DNA of 64,000 nucleotides from Isoetes taiwanensis. Its lineage: Eukaryota > Streptophyta > Lycopodiopsida > Isoetales > Isoetaceae. The position numbers and the translations under genes are program-made. Under the pieces are notes generated by a model. It did no database searches. It was not told the DNA's origin and worked only from the letters and a program-made list of their open reading frames with translations. Within the stretch, counting starts at the first letter, position 1, and every line of letters begins with the position of its first letter. This document shows positions 1-64,000 of the stretch, piece by piece. The stretch spans positions 3,462,829 through 3,526,828 of the forward strand of contig JAJEKV010000041.1 of assembly GCA_021234155.1 (NCBI GenBank), read 5' to 3'.

Positions 1-224
1 AATTGTGAAAAATGTTTGGAGCATTTTCATGAGAGCGTCACATAATATCTCTGATTGAAAATTTTTTGAATCATTTTGATATGAAAGTAAATGGGCATGA
101 TTTGCATAGGCTATTTTCTGTATAGCCATTTGCTGCACACATGACCTCTTATGCCTACATATATTTGTCTGAATTAATGACAAACATAATTTAACAAAAC
201 AAGGTGAAGACAAGTGAAGATTGC

Positions 225-850
225 TCAACGTTGTTTGGTGGCAAGGCTTATGTAAAATGTGAGGGTTCTCACAGACGACACCACGGCAGATAGAGTTCCA
301 AACATGCAAGCTGCCACGAAGATGAGGTAAGTAGTGTGGTAACAAATCAGTCCATGACATACAATACTCTTCTGGCGCCGCGCTTCCTTGTCATATAGAG
401 CTCCAGCTACTGCCACAGACAACACATAATTCCCCACTGCCCTTGGCACCTGAACAAAGTTCTGCAAAGTCCCATAATTTTCCAGCCCAAACAACTCAGC
501 AATAATAGTCTATACCATTGCCCATTGGCCTCCAATGTAAGTTCCCACTAATATGGAACTTATGAACAATGCGCCCTTAACATTCAACGCAATCAAAGCA
601 TTTCCCTAGTGCTGAAATTCCCACTCCTGCTAAAAAAATGGCCTTGGAACTCCATGCTTCTTTAGGGCAATCTCTGAAAGCATTCCACATGCTATGCCTC
701 CAATGAAATCCCACACATTTAGCAGTGCCACGAATGCATTCACCTGCTTCTGTGAGTAATCCAAAGAAACACCTAACTGCCCAAGTTGTTCACTGTTGTA
801 GTTGCTGCGACGAGCTAGATAACTGCTGCAAATGCTTCAAGATCTTACAA
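225..850 (-). pseudogene. NFD4-like (nodulin-like MFS) transporter pseudogene fragment
   Basis: Read on the minus strand, this matches the C-terminal half of plant NUCLEAR FUSION DEFECTIVE 4 / nodulin-like major-facilitator proteins. Recognisable blocks in order are VNNLG, SQKQVNAFVALLNVWDF, GTYIGGQWAMV, AELFGLENYGTLQNF, a membrane segment, and a tail with RTLTFYISL. The frame is broken: a TAG stop precedes VNNLG, the frame shifts right after it, an extra T in a T-run near 630 breaks the HGVPRPFF stretch, and TAG replaces the expected Gln after GGQWAMV at about 512. No N-terminal half is seen upstream. Members of the family are multi-pass membrane proteins. Family assignment is confident; the lesions show it cannot make a full protein. 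Confidence 0.8.
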
Positions 851-2396
851 CCTGGTCACACTCTGAGCATTGTCTTTGTACAGATCAATGGCTTTTCGAA
901 CATATTTCTGAACTGATCCATATTCCTGTTAATATTAGAACAGGGTAAGCCATCAAGATCACAGGAAGATGATAAAAACAAAAAACCATTCATAGTGCAG
1001 GATCAAGAAAGCTTTTCCATCACATAAAAAGAACAATAAGCCAGACTGGAAAGGTAAATGCTTGTATTAGTTAGCAGACATAGTAGTTATGGACACATGG
1101 CTTTAGATAATTAGCTGCTTTCATAGTAGTTAAAGCATTCCATTAGCCCTGCTTTTATAGGATTAAGAACACGAATGGATAGTTCAACACGATTGCACTT
1201 CTGATAGAATGGGGCAATAGACAAATGAAAACCATCACCTCTATTGGATTCCATTGTTATGCTTATGAAATTGATGATATAGCTTGCTCTTAAACTATTT
1301 CAACTCATGACAATGACAATTTTTTTACTTTATAAAGCTTTTGAAACACCTACACAATAGTAATAATGGTCCATACTGGTTTTCTGTGGTCTCTAAAACA
1401 CACCAAGAATCAATGAAGTAGTCTACACAAATTGTCATAGAACTTTGGGCATTCAAAGAATGGCATCTATCTAATCTTATCATACACAATACCTTTGCAG
1501 CTAAAGCAAAAGCATATTCTGCAACAACGATTTTTCCTGCAAAAGTATGGTGTCACAAATCAGATCAACTCTATTCCAGGTGATAGATTGCATGCAAATA
1601 GGACAATGTCCAATGCACAAACGCCAGTCGAAATATCTGGATCTATTCATTTACAAGTATTCCTTTTACTTTCCAGTCCAGTTCTTTCCCATATCAAAAC
1701 TTGTGAACCTAAATTACGCAGTTCCTTGTATATAATCGAGCATGTAAACCACAAAATCTGATTCAAGACCAAGCGCAAGGCTCCATGCACATTTATTCTG
1801 ACACATGTTTCTCCTATCTCATCAACGACATATCACATTAAGTCATCCAGCATGACTCTTAGTCCTCACTTAGGCTGGCGGCCCGCCTTATCGAGCAAGA
1901 TAAAATCTTTGGAGTTACACGAATTATTTATCACAGATGGCAGTCAGACGCTCTAAGGTTTGCGTTACTGTATACACTACTTAATTAACTTATTCTAACA
2001 TGATTAGAATGTTAACACTGATTGACAGTATCCCCATTGACTTTAGGTAAAGTATGCATAAAAAAGAACGAGATGGAACTTATTCCCCTTCAATACATTA
2101 CTTACCTCCTTTTGAAATGAATCTAGCTCAAATGGAAAGGTGATAGCCATGTCTGGAACAAGGCACACCTTTTACATGTTCTCCAATCTTATTCTACTGA
2201 TCGCTATCCTTATCTTGGCCATCAAAAAGCTTCTTTGCTCTTAGGTACATGTTTATTTGTGATTAAGATATTGATCTGAGTTCCAGCATGATTCTGATAC
2301 TCAAAGTCCTGAGGTATGACATATTCTGAATGAAAGCTTAATGCTTCAAATTAATAAAAAGCACTTAAGTTAAATAACCATAAAGAAAGAACTTAC
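851..2396. other. AT-rich stretch without a recognised gene
   Basis: No convincing coding region was found on either strand. One exon-like block lies on the minus strand at about 2105-2240. It contains CLVPDMAITFPFELDSFQ and ends in a consensus GTAAGT donor near 2105, but an in-frame stop lies just upstream and the protein was not recognised. It may be another captured gene piece, like its neighbours. Confidence 0.4.
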
Positions 2397-2973
<577 letters not shown>

Positions 2974-3510
2974 CTATTTTGGCCTTAAAGCCTTGGCTAT
3001 GGCCACCACGAAAGCTTGGTAGATCTCGAAAAGCTTGGCTTGGCCATGGCAAAATAGAAGAGAACAGAGAAGGTGGAGATTAGAACGGCGGTGAAATCCG
3101 ACAGGACGAGATCGAAATAACGGAGAGGTCGAATACTCCGGCAGGCAAATACTTCCTTTTCTAATTTTCCTGACCCTACGATCAGAAAATAAAGAATCGG
3201 ACGGCTAAAAAAGAAAACAGCTGACGTGGCAAGCCACATGGCATAGCTCAGAACGCAGGAAAGTGTGCAGGGGGGGTTAGGCAACCCTGCTAATAAAAAT
3301 AAAAAATCTTATAAAGCCTAAATAAAAAATAAAAAAAAATCTTATGAAGCCTCCCCTCATTGTTCCCTCCTTAGTTTACTTGACTATCCAAAAAGGCAAA
3401 ATTAGGACGCTCATCCCAAACTCATCCAGCTCTGATTTATCCTTCCTCTTATCAACATGACAAAGTTGACACTATATCTGCATCACCCAAACCACATCAG
3501 AGGATGTATA
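2974..3510. other. Spacer upstream of the PDS fragment
   Basis: A 95-codon open frame on the minus strand (2997-3284) has no recognised similarity and no intron context. An A/T-rich stretch follows near 3290-3345. Nothing else could be supported. Confidence 0.3.
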
Positions 3511-4044
3511 ATCGCATCGATCCGAGACATCAGATCGCCATTCTAGAATGGGACGAGCATGCATGTCATGCATGCATGCGGGCGATGCATGCCCGTTTTG
3601 GTTGGGAGTTCGCTATTTCAGGCGCGTTTTTGCATCCTCGTCTCATCGGCGCTTCCTCTTCTCTCAGCAGTACCTTATTCTCTTTGATGTGTTTCCAGGC
3701 AGGGGAGGGGCTTCTTCCTGCCTGGTTTAGCCAATTTGGCGTCTCTTTCTTGCTATCCTTTACCGGTCTTTGGCCTCGTCCTGTGACCTTCGTCCTCGAT
3801 CCTATTTTGTAAGGAAGTTCTCTAGTAGTCGGGCGGTTTGTTGGTTTCTTGCGAGTCCCATTCTAGAATCGCATCGATCCGAGACATCGGATCGCCATTC
3901 TAGAATGGGACGAGCATGCATGTCATGCATGCATGCGGGCGGTGCATGCCCGTTTTGGTTGGGAGTTCGCTATTTCAGGCGCGTTTCTGCATCCTCGTCT
4001 CATCGGCGCTTCCTCTTCTCTCAGCAGTACCTTATTCTCTTTGA
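3511..4044 (+). repeat. Direct duplication of about 176 bp
   Basis: The block at 3511-3686 recurs almost exactly at 3868-4044, offset by 357 bp. Both copies start at ATCGCATCGATCCGAGACAT, include a run of ATGCATGC-type alternation, and end at TTATTCTCTTTGA. Only a few substitutions separate them, so the duplication is young. Confidence 0.93.
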
Positions 4045-4558
4045 ACCCACCCTCCCCCCCTTCTTTGTTTATTATATTTTGTACAAGTTCTGTTTATCAT
4101 GTTTTTCACACCCGCTGGGTGATGCTTTTTTTCCACCCGCTGGGTGATGCTATTCTCTGGTATGTTTTCTCGTTTGTTGTGTTGGTGATGTGCAGGTACA
4201 GGTTGGCGAGCGGCATCTGTTTCGACTTCTCCATGCGGGGGTTTTTGGGAGCGATTCTATGCCTGACGTTTGTCTAAGGCCCTTGCCGAAGGCTTATCAC
4301 TAGGGTTTTTCCTCGAAAACCCGAAAGGGCGGGGTTTTTTAATCCCGGTGATAAGCTTTCGGCAGGTACATCAGCCACTCTTCTATTAGCATTGTATTTG
4401 TTTGGGGTCCAAATGATATAATTGGATTTTCCCTTTATTTTTCGTGGGTAGTTCGCATGTGTGCGGCTACCCACTGTCCACCATTGTAGAAAATCTGCTG
4501 AGATGAATGAGAAGCCTATGGGCGGTTTGTTGGTTTCTTGCGAGTCCCATTCTAGAAT
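3831..4558 (+). repeat. Perfect 39-bp direct repeat bounding a 650-bp segment
   Basis: The same 39 bases, ending in the palindrome ATTCTAGAAT, occur at 3831-3869 and 4520-4558. The palindrome is also at 3540-3549 and 3898-3907, at the same place inside each copy of the neighbouring 176-bp duplication. The two repeat systems are therefore interlocked, as expected from unequal exchange or repair at ATTCTAGAAT. Confidence 0.9.
4285..4363 (+). other. LINE-type 3' hairpin (variant)
   Basis: Two 16-nt arms, 4285-4300 and 4348-4363, are complementary at 15 of 16 positions. They enclose the core shared with LINE 3' ends elsewhere in the window: a GGGTTTTTCC strand, then GAAAACCC-GAAA-GGG, then GGGGTTTTTTAATCC. 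The apical loop is GAAA instead of TTCG. The usual downstream terminal block and short-repeat tail are missing, so this is a detached or diverged copy. Confidence 0.7.
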
Positions 4559-5794
4559 GCTTATTAGCGGAATGCAGACATCAAACATGAAAGTTCTAAT
4601 TATATTCTTGAACTGCTCAACTTTTATACATCTGGGGGCATTTTTTGGCAGACTTCTTACTAATATGCATAATTCTCAACAGTTGTTGATCATTCATTTT
4701 CAAGTCCTATAGAAGATAATTCTGCATCAAAAAGTTGTCATTCATGTGATCACATTTCGCAGGTCACAATATGGATATATCTTTCTTATGCATTTGTTGG
4801 AAGCAAGAATCTTACGCATTTATTGGAAGCAAGAATCTTACGCAAGCTAAATAAGGAATTTGATTGAATGCTTGCACTATGATATTTCTTAGTAGTGCAC
4901 TTCAGAAAGAAGGAGAGATCTTGTGGTGGTGTATGTTATTCTATTTTTCACTGTTATTATGCTAGATATTTAAGTAATGGAACTATTTTTTTTTTTTCAT
5001 TTCTGTGAGCATGCAGATGCACTTCATTTCACTTTAGGGTTTCGAGGCCCACAGTTCTGGCTTTCATCTGTGAGCCCACCAGACCCGTAGTTTTGGATTT
5101 TATCTGTGAGCCCATAGATTAATTTCATTTCATTTCATATGTTTGGTTTGGTATATTGGGGATTGCAACATCTACATTAATGTATGCTATGGCACCGCCA
5201 GATCTAGCAGGCGGCTAGTTATCCATTAGGTATGTCGGACCCTTATAGAGCTCCATTTGCGTGCGCGGATTAGGGAGGCAAAGGCAAAGGCAAAGGCAGG
5301 TCGCAAGCAGCTCCACATAAGGTCTGTGATACGAATTCAAGTATTTATAGAGCTAGGAACCTCGAACGAATTTATAGCTTAAGACAAGAGCTAGAGTAAA
5401 TCAGAGACAAGTTGCATTCCACAGGTTATATACTGAAAACTGGCTTATCGGCTTAGCAATGCACTCCAAGTAGAAACCCATTAAAACCTTCTCAATTAGT
5501 TTATGAACAAGGAATTAGGCCTGGGATCAATTCCGAACCCTGATGTTTCTTGTAAGCCTTTTATGCTTGTCTCCAAGCTCTCGTTTTCTTTAGTAATGAT
5601 AAACAGAAGTCTTTTTGTGAGACTCCAATTTCTGATCATTCAGGATTTGTCAGTGCAATATTGAATCGGCTAGTTAAGAATGGCAACGTAGCATACAGTC
5701 TTTGGATAGAGGAATCAGAAGAATTGCTGCAGGCCAAGTCAGTTATACTAAATCCGAATGACAACAAGTTAAGCAATTTGGCCTTTATGATTTA
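4380..5794. other. Spacer without a recognised gene
   Basis: AT-rich sequence with a T-run near 4985. A short imperfect tandem duplication at about 5045-5118 contains the repeated phrase ATCTGTGAGCCCA. No supported coding region. Confidence 0.4.
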
Positions 5795-6249
5795 TTTATG
5801 CAAATCAAAGGGAAGGGAACGAAGAATTTGGAAGCAAAGGGGAAGAAAAGAAAAGCATGCTTGCTTTAGATGTTTTTGGTAGGCTGGACATTAGAAGCAG
5901 TGTCACCCCTGAAGTAGGCTGCAATGGCAAATGGGTGCAAACTATTGTTTCTGAATTCATGGTGTTAGAAGCAAAGATTAAGGAAGAAGTTTTAACTCTA
6001 TCTGTGGGTTCTAGCAAGAGGTTAAGCTTCTCTTCATGGGACACAACTTCCAAGAGTTCTCCTAGATGTGCAACTTCATCTTTAGATGGTGGGCAATTTG
6101 TTCGTGAAAGTCCAGCTCCAGTAAGGGAGAATCTCAACCTTAAGGCACCCAATCATTCCGAGCAGGGGCCATCCTTGGAGGCTAGACTTGGAAAGGCAGC
6201 CAAATCTGTGTTCTTGAAAGAGCTATGGGCTCGGATCTTCAAGTTCTAG
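5795..6249 (+). CDS. Hypothetical open frame, possible terminal exon
   Basis: An open frame runs from about 5795 and contains an ATG at 5857 followed by 130 codons to a stop at 6247-6249. The product is Ser-rich in the middle (KRLSFSSWDTTSKSS) and ends ELWARIFKF. No domain was recognised. The frame is open for about 60 nt upstream of the ATG, so this may be a 3' exon rather than a complete gene. It could also be chance. Confidence 0.2.
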
Positions 6250-7026
6250 TCACTGGATCTTCAAGGCTTGTTCTCTGGGCAGAAACTTTGGAGGGCAGAC
6301 AAGGGGGATCTGTGTTTGCACTGCTGCAGACTTAATAAAACAGGTCCAATCAGGTAAACTGCTCGTCCATTTTATAGCCAAAATTTCCCTTTTGCTAATG
6401 CATCATTGGGTAGACTTGTATAGGATTTTATGCATATCTTATTGGGGGCAACATAAGAGACATGTTGCTTAAGCATAAGAAAAACCGAGCTACACGAGGT
6501 ATTCATAGCTCTTCATTCTTTTTTTATTTAAGAGGAGAGATATAAAGAAATTTCTACAAAGCATTTGAATGTCCATGAGACTTTACTATACATGGATAGA
6601 TTGTTGTGGGTGCAGATACCAATATTGAGCTTCAAGAATCAAGATTAATAGAAGGCACACTCATCATTTCAAATGGTCTCAAACCTTTGTAGCAGAATTA
6701 CATGAAATCTATGACATTGTGAAATAGATTCTGATATGCAATTGTACTATTGACTCTCCAAATATTCACAATAGTACACCAGAATCTTATGCATTGCGTA
6801 GGCAGGTGTTGACAGAAGATTCAACCATTAGTATTCACGCTTAATTATTATAGCTATAATATGTCACTGTAGTGATTTTATGCACACTATTTTTTGTGTC
6901 ACAGAACTTCTTATATTAACTATGTTCTCTACATTCTTTTATAAATTAAGATTGTATATTTGATTCAGAGATTTGAATGGTTTTCCATGAACAAGGTGTA
7001 GACCCAATTGTAGATAATCTTTGCTA
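6250..7026. other. AT-rich spacer
   Basis: No coding region, RNA gene or clear repeat was recognised here on either strand. Confidence 0.4.
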
Positions 7027-7330
7027 TAATTCTCGAGGCCCCGAAGGGGCCAAAAAATTTTTAGATTTAACACAAACCATTAAATTCCCCCTTAAACCCC
7101 CTTTGGTTTGGGTGCACATTCACACGGGGGGTGACGTAGGGCAGCGAGAGCCCCTAAAATTATATTATGCATGTACAAAATCAACACCGTATAGTACATT
7201 GCCTCAAATCTTATAGTATTTTGCAAACTATGTTATATAGTATACCAAAACTTGTACAGGCATACCCCACAAACGAGGACCTCTATATACGGTCTAGATC
7301 GAGGAATAAAGGGCATATATGCTTATCCAA
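7027..7330 (-). repeat. One-armed relative of the 43.3-kb foldback element
   Basis: This block matches the foldback element at 43.3-43.76 kb in inverse orientation. Shared parts are a small GGCCCC-GAAG-GGGCC hairpin at about 7037-7051, the CCCCCTTAAACCCCCTTTGG arm, the GGGCAGCGAGAGCCCC phrase, and the interior through CATACCCCACAAACGAGGA to GGAATAAAGGGCA. After about 7330 the second inverted arm is absent. The arm that is present starts near 7075. It is a truncated copy of the same family. Confidence 0.82.
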
Positions 7331-7494
7331 CAGCCACTAATCTATAAGCCATGCAAAGCATATGCAAGAACAGAGTTTTAACAGTCTAACCATACAACAA
7401 CAAGGTAGCAGCAGCAAGAGAGCCAAAACCAAGGTGCAAATAACAAATAATCTGCATGCAACAAGCACGGTAAAGCGAGCAAGCAATGAACCAC

Positions 7495-8175
7495 CTGCAT
7501 GAACCAAAAACTCATAACTATTTGCCATTAGAAGCAGCATTTTGCTGTTGTAAGCTGAATCCTAGAGTACAAATGTTGACTGATAAACAGGAAAAGAATA
7601 AGGCAAAAGCATGATTTTGCAATGTTCTCTCATATCTGGATAAATTATTGCAGCAGAGATTAAAACAGAGATATTATAAGACAAAGAATTATAAGATGCG
7701 ATTGATATAACCTTTTAAAGCTTATAGAAGTCTCTAACCTCCAATGTCTCCAACGCTTCTTCAAGAATCTGATGATGTCCACCTCGCATAGCCCATCACC
7801 AAATTGCTCATGGATGTACTTCAAAGTTCTTTGCAAGTGTCGTGGCTTAATCTCTCTAAAAAGCTTGTCAACCTCCCTACAATAAGTCTTCAATGCATCT
7901 GATGCTTCTTGGTCGAACTCACGCCCTGCTTCATCCATTAGCAATTATCCTCTATGAAAACAAACCTGCAGTAGTTTGACAACAATAGAGATGACAAGTG
8001 TCAAAATAATAAAGATCAACAATAGAGATGACAAGTGTCAAAATAATAAAGATAAGACTAACATAAACTAAGTTTTGCACATACCTTAGACCTTGATAAC
8101 TTCCTAAATTGGACATTGTAGGAAAGATCAATCTCCTTTAAAAATGTCTTTGTCGGTTTAGGATCATCTTGGTCG
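7495..8175 (-). pseudogene. Unrecognised minus-strand exon-like blocks
   Basis: Three exon-like blocks lie on the minus strand. About 8085-8175 contains DDPKPTKTFLKEIDLSYN and ends at a GTATGTG donor. About 7739-7938 starts with ATG and encodes MDEAGREFDQEASDALKTYC, then PRHLQRTLKYIHEQFGDGL, ending in FLKKRW. 7495-7561 has an acceptor CTCTAG and a donor GCAG/GTGG and encodes KMLLLMANSYEFLVHAG. The composition looks genuinely coding (charged, helix-prone), but intron phases do not join cleanly and I do not recognise the family. It may be the 3' part of the gene whose possible 5' end is at 12.0-12.6 kb. Confidence 0.3.
7980..8053 (+). repeat. Perfect 37-bp tandem duplication
   Basis: A 37-bp unit containing AACAATAGAGATGACAAGTG occurs twice head to tail without a mismatch. 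It lies in what would be an intron between the exon-like blocks around it. Confidence 0.92.
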
Positions 8176-9269
8176 ATATATCATCACATTCATCATCGAG
8201 AGGAAGATGAGCAACTAAGCACCACGTGTCTGTTTGTAATGACAAATTGCTTCTTTGAATTTCTGCGGGCTCCTTGTGCAGATGTTTCAGCACAATTATT
8301 TGAAGAGTTAGTAGATTGGCGGCGTTTCAATGACCTGCAATTATATCATAAAAAAGCATCGAGATACTACCTTAAACAAACATTTATTATGCAAGACAAA
8401 CCAATAGACATGCATTCTAAGCCTATGCCTGTTTGGCAAACCATGCATGCATATGCCTTTCCTGCCAAATAAACAATCCAACATGCAGGAACAAATAAAC
8501 AATCCAGCGTACATGAACAAATGGATATTACCTGTGCAATAGATACCAAATAGAACAAGTACAAATACAAAAGATCGTGCAGATTTAGACAGCGCTATGC
8601 CTCTAAACCTGTTTATGGTGTTTTCTTCTAAGATGATATAGAAATCAAATATCATGGATGCCTCAGCTCAAGGAAGATGGAAAAGCTAGAAAAGCTATCT
8701 CATACAAATGCCTTCTACTAGTTCATCAAAGTCAGAGTCAAGCTTGCAGGGAAAGGCTTGTGGCAGAGGGGATGAGTCGAGGCTAGTCTCATATACCCAA
8801 GGATTCAACCTCTTACAGCAGCAGGTCTAGCCACTGTGAAGATAGATAGAGTAGCCGTGAAGACGAACCCACGATGGGCCGAGTCGACCTCACAACTGGA
8901 GAGGCAAGCAATGTTGAAATAGGTCCAAAATGGGAGGCAAGAAACAAAATGATGAGGTACCTCATAGTACCTGGATGACAACCTGTCGGCATAGGTTGAA
9001 GCTGCTGCTACTCGATATAGTGACAAGGAGGCTTGGGTCAATTGTTTGTCATCTATAAGAAAAGGCACTTCTTAGAGCGGAGCTAATCTTTACTCCACTA
9101 TGTTTACCTCAGTAGTTGAATGAATGCACAAGTGCAGGAGTACATCTCTAAGATAAAGGCAAATGCATGTCATCACATATTGATGGAAGAAAATAATCAA
9201 GGGATATCTTAAAAAGGAGGCCACCTTGCCGGGGGCCTGCTTTCGGATAAAAATAAAAGAAAACACTCC
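8176..9269. other. Spacer without a recognised gene
   Basis: Several open frames on the minus strand overlap here, but none resembles a known family or has supporting splice sites. Confidence 0.35.
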
Positions 9270-9779
9270 ACATTCAAAGAAGAAGAGGTGAGGAAAAAGA
9301 AACGTCGGGATCATGGGCGTGGCGGCGGTGCTCTCTTGTCTCAACCTCAAGAGCACTTGTGGCCAAGGCGAGAGACTCCCAAACCAAAAGAGCCTCGCAT
9401 CTGTAGTTCTAAAACTATTGTGAACAATAGGTTACATTGTGCTAGAATTGCATGGGCTGCAACAAAGAATAAGATGCATGGGAACTATGAGGAGGATGAT
9501 TTTTGGTGCAGCCTATCAGACTTAGATGCCGGTGGATCCTAGCCGAGATGCCCTATGGTGCTGGAGCTAGTGATCACATGACCCGGTCGAGGGGGAGGGA
9601 GATGTTTGAACAGGGTAAATTCGATTGCGGACAAAAGGCAAGTCAAGATTGGCAAAGGCAAGCTGACTATCAAAGGAGTAGGCACTGCAACAATGAAACT
9701 TCCTATTGGAGCAGTACAGTTGGAGAGCACACTATATGTACCTGATTTAAAGGTAAATCTTCTGTACATTGATCAATTG
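9270..9779 (+). pseudogene. Copia gag-pol fragment (protease to pre-integrase)
   Basis: Frames on the plus strand carry pieces of a Ty1/Copia polyprotein. GASDHMTRSRGREMF is the aspartic protease region; the usual DSGAS reads GAGAS. A frameshift then leads to KRQVKIGKGKLTIKGVGT and LYVPDLKVNLL, the stretch before the integrase zinc finger. No LTR, integrase or Copia RT follows. At about 9765 the reading frame passes straight into LINE reverse transcriptase. It is a decayed piece only. Confidence 0.8.
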
Positions 9780-11212
9780 GAAGAATGGCTTGATAATCAT
9801 GGCGGCGGAGGTCCACATTTTGCACACTATATCATTAGGCAACTTATGTATGCTGATGATGTTTCACTTCTAGCACATACCGCTACTAGTATGCAGCAAC
9901 ATTTACATGCTCTGCACAGTTTTTGTGAAAACACAGGTCTGCGTGTTAATCTCCAAACGACCAAGCTTTTGGTAGTTCAATCTTCTCGTCACAATGTTCC
10001 CCCTATGTACTATGATAGCCGCGAAGTTGAAGTTGTAGATAGCTACAAGTATCTTGGTGTAGAATTCTGTAAGAACACACTTTGGGAACAATGTATTACC
10101 AAGCGGGTGGCTGCTGGATGGAGAGCACTCTATGCAATGCAAAACAATTGTTTTCGCGCAGAAATTCATGATTGGCCACGGAAAGCCCACTTGTTTCGGG
10201 CTTTGGTAGAGCTGTTTTTACTTGTATGGTTACTCAAGTGTGGGGGCCTGCCATTAGTGCTAGTGCTTGGGAGAGCTTGGAGTGGGTGCAAAAGTCCTTT
10301 CTCACTTACAGCCTCGGAGTTAAAACAACGGTGCCCTATGCTATTCTTTTACAAGAGACAGGTTTTTGGCCTCTTCAACGCTCTGCCATGAAGCGCCATC
10401 TCCACTATATCTGCAAGGTGCACCACATGGATGATGTTAGGTATCCTGTTCTTGCACTTGCCATGGCTGAATCTCCTCAGCGTTTGAAACGATGTTGGAA
10501 AGAGCATTGCACTACATGGTTTGCCCGTTGGGGCAACAAGCGAAACCTTTGCGATGCTTGCTTGCCGTTTCGATCCCGAGCTTTTGCAACAATATCTCAA
10601 TGGTCGTTTTTCTCAAAAGATATGGGACGCCTTGATTACTTTGGCCCAAGTGAAAACCGGTCATTATCATGCACACATAAATCCCACCTTGGCACCAGGC
10701 CCCAAGCTTATTTGCTTGCTTCATTGTCCAGAACAAGCTTGTAGCTATTGCATCAATTCACCTGAGGGTCCCACAGTTTCGGATTGAGACAGGTAGATGG
10801 GAGCATCCGCAATTGCCGCGAGAAGCGAGACTATGTGCCTGTTGCCAGTTACAGGTTATTGAAGATGAAAGAAATGCTCTTCTGAGTTGCCCTGCTTTTG
10901 AGATAGTCCGGAATCGTTTTTTGACCTTAGCATTCCATTCCACGCTTCCACAACTTCTCAGGGCACCATCTGTGCATGACTTGGCATTATACATACTTGA
11001 GGTTCTAGATAAACGTCTGCAATTACTGAGCCCTCAGTAGTCATTATATCCGCTTGTCTAGTATCATCATTACTGCAAAGGTTTTTCCCTTGAAAACCTT
11101 TCGAGGCAGGGGTTTTTTAATCCTAGTAGTAATGATTGTACTAGCCCATTGTATGGGTCCCATGACCTATTGGTCTCCGTGGACGTTAAAAAAACTATTC
11201 TATTCTATTCTA
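9765..11212 (+). mobile_element. LINE (family A) 3' half: RT motif, C-terminal zinc finger, 3' end
   Basis: The fragment enters within the reverse transcriptase at YIDQLEEWLDNHGG and contains the catalytic block RQLMYADDVSLL. It then has the thumb-like region (YKYLGVEF, AGWRALYAMQNN, HLFRALVE), the conserved TVPYAILLQETGFWPLQ segment and the C-terminal CACCQLQVIEDERNALLSC zinc-finger-like region, with a stop at 11038-11040. At least two frameshifts (about 10210 and 10500-10780) break it. The 3' UTR carries the hairpin at 11066-11136, the terminal block GGTCTCCGTGGACGTTAAA, and a TTCTA-repeat tail ending near 11212. The 5' part, including the endonuclease, is missing and Copia sequence is joined instead. 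Confidence 0.9.
11066..11136 (+). other. LINE 3' UTR hairpin
   Basis: Arms ATCATTACT (11066-11074) and AGTAATGAT (11128-11136) pair perfectly. Inside lie GGTTTTTCCC, then GAAAACC-TTTCG-AGG, then GGGGTTTTTTAATCC. The inner CCT/AGG stem around TTCG replaces the CCC/GGG seen in other copies, so pairing is kept. Confidence 0.85.
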
Positions 11213-11999
11213 AATTAGATGATGCAAACTTGTTTAACACTTTTGGCAATAAGCAGTGCATTGCCAAAGGCAGTAGAGCTGGCCCTCTATATCAGCTCAG
11301 TTGTGGCATGAACAGATTTAGAAAACATACCAGCAAACACACAGTTATGCCCCTATATATGTTGTTTTCTTCATGTTTAAGAAACTCTAAACGTAAAGGG
11401 TGTGGTGCCAGATTTTGCATGATTAACAAAATTATATTTCTGTCTTCAAATTTCATTTCTTTACCTGGGATACACTTTAAATTCTACCCTTTCTATGGCA
11501 TTGGTTTATCTATTCTATTTGGCTCTAGCCTAGAATCATTAGGATAAAGTGCTTTCCTATGCAGCCCCTGTAAGAACAAACAGACAATAAGGGAGGTTTC
11601 TTCTGTTGGTTGATCAGTTGCTTGAATGTAATAAATAGTGCATCTCTCACATACAGACCTGCTGGTGCAAGATGAGAGAATTTCCGTATCTACTACCTAT
11701 AGTATATCCACAAGGTTTTTGTTATGGCAAATTGCATGGGGAAAGTCATAGGCCTGCCTCCATATTAGCATCATATGATACTTGCAAACACTGAACAAAA
11801 GACATGTTCCCCCTATGCAACTAGCAGACTGGAACCGAGGCAAGTCCAAGTCAAAATCATGTCAAGTTATAAAACTTAGCTGAACTTTAAGCCTATAACT
11901 GCTTGGCAATCTATCAAATATGTGCAAAAAAGCATAAATAAATTCTGAGGAGCTGCATCATTTGCAACCAAGAAATCTCTCCAAGACATTTGCAACCAA
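11213..11999. other. Spacer after the LINE tail
   Basis: AT-rich sequence with one 132-codon open frame that begins inside the LINE terminal block and has no recognised product. Nothing else could be supported. Confidence 0.4.
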
Positions 12000-12569
12000 G
12001 AAATTAAAAACATCTAAGAATGCAAATTAGATCTGACCTCTCCTTCGGCACCATTTCCATTTGATTTTTCTCCTTTTCTTTCATTGATAACCTGAACGAT
12101 GTACCTGAGTCGCCGCCTTCATGATTTCTTCGTACCCTATTTTCCAGTTCTACCATCAAGGCACACAAGATGTCTTGTGGAACATTGGCTAGGAAATTTG
12201 TCATCTGGACTCCTCCCGACCTTTGCCTTTATCAGCTCGCTTTGCGCAGACACTAAAGGGGGGGAAGAAAAAAAAAACTATGAATGAAACGATACAAATA
12301 AAGCCCACAAACACTCTTAAATGAGCAAATTCCAAAAATAGAAAGTAATAAGTTATGAGATGCAACGAACTTACTCTTAAGGAATGAAGACGAGTGCAAA
12401 AGCGCCGTCTCAGAGCAATGCGTCGCGAACCTGAAAGCAATGCATCGAAATGTGAAGATATATGAAGACTGGCAAGAGTAGTGCCAAGATTCACATCATT
12501 CCCGCGCCAACAAGAAATTCGATCCATTTTTCTTACGCGGTAAATTTTGTTGGTTTGATATCGATCCAT
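12000..12569 (-). CDS. Possible 5' end of an unrecognised minus-strand gene
   Basis: Read on the minus strand, an ATG-started block (12380-12528) encodes MDRISCWRGNDVNLGTTLAS and a basic stretch, then meets a GTAAGT donor near 12375. A pyrimidine-rich acceptor (TTTCTTCCCCCCCTTTAG) lies near 12255. The next block has an ATG at 12204 encoding MTNFLANVPQDILCALMVEL, followed by a charged KEKEKNQMEM region. The donor and acceptor are good, but no single frame joins the two blocks, so the first may be a 5' UTR exon. Product unknown; downstream exons could be those at 7.5-8.2 kb. Confidence 0.3.
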
Positions 12570-12603
12570 TTTTTGTTAGGCGGTAAATTTTGTTGGTTTG
12601 ATA
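12520..12603 (+). repeat. 42-bp tandem duplication
   Basis: CGATCCATTTTT through GGTAAATTTTGTTGGTTTGA is repeated head to tail with period 42 and a few mismatches. Confidence 0.85.
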
Positions 12604-12844
12604 TGCATCAAAAACTAGTCATTGCATATAAGAAAATAGTTAATATCATATATTTTAGGTTGCAATAGTCATAAGAAGAAGGTTAAGGTGAATATGTACT
12701 GCCTATTTTATCTGCAATAGGGAATGCAAATGCACTAGCTCGTGGTTTTTAGTTAACTTGCCTAGAAGAATTTTTCCAAAAACTCAAATGTTTTGCGGTT
12801 TTATATGTAGATCATCATATGTTGAACATACGAATGTTCTAAAT

Positions 12845-15762
12845 ATGTCAGTCTCTGAGAGTAGCAGCTATAATAGTGGGGATGATTGCTTGCCACACCG
12901 CAAGTCATCTTCTTCTTCGCCCTCATCAAATTCATCTTCAATATCTCGTCAAAGACAGAGAAAAAAGGCTAGGAGAGACCCGATTGAAGCCTTCTACCTC
13001 CATCGGCGCAGTTGTTGGTGCAACAAATGTAATGGCAGGACTAGTCTTTCCTATCGCGTTTGACAACAGCATGAAGCAGAGTTTGGTGTATCTCGAAGTC
13101 GACCTTTGCAACCTGATGAAGAAAATGACCTCGAACATGAAGCAAATATTGTAAGTGTGTCCTACATTCAAAAAATTATTTTTACTATTAATTCTATTTA
13201 TGTATACACCCATGTTTGGTTATCGTCGTTATCACTTTTACATATTTTTTGTGGGTGTCGATATTGTGGGATATTTTGGGTTTCGATGAATTATAAATGT
13301 TTAATATAGAGTTTAGAGTTGTTTTCTATGATTTCTTATACTAAACCATGTTGGTAATATTGAGTCATCAATAATATAACCCTAGACTATTACAATATCA
13401 TGCAAGACTGATTAGGAGTTGCTTTATTCTAGGGAGCAGTGCTTTCATTCAGGGTTCGATAAGTTTTTTATTTATTGTAAGTGCATATATAGTAAACAAA
13501 ATATTTTTTGTACTGTTTAAAACTTCAATCCTTGGTTATGTTCCATTATTTGCCTTTGCCATTTATGAATTATCTTTTTAACATATTTGCTTGTTTTGTT
13601 ATTTACTTATAATTGTATTCTATTCGGTCCATGTAGTCCTCAGATGAAGTGCCTGGCTCACACAATGCTTTCGCGGGTGAGGATGTGATTCATGATACCA
13701 TCACAAATTTCTTTTCAATAAATGAACAAACCAATGGTGGCGAAAGTGATGATGGTGTTAATACAAGCAACAGAGATGATAACTCGCACAAGGAGAAAGC
13801 AACATATTTTCACAATGAGGCAAGCACACCAATGTTTCCAAACGCTCGTGTTTCTCGCCTTGCCGCTTGCATGCTTATTCTCATTCTCCAACACAAAGTT
13901 GGTTGGAGCAACAATAGTGTTTTTGAACTTTTCAAGTATGTAAAAGCAAATCATCGGAGCATTAATAGAAGTTTATTTCTATATGCTTATTTGCCTTTTT
14001 TATAGTTTGCTTGATAGAATATTACCAGATGGACATTGTCTTCCAAAGTCTAGGAGGGAGCCTAGGGAGCTATTGCGTTCATTTGGACTAGAGTATAACG
14101 TCGTGCATGCATGTGTTAATGATTGTATTCTATTTCATAAAGAATATGCAAATGATCAATCATGTCCGAAGTATAAGGAAGCGCGCTACGAGGAAGGCAG
14201 AAAGACAAAAGTGGCAAGAAAGGTATTACGTCATATGCCTATAATCCCTTGACTTTGACATATTTTTCGATCGCCCACACTAGCAGATTTCATGGACTAT
14301 CATGCACGACATCGTAGTAGAGATGGAAAGATGAGAACCCCTGCAGATGGGGCTTTGTGGAAGCAGATAGAGGAAAAGTGGCCTATATTTGCATTGGAAC
14401 CTCGCAACGTTAGATTTGGGCTAGGGATTGACGGTGTTTGCCCGTGGGGATCTAGGTCATGTGGCCTGTGGCAGTTATAAATTATAACATTCCACCGTGG
14501 ATGGCTACAAAACCTGGCCATATCATGTTGACTTTGATTATTCCAGGTATGTATGTGTATGTAAAACTTAGTTTTTATTGCTTGTATTAAGTATGGAATG
14601 GGATATTGCAGGAAAATATAAAGTAAAAAATATGAATGTCTATTTAGAACCTTTGGTGGAAGAACTTGAGATTCTATGGAAGGGAGTACACATGTATGAC
14701 ATTTCTAAAACTCCACATGACTTTACCTTCCATGGGATGTTATGCTTTACTCTTCATGACTATCCAGGTTTTATAGAAGTTTCAGGTATGATGTACTATA
14801 ATGCAAAATTGTAAAAAACCTTAGATGTTCTTTGAATTAACCTTTTGTTGAGATTGTAGGTCTACAAACAATTGGTGCATATGGATGTCCTTCTTGTGGG
14901 AGTGGCTTAACATCTTATAGGTCAAAACATCTGAAGAAGCAAATATATGTTGGAGAGAAAAAGTACTTGACAGAGGGCCATCCTACACGTGGATCCGATG
15001 AGACCATGAAGCCAACGAGATGGACACCTAGGGCTTGGTTGGATGCTTGGAAGGGGATGAATCCCAATCTGAATTACTTGACTAGTTATGAAGATGCAAA
15101 TGCAAATCTTCTGCCAGGAATGAAAAGGTTATCCATATTCTATAGATTGGATTATTGGAGTGACTTGGAGTTGGTGCATTTACTTGATCCCATGCACATC
15201 TTCAAAAATGTCGCACATTCTCTTTGGCAGCATATAACAGAAGAGCGGGAAACATTGGCTGCTAGGATGGATCTCAAAGAGCAAAAAATAAAAAAGAAAT
15301 ATTGGCCGATCGAGAAGAAAGGCAGGAAAACCCTCACATGGAAACAAGGTGCATGGGTTCTAGGGAAAAAACAAGTTTTTGAGGTCAACAAAAGGATATC
15401 AAAGGTACGCACACCAACTGGATATGGAGCCTCTTTGGGAAAGGCATTTACTAAAAAAGGCAGTCTCATTGGATTAAAATCCCATGATTGGCACAAGTTT
15501 ACTTTTGCTCTAGTTTCTTATGAAAAACTTATATTTTAACATATGCACTTATACTTCGTGGATTTTCCAGCATATACTTCCATGTGTTATAAGGGATTTC
15601 TTGACCCCACAAGTAAGGAGCATTATATATCGATTGGGTAAATTTGCAAGGTGGGTGTCTTCCAAAGAGATTGAAGTGGCTGAGATATCAAAAGTAGAGG
15701 AGGAAGTGATTATACTGCTTTGTGACATTGAAAAATTTCCCACTAGTTTTTTTGACCTTCAG
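12845..15762 (+). pseudogene. CACTA (En/Spm) transposon Tnp2-type transposase, decayed
   Basis: A multi-exon coding region matches plant CACTA Tnp2 transposases. It begins MSVSESSSYNSGDD. Exons then encode RILPDGHCLPKSRREP and ACVNDCILFHKEYAN; ADFMDYHARHRSRDGKMRTP and PRNVRFGLGIDGV; NIPPWMATKPGHIMLTL; MNVYLEPLVEELEILWKGV; IGAYGCPSCGSGL; LVHLLDPMHIFKNVAHSLW; and a C-terminal block (PCVIRDFLTPQVR ... LLCDIEKFPTSFFDL) like the DUF4218 region. Introns have good borders (GTATGT..TATAG at about 13937-14004; GTATGT..TGCAG at about 14546-14610). Two CGA-to-TGA-type stops at about 14250, a frameshift near 14450-14490 and a stop disable it. The enzyme would bind CACTA ends and move the element. Terminal inverted repeats were not located. 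Confidence 0.85.
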
Positions 15763-15802
15763 GTACTACTAAACAAATTCTATGCAATTATGTTACTTCT
15801 AT

Positions 15803-16562
15803 ACCGAAGATGTCTCGGCGCTTAAGTGATAACTCGGCGAAGATGTCTATGCTTAAGTGATTCACCAAAGCGACAAGACCATTTGAGTCAGTAGCGGAAC
15901 GTTCCGTAAATCAAGGAAGATGTGTGATTCACCGAAACGACGAGACCATTTGAGTTAGTAGCGGAACGTTCCATAAATCAAGGAAAATGTCTCGGGGCTT
16001 AAGTGATTCACCGAAGCGACGAGCCCATCTGAGTCAGTAGCGGAATGTTCCGTAAATCAAGGAAGGCGTAAGTGATTCACCGGGGTTTACGGTAGACCAT
16101 TTGAGTCGATGGCGGAACATTCCGGAAATCAAGGAAGGCGGTTGGTGACAACCACACCAAAACCATTTGAGTCAGTAGCGGAACGTTCCGTAAATCAAGG
16201 AAGGCGAAGTGATTCACCGGGCGAGGAGACCATTTGAGTCGATGAGCGAAATGTTCCAGAATCAAGGAAGGCAGTTTGGTGACAACCATTAGAACCATTT
16301 GAGTCGGTGAGCGGAACGTTAAAAAATCAAGGAAGGCGGTGGTGACAACCATCAAGATCACGAAGTGGAACTGGCTGAAGATCACGTAAGTGGGAAACGT
16401 TAAAGTAAAATCAAGGAAGGCAGGTGGTGACAACCACTGAAGATCACAGAAGTGGAACGAACGTAAATCAAGGAAGGCAGGTGGTGACAACCACTGAAGA
16501 TCACAGAAGTGGGACGACTGAAGACCAGTGGGACCGCTGAAGATCACAGAAGTGGGACCATG
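15803..16562 (+). repeat. Degenerate 60-90 bp tandem repeat array
   Basis: About ten imperfect units share ACCATTTGAGTC, GCGGAACGTTCCGTAAATCA and AAGTGATTCACC. The palindrome GGAACGTTCC recurs with point variants. Later units switch to GGTGGTGACAACCACTGAAG, itself an inverted repeat, and GATCACAGAAGTGGGAC. The array begins about 40 bp after the Tnp2 coding remnant. Subterminal repeat arrays that bind transposase are known in CACTA elements, so this may be the 3' subterminal region. No CACTA terminus is visible at its end. Confidence 0.8.
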
Positions 16563-16606
16563 TCGCCAAAAGTAAAATCCAAAAAGCTTCTTCGAACCAA
16601 GCCCAT

Positions 16607-16741
16607 CTCCTCGAAAACCCTTCGGGGCGGGGGTTTTTTAACCCAGACAGTAATAAGTTTGCTGCGCTCCTTATGGGTCCCATAGGCCGATTGGCCTCAG
16701 TGGACGATAAAAAATCATTCTCATTCTCATTCTCATTCCCA
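16607..16741 (+). mobile_element. LINE (family A) 3'-end-only fragment
   Basis: The fragment begins inside the hairpin (GAAAACCC-TTCG-GGGCGGGGG), continues through GTCCCATAGGCCGATTGGCC and GTGGACGATAAAAAATCATT, and ends with a TTCTCA-type tail (CATTCTCATTCTCATTC). It is a strongly 5'-truncated insertion or a remnant. It lies directly upstream of the longer LINE. Confidence 0.85.
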
Positions 16742-16909
16742 AAAGAATTCCTACAATAGCCAGAATCAAACCTCCCCCCCACAGGGTTGAACCCCCCCAA
16801 ACCCCCCCGTGCCAACCACTGAGGGCGGGCATCGTTTATGCTTTTTAAACATGTCTCAATTCTTAATAGCCTTTTAGCTCTCTAATACACTTCCATACCA
16901 TACAACCTC

Positions 16910-18209
16910 ATGGCCACTTCTGTAGCCCCTTGCCCAGACCCCCATTTGGAGGGAGACATTCCCCAGCCCCAGCCCCAGCCCAAGCCCACGCCCACCTGGG
17001 AGAACCAGGAGGAGGGACCGCCGCGAAAACGACCCCGGTCGGATACCAATGACAAGGGAGAAACCTCTTCCATGAGGATGGAGGCCCCCAGCCCGACACA
17101 GGCGCAGACGAGGGCCATGAAACAAATGGAGGAACAGATTGAGAGATTGAGGAACAAATTGAGCAACAGAACTCGCAGCAGAGATACAATCCTCAGCGTC
17201 CCACGTACTCAAAAGACAGTTGGCAGCAGAAAGGCAACGGATTGCAGAGATGGGGACCCGCGTGCAGCAGTTAGAAGATGGACTTCGCTTGGCACACTTT
17301 GAGCGGCAACAGGATAAGCAGGGCCTTGCTGACTTGCGAGCTCGCGTGGATTCCCTCCTCACCACCATAGAGACTATGGCACGGGACAAGCAAGGTGTTG
17401 AGCAGGATGCAGTGGCAACTATCTTCTGCCTCAAGTCAGAAGCTGAGGGGTCTGCCACTATAATACAGAACGTCCGAGCCGCCTTCGAAGCCAGCCAGAC
17501 AGAGCTAAGAACCCTACAAAGTAGGACTGAGACACAGGCACAGGAGATACATGAGCTCCGAGCAACCATTACCCAGCAAGGCAGGGGCCTCCATGCCGAG
17601 GTCCATGAACACTTACGGCAGTGCACGAATGAGTTAGCCAAGCAACAGAGATTTCAACAGGAGCTAGGCTCCCGACTCCAGGCAGCAGAGGCCGCAACAT
17701 GGGGCCAGACAAACACACATGTTCCGCAGCCCACCAGTCGCCAAACAGGCAGACAGACACCGCCTGCTTCATCTCGCACACCACACTGCCCTTGCTGTGA
17801 ATAGCCCACACGCTCCAGGCAACAGACATCACCTATTGGGACAGCTAATGTTGCCCCGCAACTGAGTGAGCAGTAGGAGCAGGGCTGCCGGCGTCATAAT
17901 GTGGTGGTATGTGGACTCCCGGAGGAGGCAGGAGAGGATCTCACCAAGCGCATCCAGGATCAGATCCTATCTCGCATGGCATTTCCGAATGCAGTGCACA
18001 TTGTTCGAGCAAGCCGCCTTGGGGCTCAACACACAGATTGCCCGCGCGTTGTCGCCTTCACGATGGCAGACATGCGACTGCGTGAGGCAATTCTGCGTCA
18101 GAGTAGGCACTTGAAGGGGACTACTCTGTATGTTGACCAGGATCTTACTCCGATGCAACAGGAGTCCCGCCGGCAGCAGCTGGCTCAAGTCAAGGACGTC
18201 CGTCGCTGA
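16910..18209 (+). pseudogene. LINE ORF1: Pro-rich head, coiled coil, L1-ORF1p-like RNA-binding domain
   Basis: Starts at ATG 16910 with a Pro/Gln-rich head (PQPQPQPKPTPTW) and a basic PPRKRPRSD patch that could act in nuclear import. A frame change near 17210 leads to a long coiled coil (AAERQRIAEMGTRVQQLEDG through LGSRLQAAEAATW). A stop at 17802-17804 and another frame change precede a compact domain: VVVCGLPEEAGEDLTKRIQD, VRASRLGAQHTDCPRVVAF, LKGTTLYVDQDLTPMQQESR. That order (coiled coil, then RRM-like domain with GLPE and a VDQDLT-type block) is what L1-type ORF1 proteins have, and it implies RNA binding and trimer formation. Assignment rests on motif layout. Confidence 0.78.
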
Positions 18210-18439
18210 GGGGGTGCTGCAGGCCTGGTCCGAGGCAAGCTTCGCATTTTCAGACCGGTGCCTGCTGAGGTCACCGATGCAATGCGTCAAGCTACTGCCA
18301 CTCCTGCTACTGCTACCAGTACCCCTACTGCACCTCCTGCTCCTGCTGCTCCAACTGCTCCTGCAACTGCTACTCAGGTGCCGCACACTGTTCCCCCTGC
18401 AACCGGAACAGATCATCGAGCGTCTACATCAAATGCCAA

Positions 18440-20938
18440 CAAATAGGAATTGTGCCTCCAGATGGTATCGTAGAACTATCGGGGCTTCCCTTGGCAGAAA
18501 GGGGAGATTCTCAACTCTATTGCACCAGATATGGATCTCATTTTCCTCATGGAAACATGGGAACATGCAGGGCACAGGCTGCCGAACCTCCCAGGCTATC
18601 TGCATTTCTCGGTGTTCAATGAGTGCACAGGCAAGCGAGGACATGGCGGGGTTGCCTGCTACTATCGTGCAACCTTGCGGCATTCAGTCTCGCTGCACAA
18701 AACAGACAGGTACAATCGATACTTGTGGGTGCGCGTGCAGCATGACAGTGGCAGCGTTCTCTTCATAACATCATGCTACTTTCCACATGCCGAGAGCAAC
18801 TTTTATAACACTCATTCAGATGTGGATAGATTGGAGCCCTATGTCAATCTATATGATGATATACAGCAGCACAAACAGTTGGGCAAGGTTATGTTGCTTG
18901 GCGACTTTAATGCACGCACAGGAGCCGAGCAGGTCCCAAAATTTGAGCCCCTGGCAGAGGACGTCTTGCAGCTGAACCCCGCAGAGGTGGCTTGGTCAAG
19001 GGTGTAGAAGACAACCATATTTCGTGCTATGGCAGGCAGTTGTTGTTGCTAGGTAGTATCTTTGATCTGGTTATTTGTAATGGGTAAGCACAATGGTCAT
19101 CTTCCAGCTGCTGCACTTGTAGACAGGAGAATCAAGGGGGCAGCTCCAGTGTGGTGGATTATCTGCTGGTTGAGGAACATGATCTGCACCTGGTTGCCTA
19201 TTTCTCCATTGGAACAGTCAATCGGGACGAGGAAGTGGACTCGGACCACCAGCCCCTGTTCGTGCATCTCCATTGGCAAGCTCCCCATGCATCTACTGCC
19301 TCAACACCCCAGGTGCCCCAGCTGCGCCTGGACTACCGCCGTGCAGGGACCTATGCCCAGCTGCTTGAGCATGATCTGGCAGGACCGCTGCAACTCCCCA
19401 CATTTCAACAGCAATCTGCTGCGCTGACTCACCTGCTTCTGACAGCTGATGCTTTGGGAGAGGCCGCTCATGGCGAACCTCGGGTGCTACCACCTTCCCC
19501 CGCAACAGGTGGTTTGATGATGAGTGTCGGGAGCTCAAGCGCACACTCCAGCTGTTACTGATCCCACCTCCCGCCCACAGGCCATCAGTCAATACCGCTC
19601 CTTCCTCAAGAACAAGAAAGCCAGCTACCTCGCAGAGCATCAGCAACAGATGTTTGGTCTCCTGGATCGGCACCCCAAGACATTCTGGAGAAGGGTCTTG
19701 AGCAAGACTGCACAGCCCACAGGGAACATCACCCCCGGCAACGGGTACAAGATTTGCAAATGGCTTTTACGACCATTCTCGGGGCCGCATGAAGAGTCCC
19801 TCCACAGATAGGCATGGCTCTGGTCATCACAGAGGGGGATGTCATCATGAGCCTACAACGTCTGGCTAATGGGAAGGCAGCAGATTTAGATGGCATGCAG
19901 CGAAACTTCTGAAATGGGCTGGGCCTCCACTGGTGGCTGTTCTCACGGCGTTATTCAACAAAGCATTGCAAGAAGGCTTCCCTCCACAGTGGACCACTAG
20001 TAGAGTTGTGCCCATATACAAGGCAGGGGACCCTCAATGCCCGGCCAACTATCGTACTATTATGGTCAGCTCTCTCTTTGCAAAACTGTTGGCTGGCATC
20101 CTTGAGCAGCGGCTGACAATATGGGCAGAGGAGGCAGATATGCGAGCTCTCACACAGGCAGGTTTTTGGCCCAGGCATTCTACCATTGACCATATCTTCA
20201 CTCTGCGCACATTGATTGAGGATAGTAGGAATCACCGACAAAACCTGTATTGTTGTTTCATGGATTTCGCAAAAGCTTTTGACACAAAGGCCGGACAAAG
20301 GTTATAGGACGATCAAGGCGGTGGGGACTCCCCTTAACTTGCGTAATGCGTGTATAGGTCGCATGGCGAGGCATGCTCGGGCCGTATCACATCGTCGACA
20401 ACCGTGTCGGTAGTATTGAGTGCGTCAAGGTTGCCCCTCTCCCCACACTCTTTGGCCTCAGACATTGACCACCGAAGATTGGCTCTCTCGAACATGGAGG
20501 TGCGGGCCCATCTCATGCATCACACAATCCGGCAACTCATATATGCCGACGATGTCAACCTCCGCCTATACTCCGGAGGACATGCAACGCCACCGGATGC
20601 TCTCGACACTTTTTGCGATTCACCCAATGCGAAGTTAACTTGGCCAAAACTAGGGTGCTGCTAGTCTCATCATCCCGTCAGCCAAGGCTTCCCTCATTCA
20701 CTTACCAGGGACAGGATGTGGAGGTGGCTCCGACCTACAAGTACTTAGGAATCAAGTTCTCTACTACCACCCATTGGGATGCTGCCATCAGCTTGCGGGT
20801 CACGGCAGGTTGGAAAACACTCTATGCCATGCAGAACAACAGCCACAAGGCAGAGTTGTATGCCTGGGGCCACCAGTCACACTTATTTCGGGCATTGGTC
20901 GAGCCGGTCCTTTTATATGGGGCAGAAGTATGGGTGGT
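18440..20938 (+). pseudogene. LINE ORF2: APE-type endonuclease and reverse transcriptase
   Basis: The endonuclease is recognised by MDLIFLMETWEH (catalytic Glu region), GKRGHGGVACYYR, LGDFNARTG (Asp/Asn) at about 18898, and SDHQPLFVHL at about 19240. The linker has LQRLANGKAADLDGMQ. Reverse transcriptase blocks are GFPPQWTTSRVVPIYKAGDP, NYRTIMVSSLFAKLL, TQAGFWPRHSTIDHIFTLR, CCFMDFAKAFDT, APLSPTLFGL (usual QGCPLSPTLF) and IRQLIYADDVN. After this YKYLGIKFSTTTHWDA and TLYAMQNN follow. Breaks include a stop at 19007, frame changes near 19520, 19800, 20300 and 20620, and loss of the C-terminus. Cleavage of target DNA and target-primed reverse transcription would be its roles. Confidence 0.88.
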
Positions 20939-22064
20939 AGTGCTCCAAATAGATCTCATTTGGTCGGCAATGAAAGCTCAAGGTGCTACAACGGCATTGA
21001 TGGCCATGGCTGGCTATGGTGATGCATTTGGCTTAGAAGAAGAATATAGGGAATTAATTTTTAGGTAAAGCTACGGTTTAGGGGCAGTTGAGTCGTTGCT
21101 TAACCTTGAAGACAATAGCAGCTCTCAGCCTCTTTTTGTAACGACAACTAAGAAGGTTCAAAACAAAATCGATCGGCTCCCAGTTGTCCTCCAGCTCTGC
21201 TTTGACTGAAAACAAAGTTATCAGGAAAAAGATCTGTCTAGATGCTACAATTTATGGACTGAAGCTTTATCTTATGCCGGATACATGTATTGAGTGAGGA
21301 AATATGTTGAGCTCCAAGTCCTGCCAGATTTAGAAGCTTCTACCAGAATCTGTGATATTATCCATTTTTCAGGCTGCAAATCGATGAGCATCGTCCTTGG
21401 TACATAGCGAGTAGGTAAATATCTAGACATTAATCCTCTTCAACTGGAGATCAGAGTATGCTGTATGACATTATTTTTTTCGTTTTTTTTGTTCCAGAAC
21501 AAAGGCAACATTATTGTGGCTTCATTTCTTGCTCTGTTTTGACTGAGTTCGATTTGCAAATGTATGGGCTCTACATTTATGTTTTTTGTGGTTTTTATAC
21601 AAATATTTTCTTCTAACCTTCTTTTCTTTTGTACAGAGTTTTTGAATGGCATTTTGGGAACGAGATTACAAATGTTTAGAGCGGATGTAAGGTTAGATAT
21701 GATTGTTTATTTTTTGTTTTTATTTTTGTTTTTTGACTTGGCCAATATGCCCTCTAACATGGCTTTGTATAACGTTTGTGATCAGTTGGCTGGAGATTCC
21801 TGTCAATGGTACATATATGGCTTGTTGGAGAACCACATCATAGAATTAGAAAGTGTGATTTCCCTTACCGATTTAACATTAGTTCTGCTAATAACAATTA
21901 TGCATTGCCTGACAGTGACAAGACAAAGTTTGTGAGTAATTTCTTTGCAATAACTTTCTTTTGGTAACTAAACTAACTGTTTGAACATTTTGCAGAGACC
22001 AAGGGGAAGCATCCAGCACATGATGATTAAGATTATTATAAGACCAAGAAAGTTGATTTTGGTT
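20939..22064. other. Region after the LINE; one exon-like block
   Basis: From about 20955 to 21064 an open frame encodes MKAQGATTALMAMAGYGDAF and EEEYRELIFR, then meets a GTAAAG donor-like site. It differs from LINE proteins and could be a host exon cut by the LINE, but the family was not recognised. The rest, to 22064, is AT-rich with no supported gene. Confidence 0.3.
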
Positions 22065-23003
22065 TTAATTTCTTATGTCTGGCAAGGGCAAATGCCATTT
22101 CACTTTCAAGCACCTCTTTTTCTTGTTTCGGAGATGAAGAATTGTCTCTATCTGTTCAAGATGTTTTCTGAGAATCAAAATTTCTTCATTCACTTTCTGA
22201 TTTGAAGTCATCAGGTTTTCCCTCTCCTCTTCAAGTTTGACAGATGCTTGGACTTGAAAAATTTCAGATTCTAGATGCTTTAACGTGTCAATCTTAATTT
22301 GATTTATGGACTTGAGCTCATGTACAGTACCCTGTAACATTTTATTTTCAGTACACCTCTCCAGAAATTGGACCTCCAAGGAAATAACATTATCTTGGAA
22401 CTGGGAAAGTTTCAAGTTTAGTCTATCGTTTTCTTTCTTGCAACCTACAAACTCAGCTTCCATTTCTTTGACTCTTTTATCACTTTCATATTTTGCTTTG
22501 GCATTTACATCTTTATCTTCATTCAATTGTGAAACCAAAAAATTCAAACTCACAATTTACTGTTCCTGCATTTGGATCTGTGTTGACTTGTCCTCTAGGC
22601 ATCTGAGTAGATCTATTTTTTCATTCTCCATTGCTTCAAGCTTGATACAGTAGCCCAAAGATTGGCAGTCAACTTGTCCTTCGCCGATATTTCATCTTTA
22701 AGCATACTCTGTTCTTCCTGCAGCCAAGACAAGACATGACAAATCTTCCTGCAGGGTATGAACCTCACCTTCCAGTTGTTGAATAATTGCAATTTTATCC
22801 TGCAGTTCAAATGTTAGTTCACTGTTCTTCCTCTCTGTAATTTCAATGACTTCCTCCATCTTCGTTCTTTCTTCCATAAGAAGAGATATGAGCACCTGCT
22901 TTTCCTCTTCATTGACTTTGAGCTGTTGTTGAAGATGTCTAATATCCCTCTCAAGAACAGTAATTTTATGTATACCATTTTCACTAGCATCCTTAGGACT
23001 CAT
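22065..23003 (-). pseudogene. Coiled-coil protein gene (partial), long tail region
   Basis: Minus-strand exons encode almost pure coiled coil: ITVLERDIRHLQQQLKVNEE, LQDKIAIIQQLEGEVHTLQ (about 22760-23003); then after a TGCAG acceptor near 22720 EEQSMLKDEISAKDKLTANL; then ENEKIDLLRCLEDKSTQIQ and, past one in-frame TAA near 22560, EMEAEFVGCKKENDRLNLKL to about 22065. The heptad-rich, Glu/Lys-rich pattern suits a cytoskeletal or kinesin tail. KIN-12-type kinesins are one possibility, but that is only an impression. The stop suggests decay unless an intron hides it. A Copia element lies upstream, and a further short exon in the same orientation may be at 29.45 kb. Confidence 0.5.
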
Positions 23004-23098
23004 GTTTCCATTTTTGCATCTCGAAATAAATGAACTTAATTGTCAGCTGTATTAATTGTCTACAATTGGAGAACCCAAACATATTCACATTGATTTTA

Positions 23099-23231
23099 GA
23101 ATCAAATAGCCCTTACAGATCAACTGTGCTTAGTTCCTTCTTCTAACCTCATAACCATTTGATTTTTTTGGCAACTTGCTGGAAACTTGCTGGCAACTTG
23201 CTCTGATTATAATATGATCAACATTCAACAC
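23099..23231 (-). repeat. 3' LTR start of Copia element
   Basis: On the minus strand a polypurine tract (AAGGGAGA, about 23231-23240) is followed by TGTTGAATGTTGATCATATT. About 113 bp of this sequence recurs at 29222-29334, with an extra 20-bp duplication (CAGCAAGTTTCC region) in this copy. TG as first bases and the polypurine tract mark it as LTR. Homology stops at 23099. Confidence 0.75.
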
Positions 23232-26200
23232 TCTCCCTTCATATTATAATCCCTGCAATTTATCCATTCTCTCAGCTTAACAAACCTATTTTCAATCAAA
23301 GGTTTTGTGAGAATGTTAGCCAGTTGGTTTTCAGTCTGTACATATTTTACCTGTACAATATTTCTGTTCACTAGATCACGGATAAAGTGCATTTCTAACT
23401 CAATATGTTTGCTCCTTTTATGCAAAACGGGATTTTTTGTCATTGCAATGCAACTAGTACTATCTGACTGCAAAATCAATGAATCTTTCTGAATGATTCC
23501 CAGTTCATTTAACAGTCTTCTACACCATAGAATTTCTTTGGCTGCAAGTGTAGTGGCTGCATATTTAGCCTCTGCAGTTGAAAGTGCTATTGAGTTTTGT
23601 TTTTTGCATTTCCAAGATATTGGCCCACCTCCTAGCATCAAAATAAATCCAGAAGTGGATTTTCTTTCATCAGGATCTCCACCCCAGTCTGAGTCACAGA
23701 ATGATTGAAGTTCTAAGTTTTCTGAGTTAAACATTATACCATAGTTGCTGGTACCCTTTAGGTACCTTAAGATCCTTTTTGCTGCCTGCCAATGATCTAT
23801 GCCTGGATCATTGCAATATCTACTCAGAATATTTACTGCATAAGAAATATCTGGCCTGGTACAATGTGCTAAGTACAGCAAACATCCAACTAACTCTCGA
23901 TATGGCAAACCTTGTGCTATAATTTCCTCCTTTTCTGTTTTAGGACATTGATCCTTTGATAATTTAGTTCCTGAAGGGAGTTTTCTTTGTTTTACATTCC
24001 TCCATGTTAAACCTTTTCAAGACTCCTGCCACATTTTATCCTTGAGATAAGGTCATAATTTTTCTTTTTCTATCTCTGTAAACTTCAATCCCTAAGAATT
24101 TTTTTAATTCCCCTAGGTCTGTCATCTCAAACCTATTTTTCAAAATGTCTTTGCATTGCTGTAAAATACTCATATTGCTTCCAATCATGACATTGTCATC
24201 TACATATAAGGCAATATAGCAGAATTCCTTTTCTCTCTTGAACTGATATATGTTTCCATCATCCTCAAGTTTTACAAAACCCTAATCTTTCAAATAGGAG
24301 TCCATACAGAGATACCATTGCCTGGGGGACTGTTTGAGTCCATAGACTGCTCGTTTTAACCTCCATACTTTTCCTCTCCCTTGCTCAAAACCAAGGGGCT
24401 GTTTCATATAAACATTTTCATCTAGTTTGGCATTCAGAAATGCAGTAGTCACATCCATATGGTGCGCTTCTAGATCTTGAGCATTTGCCCATGATAAAAG
24501 CATTCTAATGCTGGTCATTTTGACTATGGGAGAAAATGTATCCTCATAATCAATGCCTTTTCTTTGGGTAAAACCCTGTGCAACAAGCCTTGCCTTGTAT
24601 TTGACTGAATTACCATCAGTTCCTTGCTTGATTTTATAAATCCATTTACACCCTATTACATTTTTACCTTTGGGAAGATCTACTAGTTCAAAGGTATAAG
24701 TCCTTTTGAAAGCACTAAGTTCACTTTCCATGGCTTTGTTCCATTCTTTTGCATCAGCTGTATTTATGGCTTCTTCAAAATTCTCTGGTGCTTCAAAATC
24801 AAGCATTGCTAGTATTTCAACTAGATTTATTTCTGCAGAGATATTTTTTAATCTTCTACTTCTTCCAGAGGGGTCTCTACCATAGAGTTCAGTACTGACC
24901 TGAGCTTCGTCTTGCAATATTTGAGCATTAGTTCTTTTCTCATGGCCACTCCTTACTTTGGTTTCCTCATGATCTTTAGTTGCTGGTATATCTTCTTCAA
25001 AAGCTGGACCTTGTGTTTCTCCATTTGTTTGATCTTCCTGCACAATAGTGGTGTTAGTATCATCGTCATCAATTATAGATGCCATGTTATCCATTCTTTG
25101 TTCTGTCACACTTTCTTCCCTTTTTTCAACATTGGCAGGCATAGACTTGCTGGATTTATAGCACTGGCTTTCATCGAAAACCACATCCCTGCTTATAATT
25201 ATCTTCCTTTTTGTTGGATCAAACATCCTGAATGCTTTTGATTGTTCATCATAGCCTACCAAGTAAGCTATTTTTGCCCTGTCATCAAGTTTAAGCCTTA
25301 GCTCTTTGGGAACGTGTAGAAAACCTAGACAACCATAGGCTTTTAGCTTATCAAACTCAGATTTTCTTCCTGACCAAAGCATCTCGGGCATTGCTCCATT
25401 AATGCTTGTAGAAGGCAACATATTTTGAACTTCTACTGCTATTTTTACAGCCTCCTCCCAAAGGAAATTGGGTAATCCTGTATGTTTCAACATGGCTCTG
25501 ACAGCATTAAGGATTGTTCTATTTTTCCTCTATGCTACACCATTTTGTTGTGGAGAGAACCTGCATGTGAGTTGCCTCTTAATCCCTTTAGTTTTGCAAT
25601 ATGCTTTAAATTCTCCAGATAGGTATTCTCCACCCCTGTCAGATCGAATGCATTTTATTTTCCTTTCAGTTTCAAGCTCAACTTCTCAGCAAACATTTTG
25701 AATGCCTCAAAGGCCTGATCTTTGCTTCTCAAACATACACATTTGGTTTTTCTACTGAAGTCATCGATAAAAGTAATAAAGTATCTTTTTCCAGACATAC
25801 TTCTCACATTGAGAGTCCACATAAATCTGTGTGTATAATATCTAATACTCTCTTTGCTCTTTTATTTGATTTTTTAAAAGGTAATCTTGAGTGCTTCCCC
25901 ATCATGCAACCATAACAAATTTCTTCTCCTTTGCTCAGATTTTCAGCCTTAATCATTCCCTGTTTAATCATGATCTCTATATTTTTGCTACTGGTGTAAC
26001 AGAGTCTTTGATGCCATGTATTTATATCAGGAACAATGATTGCATTAATATTAGGCAGATCATGAATGCTCAAACCAAAGAGATTCCCCACTCTTTTTCC
26101 AAGAAACTTTATTTTATTCCCAAAAAGCACAGTACATTGGAGTTTGTCAAAAATGACTGTATACCCCATATCTACTAACCGACTTACTAAAATTAAATTC

Positions 26201-26958
26201 CTGACTAGTGTTGGTACACACAACACATCCTTCAAAACTACAGCCTTTCCTTGCAGATCAAACAGCTCCAATGTGCCTCCACATTGAACTTTCTGCAATT
26301 CTCCATTTCCAAGTTTAATGAACCCAGTCCTTCCTTCATTCTCTTGCTTGAGCAATTTGGTTGATCCAGTCATTGTTTTTTCTGCTCCACTATCTAGTAG
26401 CAGCATGTCATTCAAATCATTAGATTCCCCTTTTGAAATAGATAGAATATCATTTTTCCTTACCTCAGCATCCTCATCTATCTCACTTGAGTCTTCTTCA
26501 GTTTCTTCAGCCAAATTTACTGCTGCATTCTGCTTTCCATGTGCTTTGCCTCGACCTCTAAAAGTTGGCCTGCCTCTGTTGCCTTTTCCCCGTCCTCCTT
26601 TGTTGCTGGAGCACTTGCTTGCAAAGTGGCCCTTCCCTCCACAATTATAGCACTCCACTTCTCTTAACTTAGGACAATCTACTTTAAGATGTCCATGCTC
26701 TTTGCAGTGATAACAAGGTCCAACCTGCCTGTTTTCCTTTAAATTGCTGGAGCCATTTCCTTTATACTTCCCTCTGCCAGTATAATCATCAAAAAGTACC
26801 TTATGCTGCTCGAACTCTGTTCTTATCATGTCTTCAGCTGCCTCTCTAGTTTTTGCTACATTTCTAATTAATGTAGCTAGCTGTTTGTTCCCCTCCACAG
26901 CTCTAGCTATGTGTAAGAGCTTCTGTTGCTCAGTTAAAACCACTCCTGCACCTTCCAA
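23225..26958 (-). pseudogene. Copia pol: zinc knuckles, protease, integrase, RT, RNase H
   Basis: Two CCHC knuckles (CYHCKEHGHLKVDC and CYNCGGKGHFASKC, near 26630-26720) end the gag part. Protease follows with MLLLDSGAEKTMTG. The pre-integrase block has DINTWHQRLCYTSS and CYGCMMGKHSRLPF. The integrase core is interrupted by frameshifts around 25500-25800 and resumes at GLPNFLWEEAVKIAVEVQNM. RT has EWNKAMESELSAF, GCKWIYKIKQGTDG, ARLVAQGFTQRKGIDY, LDVTTAF-type HMDVTTAFLNAKLDENVYM and an ALYVDDNVMIG catalytic block at about 24200. RNase H carries YRELVGCLLYLAHCTRPDIS, KRILRYLKGTSNYGI, STSGFILMLGGGPISWK and ALSTAEAKYAATTLAAKE. Frames change at about 25800, 25500, 24280 and 23910. Confidence 0.9.
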
Positions 26959-27041
26959 ATCTGCTATTATATTGTCAAACTTGGAAAAAAACTTAGTAAG
27001 ATCATCATCATCTTTGAGTCTTAGTTTCCTAAGTGATTTGT

Positions 27042-27419
27042 CTAGTATTCGATTTGAGAAGATGATTTCTCTTCAAAGTGTTTGAGTAAATACCTCCAGA
27101 TTTCTCCAGGTGCCTTTCCTCTTACCTTGAGTAAAATGGACGCTCCAACTTTACTTGTCAAGCTTGCATAAGCCTCTTTGATCTTTGCATTTTCACTTCC
27201 ACCACTGCTCACTGTTGTTCCTGTTGCATTTGTATCAGAAGAGCTACTCTCCCTTCTAGCTGCAACTGCACTTGAAGATTCATAAGAATCCTGCATAAAA
27301 TCCCATAGGTTTTCATTTTCTAGAACATTTTTAATTTGTTCTTTCCATATTTGAAAACCAGGACCACCTTCATAGACCTTAATACCAGATAGAAGAGATG
27401 CCCCAAATTTGCTAGACAT
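27042..27419 (-). pseudogene. Copia gag N-terminal region
   Basis: ATG at 27419 lies 10 nt after the primer-binding site and encodes MSSKFGASLLSGIKVYEG, FQIWKEQIKNVLEN (typical UBN2/gag W and helix pattern) and ASILLKVRGKAPGEIWRYLL. The frame breaks near 27042; the next part of gag resumes near 26958 with TEQQKLLHIARAVEGNKQL. Gag would form the particle core. Confidence 0.8.
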
Positions 27420-27429
27420 TTTGAACCTA

Positions 27430-27441
27430 GCTCTGATACCA
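27430..27441 (-). promoter_or_regulatory. Primer-binding site (initiator tRNA-Met)
   Basis: TGGTATCAGAGC on the minus strand is the standard Copia primer-binding site, complementary to the 3' end of plant initiator tRNA-Met. It fixes the element's orientation and the end of its 5' LTR at about 27443. Confidence 0.88.
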
Positions 27442-27443
27442 CT

Positions 27444-29221
27444 GTTGTAATTAGAGAAATACAATGTCTAAATGATGGGGCTCAAATCTTCTACAATCAA
27501 ATGCAAAATAGCCTATTCAACTTTTCTTCTTATATTCAATGAAATAGCTAACTTGACTTAACCATTGGTCATTACTGTAGCAAGTTTATTGAATAGAATA
27601 TTGTAGCACAAGAAATGAAAACAAATCCAATAGTCTCGACAGCTCGCGATTCTAGACTTGAAGGTCAACGATTGCGTGTTCATGAATCTTTGATCTAGCG
27701 AATTTCTTTAATGAATGAATGCTCATGCATATTTGACCTAGCAATTTCATGAGAAAATCGTTGGTGCTCATATGACCATTGATACTTATAGCTAAATATA
27801 GGTCCTTATCAATCGATCGAATGAAATAGTGCCAAGGAAAATTGTTATTCATAGAGCTCATATGATTTATTGGCGACAATGTGAATATACGCAATTAGGA
27901 TCATGCTTTGAATTATTCAAGATTGCTTTTGCATTTCTCGTAACTCTTTATTGCATGAAAGTGAAGCATGTTTTATTCTAAGTTGCTGCCTAGGTGAAGT
28001 TCAGTATCTGAACATCTATTGCCTTTTGCTAGATGGTACAATGGATATGAATATTATTTGAGTTTAAAAAAAGGATCTTATGTTGGTAGCAAAAGGGTTA
28101 TTATCTACACCATACCTGTCGAGCTCCTCATCACTCCAATTATGCAAGGGAACCTCTAAATCATGCATGATAAACACTTAAAATAATCCAAAATCCTCTT
28201 TCATACAAAATGTGCACTCTATGGATACTAAATACTATACCACAAAGAATGCATTGGCAACTATAAGTACAAATATACACTTGGCCCAACATAAAACTAT
28301 GCTACATATAATGGTAGAAAACATAGACCACACCATGCAACCAGTAGACAAGTCAATGTACATAACCTAAGTTTTACGAATAAGGATCATGCTCTAAAAG
28401 GAGTGCAAAAATAGATATAATCATTGGAATTACTAGTTAATATAAGAAATTATGCTCAAAGTTCGTAATGACTTTAAGGATTGAAACAAGTGTATAAAAA
28501 AACAACATCATAAACCAACATAATAGCCTGCTAACATGCATAGTAAATAAGCATGTGCCAAAAACATATAACACACTTCCAAAATCAAACATGGTTCTTG
28601 AACTAATAAAAAAAGCTTGGGAGGATTGAAACTAGGTTAAAACCATGTATCTGATCATGCTAACCAGTATGTAAAATCATCATAGATTATAATATTAACA
28701 ATGTAGGCTCAAAAATCACCTCCTAAACTAGCAATAATTTTAAGAAACTAGTGTAAGACATAGAATTAGTATGAGAACTATGATCAAAGTAGTAGTGATA
28801 TTACAAAACCATGAAAGTCATCTAGTTTTCATTGACATTACGAGTTGCATGTATTAAAAACCACCCTTATACTGGTTTCCATCATGATTATGAATGCGAG
28901 TTACTTTTTGGGGGCCTTGTGTCGGGCATTCATCCCTTGATGAATCCACGCTATATACATAAACAGATCAATCCTTCTTATATTTTATCAGCAGTCGGCA
29001 CCATTCCATAGAGGATCGACACCAATTTCTCAACGTCGGTTTCGCTCCATTGCTTGCTATTTGAATCATATAATGTGGCCTTAGTTTATTCGACCGACGA
29101 CCACATAAATACATTGAACCATATAAAACCAGTTAACACACCTTAGGACTATGGTCACTAATAGGTTCGAAAACCATAATATAATGCTGGTTCTGCCCCT
29201 TTCAACCCAAGTGGCCTAGCT
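27444..29221. other. Unassigned DNA between the two parts of the Copia 5' LTR
   Basis: About 1.7 kb of AT-rich sequence without a recognised gene separates the primer-binding site from the matching LTR start at 29222-29334. A TATA-like stretch (GAATATAAGAAG, minus strand, near 27535) could belong to the LTR remainder. The rest is probably a later insertion, but its ends were not found. Confidence 0.4.
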
Positions 29222-29334
29222 AGAATCAAATAGCCTTTACAGATCAACTGTGCTTAGTTCCTTCTTCTAACCTCATAACCATTTGATTTTCCTGGCAACT
29301 TGCTCTGATTATAATATGATCAACATTCAACACA
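29222..29334 (-). repeat. 5' LTR first ~113 bp of Copia element
   Basis: Minus-strand TGTTGAATGTTGATCATATT through GCTATTTGATTCTA matches 23099-23231 closely. The copies part at 29222, exactly where unrelated DNA begins. Confidence 0.78.
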
Positions 29335-29446
29335 TGCCACTATCTATGTAATCTGGTAAACAATTTTATACTGGCTAGGGATCCAAATTATCAAAATTGT
29401 CATTCATTTACATATGCAACTTCAATGGCATAGACTAATGCATTAC

Positions 29447-29520
29447 CTGAAGCATCCATTCCAGGCCTAATATTTGAAGCTTTATTCCTGAGCATTCATC
29501 CTTTAATCGATTGCTTGTGC
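29447..29520 (-). other. Possible upstream exon of the coiled-coil gene
   Basis: Minus-strand frame encodes SNRLKDECSGIKLQILGLEW and MLQ, then a GTAATG donor at 29446. Sequence style, strand and position outside the Copia element fit the coiled-coil gene at 22-23 kb. The acceptor side is uncertain. Confidence 0.3.
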
Positions 29521-30830
29521 AGGTTAACTTCTGATGTCATTATTTTGTCATGCTTCTACGGGGGACCGTCAACCTGTCCCTTGATCTTTTGGAAAACCCT
29601 ACATAATCAGGTGATGCAATGCGAAGTATAAAATTAGCTGGATGACACAACCAACTACATGTGATTCTCATAAGTGGACGTTCTTTATAGGAAAGCATGC
29701 GAATCATGTTATGTGCTTCACAAAAAAGTACTCCTTACTAGATGCATAAGAGAGGGCATTCCGATGTCCATGGCTTAGTATGTTCTCTTAAGAAAAGAGG
29801 GTGAAAATGCCTTGAGGGCAACTCTGCTTTAGGTCTCGACGACGCGATGGCCTAATAACGCAGAATAGCGCAGATCAACGAAGAGCAGTCACTCACGTCA
29901 CGTAATGCTAAGTGGTAAACCCTTCTAAATCATCCGATATCGGACGGTACATTCCAGAATATTCTTCCAACCTAACACCCAGCAGGGGTTTGCCCTTGGG
30001 ACAACCCAATATTTATCCTTTCGGTTTGCCGAGGTGAAAAAATGCCGGTGATTGTTTCCTGCCTAGAACTAGAACGCGCAGCTCACAAACTGCCTACAAA
30101 CTTGAAGATATCATTTGCTCAAACAAACATTCATCTATTCAAGGATATATCTGCCATTTCCATAGTGCAGCCACCAATTAGGGCCTTTAACTAGTTTTTG
30201 ACAAATAAAAAATACGTGACTTTTGGACATTTTCGCATCATAACTAACGAGAAAATGCTTTTCGAACTTGCCGATCGTTCCGTCAAGGTAAGTTGGTGTG
30301 TATTCTTATTTCTTGACCAATGAGATTTTGCCACGTTGCGACCATTCTAATTAAGAATGGAAAATTGGTAATGCATTCTTGTCTGACCTGTTAGAACCGG
30401 TAAGCTATGCGTGAAGCTTCAATCGAGGAACATGCTGAAAGCAGCCAGCAACTCCAGCAGAACTCCAAGCTTACCTTGATAGCTGAAATCCGGCAGAACT
30501 CCTGCTTACCTTGACTATGGCCGAACTTGCTTAGGCCCCGCCACAAATGAAATGGCGCAAAACCGCTGAGCTCCAAGCCATAGCCATAGCCGAGCTCGAG
30601 CATTTTTCAAGCCATACCTTTTCAGGCAGATTTTTCAAGCCATACCTTTTGCCTTAGCCTCGGATTTTCAAGTCATTACCTCTGCAATCGAGGAAGGCGG
30701 AAAAAAGCGAGCTCTCCCGGGATGTCGGCCAGGCGGCCCATAGCCGGATCTCCTAAGAACTTCAAGCCAAGCTTATCTGAACCTAAACTCGCCATAGCCA
30801 AAACATGAAGACGCAAAAATTTCTTCTTAC
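29521..30830. other. Spacer with donor-like duplications
   Basis: No supported gene. Between 30440 and 30640, short imperfect repeats recur (CAGAACTCC..GCTTACCTTGA, and TTCAAGCCATACCTTTT twice). Each reads on the minus strand as an AAG/GTAAG- or AAG/GTATG-type donor. Confidence 0.35.
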
Positions 30831-30971
30831 CTTGACGTTGTGGAATGGTCGAGGTCGTGGATTCCGGTGTAGCTTGGCATCGGTAAGCTCTTGCCCGCCG
30901 CCTAAACGGCGCTTCCTACCGCCGGCAAGAGCTACCGCCTCGCTATAACCTAATCCACTCCCTCTTCCCAT
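30831..30971 (-). CDS. Possible first exon of an unrecognised gene
   Basis: ATG at 30971 opens 47 codons (MGRGSGLGYSEAVALAGGRK, then a basic RRLGGGQEL stretch, ending PRPFHNVK), closing exactly in phase at a consensus AAG/GTAAGA donor at 30830. The block is more GC-rich than its surroundings, as 5' exons often are. The Gly/Arg-rich N-terminus could be an organelle-targeting region. No downstream exon was identified. Confidence 0.3.
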
Positions 30972-31188
30972 TCCACATAACGTCGTGAATGAAATATGTA
31001 TTGGAAGTTGCTAATCCTTAGTTTAGATCAAATTTAAGTAGTGAGGAAACGAGCTGTTTATGGGCAAAGGTAATCTTACATATGAAGCTCGATTTCAATT
31101 GGATATTGTCCCGAAATGCTCAACTTAGCAAAATGATTGAGTGGGTGCCTTCTGTTGAGAGTTTTATTTGCATCTTGCAAAGATGTAC

Positions 31189-31257
31189 TTTCCGGTGTGG
31201 ACCGGTGGGGCCCCGCGACCGGCGGAGCCGGGAGCGGGTCACCGGCCACACCGGAAA
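31189..31257. repeat. GC-rich hairpin
   Basis: TTTCCGGTGTGG at 31189-31200 pairs perfectly with CCACACCGGAAA at 31246-31257. Pairing extends inward (ACCGGTG with CACCGG, one base bulged), giving about 18 bp of stem around a very GC-rich loop of about 32 nt. The base composition contrasts sharply with the AT-rich flanks. Confidence 0.88.
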
Positions 31258-31386
31258 GCGCGACCGGTGGGCATCCCCCTACAACATGGAAATGGGGAGC
31301 GATTTTGTGCAGGTCGAGCTATGGCGCTCTGTGGCAATTTTTGTGCTATGGCGGTGTCTGATGATGGTGGATCCGGGGCAGTGAGG

Positions 31387-31591
31387 AAGCCGCTGTGTTT
31401 GCCACTGCGATCCCCTGTTTTTGCCCTTGCTTTTAACCCCTGTTTTTGAATCCAGAAGCCGCTGTGTTTGCCACTGCGATCCCCTGTTTTTGCCCTTGCT
31501 TTTAACCTCTGTTTTTGAATCCAGAAGCCGCTGTGTTTGCCACTGTGATCCCCTGTTTTTGCCCTTGCTTAACCCCTGTCTTTGAATCCAG
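31387..31591 (+). repeat. Three tandem 69-bp repeats
   Basis: Units start at 31387, 31456 and 31525 (AAGCCGCTGTGTTTGCCACT). The third is 67 bp and slightly diverged. They lie about 0.5 kb upstream of the PPR start codon, possibly in its promoter or 5' UTR. Confidence 0.95.
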
Positions 31592-32133
31592 ATGGCAATC
31601 TGATTCGGCTCCCTCAGGTATTTCGCTGGCTTTTGCATGCCCTGCATTCTTGCATGGGTCGCTTGCAAGCTAAGAAAATAAGGAGCTATTCAGTCAGCCC
31701 TTTTTTTTCTTTGTCATGCTTCAAGGGCAGAGGCATATTTCCTGCGGGAGATCCTGTATTGTCCAAGTGCATGACAGATTTTCTCTATTTTACTCTTGTA
31801 TTTCTTGGCTGGTCCTAAGTAAATTATTTTACTCTGTTCTGTCCTTCCAAAATGGAGAATCAAGCATTATTATTGCTCCTCCCGATCGCGGAATCTGCAA
31901 AAATCAAGCAAAAAATCTGTGGGTTCTTGTGCTAATTTCTATAAACTGCTCGGAGCTGGAACTGTAGGAGCTTGGACTGTAAAACTGGGAGCTTGACCAC
32001 AAATTCGTGTTAATCTTTGTATTACCGGGAGCAGACTGTAAAATTTTAGTTGCTACGGAATTGTCGTGCCTCTTTCCATTCCGCATTGTAGGACCATAGC
32101 ACGTGGCAGCACCTAATAAAGCCTCCGACAAAA

Positions 32134-34734
32134 ATGGCGACCCCATTTCCATGTTGTAGGAAGGAAAAAATTCTAGAATATGCCAAGCAGGCGCATTTTG
32201 TTGTTTCCAGTAAAGGGATACAAGCTGATAATAATGTTGGAAACTTCATTGTGCCTATGTTTGTGGAATGTGGAAGTCTGTCTGATAATCAGCAGACCTT
32301 CAATTCTTTGATTTATAGAAGTGAGCATTCATGGACTTCTCTAGTATTGGCATATATGGAAAGTGGCCAATTACAGCACACCCTTGACTTATATGACAAA
32401 ATGCAAGAGGATAACGTCTATCCTAGTAGTTATACGTTAACAGCCTTATTAGGAGCTTGTACTAAGTTGAATGATATTGATAAAGGCCGGCAGATTCATG
32501 TTCAGATCAGTGGAAAGAGGTTTGAAAGAGATCTGTTTGTGGGAAGCACCTTAATAGACATGTATGGTAAATGTGGCTTACAGCAAGAGGCACGAGAAGT
32601 ATTTGACAACGTGCCAGTACGAAATGTGGTGTCATGGAATGCTCTGATTGGGGGTTATATTGAAAATGGGCTTAACCAGGAGGCATTGAATTGTTTTGAG
32701 CAAATGCAGCAGGAAGGCATGTCCCAAGACCCTGTTACTTTTATTTGGGGCTTGAAGGCTTGTGGCATACTAGGAGCTTTAGATAAGGGTCGGCAAATAC
32801 ACATGGAGGTAGTAAAAAGGGGACACGAAAGAGATCTTTTTGTTGGCAGTACCTTGGTTGACATGTATGCCAAATGTGGTTCACTTGTTGAGGCACATAA
32901 GGTTTTTGACAAGCTACAAACTCGAAATGTGGTGTCATGGACTGCACTAATTGCAGGATATGCAGAACACGGACCTGGGGATAAAGCACTAAAGTGTTTT
33001 GAAGAAATGCAACAACAAGGGTTTTCTCCAGATGCTATTACACTTCTTTGCAGCTTGAAGGCTTGTGGCAGCATGGGAAACATAAGAAAGGGGCGGGAAA
33101 TACATGCGGAGCTTATGAAAGTGGGACTTGCAAAAGATCTTATCATCAGTAACTCTCTGCTTGACATGTATTTAAAATGTGGTTCGCTTGCTGAAGCTGA
33201 GGAAGTCTTTGACAAAATTCCTGCCCGGGACATTGTCTCATGGAACTCGCTAATTTCTGGATACGTGGAAAATGGGTGTAGCCAAGAAGCACTCAAATGT
33301 TTTGGACAAATGCCACGGGGTTGCATATCTCCGAATTCTATTACATGTTTGCAGCTTGAAAGCATGTGGCACTACAAGGGATATAGACAAAGGACAGCAA
33401 CTACATAGTGATGTTGCTCAAGAGGGGTTGGAAAGAAGTCTCCCTATGGAAAATATGCTGATAGATATGTATGTCAAATGTAACTCACTTTTGGAGGCCA
33501 GGGAAACGTTCAATAAGATGCAGGTACGAGATGTTATTTCTTGGACAACAATAATAGAAGGATATGCTGAAAGTGGGCAGGGACAGAAGGCATTGGAATG
33601 CTTTGAACAGATGCAGGTAGATGGCGTACCTCTTAATGCTGTTACATTTACTTGCACCCTAAAGGCTTGTGCTAACGTAGGGGCCATTGAGAGAGGAAAA
33701 GAGATACACTATATGATTGCACAAACAGGTTACGAAACAGACCTCGTTATTGGTAATACCTTGATTGACATGTATGCCAAATGTGGCATGCTTTCAGAGG
33801 CATGCAAAATCTTTGAAAAATTGCCAGTGAGAGACATTATTGCATGGAATGCAATCTTAGGAGGATATAGCATGAGCCACAAAGTCCTGCTGGCTATACA
33901 ATGCTTTTCAGAGATGCAAAAGGAAAATGTAGCACCAAATGCTATTACATTCACCTGCCCTCTCACCTCATGCAGCCGAGCTGGTCTTGTCTTGACAGGC
34001 CAAAACTATTTCAAGATGATGGTAACAGAATATGGAATTTCTCCAACTGTGGATCACCATACATGCATGGTTGATCTTTTTGCACGATCTGGACGTCTTT
34101 ACGAAGCAGCAAATTTGCTTGAAAGTGCATGGTGTCGTCTGCCAAAAGAAACGTGGATAGCCTTGCTCAGTGCTTGCAAAATTTATGGTGATTCTGAATT
34201 AGGTTTAAGATGTTTTCAGAACCTGGTGCAAAGGGATCCAGGACATGCTGCTGGGTATGTGCTCATGTCAAGCCTCTATGCAGCTCTTGGTAGGTGGGAG
34301 GATGCAAATTCAATAGAAGAACTGAGAAAATGTCCAGGTGCAAGGAAAAAACCTGCGACAGCTTTAATAGAAATCAATAAAAAGGTGCATGGATTTACAG
34401 TGGGTGACAATCAAATTGAGGAAGTTACAACTTTACTAGAAAACATGACTTTAAATATGAAGGAGAAGGGTTATGTCCCCAATCTGGATTTTGTTTTGTG
34501 GCATATTCCTGATGAGAGGAAGGAATCAACATTGTGTGGCCATGCAGAGAGATTGGCGATAGCATACGGACTTCTTCACACACCACAGGGCCAGACATTG
34601 CGCGTTAGCAAAAATTTGAGAATGTGTAATGACTGCCATATTCTGCAATTGAAATGCGGAGAATCATTGTGCGGGAAAGTAATTGGGTTCATTATTTTAA
34701 AGATGGCTGGTGCTCTTGTGGAGATATGTGGTGA
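32134..34734 (+). pseudogene. PPR protein, PLS class with E and DYW domains; two frame breaks
   Basis: Start ATG at 32134 has a good context (AAAATGG). Tandem P-L-S pentatricopeptide repeats follow, with L-type LIDMYGKCG, LVDMYAKCGS, LLDMYLKCGS, LIDMYVKCNS and LIDMYAKCGM marking about five triplets; then E domains (CKIYGDSELGLRCFQNL, KVHGFTVGDNQIEEV) and a DYW cytidine-deaminase domain with the HAERLAIAYG zinc/Glu motif and CNDCH. Such proteins edit C to U in organelle transcripts. Near 33346-33352 two bases seem missing and the frame shifts. A second break after CNDCH (about 34640) lacks roughly 6 residues, and the true end, GWCSCGDMW then TGA at 34732-34734, lies in another frame. The terminal triplet is DMW. 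The normal PG-box is also eroded (KKPATALIEI). Either a recent pseudogene or sequence errors. Confidence 0.9.
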
Positions 34735-36080
34735 TAATCAAGGTGATAGACATACCTGATTGGATTAAAATGCATGAATGATCAGCAGTAAGATAAATGA
34801 TGAGAACACCCGCTCTGACAGTTTACAACTCTAAAATATAGTCCACTCACCAGGGAAACTATAACAAAGAAGTGCTTTCCACGTGGAAGAAACAGATTTT
34901 GAAGCTTCTGCTCCAATTACTGGTTGTGCATTACTGCCTTTAAGCACACTGGAGCAATGCCAGATCCATAAACAAGTTTATGTATGGGTGAGTTAATTGC
35001 AAAGATCAAAAGTGGCTACAGTGGATCATATACAAGTCAAGCAGATCTTATACAAGTCATAGAAAGAGTGCACACTTGTTTGGGACTCCCATTTTTACAC
35101 CAGCATTTACACATCGAAATGAAATGAGATGTTTTTAGTTCGTCTGCTAGGACCATCAGGTCTATTAAAAATCTACATGAGTACAATACTTGTGTAAAAA
35201 ATCTCATCACTGGGACGACTCCTTAAAACTAAGGCAATCATTAATAGCCTCTCTTTCATCATCAGCACTTACACTAAGACCCTTCCCTCAATTGTATTAT
35301 AGTTGCTGAAATTTCAAAGAACTCGATCAAAGAGATATAGATTTCAAACCATGTTAAGTACGTCGTATTTCATGTGGGATGTTGTCAATGTGGTATGAAA
35401 AATGCTATTTGTTCTAATTCTCAAGGTATTGCATAGCATCTTCCATCTCAATGTGGTATGACAGGAGAACTTCTATCTGCATGTTCTTCATCCTCAATTT
35501 CACGAGTCATACAAATTCTACATTCTCAAGGTATTGCATACCATCTTTCATCTCAAATACTTAGGTTGTGTTAGCTCATCCTCTCATTTGGCATATATCA
35601 TGTGATGCTCACATTGTCATCAAGGTACCTCATTTGCTGTGGATTTCCCTTTTATAATATGACAATTTCATTCTTGAATTTGGCATTGTTTGATCAAATA
35701 AATATATTTCACCTATTTCCTAATTTTGTGCTTGTTTTGCAGAAGATCCTCAATTTTCAATTCCCATCTATTTATCCAATTTACCGATTTCCAATATCTG
35801 CTTTTCATGCTAGCCATGAATAGCTATCCATTGTTATATCATTCATTCGTCTTAGCCAAAAAGCGACATAGCCATGACATCTCATATGGTGTCTGCTTTT
35901 CATCCCAATATGAATGCAAAACGTTTTTTTTGAGGATGCTCCACTTTATGCCATAAATCTTGTGAATGACCATGTCCCATGCTTCGCAACCATATAATAT
36001 TGTAGCATAAGGGATTTCAATAACACTTTCTTAAGTCTGAACCTCCTTACACGATCTCGCTTCTGTAGTGGAAGGTTTTT
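34735..36080. other. Spacer after the PPR gene
   Basis: No supported gene. Open frames at 35602-35956 are short and low-complexity. The phrase ATTCTCAAGGTATTGCATA occurs twice (about 35418 and 35522), a small direct repeat. Confidence 0.4.
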
Positions 36081-36081
36081 A

Positions 36082-37024
36082 CTAACTCCGAACTACTGTT
36101 ATCCCAAAGTTTACTTTGGAACATGTGTCCAGATACTGTTTTGGGCGATTGTGGTTCTCATTATTCTGCACATGTATCCACCCATGTTCTTGCAGATTCC
36201 AAGTTGCTCGTTTCTCCTTCCAATAGGCCTTAAGACATTGTGGATCTATGGCCTTTATGATGGCGAGGCTCAAAAGGGGGGAGTCTCCCATGCTGACCAC
36301 TTTCTGACAATAGATGATGTGACGTTCTAGAGCATCTTTTTGTAGAGAAGAAAACCAGTCTCTTGTAGAAGAATTTGGTATGGTTTGACTCCATGTGCTC
36401 GAGCCAGAAAGGCCTTGCGTACCCATTCCAAGTCTTTCCAAGTAGCAAGTGATATCATTGGCCCCCATATTGTACCACTCCATACAAAAGTACCGGCTCC
36501 ATCAACACCTTGAACAAGTGTGACTCATGTGAGCAGTTGTGCAGTCTGCCCTTTGATAGGTTTTGACATCGCATAAAAAGCCTTCCCCCTCCTGCCATGA
36601 CCTATTGCCTAATACAAGCATCCCAATATGTGATAGTAGACATTTGCACCATTTCCACATTTGCCTCTGTTGCCTCGAAGATGACACTAGGAGAACCTTG
36701 GTTTTGGCCGAATTGACCCAAATTCCATAGCCCAACAATATAGGAGAAAGTGGGCACCCTTAGAAACTGAATGCTGTTGTTGATAGCCCTTCCTGAGGGT
36801 GGCATTCGTGCTGAGTATGTTCTATAGATTACGTAACTATTGGGGCACTCCTAACTGTAGCAGTCTTTTCTATAATTTCTCCCTCGAGACCGTATCGAAA
36901 GCTTTAGCAAAGTCCATAAAGCAATAACATAGATCCTATCGTATGTTTCTGCCCTATTCTATTAGGGTGTGCAACATGAAGGTATGGTATATGGTTGAGT
37001 GTTTGGGCTTAAAACCTACTTGTG
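36082..37024 (-). mobile_element. LINE fragment (family A-like), RT to thumb region
   Basis: On the minus strand, from high to low coordinates: FKPKHSTIYHTFMLHTLIE and CYCFMDFAKAFDTVSRE (RT), AKTKVLLVSSSRQQ (after the catalytic loop), then LERHIIYCQKVVSMGDSP, SLAIIKAIDPQCLKAYWKEK, matching the segment before the zinc finger. Stops interrupt the first block and the YADD motif was not found. Both ends are missing. Confidence 0.8.
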
Positions 37025-37260
37025 CAAGAGAGAAACAGAGAGAGAAGAGAGCAGAAGAAGTAGGGAGGAAATAGAGAATAGAGAAGAGAATGTATAGAAT
37101 AGTGAGGAGATAGAGAGAAGAGAGAATAAAAAACGAAATATAAAGAATGAAAAGAGAAGAAAATATAGAGAATGAAGATATAAATAGAAGAGAAAGAAAG
37201 AAGATAATTCAGAGAGAAGAGAGAGAACATAGAGAAATGAAATGAAATGAAATTTGATTA
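37025..37260 (+). repeat. Purine-rich (AGAGA/GAA) low-complexity tract
   Basis: About 235 bp is nearly all A and G on the plus strand, in irregular AGAGAA and GAGAGAAGA runs. Its pyrimidine-rich complement produces meaningless open frames. A similar but shorter tract is at about 49755-49840. Confidence 0.85.
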
Positions 37261-37613
37261 TTATGTCTGTGAGACTGTCTATTATTTATATTCTCTTCTC
37301 TCTTTTTCGATAGATCGACACTAAGATTATGACTAACATGTATAATAAATTCTAAAATCCCATCTCTTACCTCTTCTTTTTCTATTCTCCTCTCTATCCT
37401 CTTCTTCTCTAGTCTCACTCTAATTACCCTTTGATCGTTCTCCTATCTCTTATATTCTCTTTTATGCTCTCTCCCTGCCTCCCTTTGTGGGGAAAAAGTT
37501 ACATTGATATCATGGCTATAGGCAGCATCTGAGATTAGTGACACTTTGACACGCTTGGTAATTGATACAACAGCCATGTGCTTTAGCTCGCATAGTCAAA
37601 GGGATTAGTATGC

Positions 37614-38461
37614 AATGGGTGGTTTGACCAGGAATGTAGAGAACAAAGGCTGAGGTTTAAGAGGGCAAAAGGGGATGAAAAATCAAGGAAAGGAAAGAAT
37701 ATGTCAAATTGGTTAAGAGAAAGAAAAGGGCACATCTGCATAAGAAGCATCAGGAAATGGTAATGGACCTTCTTAAGCATCCAAGAAGATTTTGAGACAG
37801 GTTAAAGCCATATCAAAATGTTGGGGCTACATTGAATGTTGCAGCTCTTTTTGAGCAAATACAAAATTGTACCATATTCCAAATCGGAATGAATCTTGCA
37901 TGGATGGCCGGTCTGATGGATAATATCTTTTATTCACTTTGGATGATATACATTGGAGTTTACAAAAGTTATCTAATAATAAAGCTGATGATGCAGACAG
38001 TCTTATTACTAGACTATTCAAGTGGGCGGGTGATAAAGTTGACGCTATCTTGTTAAAGTTTTTTAATGCAGTACTATGAGAGGGCTTCCCATAAGTATGG
38101 CAAATAAACAGAGTAGTTCCATTCCACAAAGCAGGTAATGAATTGAATTCAGTTAATTATTGAATGATCACGGTTAGTAGATTTCATGCTAAACTTTATG
38201 CAGTCATTCTAGATTCAGAAATTAGTACGTGGGCTGAGGATAATAATGCTAGAGCAGTGGGACAAGCTGGGTTCAGACCCAGAAGGTCCACTATTGACCA
38301 TTTGGTCACTATGCATGCAATGATAGATTATGTTGTTGGAAAAAATAAAACCCTATATGCTACCTTTATTGAATTCTTCAAGGCTTTTGATATGCTGAAC
38401 AGAAAAAATCTATGGGAAAAATGGACGATTTAAGCATTTCTGTTGAATACAGATAAACAAG
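37614..38461 (+). mobile_element. LINE family B, piece 1 (linker and RT N-terminal half)
   Basis: Reads WFDQECREQRLRFKRAKGDE and REKKRAHLHKKHQ (post-endonuclease linker), VAALFEQIQN, LDDIHWSLQKLSNNKADDAD and FKWAGDKVDAILLKFFNAVL. RT blocks follow: INRVVPFHKAGNELNSVNY, WAEDNNARAVGQAGFRPRRS, IDHL and TLYATFIEFFKAFDMLNRKN. A TGA replaces the Arg after VNY, and other frame changes exist. Family B differs clearly from family A in sequence. The next part of RT is missing here and is found 4.7 kb downstream. Confidence 0.85.
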
Positions 38462-41256
38462 TTTAAAAACTACTAGTTATGGTGCTCGGCGTTGCCAGGC
38501 CTAGTGACAATCTAATGTAGGAGCATTGGTGGAGCACAAATTTTGCATTCTTGCCACATTTATTTCATATACAAAAATTTGTGCATGCCCATTGCAAGAA
38601 CTGGCTTGAACTTTAAAAATACTCGTGTTTCAACATGCCAAAAATCATCCTTCTTTTTCCAATTTTGTTTTGAATAACGCATTCACTGCTTCATGTCTCT
38701 CAATGCAAACTAAGATGTAACAATATGGTTTTCCTTGATACGTATTTGAATATAGGAAAAGAATGTGAGCAACTCTAACAACCAAGTCATCGCTCTATAC
38801 GCCGAAGCATGTGCGTGTTTACAGCACCAACAAAAAGAAATCTAGTCCAGTTTTCATTCATACAATGAATGGCATGTTTCTCAGAAAATAAATCTAATCC
38901 CTTGTAGTTTGGAAAATAAATGTTTCTAAGAGTTTAAAAGCTTATATGATTAACAAAGAGATCAAGCAAGAGAGAAATAGAATTTTTTCGTCTTTATAAG
39001 TTAATATATTTGGAAAAAAAGGAATGATATAAATAGGTAGAGAATTTCTAGAATATACTATTTTAATATTGGTGACATTTGAATCGAGGAGTTTTGGGAC
39101 ATTTACAATATGGCCAATTAAGTGTTGAATCTTGAATGTAACAATGGAGTCTAACATTGAAATGGTGATGGTGGTTACACTAATGCTGCACATTGATATT
39201 TCAAGCAATGTAGATGACACCTTGTTGGACCAAACCAGATTAATGAGTTATAGAAACAATAGTGGCAAGATAAGAGCTCATGCCTTATGTGCTTGTATGT
39301 TAGAGACTTAATATTGTGTGCTATTTGGGTTGCATGACTCGCATGGATTTGTTGGAAGATTTACAATTGTTTTCCAATTTGTTGTTTGATAAGGACAGAT
39401 AATTTTAAGCAATAGTGTGAATATAGTTGCATTGGTGCTCTGCACTTAAAACTCCATAGATATGAGTGGAAAACTTTGTTCCATCCTTTGTTTTTGACCT
39501 AGGAAAGGGCACCATGTGCATTACGAATGTACACCTTCAAAATTTTGAGGTGCCCGAACCATAGATAAGCTAGCATTCAAGACAGATAGAGAAAATACAC
39601 ATTATTTAACTAAAGAAACATAATAGGATAATTCAACATCAACATGCCACATAACATCTACTTCAATGCAATTTCAAAAGATTTGTCATTGTTTTATCAC
39701 ACGCAGTGCATTTAGAGTATGATAACAAAATTGCGAATTGATCCAACATAACAGAAATCCATATGCATATAAAGAAGATAGTCCTATGGTGGAAACATAG
39801 GAGCATCTTTAAAGTTTACAACAACGTTGATGAAAACAAATATGCATTGACAACCTATTGAGTTTGAGTAAGAGGTGTTTTTAAGAAATGTGCAACATGT
39901 GCATTGGGGACCTATCGAGTTTTGAGTGTTTTTGAGAAATACACAACAATGTTGTGGACATCCAATGAAATAGTTCAGAAATGTCTTGTGAGATATGCAA
40001 ATGAATGATACGATAGGAATAGAAAACATTTGAAAACATCAGTACTATCTTTTGCACTAATATATACATATTAGCAAATAAGTGTCTCCTTCAATAATAG
40101 TTAATCACCTCTACTATAGATGTTATATGAAGGAAATGGACGTCAGTCATATAGCTTCATATATTTTCTACATCGGTAATACATTACAAAAATATGTTTC
40201 CAATCCATACATTTTCTACGAAGATAATACACTACAAATACACTACAAAAACATGAGTCCAACATAGACATTTGTGCCATATAGAAGAGGTGGTATAAAC
40301 AATTGCCTGATTACATGCCTCTAAAACTGTGCGGATATAATAATGTACGAAGGCTACAACAATTCCTCGACATTCAATCAGGAAAATAAAGCTGTAAAAT
40401 CACTTTTGACTGATCATCAAGAACTCATCTTAGCAGACAAAGTTAGCACTGACATTTCACACTTTATATGCACTAATTTAAAGCACTTGTACATGCACGA
40501 ATTCAGAGCAAATGTACCCTAAAGCATCTTATACTTTAGAACGTATTGTTTGCATTTCTTTTTTAGAGAAGTGGCCAAGAAAACCTCATGGCTGGCATTT
40601 AGATGACCATAATGGCCAAGAAAACCCCTTGGCTAGAACCTGGCTAGAATCTTGATAATGCAAAGAAACAAAGAATCATGTCTACACAAATGTATTACAA
40701 TGGTGTAGGCAGTTTAATGATGGAATTATCTCATGATGGAGCCTATTGTTTACTCCAGCAAACAGAGAATGAAAGTACAGTATCACATTAATGAATGGGA
40801 GCTCACCGTTATTTCACTTGCAGGCTCAACTCTCTCATGTGCAGTCTTTGGTCTCCTCGAAAGCTCTCCGCTAGGTCTAACCTGTGGCACCAAAATTTCC
40901 AATATGGAAACTTGCCATGTGAACCAATCTTCTATTCGAAGTTCGTGTCTTGAAGAGATAGAATCTAGAAAGAATAAGGCAAATAATCATATGACTGGAA
41001 AAGCCTATATAACACAAAATCTTAAGCTGCAAAAACAATAGGTGCCTGTAAGGTTTACCAAAAGGGGCTGCAATCCTGCAAGGTATATATGGAGCAAGAT
41101 TTATATGTTATAAATTTCCAAACGAATCACCTGGCCATAGCTCAATTATATAGAGAGATGATATGCTGCAAGTTTGGGCACAATTAGAATAAATGCGCTT
41201 GTTAATTCCTCTATTGCTGATATGACATAACATGTTAATGATAAGAAGGCAACCTG

Positions 41257-42380
41257 AGAATTTTCTGCTATTCTTGATGGGGTCACAGACTTGGGCAAAA
41301 CAACATAATTTTTCTGTAGACTCCACCTTATGAGAAGCTGGGCAGATGTCTTATTGTATTTTGCTGCAATCTATGATAGCTTATATAAGTATGGACCACA
41401 AAACCATTAATTGTCATGCGGAATAGAGGAGACTCAGCTTTAGGAAATTTGGATTAGCAAGATGCTTCCCTGTAATAAGAGGAGAATATGCTTCCAGAAT
41501 AATTCTATGTTCCTGACAGAACTTAACCAAATGTGGTCTGGTATTTAAAGGGTGGATTTCTATATGTGCATCAAGACAGTAGAAAATAAAGATATGACAT
41601 ACTCCAACTGACTTTGTTGTACCTGATTTAATGAGTACCTCCATAGCCCTGCAGGATTTCAACCTTATGCATAGGGGCATGAATAAGATATAGATCAACA
41701 CCTTATTCCATAAGACACCGCCTTTAAGTTAATGAATAAAGAAAAGCTCTAAGAGTAAGAATGCGAACAGAGAATTTTCTGCTATTCTTGATGGGGTCAC
41801 AGACTTGCGCAAAACAACATAATTTTTGTGTAGACTCCACCTTATGAGAAGCTGGGCAGATGTCTTATTGTATTTTGCTGCAATCTGTGATAGCTTATAT
41901 AAGTATGAACCACAAAACCATTAATTGTCATGCGGAATAAAGGAGACTCACCTTTAGGAAATTTGGATTAGCAAGATGCTTCCCTGTAGTAAGAGGAGCT
42001 TCCAGAATAATTCCACGTTCCTGATAGAACTTAACCAAATGTGGTCTGGTATTTAAAGGGTGGATTTCTATCTGTGCATCAAGACAGTAGAAAATAAAGA
42101 TATGACATGAACACAAACATATGTGCTTATGTTAAATATCCTACCTGCTTAACAGATGGCCGTGCCAATGAATTAGAAGAAAGCTCTTCTAAGTGATGAA
42201 TGCCATGGTTGCTAACTCCAATTGACTTTGCTCTACCTGATTTAAGGAGTACCTCCATAGCCCTCCAGGATTCCAACCTTAGAGGCATAGGGGCATGAAT
42301 AAGATACAGATCAACACCTTATTCCATAAGACACCGCCTTTAAGTTAATGAATAAAGAAAAGCTCTAAGAGTAAGAATGC
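41257..42380 (+). repeat. Tandem duplication of ~514-bp offset inside the reductase gene
   Basis: AGAATTTTCTGCTATTCTTG at 41257 recurs at 41771, and the copies stay aligned up to AAGAGTAAGAATGCGAAC near 41769 and 42380. Copy two holds about 105 bp (including the end of exon 3 and its donor) missing from copy one. Copy one keeps six bases (GAATAT) lost from exon 4 in copy two. Each copy therefore carries its own damage. Confidence 0.92.
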
Positions 42381-42779
42381 GAACATAAAAGCTCACCATA
42401 GCCCATTTCCAATTCGGCTAGACTCCTACTAAAAGACGGCAAAGTAGCCTCATATCCATGGTCAGGATTCCTAAGTTTGGTGGTTATAAATATTTCTTCT
42501 CTGGGAATGCAACTTTCACGTACAGCTCTACCTGAGAAAACATTAATTATGTTCTTCTTAACAGCAAGCAAAGGAATCATGCGAGATATACTCACCAACG
42601 CCTTTCTCGTTGCTATAGCCTCGAGCTGTATCAATATGGGGATACCCTAACCTAAGGGCCTCAGCCACAGCGTTGTAAGCTTCATCAGTCTTCACCTGCA
42701 ATGCACCCAGGCCGATCCTTGGTATTTGAACTGAGGGGCCTTCAAATCCTGCATTTTTTAGCTCAAGAAGCGCCGGCAT
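41262..42779 (-). pseudogene. Aldo-keto reductase multi-exon pseudogene
   Basis: Exon 1 (42596-42779): MPALLELKNAGFEG, PRIGLGALQVKTDEAYNAV, GYPHIDTARGYSNEKGV, with catalytic Asp and Tyr. Exon 2 (42397-42531): REEIFITTKLRNPDHG with catalytic Lys. Exon 3 (42145 to about 42340): DLYLIHAPMPLRLESWRAME with catalytic His, KSIGVSNHGIHHLEEL; a TAA stop precedes it. Exon 4 (41952-42071): IEIHPLNTRPHLVKF, with two residues lost from the usual AYSPL. Exon 5 (about 41780-41890): [27 protein letters not shown]. All introns have GT-AG borders. Exons 3 to 5 are repeated at 41262-41750, where exon 3 is cut by a deletion and the exon 4 donor is CT. The C-terminal exon was not found. Such enzymes reduce carbonyls with NADPH; this copy is dead. 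Confidence 0.88.
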
Positions 42780-43179
42780 TCGATGCTTCGATCAATACAG
42801 TCGAAAGGTTTCTTCATCCACGGCTCTCATACAGACCAAAAGAGGATACCCTACATGCAAAAATCGGCCCAAGAAGCAGATCTGTTGCACGAAACAGCAC
42901 GGCAAGTTGCAAATCTCTCTGAAGACATCCTCATGGATTGCAAATCCCTATGAAGACCTCCTCATGGATGCCACGGCAATGCATATGCCGGTTCTTCTGT
43001 GTGGCATGCCCTCTTATCGGATAAGGATGGAAATCTAAGGGGAAAAAAACATAACAGAGGAAATTGCTACGATTTTTTGAAACCCGTAAACTTTTTCGGC
43101 GACCACAAATCCTAAAATCATATGAAATCGACTTGAAAAAAAATTCCAAAATATTTTTAGCCAAACCGGAAACTTTCAA

Positions 43180-43305
43180 ATTAACAAGATGGATATGAAA
43201 AGGTATTGGTTCAATTGTCATTTCTATATGTAAATTCTTGTAATGTTTTTGTGGAGAGCAATGTGGAAGTAAAACAGGGGTGTCCTCTATTGCCTACATT
43301 ATTAA
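43180..43305 (+). mobile_element. LINE family B, piece 2 (RT block before QGCPLSPT)
   Basis: Frame reads GYEKVLVQLSFLYVNSCNVF, then VESNVEVKQGCPLLPTLL, the conserved RT block normally QGCPLSPTLF. It continues piece 1 and is cut by the next insertion at about 43305. Confidence 0.8.
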
Positions 43306-43757
43306 CATAAACCATTGCATTAAACACATTTAAATTAAAATCCCCCTTAAACCCCCTTTGGTTTGGGTGCATATTCACATGGGGGGTTACTCCGGGCAAA
43401 GAGAGCTGTCGGATGGGCATATTTGCCCTTTATTCCAAGATCTGGACCGTACATAGCGATCCTCGTTTGTGGGGTATGCATGTACAAGTTTTTGTATACT
43501 GTATATTAAAGTTTGCAAAATACTATAAGGTTTGAGAGAATGTACTTAATGGTGTTAATTTTGTACATGTATTATAAATATATTTTTGGGGCTCTCGCTG
43601 CCCTACGTAACCCCCCATGTGAATATGCACCCAAACCAAAGGGGGTTTAAGGGGGATTTTAATTTAAATGTGTTTAATGCAATGGTTTATGTTAATAATG
43701 TTAATGGTAGTTGTGTGTTAATTGTTATATAAAAAAAATTTTGGGCCCTTCGGGCCC
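43297..43757. mobile_element. Foldback element with 94-bp inverted arms
   Basis: Arm 43297-43390 is almost perfectly complementary to arm 43607-43700; each includes CCCCCTTAAACCCCCTTTGG and GGTTTGGGTGCATATTCACA. Weaker pairing continues about 15 bp inward (GGGCAAAGAGAGC against GGGCAGCGAGAGC). The interior of about 215 bp has no gene. A separate GGGCCC-TTCG-GGGCCC hairpin lies outside the right arm at about 43743-43756. A one-armed relative is at 7027-7330. It is a non-coding, MITE- or foldback-like element. Confidence 0.88.
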
Positions 43758-45415
43758 TAACTAAACCACACACTGTTATAAAATGGGCAAACAATCTATT
43801 TCACATCAAGAACACAAGAATGCAACAATATGTACCTCGTTGGTAGCAGCCTAACATCGTCATACTGGGCCTAGGGTGAACCGTTGGTCTTAAGTTTTGT
43901 TACAAAGAAGCATGTAAAAATTGCTTGATTTTTCCGCACCATATTATTGTCTCAAAAGAAATTATGCAATATTCCCTTGACTGGGAGTAAACTACTAGAT
44001 GAACTCTGTTTGCATTCTTGTAAATTTGTAGCAGATATGAATATAATGAGCTAGCATTTTGGCAATCTAAACTATAATTTAGCATTCTCGGATCTCATGG
44101 GCAAGATGCTGAAGAGTTGTATTCTATGACGCCGCCCTAGATGCCATAAAATGAGAACTTTCCTTCATTTACCCCTTATGCATGTTCGCTTGGATCAGCC
44201 ATTGGGACATTCAGAAACAAATCGAAAGAAATAATGTAAGATCCAAGGATATAGCAAGCAGTGTCACACAGGGGCTGTCTAATGTTAGGCTAAACAGCTC
44301 TTCAAACTTGACACCACAAGTTTTGCGGTCCAATATCCAGGGGAGATATATGTGGAGTATTTATAAGTTTCCATTGTGGATATTCCAGATATTATACATA
44401 GCACTTTGCATGACCATCGTATTCAATGTTGAAAGTTGCCGTCCCAGACCAAAGCACAGTCCTGACCATGCAAATCTAAGCTGTCATTTCATACTTCAGG
44501 CATTGGTGTTCCCTAAAACATATTTCCGTTATATATGCATCTACGGATTTGCAAGGACGAGTCTTTGATGCAGCATAACAGTGCCATGTTCCCTGGTCTC
44601 CATTTTTAAAGAAGACCCACTTTTCGCTATGGCAACAAACAAGCTTATGCTATAGGCCACAAATTTCCTTGATATTGCAATGAGCAGATGGAAAACAATA
44701 AGGAAAGGGAGGTAATTGAGACAGACGACTCTTGCCTCAAAAAGAGTCTACCTGATTTGAACAAGGAACTCAGAAATGCATGTTGCATGTATTTAGCTGA
44801 TTGTCTTTGGTTAAGCAACCTAGACCCTGATCTGCAACTGGCTAATAAATTTAACATGATCCCTTTAATGCAACTCCGAATAGCTGCTGCTGTTGTTACA
44901 GCCAGGCTAAGTTCTCTCTGCAAATATCTTTGGACGACTTCTCTCTGGCTACTGATATTTCTGAATCTTGCAACCACAAAGAAAGCAACAAACTTACCGG
45001 AGGAATCTATTTTCAACAAAGAAAGCAACAAACTTACCGGAGGAATCTATTTTCAAGCAATCTCGGCTCCAGAAGGCCTAGCGACCACCACAGCAACCCA
45101 ACGACCTGTTTAAACCTATCTGCTGTCAGATTTGTAAGAATCGGCCATCTGCTTGTGGTATCATCTGGTCTAGCCTCGGATTGCTTCAGGACTCCAGTTC
45201 CGGCAGCATGCCCTAAATGATACCCGTTCTAATCTTCTTTCCCCTTTCTTTAAAACACATTAATTAACACAATCTCCATCCTTGAATATCATAGCTAAAA
45301 AAAAATCAAGGGTTCAGAAAGAACGCACTCTAGAAATACTATTTAGTACACCTCATCAAATACAGCACCGAAATCATAGAAAAACCTTAGTAAAAATCGT
45401 ACAAAACCATAAAAC
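43758..45415. other. Rest of the insertion between LINE B pieces 2 and 3
   Basis: No recognised gene. An open frame at 44688-45113 (plus) has coding-like content (LNKELRNACCMYLADCLWLS, QLRIAAAVVTARLSSL), but its family is unknown. An open frame at 44182-44568 is unrecognised too. The flanking LINE frame shows that all of 43306 to about 45415 is inserted; a shared TTATTA at both joins may be the target duplication. Confidence 0.4.
44977..45056 (+). repeat. 40-bp tandem duplication
   Basis: ACAAAGAAAGCAACAAACTT through GGAATCTATTTTCA occurs twice with period 40 and no visible mismatch in the core. Confidence 0.93.
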
Positions 45416-45477
45416 AAACCCCCTGTTATTATGCTACATATTAGACCAACTTGAATACTGGATGCGGGACCATGGTG
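45416..45477 (+). mobile_element. LINE family B, piece 3
   Basis: Reads LCYILDQLEYWMRDHGED, the RT stretch that follows PTLF in this LINE type (compare YIDQLEEWLDNHG in family A). It joins piece 2 and is cut at 45478 by a family A LINE end. Confidence 0.78.
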
Positions 45478-45953
45478 AAGATAGAATAGAATATGATTTT
45501 ATCGTCCACGGAGACCAACTGGCCTATGGGACCCAAGTACAAAGAGAGAGCAGCAGGGGTATTACTACCAAGATTAAAAAACCCCCGCCCCGAAGGGTTT
45601 TCGGGGGAAAAACCTTAGTAGCAATAAGGATGCTGGCATACTGCACAGTTATATACATAATCACAAGTACAGCTGAGGTTAATGTCGGACAGGGGGCATA
45701 ATTGAGTCCGCGTATCCATTACCTCCCGGAGGTACGATCCCAACAAGCCTACAGAGGCCGTGCTCAGTAGCTCATGCAAGGCCTGATGGGGCACAACTAA
45801 CCGAGCATACCGAGCCCGGATACGCTGGTACGCCGAACAGGCCTGGAGGGCGTGACTTTCATCCTCAATGGCGCCTTATTGACAGCACTGACAGATCGTC
45901 CTCACGCGGCTCCCGAATCCATCTCCCTGTCTCAATGCGGACCTATAAATTGG
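45478..45953 (-). mobile_element. 5'-truncated LINE family A insertion
   Basis: On the minus strand it runs from VRIETGRWIREPRE and AIEDESHALQAC (C-terminal zinc-finger region) through the 3' UTR hairpin (45560-45626) and terminal block (GGTCTCCGTGGACGATAAAA) to an ATTCT-repeat tail at about 45480-45495. It lies precisely between family B pieces 3 and 4, so it inserted into that LINE. Length about 475 bp. Confidence 0.88.
45560..45626 (-). other. LINE 3' UTR hairpin
   Basis: In the minus-strand RNA, TATTGCTAC pairs with GTAGTAATA with one G-U pair. The interior has GGTTTTTCCCCC, GAAAACCC-TTCG-GGGCGGGGG and TTTTTTAATC. Stem bases differ from the 11.07-kb copy but pairing is kept. Confidence 0.85.
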
Positions 45954-46630
45954 TATGTCCTTATGCTACTTTTATATGCTGATGATATGTATTGCTATCT
46001 AGGAGCATACAGGGGTTGCAACGACATTTGGATGCGCTTTTATTAAAAGGCATGCAAGTTAATATGGGTAGGACCAAAGTGATTGTGTTTGGGGAAAATA
46101 AGACTGATCATTTAAAGTTCTATTATCAAGGTGAACTTGTAGAAATTACCAATAGCTGCAAGTACCTTGGGATATTAGTGGACAAGTGTCCAAATTGGAA
46201 CCAAGCAGTGCAGCAAAAAAGTAAACGGTGGCCTCAAGGCATTGTATGCCAAAGCAGGGATATGGAACTTTAGGTTGCAAAGAATGCTTTATATAACACT
46301 GGTTCAATCCGTGGTTTTGTATGGTGTCCTTGATTGGCATTGGAGACTTCAGAAGAAATTTTTTTGGTCTGAACTTGGAACAAAAATGCAAACTCCTTAT
46401 GATATGATGCTAGCGAAATGTCGGACGCTCACACTGGAGGCAGAGGCGCTTTGTAGACTCCTTAATTATGTCTATAAGGTATTGTATATTATGCCTGAAG
46501 AAAGTTTACCATGCTTGGCTTTGAAGGAGACACGAGTTAAGGGCTGGTTTTCTGATGCCAGATGAATATTCATGATTTAGCTTTGCATAAAGATGATATC
46601 TGCACATGGGTCAAAATGAATATTCTTTAA
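45954..46630 (+). mobile_element. LINE family B, piece 4 (YADD catalytic block and thumb)
   Basis: NWYVLMLLLYADDMYC carries the RT catalytic Asp pair. After frame changes come GLQRHLDALLLKGMQVNMGR, KVIVFGENK, CKYLGILVDKCPNWNQAV, MYAKAGIWNFRLQRMLY, LYGVLDWHW, MMLAKCRTLTLEAEALCRLL, LPCLALKETRVKGWFSDAR and INIHDLALHKDD-like sequence to about 46630. It ends exactly where the CACTA element begins. Confidence 0.85.
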
Positions 46631-49258
46631 CACTAAACCTGTCCCTGGGACCATTTCTGATCCATGGACCAGAACTGGCCCACATGACCTCTGCCACTTA
46701 AACCCATGTAACTCACGAAAGAAATTTCAATTTTATAATATACCACCATCATTTGAGTCTTCACTTATTTCTTAATGACCTCTGAGAATTTCAAGACCAA
46801 TGGGGTCACCTATACCTTGTGGTGATTGCTCAAACATTGGAGAATTTGGCAGTTTCTGCACCAGTTCAGAACTGCCTTCGAAGCATAAAGTGACCTAAAC
46901 CTTGCTAAAGTTGGAGGTATTTGCCTGTTTATCATAGAATACATTGAGTTTTATGTTCCCATATTTTCTTGCTATCATTTGAAATCGGTGGAAGCCGCCA
47001 AACCCTATTTTGGTCAAAGCTGCTTGAGGTTTAAGAATTGTTACTCTCTCATTATAACAAGTTTCGATTTAATTCTTGTGGCCATGAGTTGCTAACTATA
47101 CGAGCTATAGTTTCATGATTTTTTGGAGTTTAAATAAGTCATGTTAACCTTAATATTTACTAAAAGAATTTACTATACAGAATTATGTACAAAAATATAT
47201 GTTAAAATGCTCCAATAACAACCATCCATAATGCCATGTGGGCAATAAATGATGCGTTCTATTTATATCTACATAGAACATAACTTTTATCAACTTACAT
47301 ATAGTGTAACTAGGGTGTAACCATGTAATTTTTGGAATTCAAATATGATGTACAACAGCCGGATTAACACATTAGAGCATAAAAAGTTGGGTCAACTCCA
47401 TAATTATAGGTCCAAAACTCCACAATGATTAAGCAAATGATGTTTATTGATGAATTCAAGTGGATGTTGTGAAGTTTAGCCATGACAATATATAAATAGA
47501 CCACATAACATTTCATATATGCTTCTTTGGTTCATAGAAAGAGACACTACTTTTCCCCAAATATGCCTTTAAAATGGTTCAAAATGTGAGAAATGACATA
47601 TATAGAGATCTCTTATATAGGTTGTACGGTCTTATTGAAAAAAATACCATGAAATCTGCTTATTTTTTACTAGCATAAACTTCATATCTGTGTTACTACT
47701 ATAAAGTGTCATCCAAGTAGAATAACATTACATGTAAGTTATCTTTCATGTATATTATATTTTTTATGGATGCAAACCTTTCTTAGCGATAGAAATCTCT
47801 AGTTGCATATTAAAGTAACATGTTATTTTTAAGATTTTAATTTATATAAGCACCCATCAGCATTTATGGTCCACGAGACCAATTGTATAGAGCATATATC
47901 TCTTAATAGCCTTATCCATTTTTCTCCATAGAATGATACTATGGCTTTTTAGCTTCGATCACATGATTTTTAAAAGGTGTAAGTGAAAGTCCATGTAAGT
48001 TCAATTGGTCATAAATACCCTATAAATTCTTAATTGTTTGTGCTTCAACCTTACCCTTAAATTATACAAGCTAACCTAATCAATTAATTTTGTCCTATAG
48101 AGAATCATACAAGTAAACTATATGTGAAAGTTGAGATCAAAATTGAATAAGGTGGCACCATTAATAATTTTTAAACCTTCTCTGGACCAATGATGGTCTG
48201 CAAATGGACTGCAGATAGCAATCTATCTTGATTTTTTATAGTAAAAAATTTTCATATTTTTCCTTGGTTCTTTTTGCATTGGTTTCTTGACGTGAGATAT
48301 TTTAAGGATGTGATTTTGTAAAGTCACACCTTAGGGCACAAATCTAGAACAAACATGGAAGATATAATATAATTGATGCTATCTATTCTAGCACAATCCT
48401 TAAGATAATGAACAACAAAAAAATTTTGTGAACAAAGTGGTCCAAGAGCTACTCGTGTCCCAAAACTCAACTTGAAATGGACTAACATAAGGATATTATC
48501 AATTTTTGAATGAACTATGGACCAGTAATGGGCAGGTACAAATATTGTTTTTGATTTTTTTTTACCATGTCTTTTGCTCTTTCCACGAGCTTGTTTTTGC
48601 ATTGGTTTCATATCTTTCATAATGTGATTTTTTGGAGGACAACCTAGAATCATATGTAGCAATACTATCCATTTGTATAGATTCCCTAAAATTGAAAATA
48701 GAAGTAAAAGTCAAAACATCAAATTCAAAGTCAACAAATATTTTTATAGGATTGAGGACCTTGTGAATTACGTATATGCCAAATTTGGACTCAAAATTGA
48801 TCTCCTTCTGAACGAAGTTGTTTTTATATCACAACTGCTTTCTGGGAACCAGTATTGGTTCTCAGAAGGTAGAGGACAGTTTGGACCTTGTCATGTTTGA
48901 ATTGCTCTATCTTCCTTCACACAGTTCGAATTGAGATGTGGTTGTTTGTGCCTTGCTCTATATCTCGTGTAGAAAAATAACATTATAACCAAAAAAATCA
49001 GAAAAATCTTTTTATCAAGACAGTTTTACTTTATGTGAACATGAAGCTTTTGGTACTTGACCCCCCTTGGGTTTGCTAGAGCATAACTCACAAGAATGGG
49101 AGCTGATACATTTTTGTGTATTTTTTATGTGAAGCATGACTGCCATATATGAACTCCTAGAAAGGGTTTGGCTAGTTTTTGTGTTCTTGATTTTATATGA
49201 TTTTTTCTGTGAACCTTCAAAATGCCCTTTAATGGTCCATCATGGGACAGGTCTAGTG
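46631..49258. mobile_element. Non-autonomous CACTA (En/Spm-type) element, 2,628 bp
   Basis: Left end CACTAAACCTGTCCC (46631) and right end, read on the complement, CACTAGACCTGTCCC (from 49258) are inverted repeats agreeing at 14 of 15 bases. Both continue to a shared GGACCATT. Motifs of the type GGTCCAT/ATGGACC recur inside (about 46657, 47870, 48185, 48520, 49232), as subterminal repeats do. No transposase was seen. Flanking bases (TAA left, GTA right) do not give a perfect 3-bp target duplication, but the LINE frame on both sides shows it is an insertion. Part of the element recurs at 58.4-59.25 kb. Confidence 0.82.
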
Positions 49259-49683
49259 GTAAAGGATATGGAGAGATAGGGCATTGAAAAGGGAGTCTTA
49301 TAAGATCCATATTAATCCTACATCGCATGAGGCAAAGTATTTGGCAGAGGGGATTTTCATGAAGCATAGGCATGCCATCTGCAGGATGAGGTTGAGCTCA
49401 CAAGGGCTTGGTGTTGACGTAGGCAGGTGGAATGACATTCCTCACGAGCTTAGATTGTGTAAGATATGTGAGACAGGGATACTTGAAGATGAGGAATATG
49501 TACATCTACATTGCCCTGCTTACAAAGATATTTGAGAGAAGTATGATGTATATGCTGGCACGTTGATGACTTTCTTTGATTTTCCAGGATCATGTATTGG
49601 AAGATGTATCATTGATACTTTAGAGTGTAGGGATGATGTTTTAGGAACCTTAAAAGTAGATGAGTTAAAGGTAGAAGAGTAAT
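49259..49683 (+). mobile_element. LINE family B, piece 5 (C-terminal zinc finger)
   Basis: Reads RIWRDRALKRESYKIHINPT, RHAICRMRLSSQGLGVDVGR, then LRLCKICETGILEDEEYVHL and HCPAYKDI, the CxxC...DEEHxxxxC zinc-finger-like end of this LINE type. After a TGA at about 49533 the same frame stays open about 50 more codons (EKYDVYAGTLMTFFDFPGSC). No family A type hairpin or tail follows; a purine-rich stretch does. Confidence 0.82.
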
Positions 49684-50100
49684 GCATTACTATTAGAGGA
49701 TGCATTGGATGATTTGTTTTATAAGATTGAATGTAAAAGTTGAATGTCTTATAGACCATAGAGAATAGAGAAGAGAGAGAAGATAACATAGAAATGAAGT
49801 GCTAGAGGGAGAAGAGAGAGAGGGGGTGATGAGGAAGATAACTCAAGCACTTTCTCAAGTGACTGCGAAAGAAGTGAAGGTGACGAAGGTGAAGGTGACG
49901 AAGAAGATATAAATTACATTTGGCAATCCCAACATAAAGCTAAATGATTATGAGTAGAGTAACTCTCCATGGCGATCTTCGCTACAAGGAAATAACAAGC
50001 ATAAGACAAGAGCAAGTATAACATACACAAGTCAAGTCTTTATATTAGATAATTCATATTCTTCAAAATTTGATATTATAGATTCGCGGGAGCGATATAT
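49684..50100. other. Spacer after LINE family B
   Basis: Purine-rich low complexity at about 49755-49840, then GAAGGTGACGAAG-type short repeats at 49865-49905. No supported gene. Confidence 0.4.
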
Positions 50101-51323
50101 TCACTGAGTTTCAGATACAGAATCAAGAGTTACAAAATCAAGGTTCACACCAATCTTGCTAGTTATTCGCCGAACATGTGCCTTGCCGATTGCCATGGTT
50201 TGAGAGGCATCCATCTCAGAATATCCCATCACAAGGGGATCCTCCACCTCTATGGCCTCTGCTAGGCGCTGCACATGTTCATCAGGTTCTTCCTTCCATT
50301 TTACTGCATTTCCCAAGCAGTTCTCATTCAATTTGACATGCAAATGTTGAATGATGAGATAATCTAATTGTTTTTCGTGTGGAGTTGTGCTCTTACGTGC
50401 CTCCCATTTCTGCATCCTCCATCTTTTCTTCGTCTCTGAATTCTATGATATGTTTACCTGTCAAAAAGGGCAACACCCCATCAAGCTGTTTATTTAGTTT
50501 CCAACTTGTCAAACTGAGGTTCCCAGACGTCTATACTTTTTTGAGTCAATTCCAGAAGCTTCTTTGCATCCCGCATTCTTTTCTCATAGCTCTTTGCATC
50601 TAGCTTACTAGAATCTCATATATGTTAGGAATGTCGGTGGTTTGTGTATCCTTATGTATGGCATTGCAGAGTTGCTCAGTATTTCTAAGAAGGACCTTAA
50701 GAAGCGGTATATCTTATCATCATTCTCGAATGCCACACTCCTTTTACCTTGCATGAGAGCCACTCGTGAAGACGTGTTAGCAGAAAAGAAAGCTAGCATA
50801 CAACTATCGATGGACGCCAACTTATTAACAATATAATAGGCATATGAAGCCTTGAGTTGGCACTTGAAAATGTGGTCACCATCTATTGGGGCCCATGTAT
50901 ACCTTGGCTTGCCTGTGAAATACATTTGATATTTTTTCTTAATCTTATCATCTGCATCTTTATTTTGAGTAAGTGGCATTTCAGGCAAAGGGGTGCTTCG
51001 AGCATTGCGCACCTGAATCAACCGAAGTTCTAGGTCAGGGAGGATGGGTATGACACGGGCCTCATTGCAGTTGAGGCACATGTAGCTAATGTAATACTGA
51101 TATTCCTTGACTTTCTTTATGCTCAACCACTCCGATCCTTCATATGATTCCATTGAAATGTGCGTTGGATTTTATTCTGACTATATATAGGCAAATGAAC
51201 TGAGCCAATGAGCATAACCAAATGATATATCTTCGTTGTCGCCATGCTCGCTATCCTAGTAAACAGATCTACATATTTTTTGCATTCCCAAACTTTTGTA
51301 AAACTAGGGATGTCGATGAACAT
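50101..51323 (-). CDS. Unrecognised minus-strand gene, broken into blocks
   Basis: Three coding-like blocks lie in order on the minus strand. The first (about 50608-51153, 181 codons) has YISYMCLNCNEARVIPILPD, MYFTGKPRYTWAPIDGDHIF and CMLAFFSANTSSRVALMQGK. A coiled block (about 50490-50600) has SYEKRMRDAKKLLELTQKSI. The last (50101-50415) has EEPDEHVQRLAEAIEVEDPL and ends SVSETQ at 50101-50103. A short block upstream (51123-51323) may be related. Amino-acid composition is convincing, but no family was recognised and stops separate the blocks, so either introns or decay are present. It could be a host gene or part of a transposon. Confidence 0.4.
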
Positions 51324-51535
51324 CAGAGTGGCATTGCTTCATTTGTTTAGCTTCTATTTCCCTTAAATTTTTAAGTGTAGAAGATTTGGGATCTTTGTAA
51401 GTAATTTTCGGTTATTGATATACCCCATTCAACAACTAAACAACCGTGAAAATACATGAGCACAGGTCCTTTTATGGCACAGGCCTTCCACTACGGTTCT
51501 AAAATTGGAACCATGCCTCTTCTGCTTTTTTCATA

Positions 51536-52412
51536 ACTGCATGCCTACATGGCCTTAAAATATGCTTAGAACTAGATGCAATAGAGGTATTCATTAATCC
51601 CAAACAGTGTGCTTCTCTCACTAAATGTACACATAAAGTGGCTGAGTATCTAACAGAGTGGCAAAATCTAGAGCATTCTGACATTTGGGTATCTAGCTCA
51701 GCTATGCTAGATCTGATCCGTTGTCTCGAGACTAGATTACGTCTTCTATACTTTTGCAGAAGGAGAAATTGGAAACGTCGAGCTCTTTTGGGCAAAATAA
51801 GCACATAACTTATGTGCATTTATAAGGACCTGAATAGCTTACTTAAGAGAAATAATTTTGAACTGGCTAGTTCAGAAGCATTAGTTAATGCCTCTGAAGA
51901 CCTCAAGCATCTGAAGGAATGCTAGATACTGACCTAGGTCATGAAGTACATTATGCTCGACTTGAAGTGGTTGCGGTATTTATTATCACGCATCAGGTTG
52001 CTAAGGTAATGTCATATGTACATGATGATAGACATAGTGCAGAAGGATCTAAAACCTAGCAATATTTTACTGATTCTTCTTGGTCTCTACAATTTGTTGT
52101 TGCCAAGCTGGCAGATTTTGGAATATCCAAAGATTCATTTGGTACTATGAGGACCAACACAAATATGATAGGTACACGGTTATTCATGGCATCAGAATTG
52201 AAGTGGATCTATTGAATATCTGGAAGATTGATGTCTACTATTGAATATCGTTTGTGGTGATGTTCTATTGAACAGGGAGAAACCAAATCCTAAAGAGCAA
52301 TTGGAAGGATTGGGTGCAGTTTCTTTGTACTTAAAACCTTTAGTTCTTAGTAGCTTTAATCCCGATGCTAATTTGCAACCAAGCTTCTCTGACATATGCA
52401 ATGCTTAAGTTT
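51536..52412 (+). pseudogene. Protein kinase pseudogene with N-terminal helical domain
   Basis: The first part (51536-51920) is helix-rich: CLHGLKICLELDAIEVF, AEYLTEWQNLEHSDIWVS, RCLETRLRLLYF, KDLNSLLKRNNFELAS, with one TAA inside. A kinase domain follows: IVQKDLKPSNILL (catalytic loop; HRD reads VQKD), a frame change, AKLADFGISKDSFG (DFG motif), TRLFMASELKW (APE region), KIDVYY then FVVMFY (subdomain IX) with two TGA stops, and a C-terminal SFNPDANLQPSFSDICNA. The layout resembles plant MLKL-like or receptor-type cytoplasmic kinases with an N-terminal bundle. Multiple stops and frameshifts show it is dead. Confidence 0.78.
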
Positions 52413-53798
52413 TTTGAGGCATTAACTCATAACGCAAAACCAAAGAGGAGAAAGGGAATGGGTAAACGATACATATCACACTTCATTGAAAACATATGGG
52501 CCTAAACGTGGCAAGATCGTGCTTGAGCAATTGACGATGAAGATGATGAACCATGGTGGGTGGCCCAATTTTTACAGAAAATGCTTATAAACTCCCAAAT
52601 ATAAGTTATAGAGGGCGATTTAGCTGCCAATTGCTTCTTTTAGCAACTATATAAATAAAACTTAGAATTGTAATTTTCCTCTGCTTCTTTTAAACTATCA
52701 CTCTTCCTTTTTCAATATCAAGGGCAATGCATATTAGATATTTGATCAATAATGAGAAAGCCGGCCTGATAATTTACCATATAAAATACACATATTAGCT
52801 ATTTGATTAATAATGAAAAAGCTAGCCTGATAGTTTACCATATAAAATACGGTATGAAAGTTCTGATAGTATTCTGGCATTTTTCCATGAGAATCTTTAG
52901 CTCTTCTATAAAAAGTAATTCAGGAAATAGAATAAAATTGTCATTATTATGTTTTTGGATAAAGATGCCTTCACAATACTGATATCCCATCTCATCATCC
53001 GCAAGAGCATTCAGAAAGCAAAAATCATAATCTATTCTCTAGCCTATGTGAAAAAGGGCAAAACATAAAATCTATTCTAGCCTAATGTAAACAAGGGCAA
53101 AACGTATAATCTATCCTAGCATATCCTGTAAAATTGAAATCTTTTTTGGTGTGTTATATGGGAGATCCTATTTTTTATTTGGGTGGTAAAAAAATCAAAA
53201 ATAAAAAATCTGTTATGAATAACATATAAACTATTAAATGTAAAACAAATCCCATAACACACCAAAATAAAAAAATTTCAGTTTTTTTTCCAATAAAAAA
53301 ACAACTGGCAACAAACCAGTTCCACTTCTGAAAAAAAAAAAACTGGAGCTTTCCATGACTCTTACATAGTATATCCGGCCTTGGTCTTGCCTGCTTTCAT
53401 GAAAAAAGAGTAATGAAAATGCAAGCATGCCATGGCAAAGCTTCCAAACTTCTAATATTCATCGAGTTCTCAAGGCTATCCACCATTCACCAAACCCTTA
53501 TTGCCCTCTATTGTTTGCCCCTGTTGTGTATTACCAAGAAGAAAGCTAAGATGAAAATTTATAAATCCTTTCTTACTGAATCAAGTTCAGTAGGAGGGAC
53601 CTGATCTCAATATATTGCAAAATATAGATCATAGACCGTGTAAAATTTCTGCTCAACTAGTTTAGAATCTCCATAATCATATTAATGGAGCTTATTTTTT
53701 GAGAGCAAGGCCTCATAGTTCTGCCTGAATAACTGCGAATGAGATGATGCAGAATCTTAATTTGAGAAACCAAATGATGCAAATAGCTTTTATATAGA
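52413..53798. other. AT-rich spacer
   Basis: No supported gene. A stretch at about 53155-53300 resembles 59265-59420. A short imperfect tandem repeat (ATATTAGATATTTGATCAATAA type) lies at about 52730-52845. Confidence 0.4.
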
Positions 53799-53866
53799 AT
53801 AGAATAGAATAGAATAGAATAGTTTTTTTAACGTCCACGGAGACCAATAGGTCATGGTGGACGTTT
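53799..53866 (-). mobile_element. Minimal LINE family A insertion (68 bp) with target duplication
   Basis: On the minus strand the insertion is the terminal block only (GACCTATTGGTCTCCGTGGA, CGTTAAAAAAAC) followed by a TTCTA-repeat tail of about five units. It is bounded by perfect 11-bp direct repeats TTTTATATAGA at 53788-53798 and 53867-53877. The duplication identifies it as a genuine target-primed insertion that stopped after about 45 nt of cDNA. Confidence 0.9.
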
Positions 53867-53877
53867 TTTTATATAGA

Positions 53878-56800
53878 GAAGCATATTGAAATGAGTTTTT
53901 GGTGCAAATCCACTTTTATTTTGTTCTGCTATTTGTTTGACGCAGTATGCCAACAGCAAAAATGATGGAAAGAACTATAAACTGAGACGTGTTCGATTCC
54001 AAGGTGCATGCTAAAACAAAGGGAATAATAAGAGTGGAGATGAGCCCTGATATTCCCACCCATGTTCAATAAACTTGTGCTGATTATTCCCATCCGTGAG
54101 AATCTCTCACGGATCAAACATGCTTGCTTTCGACATATCCCATATCAAATTTACCTCCCGATCCACATCCCTCTCCCGATTTAGTCATAGTCTGTGCTAT
54201 GTTTTATTTTCCTTGTTCCCTGTGCTATACTTCTTGGAAGGAAGAAACATGTATGACGCTCCCCAAATCTATACGATGCTCCCATGTATAAATACGAGAA
54301 ATCCCTTTTTCCAGCGACTCTATCACCAGGAAAGGCCTTCTATCTGACTCGGACCACTTGGGATGGTCAAGTGTCCGAGTGACAGACACAAAGGTGTCAT
54401 TCACCCCATGCTTTCTCTGGGATATCCTATATTGCGGAAGCGTAAATACATGTTAGCACTAGCAACAATACACATAAAATAATATACCAGTATGAAGGGT
54501 GGCCCATCCACCATCAATATGAACAACAATATAATACTAACATAACATATAAAATGCATCATAAATGAGGGTTCTACCCCGGGCTCAAACTCAGGGGGTC
54601 GATTGAAGGTCAGGGTCTCCGAATAACAACAGACGGGATCATGACAATGGGGTTGGCTGGCATAGAACAGTGGCTAGGTTAGTCCACTCCATCCGCCTCT
54701 CCTGTGCACATTTTGTAGATAGGCTAAAAGATGACATGGTTGTAGGCTTTTGGCGACGTAATCTCAAGAAATCACCCTATGAGACTACTCCAGGTTGCAT
54801 CTCCCTGGTCCGATGAGGCAGGAATGGGACAAGTCCCTTCCTGGAGCACGATGGTTCCATGGAAGGCTAGAGGACCACTGCGCCTAAATCTGTACGTCGA
54901 GATCACTGCACCTATTGAGTCCCCAGGACGTCGTTTCAGGACCATACTTGAGACCCATGGAGTGTCAGACACATATGTGACCCACACACAGTGACCGACT
55001 ATAAGCCTAGCACATTATAAGAATCCCAGTAGCCACACTTAGCAAGGCACTATGTCCACTTCACCATTGTGTCCATGGAATAATGTTCAATCTTGGCATA
55101 GCATCCATAGCTAGGTGGGCTCTTGTGCACAGGCCGCATTTATTGGGATTTATGGGATTCTAGCTAGAAGCATCTCTACTTCTACTAGCCTTTAGGTCTC
55201 TACCCTCCCTTACCCCACAAGCACAAGAGGTGCAGCAAAAGAAATACCATAAATCATAAATCCATTCGTAACTTCAAGTGGAGCATCAATAAAAGATTAA
55301 TCATTCATCTAAACAAATAAGGGTTAATCCTTAACTAGAATCTCAAGCTAACTAAGCCTACTAACTAGTATCTTGGTTAGATCCACTATCTCTCAGGTTC
55401 TCCTGGCTCTACTGGTTGAATAGGCTCCTCGAGCTCCCTCTCCTCCTCCAATTGCCCCCAAATCGATTTTGGGGGTGAAGCCCCAATTTGGGTGATCTCT
55501 AATTGGCAATTTCCATCTGCCCAATCAATTTGGATTAGGTGGAGATTGCTAAACTGAGTTGATTATTGATTGGATTAATATATTCCTTCCTAAAATTAGT
55601 GTTTTGCCCTAATTTTGCATTAGGGTTTAGGCTAATGAGAATAGGTGCCACATGGCGCCTAGGTTTTCCATTAATTGACATAGCTAATGTTAATTGATAT
55701 GCATAAACTTAATGTAATGTACTACCCCATTTTACTTGAAAATGTTTTCCTCTGATCCATCAAGGCAGTTTCTGTGCTTGGACAAGAGTAATCCTCATTT
55801 TGATCCATCAAGCAAGTATCTTTCACTTAAACAAGAAGGGCACTACAAGATATTTCCCTTTCTGTTCATCTAAGCAGATAATCCAACCTTACTTGGGAAG
55901 AAAGGCCTCCTTTCTGAACCGTTAAGTATTACCATTAAAACTTGAGCAAGAAAGAGAGTTTTTCCTTCCACTAGGAAGCAATTTTTCAACAATTATTTGA
56001 ATTGAAAACTTGTAAATAAAAGAAAACTTTACTCCATTCAAGTTAAACTCACATGCTCAAGCAATCTCATGGATCGAAAAACTTTAAATCTCAAAATAAG
56101 AAGCTAGTAGTTAATCGAACGTGTATTTACATATACTTATGGCAGTTGGTAACTTGGCAATGGTGGTTGTCAAATAAATGATCTAAATAAAGAAAAGAGA
56201 AATTCACATAAAATTTTGATTTTTGCAGCAATAATTTCTTTTGGGTGGTCGATGTAGAGGCTGAGGCTTTGGCTTTAGGTTCTGGCTCCAATCAATACTA
56301 GCTTTCACAATCTGTCTTCTATTGTCTCACTATAAGTATTTGTCATGCTTAAGAATCCCATATCATCCATTACTGGCTGTCTCCAATCATAAGCAGGTTT
56401 CAACTGGTTGTAGGAATTGGTTTTGTTGAAAATTTGGTGTCTTCTATAGCTCATTGTCAATTAAGTAATTTAAAGAAATCACATCAATTCGAATACCACA
56501 TTCTAAGTCGACATTTGTTTTCCTTCTGGCAGTTACAGGGTTCTTAATGTAGAAAGATTCGAGCGATAGTTCGGTTGGATGTGGCATCTTGAGCATACAT
56601 TGAAAGGAACCGTTTTTCGACTTGGCAATATAGGGCTCCACAAAAGACTGATTTCTTAGGCTTTTCCTGTCTTGTCCGATATTGGCAGTTGATCTATACG
56701 ATGGAGACTTTAACACGAGTTGTTGGGTGAGTCGAATATTTCCAATGTCTTATATATAAACTTTGTCCGCCATCTCCATTAAGATACTCTACATTTTTCT

Positions 56801-58404
56801 CTCCTCGTGAAATTTTCCTTAGCTACATTTCGTTATAAGTTCGTGATTCGTGTCAGTTTATGCCATGTGGCTTTTGGTTATTATCTAAGCTTTTGAGTTC
56901 CGTACCTTTGTTGTTTCACCTGATTGTGGGCCATTACATCTCTATTTTCTATCACAATTAATCCTTTTCAATGAGCTTTGCTTGCATAGTTAGGTAGTCC
57001 TTTTTGCTTAGATCTTAGGTTTCTCCATCCTTGGTCTATTGGTACCATTTATGGTGGTCGCTATTGGTCGTTTTGCAGAGGTTTTACATCGGTGCAATTT
57101 TGCTAAAATCATTTGTCCATGGATACATAACTTTTTCCAGAGCCATATCTTAGTTTGCATTCGCATTTGTTATGACTTGATCTGTTGAAGTTCTTGGTAC
57201 GAAGTTCTTGGTACATTAATGCTTGTGAGTTTTAGTTGCAGATCTTATGCTGTATTCCTTTATGTAGCTTGTTCCTTGTCATTGTTACAACCACCCAGCC
57301 ACGTGCCCCTTCAATTCTTTTGACTTATTGATTTCTTTCCACTGCCCATTCCCTTAATTACATCATTCATTGTTCCCTTTTGTCCACTTTAGTTCCACTT
57401 GTCTTATTGAGCTCTAATGGTGCTCCCATTCCCATTCCTTGTTAGTACTCACCCTTGAAGTTCGGGTTGTGTACAAGTTGCTTCCATACTTCTCGTTACT
57501 ATGCTCTGCTCTGCTAGTCTGAATTGCTCCGAGTTGCTCCATCTGTCTGATTGCTCTCAGCGTTCTTGTCTCATGGTATTCTTAGTTATAGTTTGTTCAC
57601 TTGCCCAATGCCTGAACGGTTCCTCTGGCCTTTGCCTTTCTCGTGGTATTCTCAGTTGTAATTTGTTCGATTGCTCAATCTGATCCTCTTGCCCTTCAAT
57701 TTTCGGAGTGGTTTCTATTGCCTTGCGTCCTATTCGTCCCACCTTGCTCTGCCTTGCTCTATGCTTGGTGGGTTTCTTTAGTTTTATGTAGCTTCCATCT
57801 TGTCACTTCTTCTGTCCTGGTTTAGGCACCTGGAGACCCTTGTCCTTTGGATGGAAGATCACTAAGTTCCTTGGATCAACTCATGAACACTAGCACCTTC
57901 TTGAGAATGTCATTTACTGTCTTAGCCTTACTGTTTGGTCGTCCACCGTCTGATCTTCATTCTTTATCAAGCGTTCCATAAGTTGTTCAATTCTCGGATA
58001 TTTTCTTTCACGACTAGTTGGTTATTGCAGCCTATTGGAATTTTTGGCATGGCATTTGTATTGTATCCTCAGTATTAGTATTGGCTATAGGTTGCGCTTG
58101 TTTTGTGGGTGTGTTCAAGTTAAGCTTGGCTTGTCGATGGTTTTCTTCATCCCTTGGTGTCATTTGGCAATTTAAACATTGTTGTGCCCGTTGTGTCATT
58201 TGGTGCTATTGATCTAGTGGGTGGTGTTCATTATGTTGTTCTCTTGAGTCTGCTAGCCCCTCTGTGTCTATTTTCGACTGTGCCATATTGTTCTATTTAT
58301 TTTCAATCTCTGTGTTTTGCCTTGCTTTCTGCCTCAAGCATCTTTGCTCCTTTAATTGGCAACTATAGCATATTACACCACTCTTCTCGTCGAAATTGTC
58401 CCAA
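53878..58404. other. Long region without a recognised gene
   Basis: Both strands were read; open frames are short and match no family I know. Items seen: a small inverted repeat CCGTGAGA-ATC-TCTCACGG at about 54093-54112; a GC-richer block at 54560-55020 with open frames on both strands; complementary short arms around CCCCCAAATC/GATTTTGGGGG near 55457-55480; and a minus-strand open frame of 90 codons at 56444-56716 of unknown nature. Confidence 0.4.
57570..57690 (+). repeat. Imperfect tandem duplication
   Basis: Two diverged copies of about 70-80 bp share CTCRTGGTATTCTYAGTTRT and TTTGTTC..TTGC.CAAT. Confidence 0.6.
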
Positions 58405-59250
58405 AATTCACAATTGTTTGTGTTTCGACCTTACCCTTAATTTCTGCAAGCTCACCTAATCAACTAATTTTGTCCTATAAAGAATCATACAAGTAAACTA
58501 TAAGTGAAAGAATAGAATCAAAATTGATAAAGTGATGTCGTTATTAATCTCTAAACTTTTAGTCATTTGGACCAATGATGATTTGCGACTAGACCACAGA
58601 TAGCAGTCTATTTTGATTTGTTATAGTAAAAGTTTTTCATATTTTTCTTTGGCTCTTCTTGCATTGGTTCCTTGATATGAGATTGTTTGAGGATGTAAAT
58701 TTGTAAAGTCATATCTTAAGCCACAAATCTAGAATAAACATGGAAGACATAATATAATTGATGCTATCTATTTTAGTACAATCCTCAAGATAATGAGCAA
58801 CAGATATTTAGTATGAACAATGTGGTCCAGGAGCTACTCATCTCCCAAAACTCAACTTGAGATGAGACTATAGACCAAGGCAGGTACATAAATCATTTTT
58901 TATTTTTTTAACCATGCCTTTTGCTCTTTTCACAAGCTTATGTTTCCCCCGCCCCGAAGGGTTTTCAAGGGAAAAACCTTAGCAGTAATAGGTCTGCTGG
59001 CATGCTGTACAATTGTGTAGGACAGTTCAATACCGTTCCGGAGGACACAACTGAGTCCGTGTGAACATGAAGCTTTTAGTACTTGACCCCTGGGTCTGCT
59101 AGAGCATAACTCGCAAGAATGGGAGCAGGTACATTTTTGTGTATTTCTTATGTGAAGCTAACTACCACATATGAATTCTTAGAAAGGGATTGGCTATTGT
59201 GTCCTTGATTTTATACGATACTTTTTGTAACCTTAAAATGCCCTTTAATT
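58405..59250 (+). repeat. Second copy of part of the CACTA element
   Basis: 58405-58944 aligns with about 48032-48600, and 59057-59250 with about 49035-49230, in the same orientation (for example AATTTTGTCCTATA, GAATCATACAAGTAAACTAT and TTATGTGAAGC). The piece corresponding to 48600-49035 is missing, and LINE 3' sequence (58945-59057) stands in its place. The terminal CACTA repeat is not present at 59250. Confidence 0.85.
58945..59057 (-). mobile_element. LINE family A 3' fragment cut inside the hairpin
   Basis: Minus strand reads TATTACTGCTAAGGTTTTTC, GAAAACCC-TTCG-GGGCGGGGG, then stops; the distal arm, terminal block and tail are gone. The upstream part matches the 3' UTR start near 45630-45700. 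It lies within the second CACTA-type copy. Confidence 0.8.
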
Positions 59251-59795
59251 TTTGTTTTGGTTGTTATCGAGATGTTATTTATTTGGTTTAGGAAAAAAAT
59301 GAAAAGTAAAAAAACATGGGTAAGTTCATGAATCACATATAAACTATTAAATATAGCACAAATGCCATAACACACTAAAACAAAAATTTTCAATTTTTTT
59401 GTTCAATACAAAGTGTGGTCGCATTTGTTTTTTTTTTCAAACTAAAAAACACAAGATATCCATCCCCATAGCCATGAGCTCAACTCATGCACCCTGTTTG
59501 CGAGACTGCTGCAAACAACCACTCCAAATGCATGGCTGTTATATTCCATGTCTATTATGAGGTCATGCTTGCCAATGTACGTGACTTGGCGTCGATGCTT
59601 CTGTGATGTGAATTTTATTGTGGTTGTATATATTAAATAATTAAGGAGATGACGTAGCATAAGGGGTGATGTGGCAATGAAGTAATTAAAGGAAGTTAGA
59701 ATTAGGAAAAAAAAAAGGGGAAAACGTAAGAAGGAGGAAGGAAGGAGGAGATCTCGGAATATAAAAAAGAGAAGGAAGGAAGGAAGGAAGTATAT
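59251..59795. other. Spacer before the minus-strand LINE
   Basis: 59265-59420 resembles 53155-53300 (both contain CATATAAACTATTAAAT and a nearby CCATAACACAC). A GGAAG/GGAAA purine tract at about 59705-59795 precedes, and includes, the LINE tail. Confidence 0.5.
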
Positions 59796-59885
59796 TTTAA
59801 CGTCCGCGGAGGCCAAACTTGACCTATGAGACGGTACATGCAGTACACAAAGCAGATAAAACGACACGCTACTATACAATGTGTC

Positions 59886-59939
59886 CCTACTACTGGGATG
59901 AAAAAACCCCCACATGGGAGGAAAAACCCTGGTAGTAGG
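59886..59939 (-). other. LINE 3' UTR hairpin (short form)
   Basis: CCTACTAC and GTAGTAGG pair perfectly. Inside are AGGGTTTTTCC, CCC-ATGT-GGG and GGTTTTTTCATCCC. The GAAAAC strand of the longer form is lost and the loop is ATGT. Confidence 0.82.
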
Positions 59940-60104
59940 CTCTCAGATCCCTTGTCTTGTAAGGGATTCTCTGACGGTAGAGACTTGCAAAATGTAGGAT
60001 GCGAGACGTGCAACCATTGACGATGCCAGCAATTGATGCAGCGGTGCTGCAGATCATCTAAGATTAGCATGTGTTGCTCGGATATGCGTATATGCCGGAC
60101 ACTC

Positions 60105-61822
60105 TTACAGAGCATGGTGCTCATCCTCTACTGTCCGCATGTGGCAACACTGGCATATTCTCTCATGCCGAGGGATTCTCTGCCCTCCATCTGTAGTCCA
60201 ACGACCTGTTTCAATTCTGAGATGATGGGACCCCGTCCTCACGGAGGCAATAGCTCTCCGTTTCTTCATAGATATATGCGCTTTCAAGTACTGGTGTGGG
60301 CCATGTTCCAGTGTTGGATTAACTTGCGTGTGGTAGTGCTCTGTTTTAGGCTTTGCACGAGTGGCTGCATCCCACAGAGTGGTGGCAAAGCGCTCATTCA
60401 GGTGTGCAACCTGTCCCTGAGCATCAGGCATAGCCACAATCTGCTGGTAGTCTATATACCACGTTGCGAACCACCCCTGACAATGCTCCTGCCATACCCT
60501 CCTCAGTTGTTGTGGCTCTTGTGCCAATAACAAAGCCCTCGGGGGAAGACGTCGTGCATCCATGCTGGTGACCTTGTGGAAATATGCAAGATGTCTGCGC
60601 ATAGCGGAATGTTGCAGGGGCCAGAATCCAGTCTCATATAGCAAAATCTGATAAGGCACCGTGTCCTTGATGCCTAGGCTGTATGTTAAGAAGGCCTTTT
60701 GCACCCTCTCTAGCTTATCCCGTGTGTTCTTGCTAATTCTTTGGACCCCGGACCTCTACCCCATACAACAATACCGGTTCAACGAAAGTGCTCACGAACA
60801 GTGTGCTCTCGTGCCCGTCACATAGATCTATTCTCAGAAGCGCCTATTCTCATAGCATAGCATACTGGGCTTTCCATCCCGCGACCGACCTTTCCCACAC
60901 GGTCATCCCATAACATGCTAGCGCAAAAAGTCGATTCCCGGATACTTGAAGGTCCTTACAACATCCACCTTCGTCCCTCTCGTAATAGAGATCTGGGATA
61001 TCATCTTTGCGAGGAGAGGACCGCCAAGAGCTTAGTTTTCTGCGGGTTCACCGCCATTCTGTTGTGTCCGCGTAACTCACTAAGAGCGTCCAAATGCTTT
61101 CCGCATACTCTTGGTCGTATGGGATAGCAAGTCTACATCGTCTGCGCATAGAGCAATTGCCTTATACCGTATGCCTCGATAGTCAGCTGGGGCCACCGCC
61201 CCATGTTCTTGCATCCGTGTCTCCAACTTGTCAATGTAGAGACCAAAGAGCGTTGGAGATAATGGACATCCCCGTTTAACCCCTATGGTGCTAGCAACTT
61301 CGGCGGTCCGATGCGCATAATGCAAAGATATATCCCATCATAGAGTCTATAGATGACATTTTGTAAGTCATGTGGGGCATGCAGCACCTGCAAATGCTGC
61401 CACAACAGGTCCCAAGGTTCCGTATCATATGCCGTCTTGAAATCTATGAAACAGCAGTACAGGTCACGCCACGCATTGCGAGTAGCTTCCATAAGGATTC
61501 TGAGAGTGAATATATGGTCGATTGTGGAGTGGGCAGGGCAAAACCCCGTCTGGCCAACTACACGCACTCCAGCTTCCTCAGCCCACTGAGTTAACTTTTT
61601 CTCCACCACACCTGCTAAAAGCTTTGCGAGTAATGGGCTCACCATGATCATGCGGTAGTTCACCGAATCATCCTTATTACCTGTCTTATGAATTGGGGTG
61701 ATCTTGCTAACCATCCACTCCCCTGGGAGACCCTCCCTTATGGCCTGGTTAATGATCGCTGTCAGAGGCCCTAGCAAAGCTGGCCCACCCCATTTCAATA
61801 ACTCGGCTTGAAGTCCCTGCAA
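60105..61822 (-). pseudogene. LINE reverse transcriptase and zinc-finger C-terminus
   Basis: RT blocks: LQGLQAELLKWGGPALLGPL, WMVSKITPIHKTGNKDDSVN, YRMIMVSPLLAKLLAGVVEK, VGQTGFCPAHSTIDHIFTLR, LYCCFIDFKTAYDT, then VKRGCPLSPTLFGLYIDKLE. The catalytic block reads ALCADDVDLL, with Cys where YADD has Tyr. The frame is then lost for about 350 bp and resumes at KAFLTYSLGIKDTVPYQILL, YETGFWPLQHSAMRRHL and ERICQCCHMRTVEDEHHAL near 60105-60704. Tyr-to-Cys before ADD is one base change and probably a decay mark. Confidence 0.88.
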
Positions 61823-62145
61823 GTCCTTCGCTTTGCCATTAGCCAGGTGTCTAAGGCCCTGTTGGGTGTCTTCCTACTGATCTGGAACCCCAGCAGCTGC
61901 TCCTGGGGGATCATACAACTCCTCCAAGCGATGCATCCACTGGTCTATGGTAATATTGCCGGGTGGTTGATGCCTCTTGTACAACACCCTACGCCAGAAG
62001 GCTTTCGGCTCGGTCATCAACAAATCAAACATGCGCTGTTGATGGTATGCAATGTACGCATGCTTTTTGGATTTCAAGAATGCTCTATAATCCTGAATGG
62101 CCTGCTGCCGCAGCTGTGGATCTGAGACGAGGCGTAGTTGGGTCT

Positions 62146-63120
62146 TTAGAGCCTTGCACTCAGCGTCAAACCAGGATTCTGAGGGAACTGCGCAGTGTCC
62201 ATTCGCGAGCGATCCCTCGCTGCAAAGCATGCACTAGCTGCTGTGAGTAAGGCGTTTACAAGCCACTCCCCCCTATCATGTAACGTGAAAAGGGCATCAA
62301 TTCCCTGCAGTTCACGTTCCAACACAAACTCATATTCTGCTTGCTTTCGATAGTCGGGGGTGTATCTCAACCCCTGATGGTTTCTACCTTGTGATTGCGC
62401 TACTGAGTGCTCCCAATCCAAAGTGACATAAAGTGGATAGTGGTCCGACAAAGCCTCCTCATCTCCTGTTCGTGTGCCAATTGAGAGCTCTCTGATCATG
62501 TCAAGTCCTACCACTGGAGCAAGGAGATAGTCTACCATGCTAGCTCCACCATCATGTCTATCGCTCTTGCAAGTAAAACCCCCTGATTGCGGCCATCTGA
62601 GCATACCATTGCACACTACCATGTCAAAGACCTGACAGAGTTGAACCAACTCCCTTCCAAAGGCTTTGGTGACTATATCTTGAGACTATCTGGCATGTTG
62701 GGGTGCAGCTGTTTCAAGCCAGAGTGGGTCAGAATCGGCCTCTCCCTGGAAGGTAATCGACTGCAGCTGTGCAGTGCGGGCATTGAAATCTCCTAACAAG
62801 AGCACATGCCCTTGCTGGCGATATTGCTTTATGTCATCATACAGATCTCTATAAGGCATTTGTACATCCGTGTCTGCCTCCTGGACCTAGTAGAACTTAG
62901 AGGCTGCATGGGGTATATAACAGCGTGCAATAAACAATGGACGATCTTTGAGGCTCCAAAGATTCTCACCCACGTAGCGGTTAAGTCTGTCAGCCTTGTG
63001 GAGCGAGACCGTGGCTGCTATAGCATCTTTGAAGTAGCATGCCACCCCTCCATATCCTCGCTTTCCATGGCGCGCATTAGCGAGTCCGACAGCTGATGCC
63101 CACGATATTCCCATGTCTCT
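62146..63120 (-). pseudogene. LINE APE-type endonuclease region
   Basis: Contains GKRGYGGVACYFKDAI, SLHKADRLNRYVGENLW, FIARCYIPHAASKFY, then after frame changes LLLGDFNART near 62790, DMVVCNGMLRWPQSGG, GGASMVDYLLAPVVGLDMIR, DEEALSDHYPLYVTLDW and, after another break at about 62230, SWFDAECKALKTQLRL. Asp/Asn (GDFN) and SDH catalytic blocks are kept; the N-terminal Glu block was not located. Confidence 0.82.
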
Positions 63121-63899
63121 TGCAAGAAGATAATGTCCATACACAGAAGCGATCCCAAAGAAGGCCGCCGCCCTTCTTCCGTGGGAATCCCCTACGGTTC
63201 CATGATACAAGCTGGAGACACCGTCCCTATCTTTGCCTGTGGCGGTTGTCCCGCACCGGCTCCGGGGGTTGCGGGGGCCGTTCAGTGGTGCCCGAAAGCA
63301 CCGGTCCCGGGCTGCTGCATCCGGTTTGCCGCCTCCGGAGGTGAAAGGTCTAGATGTCCCCGCCCCCATCGCCGCTGCCTCAAGCATCTTGTTGGCGGAG
63401 GTACAAACACCTTCATCTTGCCATTAACCAAGCCCGCCGATTCCCCGCCTTTGTCGACTTGTCCGATTTTTGTGAACTCCTCTCGTCTCTCCTTTTGTTG
63501 CACCGGAGTAAGATCTGCGTGTCCAAGTATATTGATGTCCCCTTCAACCGCTAGCGTTGCGTTCGCAATAGAGTCTTCGATGCCCGGTCCAACATGGAAT
63601 TTGACCACGGGGGTCTCATGTTTGGCCCCCGACTACGGGTCGGGTTTCTCCCCCAAATCTTTGCGGTTGTAGTCCGCCTAGCACCGGGGGCATTAAGCTT
63701 AGCCGCGCAGATCTTCCCCATGCTCTTCGTGAAAAGCCCCTGGACAATGAGGTTCAACCGACGGGATTGGCGATCCCGCTCCTCGCTGGCGACCTGCCTG
63801 ATTCCCCTCGGGCCACCTCTCGCCTCCAAAGATTGAACGCATCTGCTGATACCGCGCCTCGGCAAAGACTGCTCGTTTCATCTCCGAAATGGAGGTCAT
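63121..63899 (-). pseudogene. LINE ORF1 remnants
   Basis: Pieces of the ORF1 RNA-binding domain are visible in different frames: RQSRRLNLIVQGL, EDSIANATLAVEGDINILGH and ADLTPVQQKERREEFTKIGQ, the last matching the QDLTPMQQESRRQQL block of the 17.9-kb copy. ATG candidates lie at 63865 and 63899. The coiled-coil part is mostly beyond recognition. Confidence 0.65.
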
Positions 63900-64000
63900 A
63901 CATCTCTCGGTGAAACTCGGCCATCCTCTAGAGAGACAAGTGGAGATTTACAGAGGCGATCAAAAGGTAAGATAATGCTTGGTGTTTAAAAAAAAAAAAA

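Follow-up and report, generated by a model that had tools for sequence, protein, structure and literature searches.

An ENE-like hairpin with a probable role in RNA stability, near the 3′ end of LINEs and in other repeats of Isoetes taiwanensis

In a 64-kb stretch of the Isoetes taiwanensis genome (the window), a hairpin occurs at six places; its letters differ from copy to copy, yet the pairing is preserved. The original prediction took this structure for the recognition element of one LINE family (family A), which raises the question of what reads it: the reverse transcriptase of that LINE or something else. Elements for nuclear expression (ENEs) are known to engage a poly(A) tail, or an A-rich tract, in U•A-U triple helices. 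Covariation of the fold, its spread over several kinds of repeat and an encoded A4–A8 tract of fitting length all support reading the hairpin as a probable RNA stability element of the ENE type, situated in the 3′ untranslated region (UTR) of a plant LINE.

Layout of the hairpin in the window

A covariance model trained on 19 copies, four of them from the window, recovered exactly the six predicted places (E<1e-5), including two cut copies that were outside the training set (58906–59002 and 16577–16668); up to E 1, its only further match in the window was the antisense of the 11066 copy (E 0.43). Direct reading of the sequence confirmed the stem and loop letters that had been quoted. The stems are longer than described, as the outer arm of the 11066 copy extends through CTAGTA/TACTAG to 11058–11144, and the described layout, right as to the stems, had left out the key feature, an internal loop made of two U tracts. 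When the window was shuffled 100 times, three of four core patterns stood above all shuffles and the fourth (7 matches) was equalled by 2 of the 100.

In the 11066 copy, a two-part lower stem closes in GG/CC and is followed by five U's opposite six (U5/U6); above this loop stand a short G-C-rich upper stem, a bulged GAAAA, a three-pair apical stem and a UUCG loop. The other three complete copies in the window share this plan in different letters (UUCG or GAAA loops); the family F copy (59886) has a plain AUGU-capped stem without GAAAACC, and one clamp pair of the 45560 copy is G-U. Across 19 aligned copies from several families, the common core reads GG-U5-CC...GG-U6-[A/C]AU-C[C/U], ending in CC in 18 copies and in CU in the 45560 copy. 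Three features of an ENE were present: two U tracts facing each other in an internal loop (U5 and U6, both in the 19-copy alignment and in each of the four complete copies of the window), flanking G-C pairs (GG/CC and CC/GG clamps) with stems supported by pairing, and a position near the 3′ end with an A-rich tract, here an A4–A8 run 49–72 nt downstream that is a candidate partner. The predicted open-loop fold lies 0.3–3.3 kcal/mol from the minimum in four window copies of four families. No Rfam family matched the hairpin at its curated threshold, and five weak Rfam matches in 221 bases (best E 0.56) were taken as chance.

Table 1 Positions of hairpin copies, LINE parts and other features in the window
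Feature	Position	Strand	Basis or remark
Whole ENE-like hairpin, LINE family A	11058..11144	+	Direct reading, covariation, covariance model
Family A outer arm CTAGTA/TACTAG	11058-11063/11139-11144	+	
Family A stem ATCATTACT/AGTAATGAT	11066-11074/11128-11136	+	
ENE core, family A copy	11080..11123	+	Direct reading, alignment
Family A core, 5′ side: GG clamp; U5	11080-11081; 11082-11086	+	
Family A upper stem CCCUU/AGGGG	11087-11091/11108-11112	+	
Family A GAAAA bulge; apical CCU-UUCG-AGG	11092-11096; 11097-11106	+	
Family A core, 3′ side: U6; AAU; CC clamp	11113-11118; AAU; 11122-11123	+	
Terminal hairpin, family A (GUCC/GGAC, GACC/GGUC)	11158..11184	+	Candidate RT-recognition stem-loop
Encoded A7 tract directly 3′ of terminal hairpin, family A	11188..11194	+	Candidate third partner of the U5/U6 loop
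(ATTCT)n tail, end of family A LINE copy	11195..11212	+	
RT and C-terminal coding remains, LINE A	9582..10744	+	RVT_1 9582-10391, E 1.2e-6, slightly below Pfam cut-off
ENE-like hairpin, LINE family B3	45547..45638	-	Covariance model; U5/U6 loop, second C of 3′ clamp replaced by U
B3 copy terminal hairpin (45504-45532) and A4 tract (45497-45500)	45497..45532	-	
ENE-like hairpin, LINE family F (without GAAAACC)	59873..59949	-	Covariance model
Family F U tracts: U5; U6	59922-59926; 59901-59906	-	
LINE F terminal hairpin and A4 tract, then (TTCC)n tail	59795..59833	-	
Coding remains, LINE F, upstream of ENE	60105..63423	-	RVT_1 61283-61873, E 4.4e-8, above Pfam cut-off
3′ part of ENE-like hairpin, 5′-truncated LINE copy (16607)	16577..16668	+	Covariance model
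16607 copy terminal hairpin AGGCC/GGCCU and A6 tract	16678..16714	+	
Terminal hairpin and A7 tract, then tail (53832)	53823..53863	-	Copy truncated below ENE
ENE-like hairpin cut on 3′ side, broken copy	58906..59002	-	Covariance model
ENE-like hairpin, repeat family C (not LINE)	4280..4369	+	Covariance model
Family C copy holding the 4285 hairpin	3896..4559	+	Inverted repeats CATTCTAGAATGGGAC at 3896-3911 (+) and 4544-4559 (-)
Copia element	about 23225-27467		RVT_2 match 24282-25529
Pentatricopeptide-repeat gene with DYW domain	33254-34759		PPR, E-motif and DYW matches

Covariation and copies across the genome

That pairing is kept through sequence change, as originally claimed, is borne out by a tree-aware test. 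We aligned 63 LINE copies (the 61 LINE loci described below and two window copies), dropped L082, L091 and L092, which are truncated at the hairpin, and compared the remaining 60 with 300 simulations in which the changes of each column were placed independently on the tree; compensatory branches were counted with both sides of a pair resolved jointly, on a tree rooted on one copy. The whole ENE showed 8 compensatory branches in 7 of 26 pairs and a paired fraction of 0.935 (null mean 0.669, maximum 0.781), and no simulation reached either value. For the lower stem, 6 compensatory branches fell in 5 of 18 pairs and the paired fraction was 0.913 against a null mean of 0.577 (0/300 simulations); when its partner was shifted by 1–3 columns, pairing fell to 0.14–0.65 and compensatory branches to 0–2. 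The lower-stem columns lay outside the search pattern, so their covariation is not due to the selection of loci; two upper-stem pairs were fixed by that pattern. Taken alone, the upper and apical stems are less strongly supported, with 2 compensatory branches in 2 of 8 pairs (reached by 3/300 simulations) and a pairing of 0.985 (reached by 7/300).

Across families, 88% of cells in the 19 copies were paired (0/500 shuffles as high) and two-sided changes occurred in 12 pairs (3/500 shuffles); the count of further pair types was not above shuffles (341/500). The pair beside the clamp was A-U in 9, G-C in 8 and C-G in 2 of these copies. In 13 of 23 dereplicated loci the pairing of the free outer arms exceeded all 200 shuffles, and the ten others include truncated, gapped or decayed copies.

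We searched the assembly from which the window comes (1.658 Gb in 1110 contigs) with a pattern in which the core was fixed and the apex and outer arms were left free. This yielded 8642 exact matches (4232 + 4410), compared with 0 for the reversed pattern; among 257 Gb of prokaryotic genomes three stretches fit the core pattern, and none did in a viral collection. One hundred of the 8642 loci (the first by contig number) were fetched and clustered by their flanks into 61 LINE loci, 30 of family C, 4 of family D, 2 of family E and 3 singles. Because the core letters, U5 and U6 included, were fixed by the search pattern, their constancy in these loci is no evidence. Two LINE families look young: with 11000–11200 as the query, 40 scored matches out of 960 candidates (window included) were 99–100% identical over the whole query, and with 59780–59990, the 40 scored matches out of 1801 candidates were, apart from the window itself, 93–94% alike to it. 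In 30 of 30 loci fetched for family F (window copy included) the ENE core was identical, with GAAAACC absent and the clamps and U tracts kept.

A complementary search started from the second hairpin of the LINE 3′ end (terminal hairpin, below), whose pattern matched 5203 times in the genome (2634 + 2569; control 0). Fifteen of 50 terminal-hairpin loci listed from contigs C1–C33 had the exact core upstream. We read by eye 20 of the other 35: 16 carried a variant hairpin and four were 5′-truncated before or within it, and the covariance model matched 17 of the 20 at E<1e-3, one truncated copy among them. The hairpin is thus a regular part of the LINE 3′ end, present in all copies read that were long enough to hold it. 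The 16 variant loci, which were chosen for their lack of the exact core, differ in their U tracts (U3 to U8, some of them interrupted), and some of these copies look decayed and rich in indels. In three loci (L143, L155 and L161) the U loop is shortened (to U4/U3 in the first two) and GAAAACC is lacking, yet the AGGCC/GGCCU terminal hairpin is perfect. Many small indels lie in or before the ENE of L146, L148, L151–L153 and L156–L158, where the 3′ arm and 3′ end look mostly intact (the 3′ hairpin of these loci was fixed by the search pattern); these could be copying errors on a structured RNA, assembly noise or decay.

Host repeats and the LINE 3′ end

The LINE copies share a 3′ order of ENE, second hairpin, A run and short repeat tail (Table 1). 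The terminal hairpin takes the form GUCC...GGAC with an inner AGNCC/GGNCU, and GACC/GGUC occurs in family A. By pattern, 58 of 61 LINE loci had the A4–A8 run 49–72 nt past the core. Inspection showed an A run in two of the remaining three loci but none in L105, and at least four A's were present in 20 of 20 loci fetched via the terminal hairpin. The free inner pair of the terminal hairpin was G-U 51 times, A-U 34, G-C 13 and G-G twice in 100 listed places and never A-C; since the copies are related, these counts do not make a rigorous test. By the tree-aware comparison, the terminal hairpin had no compensatory branch, and its paired fraction was 0.989 (7/300 simulations as high).

The assignment of these copies to LINEs agrees with coding remains for a reverse transcriptase upstream of the 3′ end (RVT_1 in the A and F copies) and with 5′ truncation (copies 16607 and 53832), (ATTCT)n or (TTCC)n tails and a probable target site duplication. 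In the one copy examined for such a duplication (53832, minus strand), CTATATAAAA stands on both sides. At the 5′ junction of this very short copy (53823–53870), ACGTCCAC reads as the reverse complement of the 3′ hairpin arm of the copy itself, as a snap-back during copying would leave it. An Exo_endo_phos match (18474–19007) occurs in another LINE of the window and none was found in two pieces of the F copy; that other LINE copy (18474–21068, plus strand) also has a weak RVT_1 match, and near its end the covariance model gives no ENE match. Just before the RT remains of LINE A, in the same open frame, lies a Copia-type Pol_BBD match (9615–9785), likely a nested or chimeric junction. A sequence search of the PDB with a piece of a LINE RT gave no match. 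Among the matches listed (>150 nt), six A loci matched the B3 locus L010 over 166–170 nt at 75–80% identity, starting 24 nt before the clamp, and one of the six had one further, upstream match of 154 nt. This likeness, confined almost wholly to the last 166–170 nt from ENE to tail, fits a role in either stability or enzyme recognition.

The original assignment to a LINE does not extend to the 4285 copy, which sits in a repeat with inverted ends, about 200 nt from the repeat end (family C). A search of the family C flanks (400 or 1500 bases, at most 2 or 3 mismatches) found the start motif in 11 of 30 loci and the end motif in 12 of 30, the latter mostly 212–225 nt past the core and followed by unlike sequence; a similar inverted motif occurs in two of the four family D loci. 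Neither the terminal hairpin end of the LINE nor its tail was found in any of the 30 family C or 4 family D loci. Families C and D have the same core as the LINE, each within an outer stem of its own, and the upper hairpin lacks the LINE specificity of a stem-loop recognized by one reverse transcriptase. In the window, a piece neighbouring the family C copy (3539–3870) ends at 3539 (plus) and 3870 (minus), and the short repeats in 3539–4559 have palindromic inverted ends (CATTCTAGAATGGGAC).

Families D (L019, L031, L067 and L088) and E (L027 and L035) have parts of the outer ENE stem in common (AGTGA.CCCATTA ... TCACTA) while their other flanks differ, which may reflect shared descent or the passing of a module. 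In L035, GTCC...GGGAC, ATAAAT and a (TATTC)n tail follow 476 nt past the core, and L027 diverges just before this point; family E may thus represent a further LINE whose 3′ UTR is long, and because of this LINE-like tail we do not count it against recognition by a LINE enzyme. The search for hosts of C, D and E covered one to two open reading frames near one locus each. An open frame near a D-type ENE (L141:1098–2231; DUF7869 match, 9.4e-41) runs on the strand opposite to the ENE and was for this reason rejected as the family D host; a pogo-like transposon was dropped as the identity of family E, as there was no family match.

Reading of the hairpin and its alternatives

How might such an element act? 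The G-C-clamped lower and upper stems would keep the U5/U6 internal loop open, about five A's would enter it to form U•A-U triples, and the resulting triple helix would bury the 3′ region of the RNA and shield it from decay. LINE RNA stabilized in this way may be more available for retrotransposition, as reported for the Arabidopsis element Evade. Candidates for the A strand are the encoded A tract, in the manner of MALAT1, and an added poly(A) tail. We take the encoded tract seriously because the tail of the LINE is (ATTCT)n or (TTCC)n rather than poly(A); it could serve priming instead. The bulged GAAAA was set aside by reasoning, as a linker of one nucleotide above a five-pair stem would have to place it in the triplex, and a pseudoknot of GGUUUU/AAAACC with CCCUC/GGGGG is possible on paper. 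The LINE enzyme would, on this proposal, read the separate terminal hairpin and the repeat tail, and the former is more likely than the upper hairpin to be what it recognizes. A more specific version, in which the U5/U6 loop traps the element's own A tract and the reverse transcriptase opens the triplex from the terminal hairpin and tail, is a tentative possibility; that version takes in both the protection of an RNA without poly(A) and a core module common to transposons of another kind.

The explanation first offered, recognition of the hairpin by the LINE's own reverse transcriptase (which would make the U loop incidental), is right about the conserved pairing and gains from the 3′ block that is alike between A and B3 while the upstream DNA mostly differs; stringent-type LINEs, moreover, are described as requiring a 3′ stem-loop (PMC4176376). 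Yet the same core occurs in repeats other than this LINE, which makes a LINE enzyme an unlikely reader of the motif: its presence in C and D is expected if it is read via poly(A) or A-rich RNA, and not if it is read by the enzyme of one LINE. A plain stem-loop signal, furthermore, needs none of the ENE anatomy of a G-C-clamped U5/U6 loop, and a second hairpin, one form of which has 5,203 pattern matches in the genome, stands directly at the tail. We therefore consider enzyme recognition of the upper hairpin unlikely. The apex suggests another role, that of a switch in which GAAAACC zips up one U tract (it can pair with either) and the hairpin opens on binding an A-rich RNA or a protein. Although the pattern left the apex free, 83 of 100 apices contain GAAAACC and 89 contain AAAACC, the 19-copy consensus fold prefers GAAAACC paired with GGUUUUU (a helix paired in 100% of lettered cells), and the predicted minimum of the 11066 copy pairs it with the 5′ U tract, by 1.6 kcal/mol. 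The helix of GAAAACC with the 3′ U tract, however, shows no compensatory change (0/7 pairs), whereas one upper and one apical pair of the ENE do, and GAAAACC is missing from family F and some variants; such a switch seems distinctly improbable.

Compensatory change alone fits DNA as well as RNA, and the hairpin might be a DNA-level feature (a cruciform or one involved in recombination) or else a repeat module that is neutral and has no role in RNA. Several copies have indeed lost the stem (the 10 of 23 representatives not beyond shuffles), and the ENE positions with a G-U state are as many as those with an A-C state (13 each). By cells, however, G-U exceeds A-C by 153 to 23 in the ENE and by 31 to 2 in the terminal hairpin, whose free pair was never A-C in the listed places, and among states found in at least 5 of the 60 copies G-U occurs at 7 pair positions and A-C at none. 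This excess of G-U is what an RNA strand would be expected to show, though the copies are related, and we regard a purely DNA-level or neutral origin as very improbable.

An ENE-type stability element, the reading we prefer, has precedents. In Evade (Copia93) of Arabidopsis, according to PMC12501189, triplex formation depends on the U tracts as well as on the G-C pairs beside them, and the ENE stabilizes the RNA and raises transposition. The hairpin resembles that element in its U-rich internal loop, G-C flanks and location in the 3′ UTR of a plant retrotransposon; unlike Evade, described there as an LTR retrotransposon with a poly(A) tail and four U-rich tracts, it belongs to a LINE, with one U5/U6 loop only and an A tract encoded near the end. 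The same source credits Tycowski 2016 with about 200 ENE motifs that come mainly from plants and fungi and show a strong association with LTR retrotransposons, and PMC10855403 names the double ENE of a rice transposon, TWIFB1. Our copies are of the same class as these plant and fungal transposon ENEs and differ as single ENEs in LINEs and other repeats, in thousands of copies within one genome. As in MALAT1 and MEN-beta, a U-rich internal loop is followed by an encoded A-rich tract (PMC11411715, PMC10855403). Those are described as cellular long non-coding RNAs from which a tRNA-like element is cut off after the A tract, with linkers of 15 and 25 nt (PMC11411715), whereas the LINE has a repeat tail, and a hairpin stands between its loop and its A tract. 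The terminal hairpin with (ATTCT)n resembles the stem-loop and terminal repeats of the ZfL2-1, ZfL2-2 and UnaL2 tails; for ZfL2-1 and ZfL2-2, PMC4176376 reports that the stem-loop is needed for retrotransposition and that protein binding was demonstrated. Compared with the elements of that source, the ENE-like hairpin is an additional structure, placed upstream and containing a U loop.

ENEs in plant transposons are thus already known, and a LINE ENE with an A tract of its own appears to be new: our literature search brought up no paper on an ENE in a LINE and none joining ENE, triple helix and non-LTR retrotransposon, and Tycowski 2016 may already list LINE ENEs. If the ENE reading is true, a LINE would guard its RNA by a triple helix, not relying on poly(A) alone, and stability and enzyme recognition would be divided between two separate structures at its 3′ end. 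One ENE core across kinds of repeat, in thousands of copies, raises the question of module exchange between transposons. Elsewhere in the window, the frame at 32092–33408 looks, by eye, like the first part of the pentatricopeptide-repeat gene listed in Table 1.
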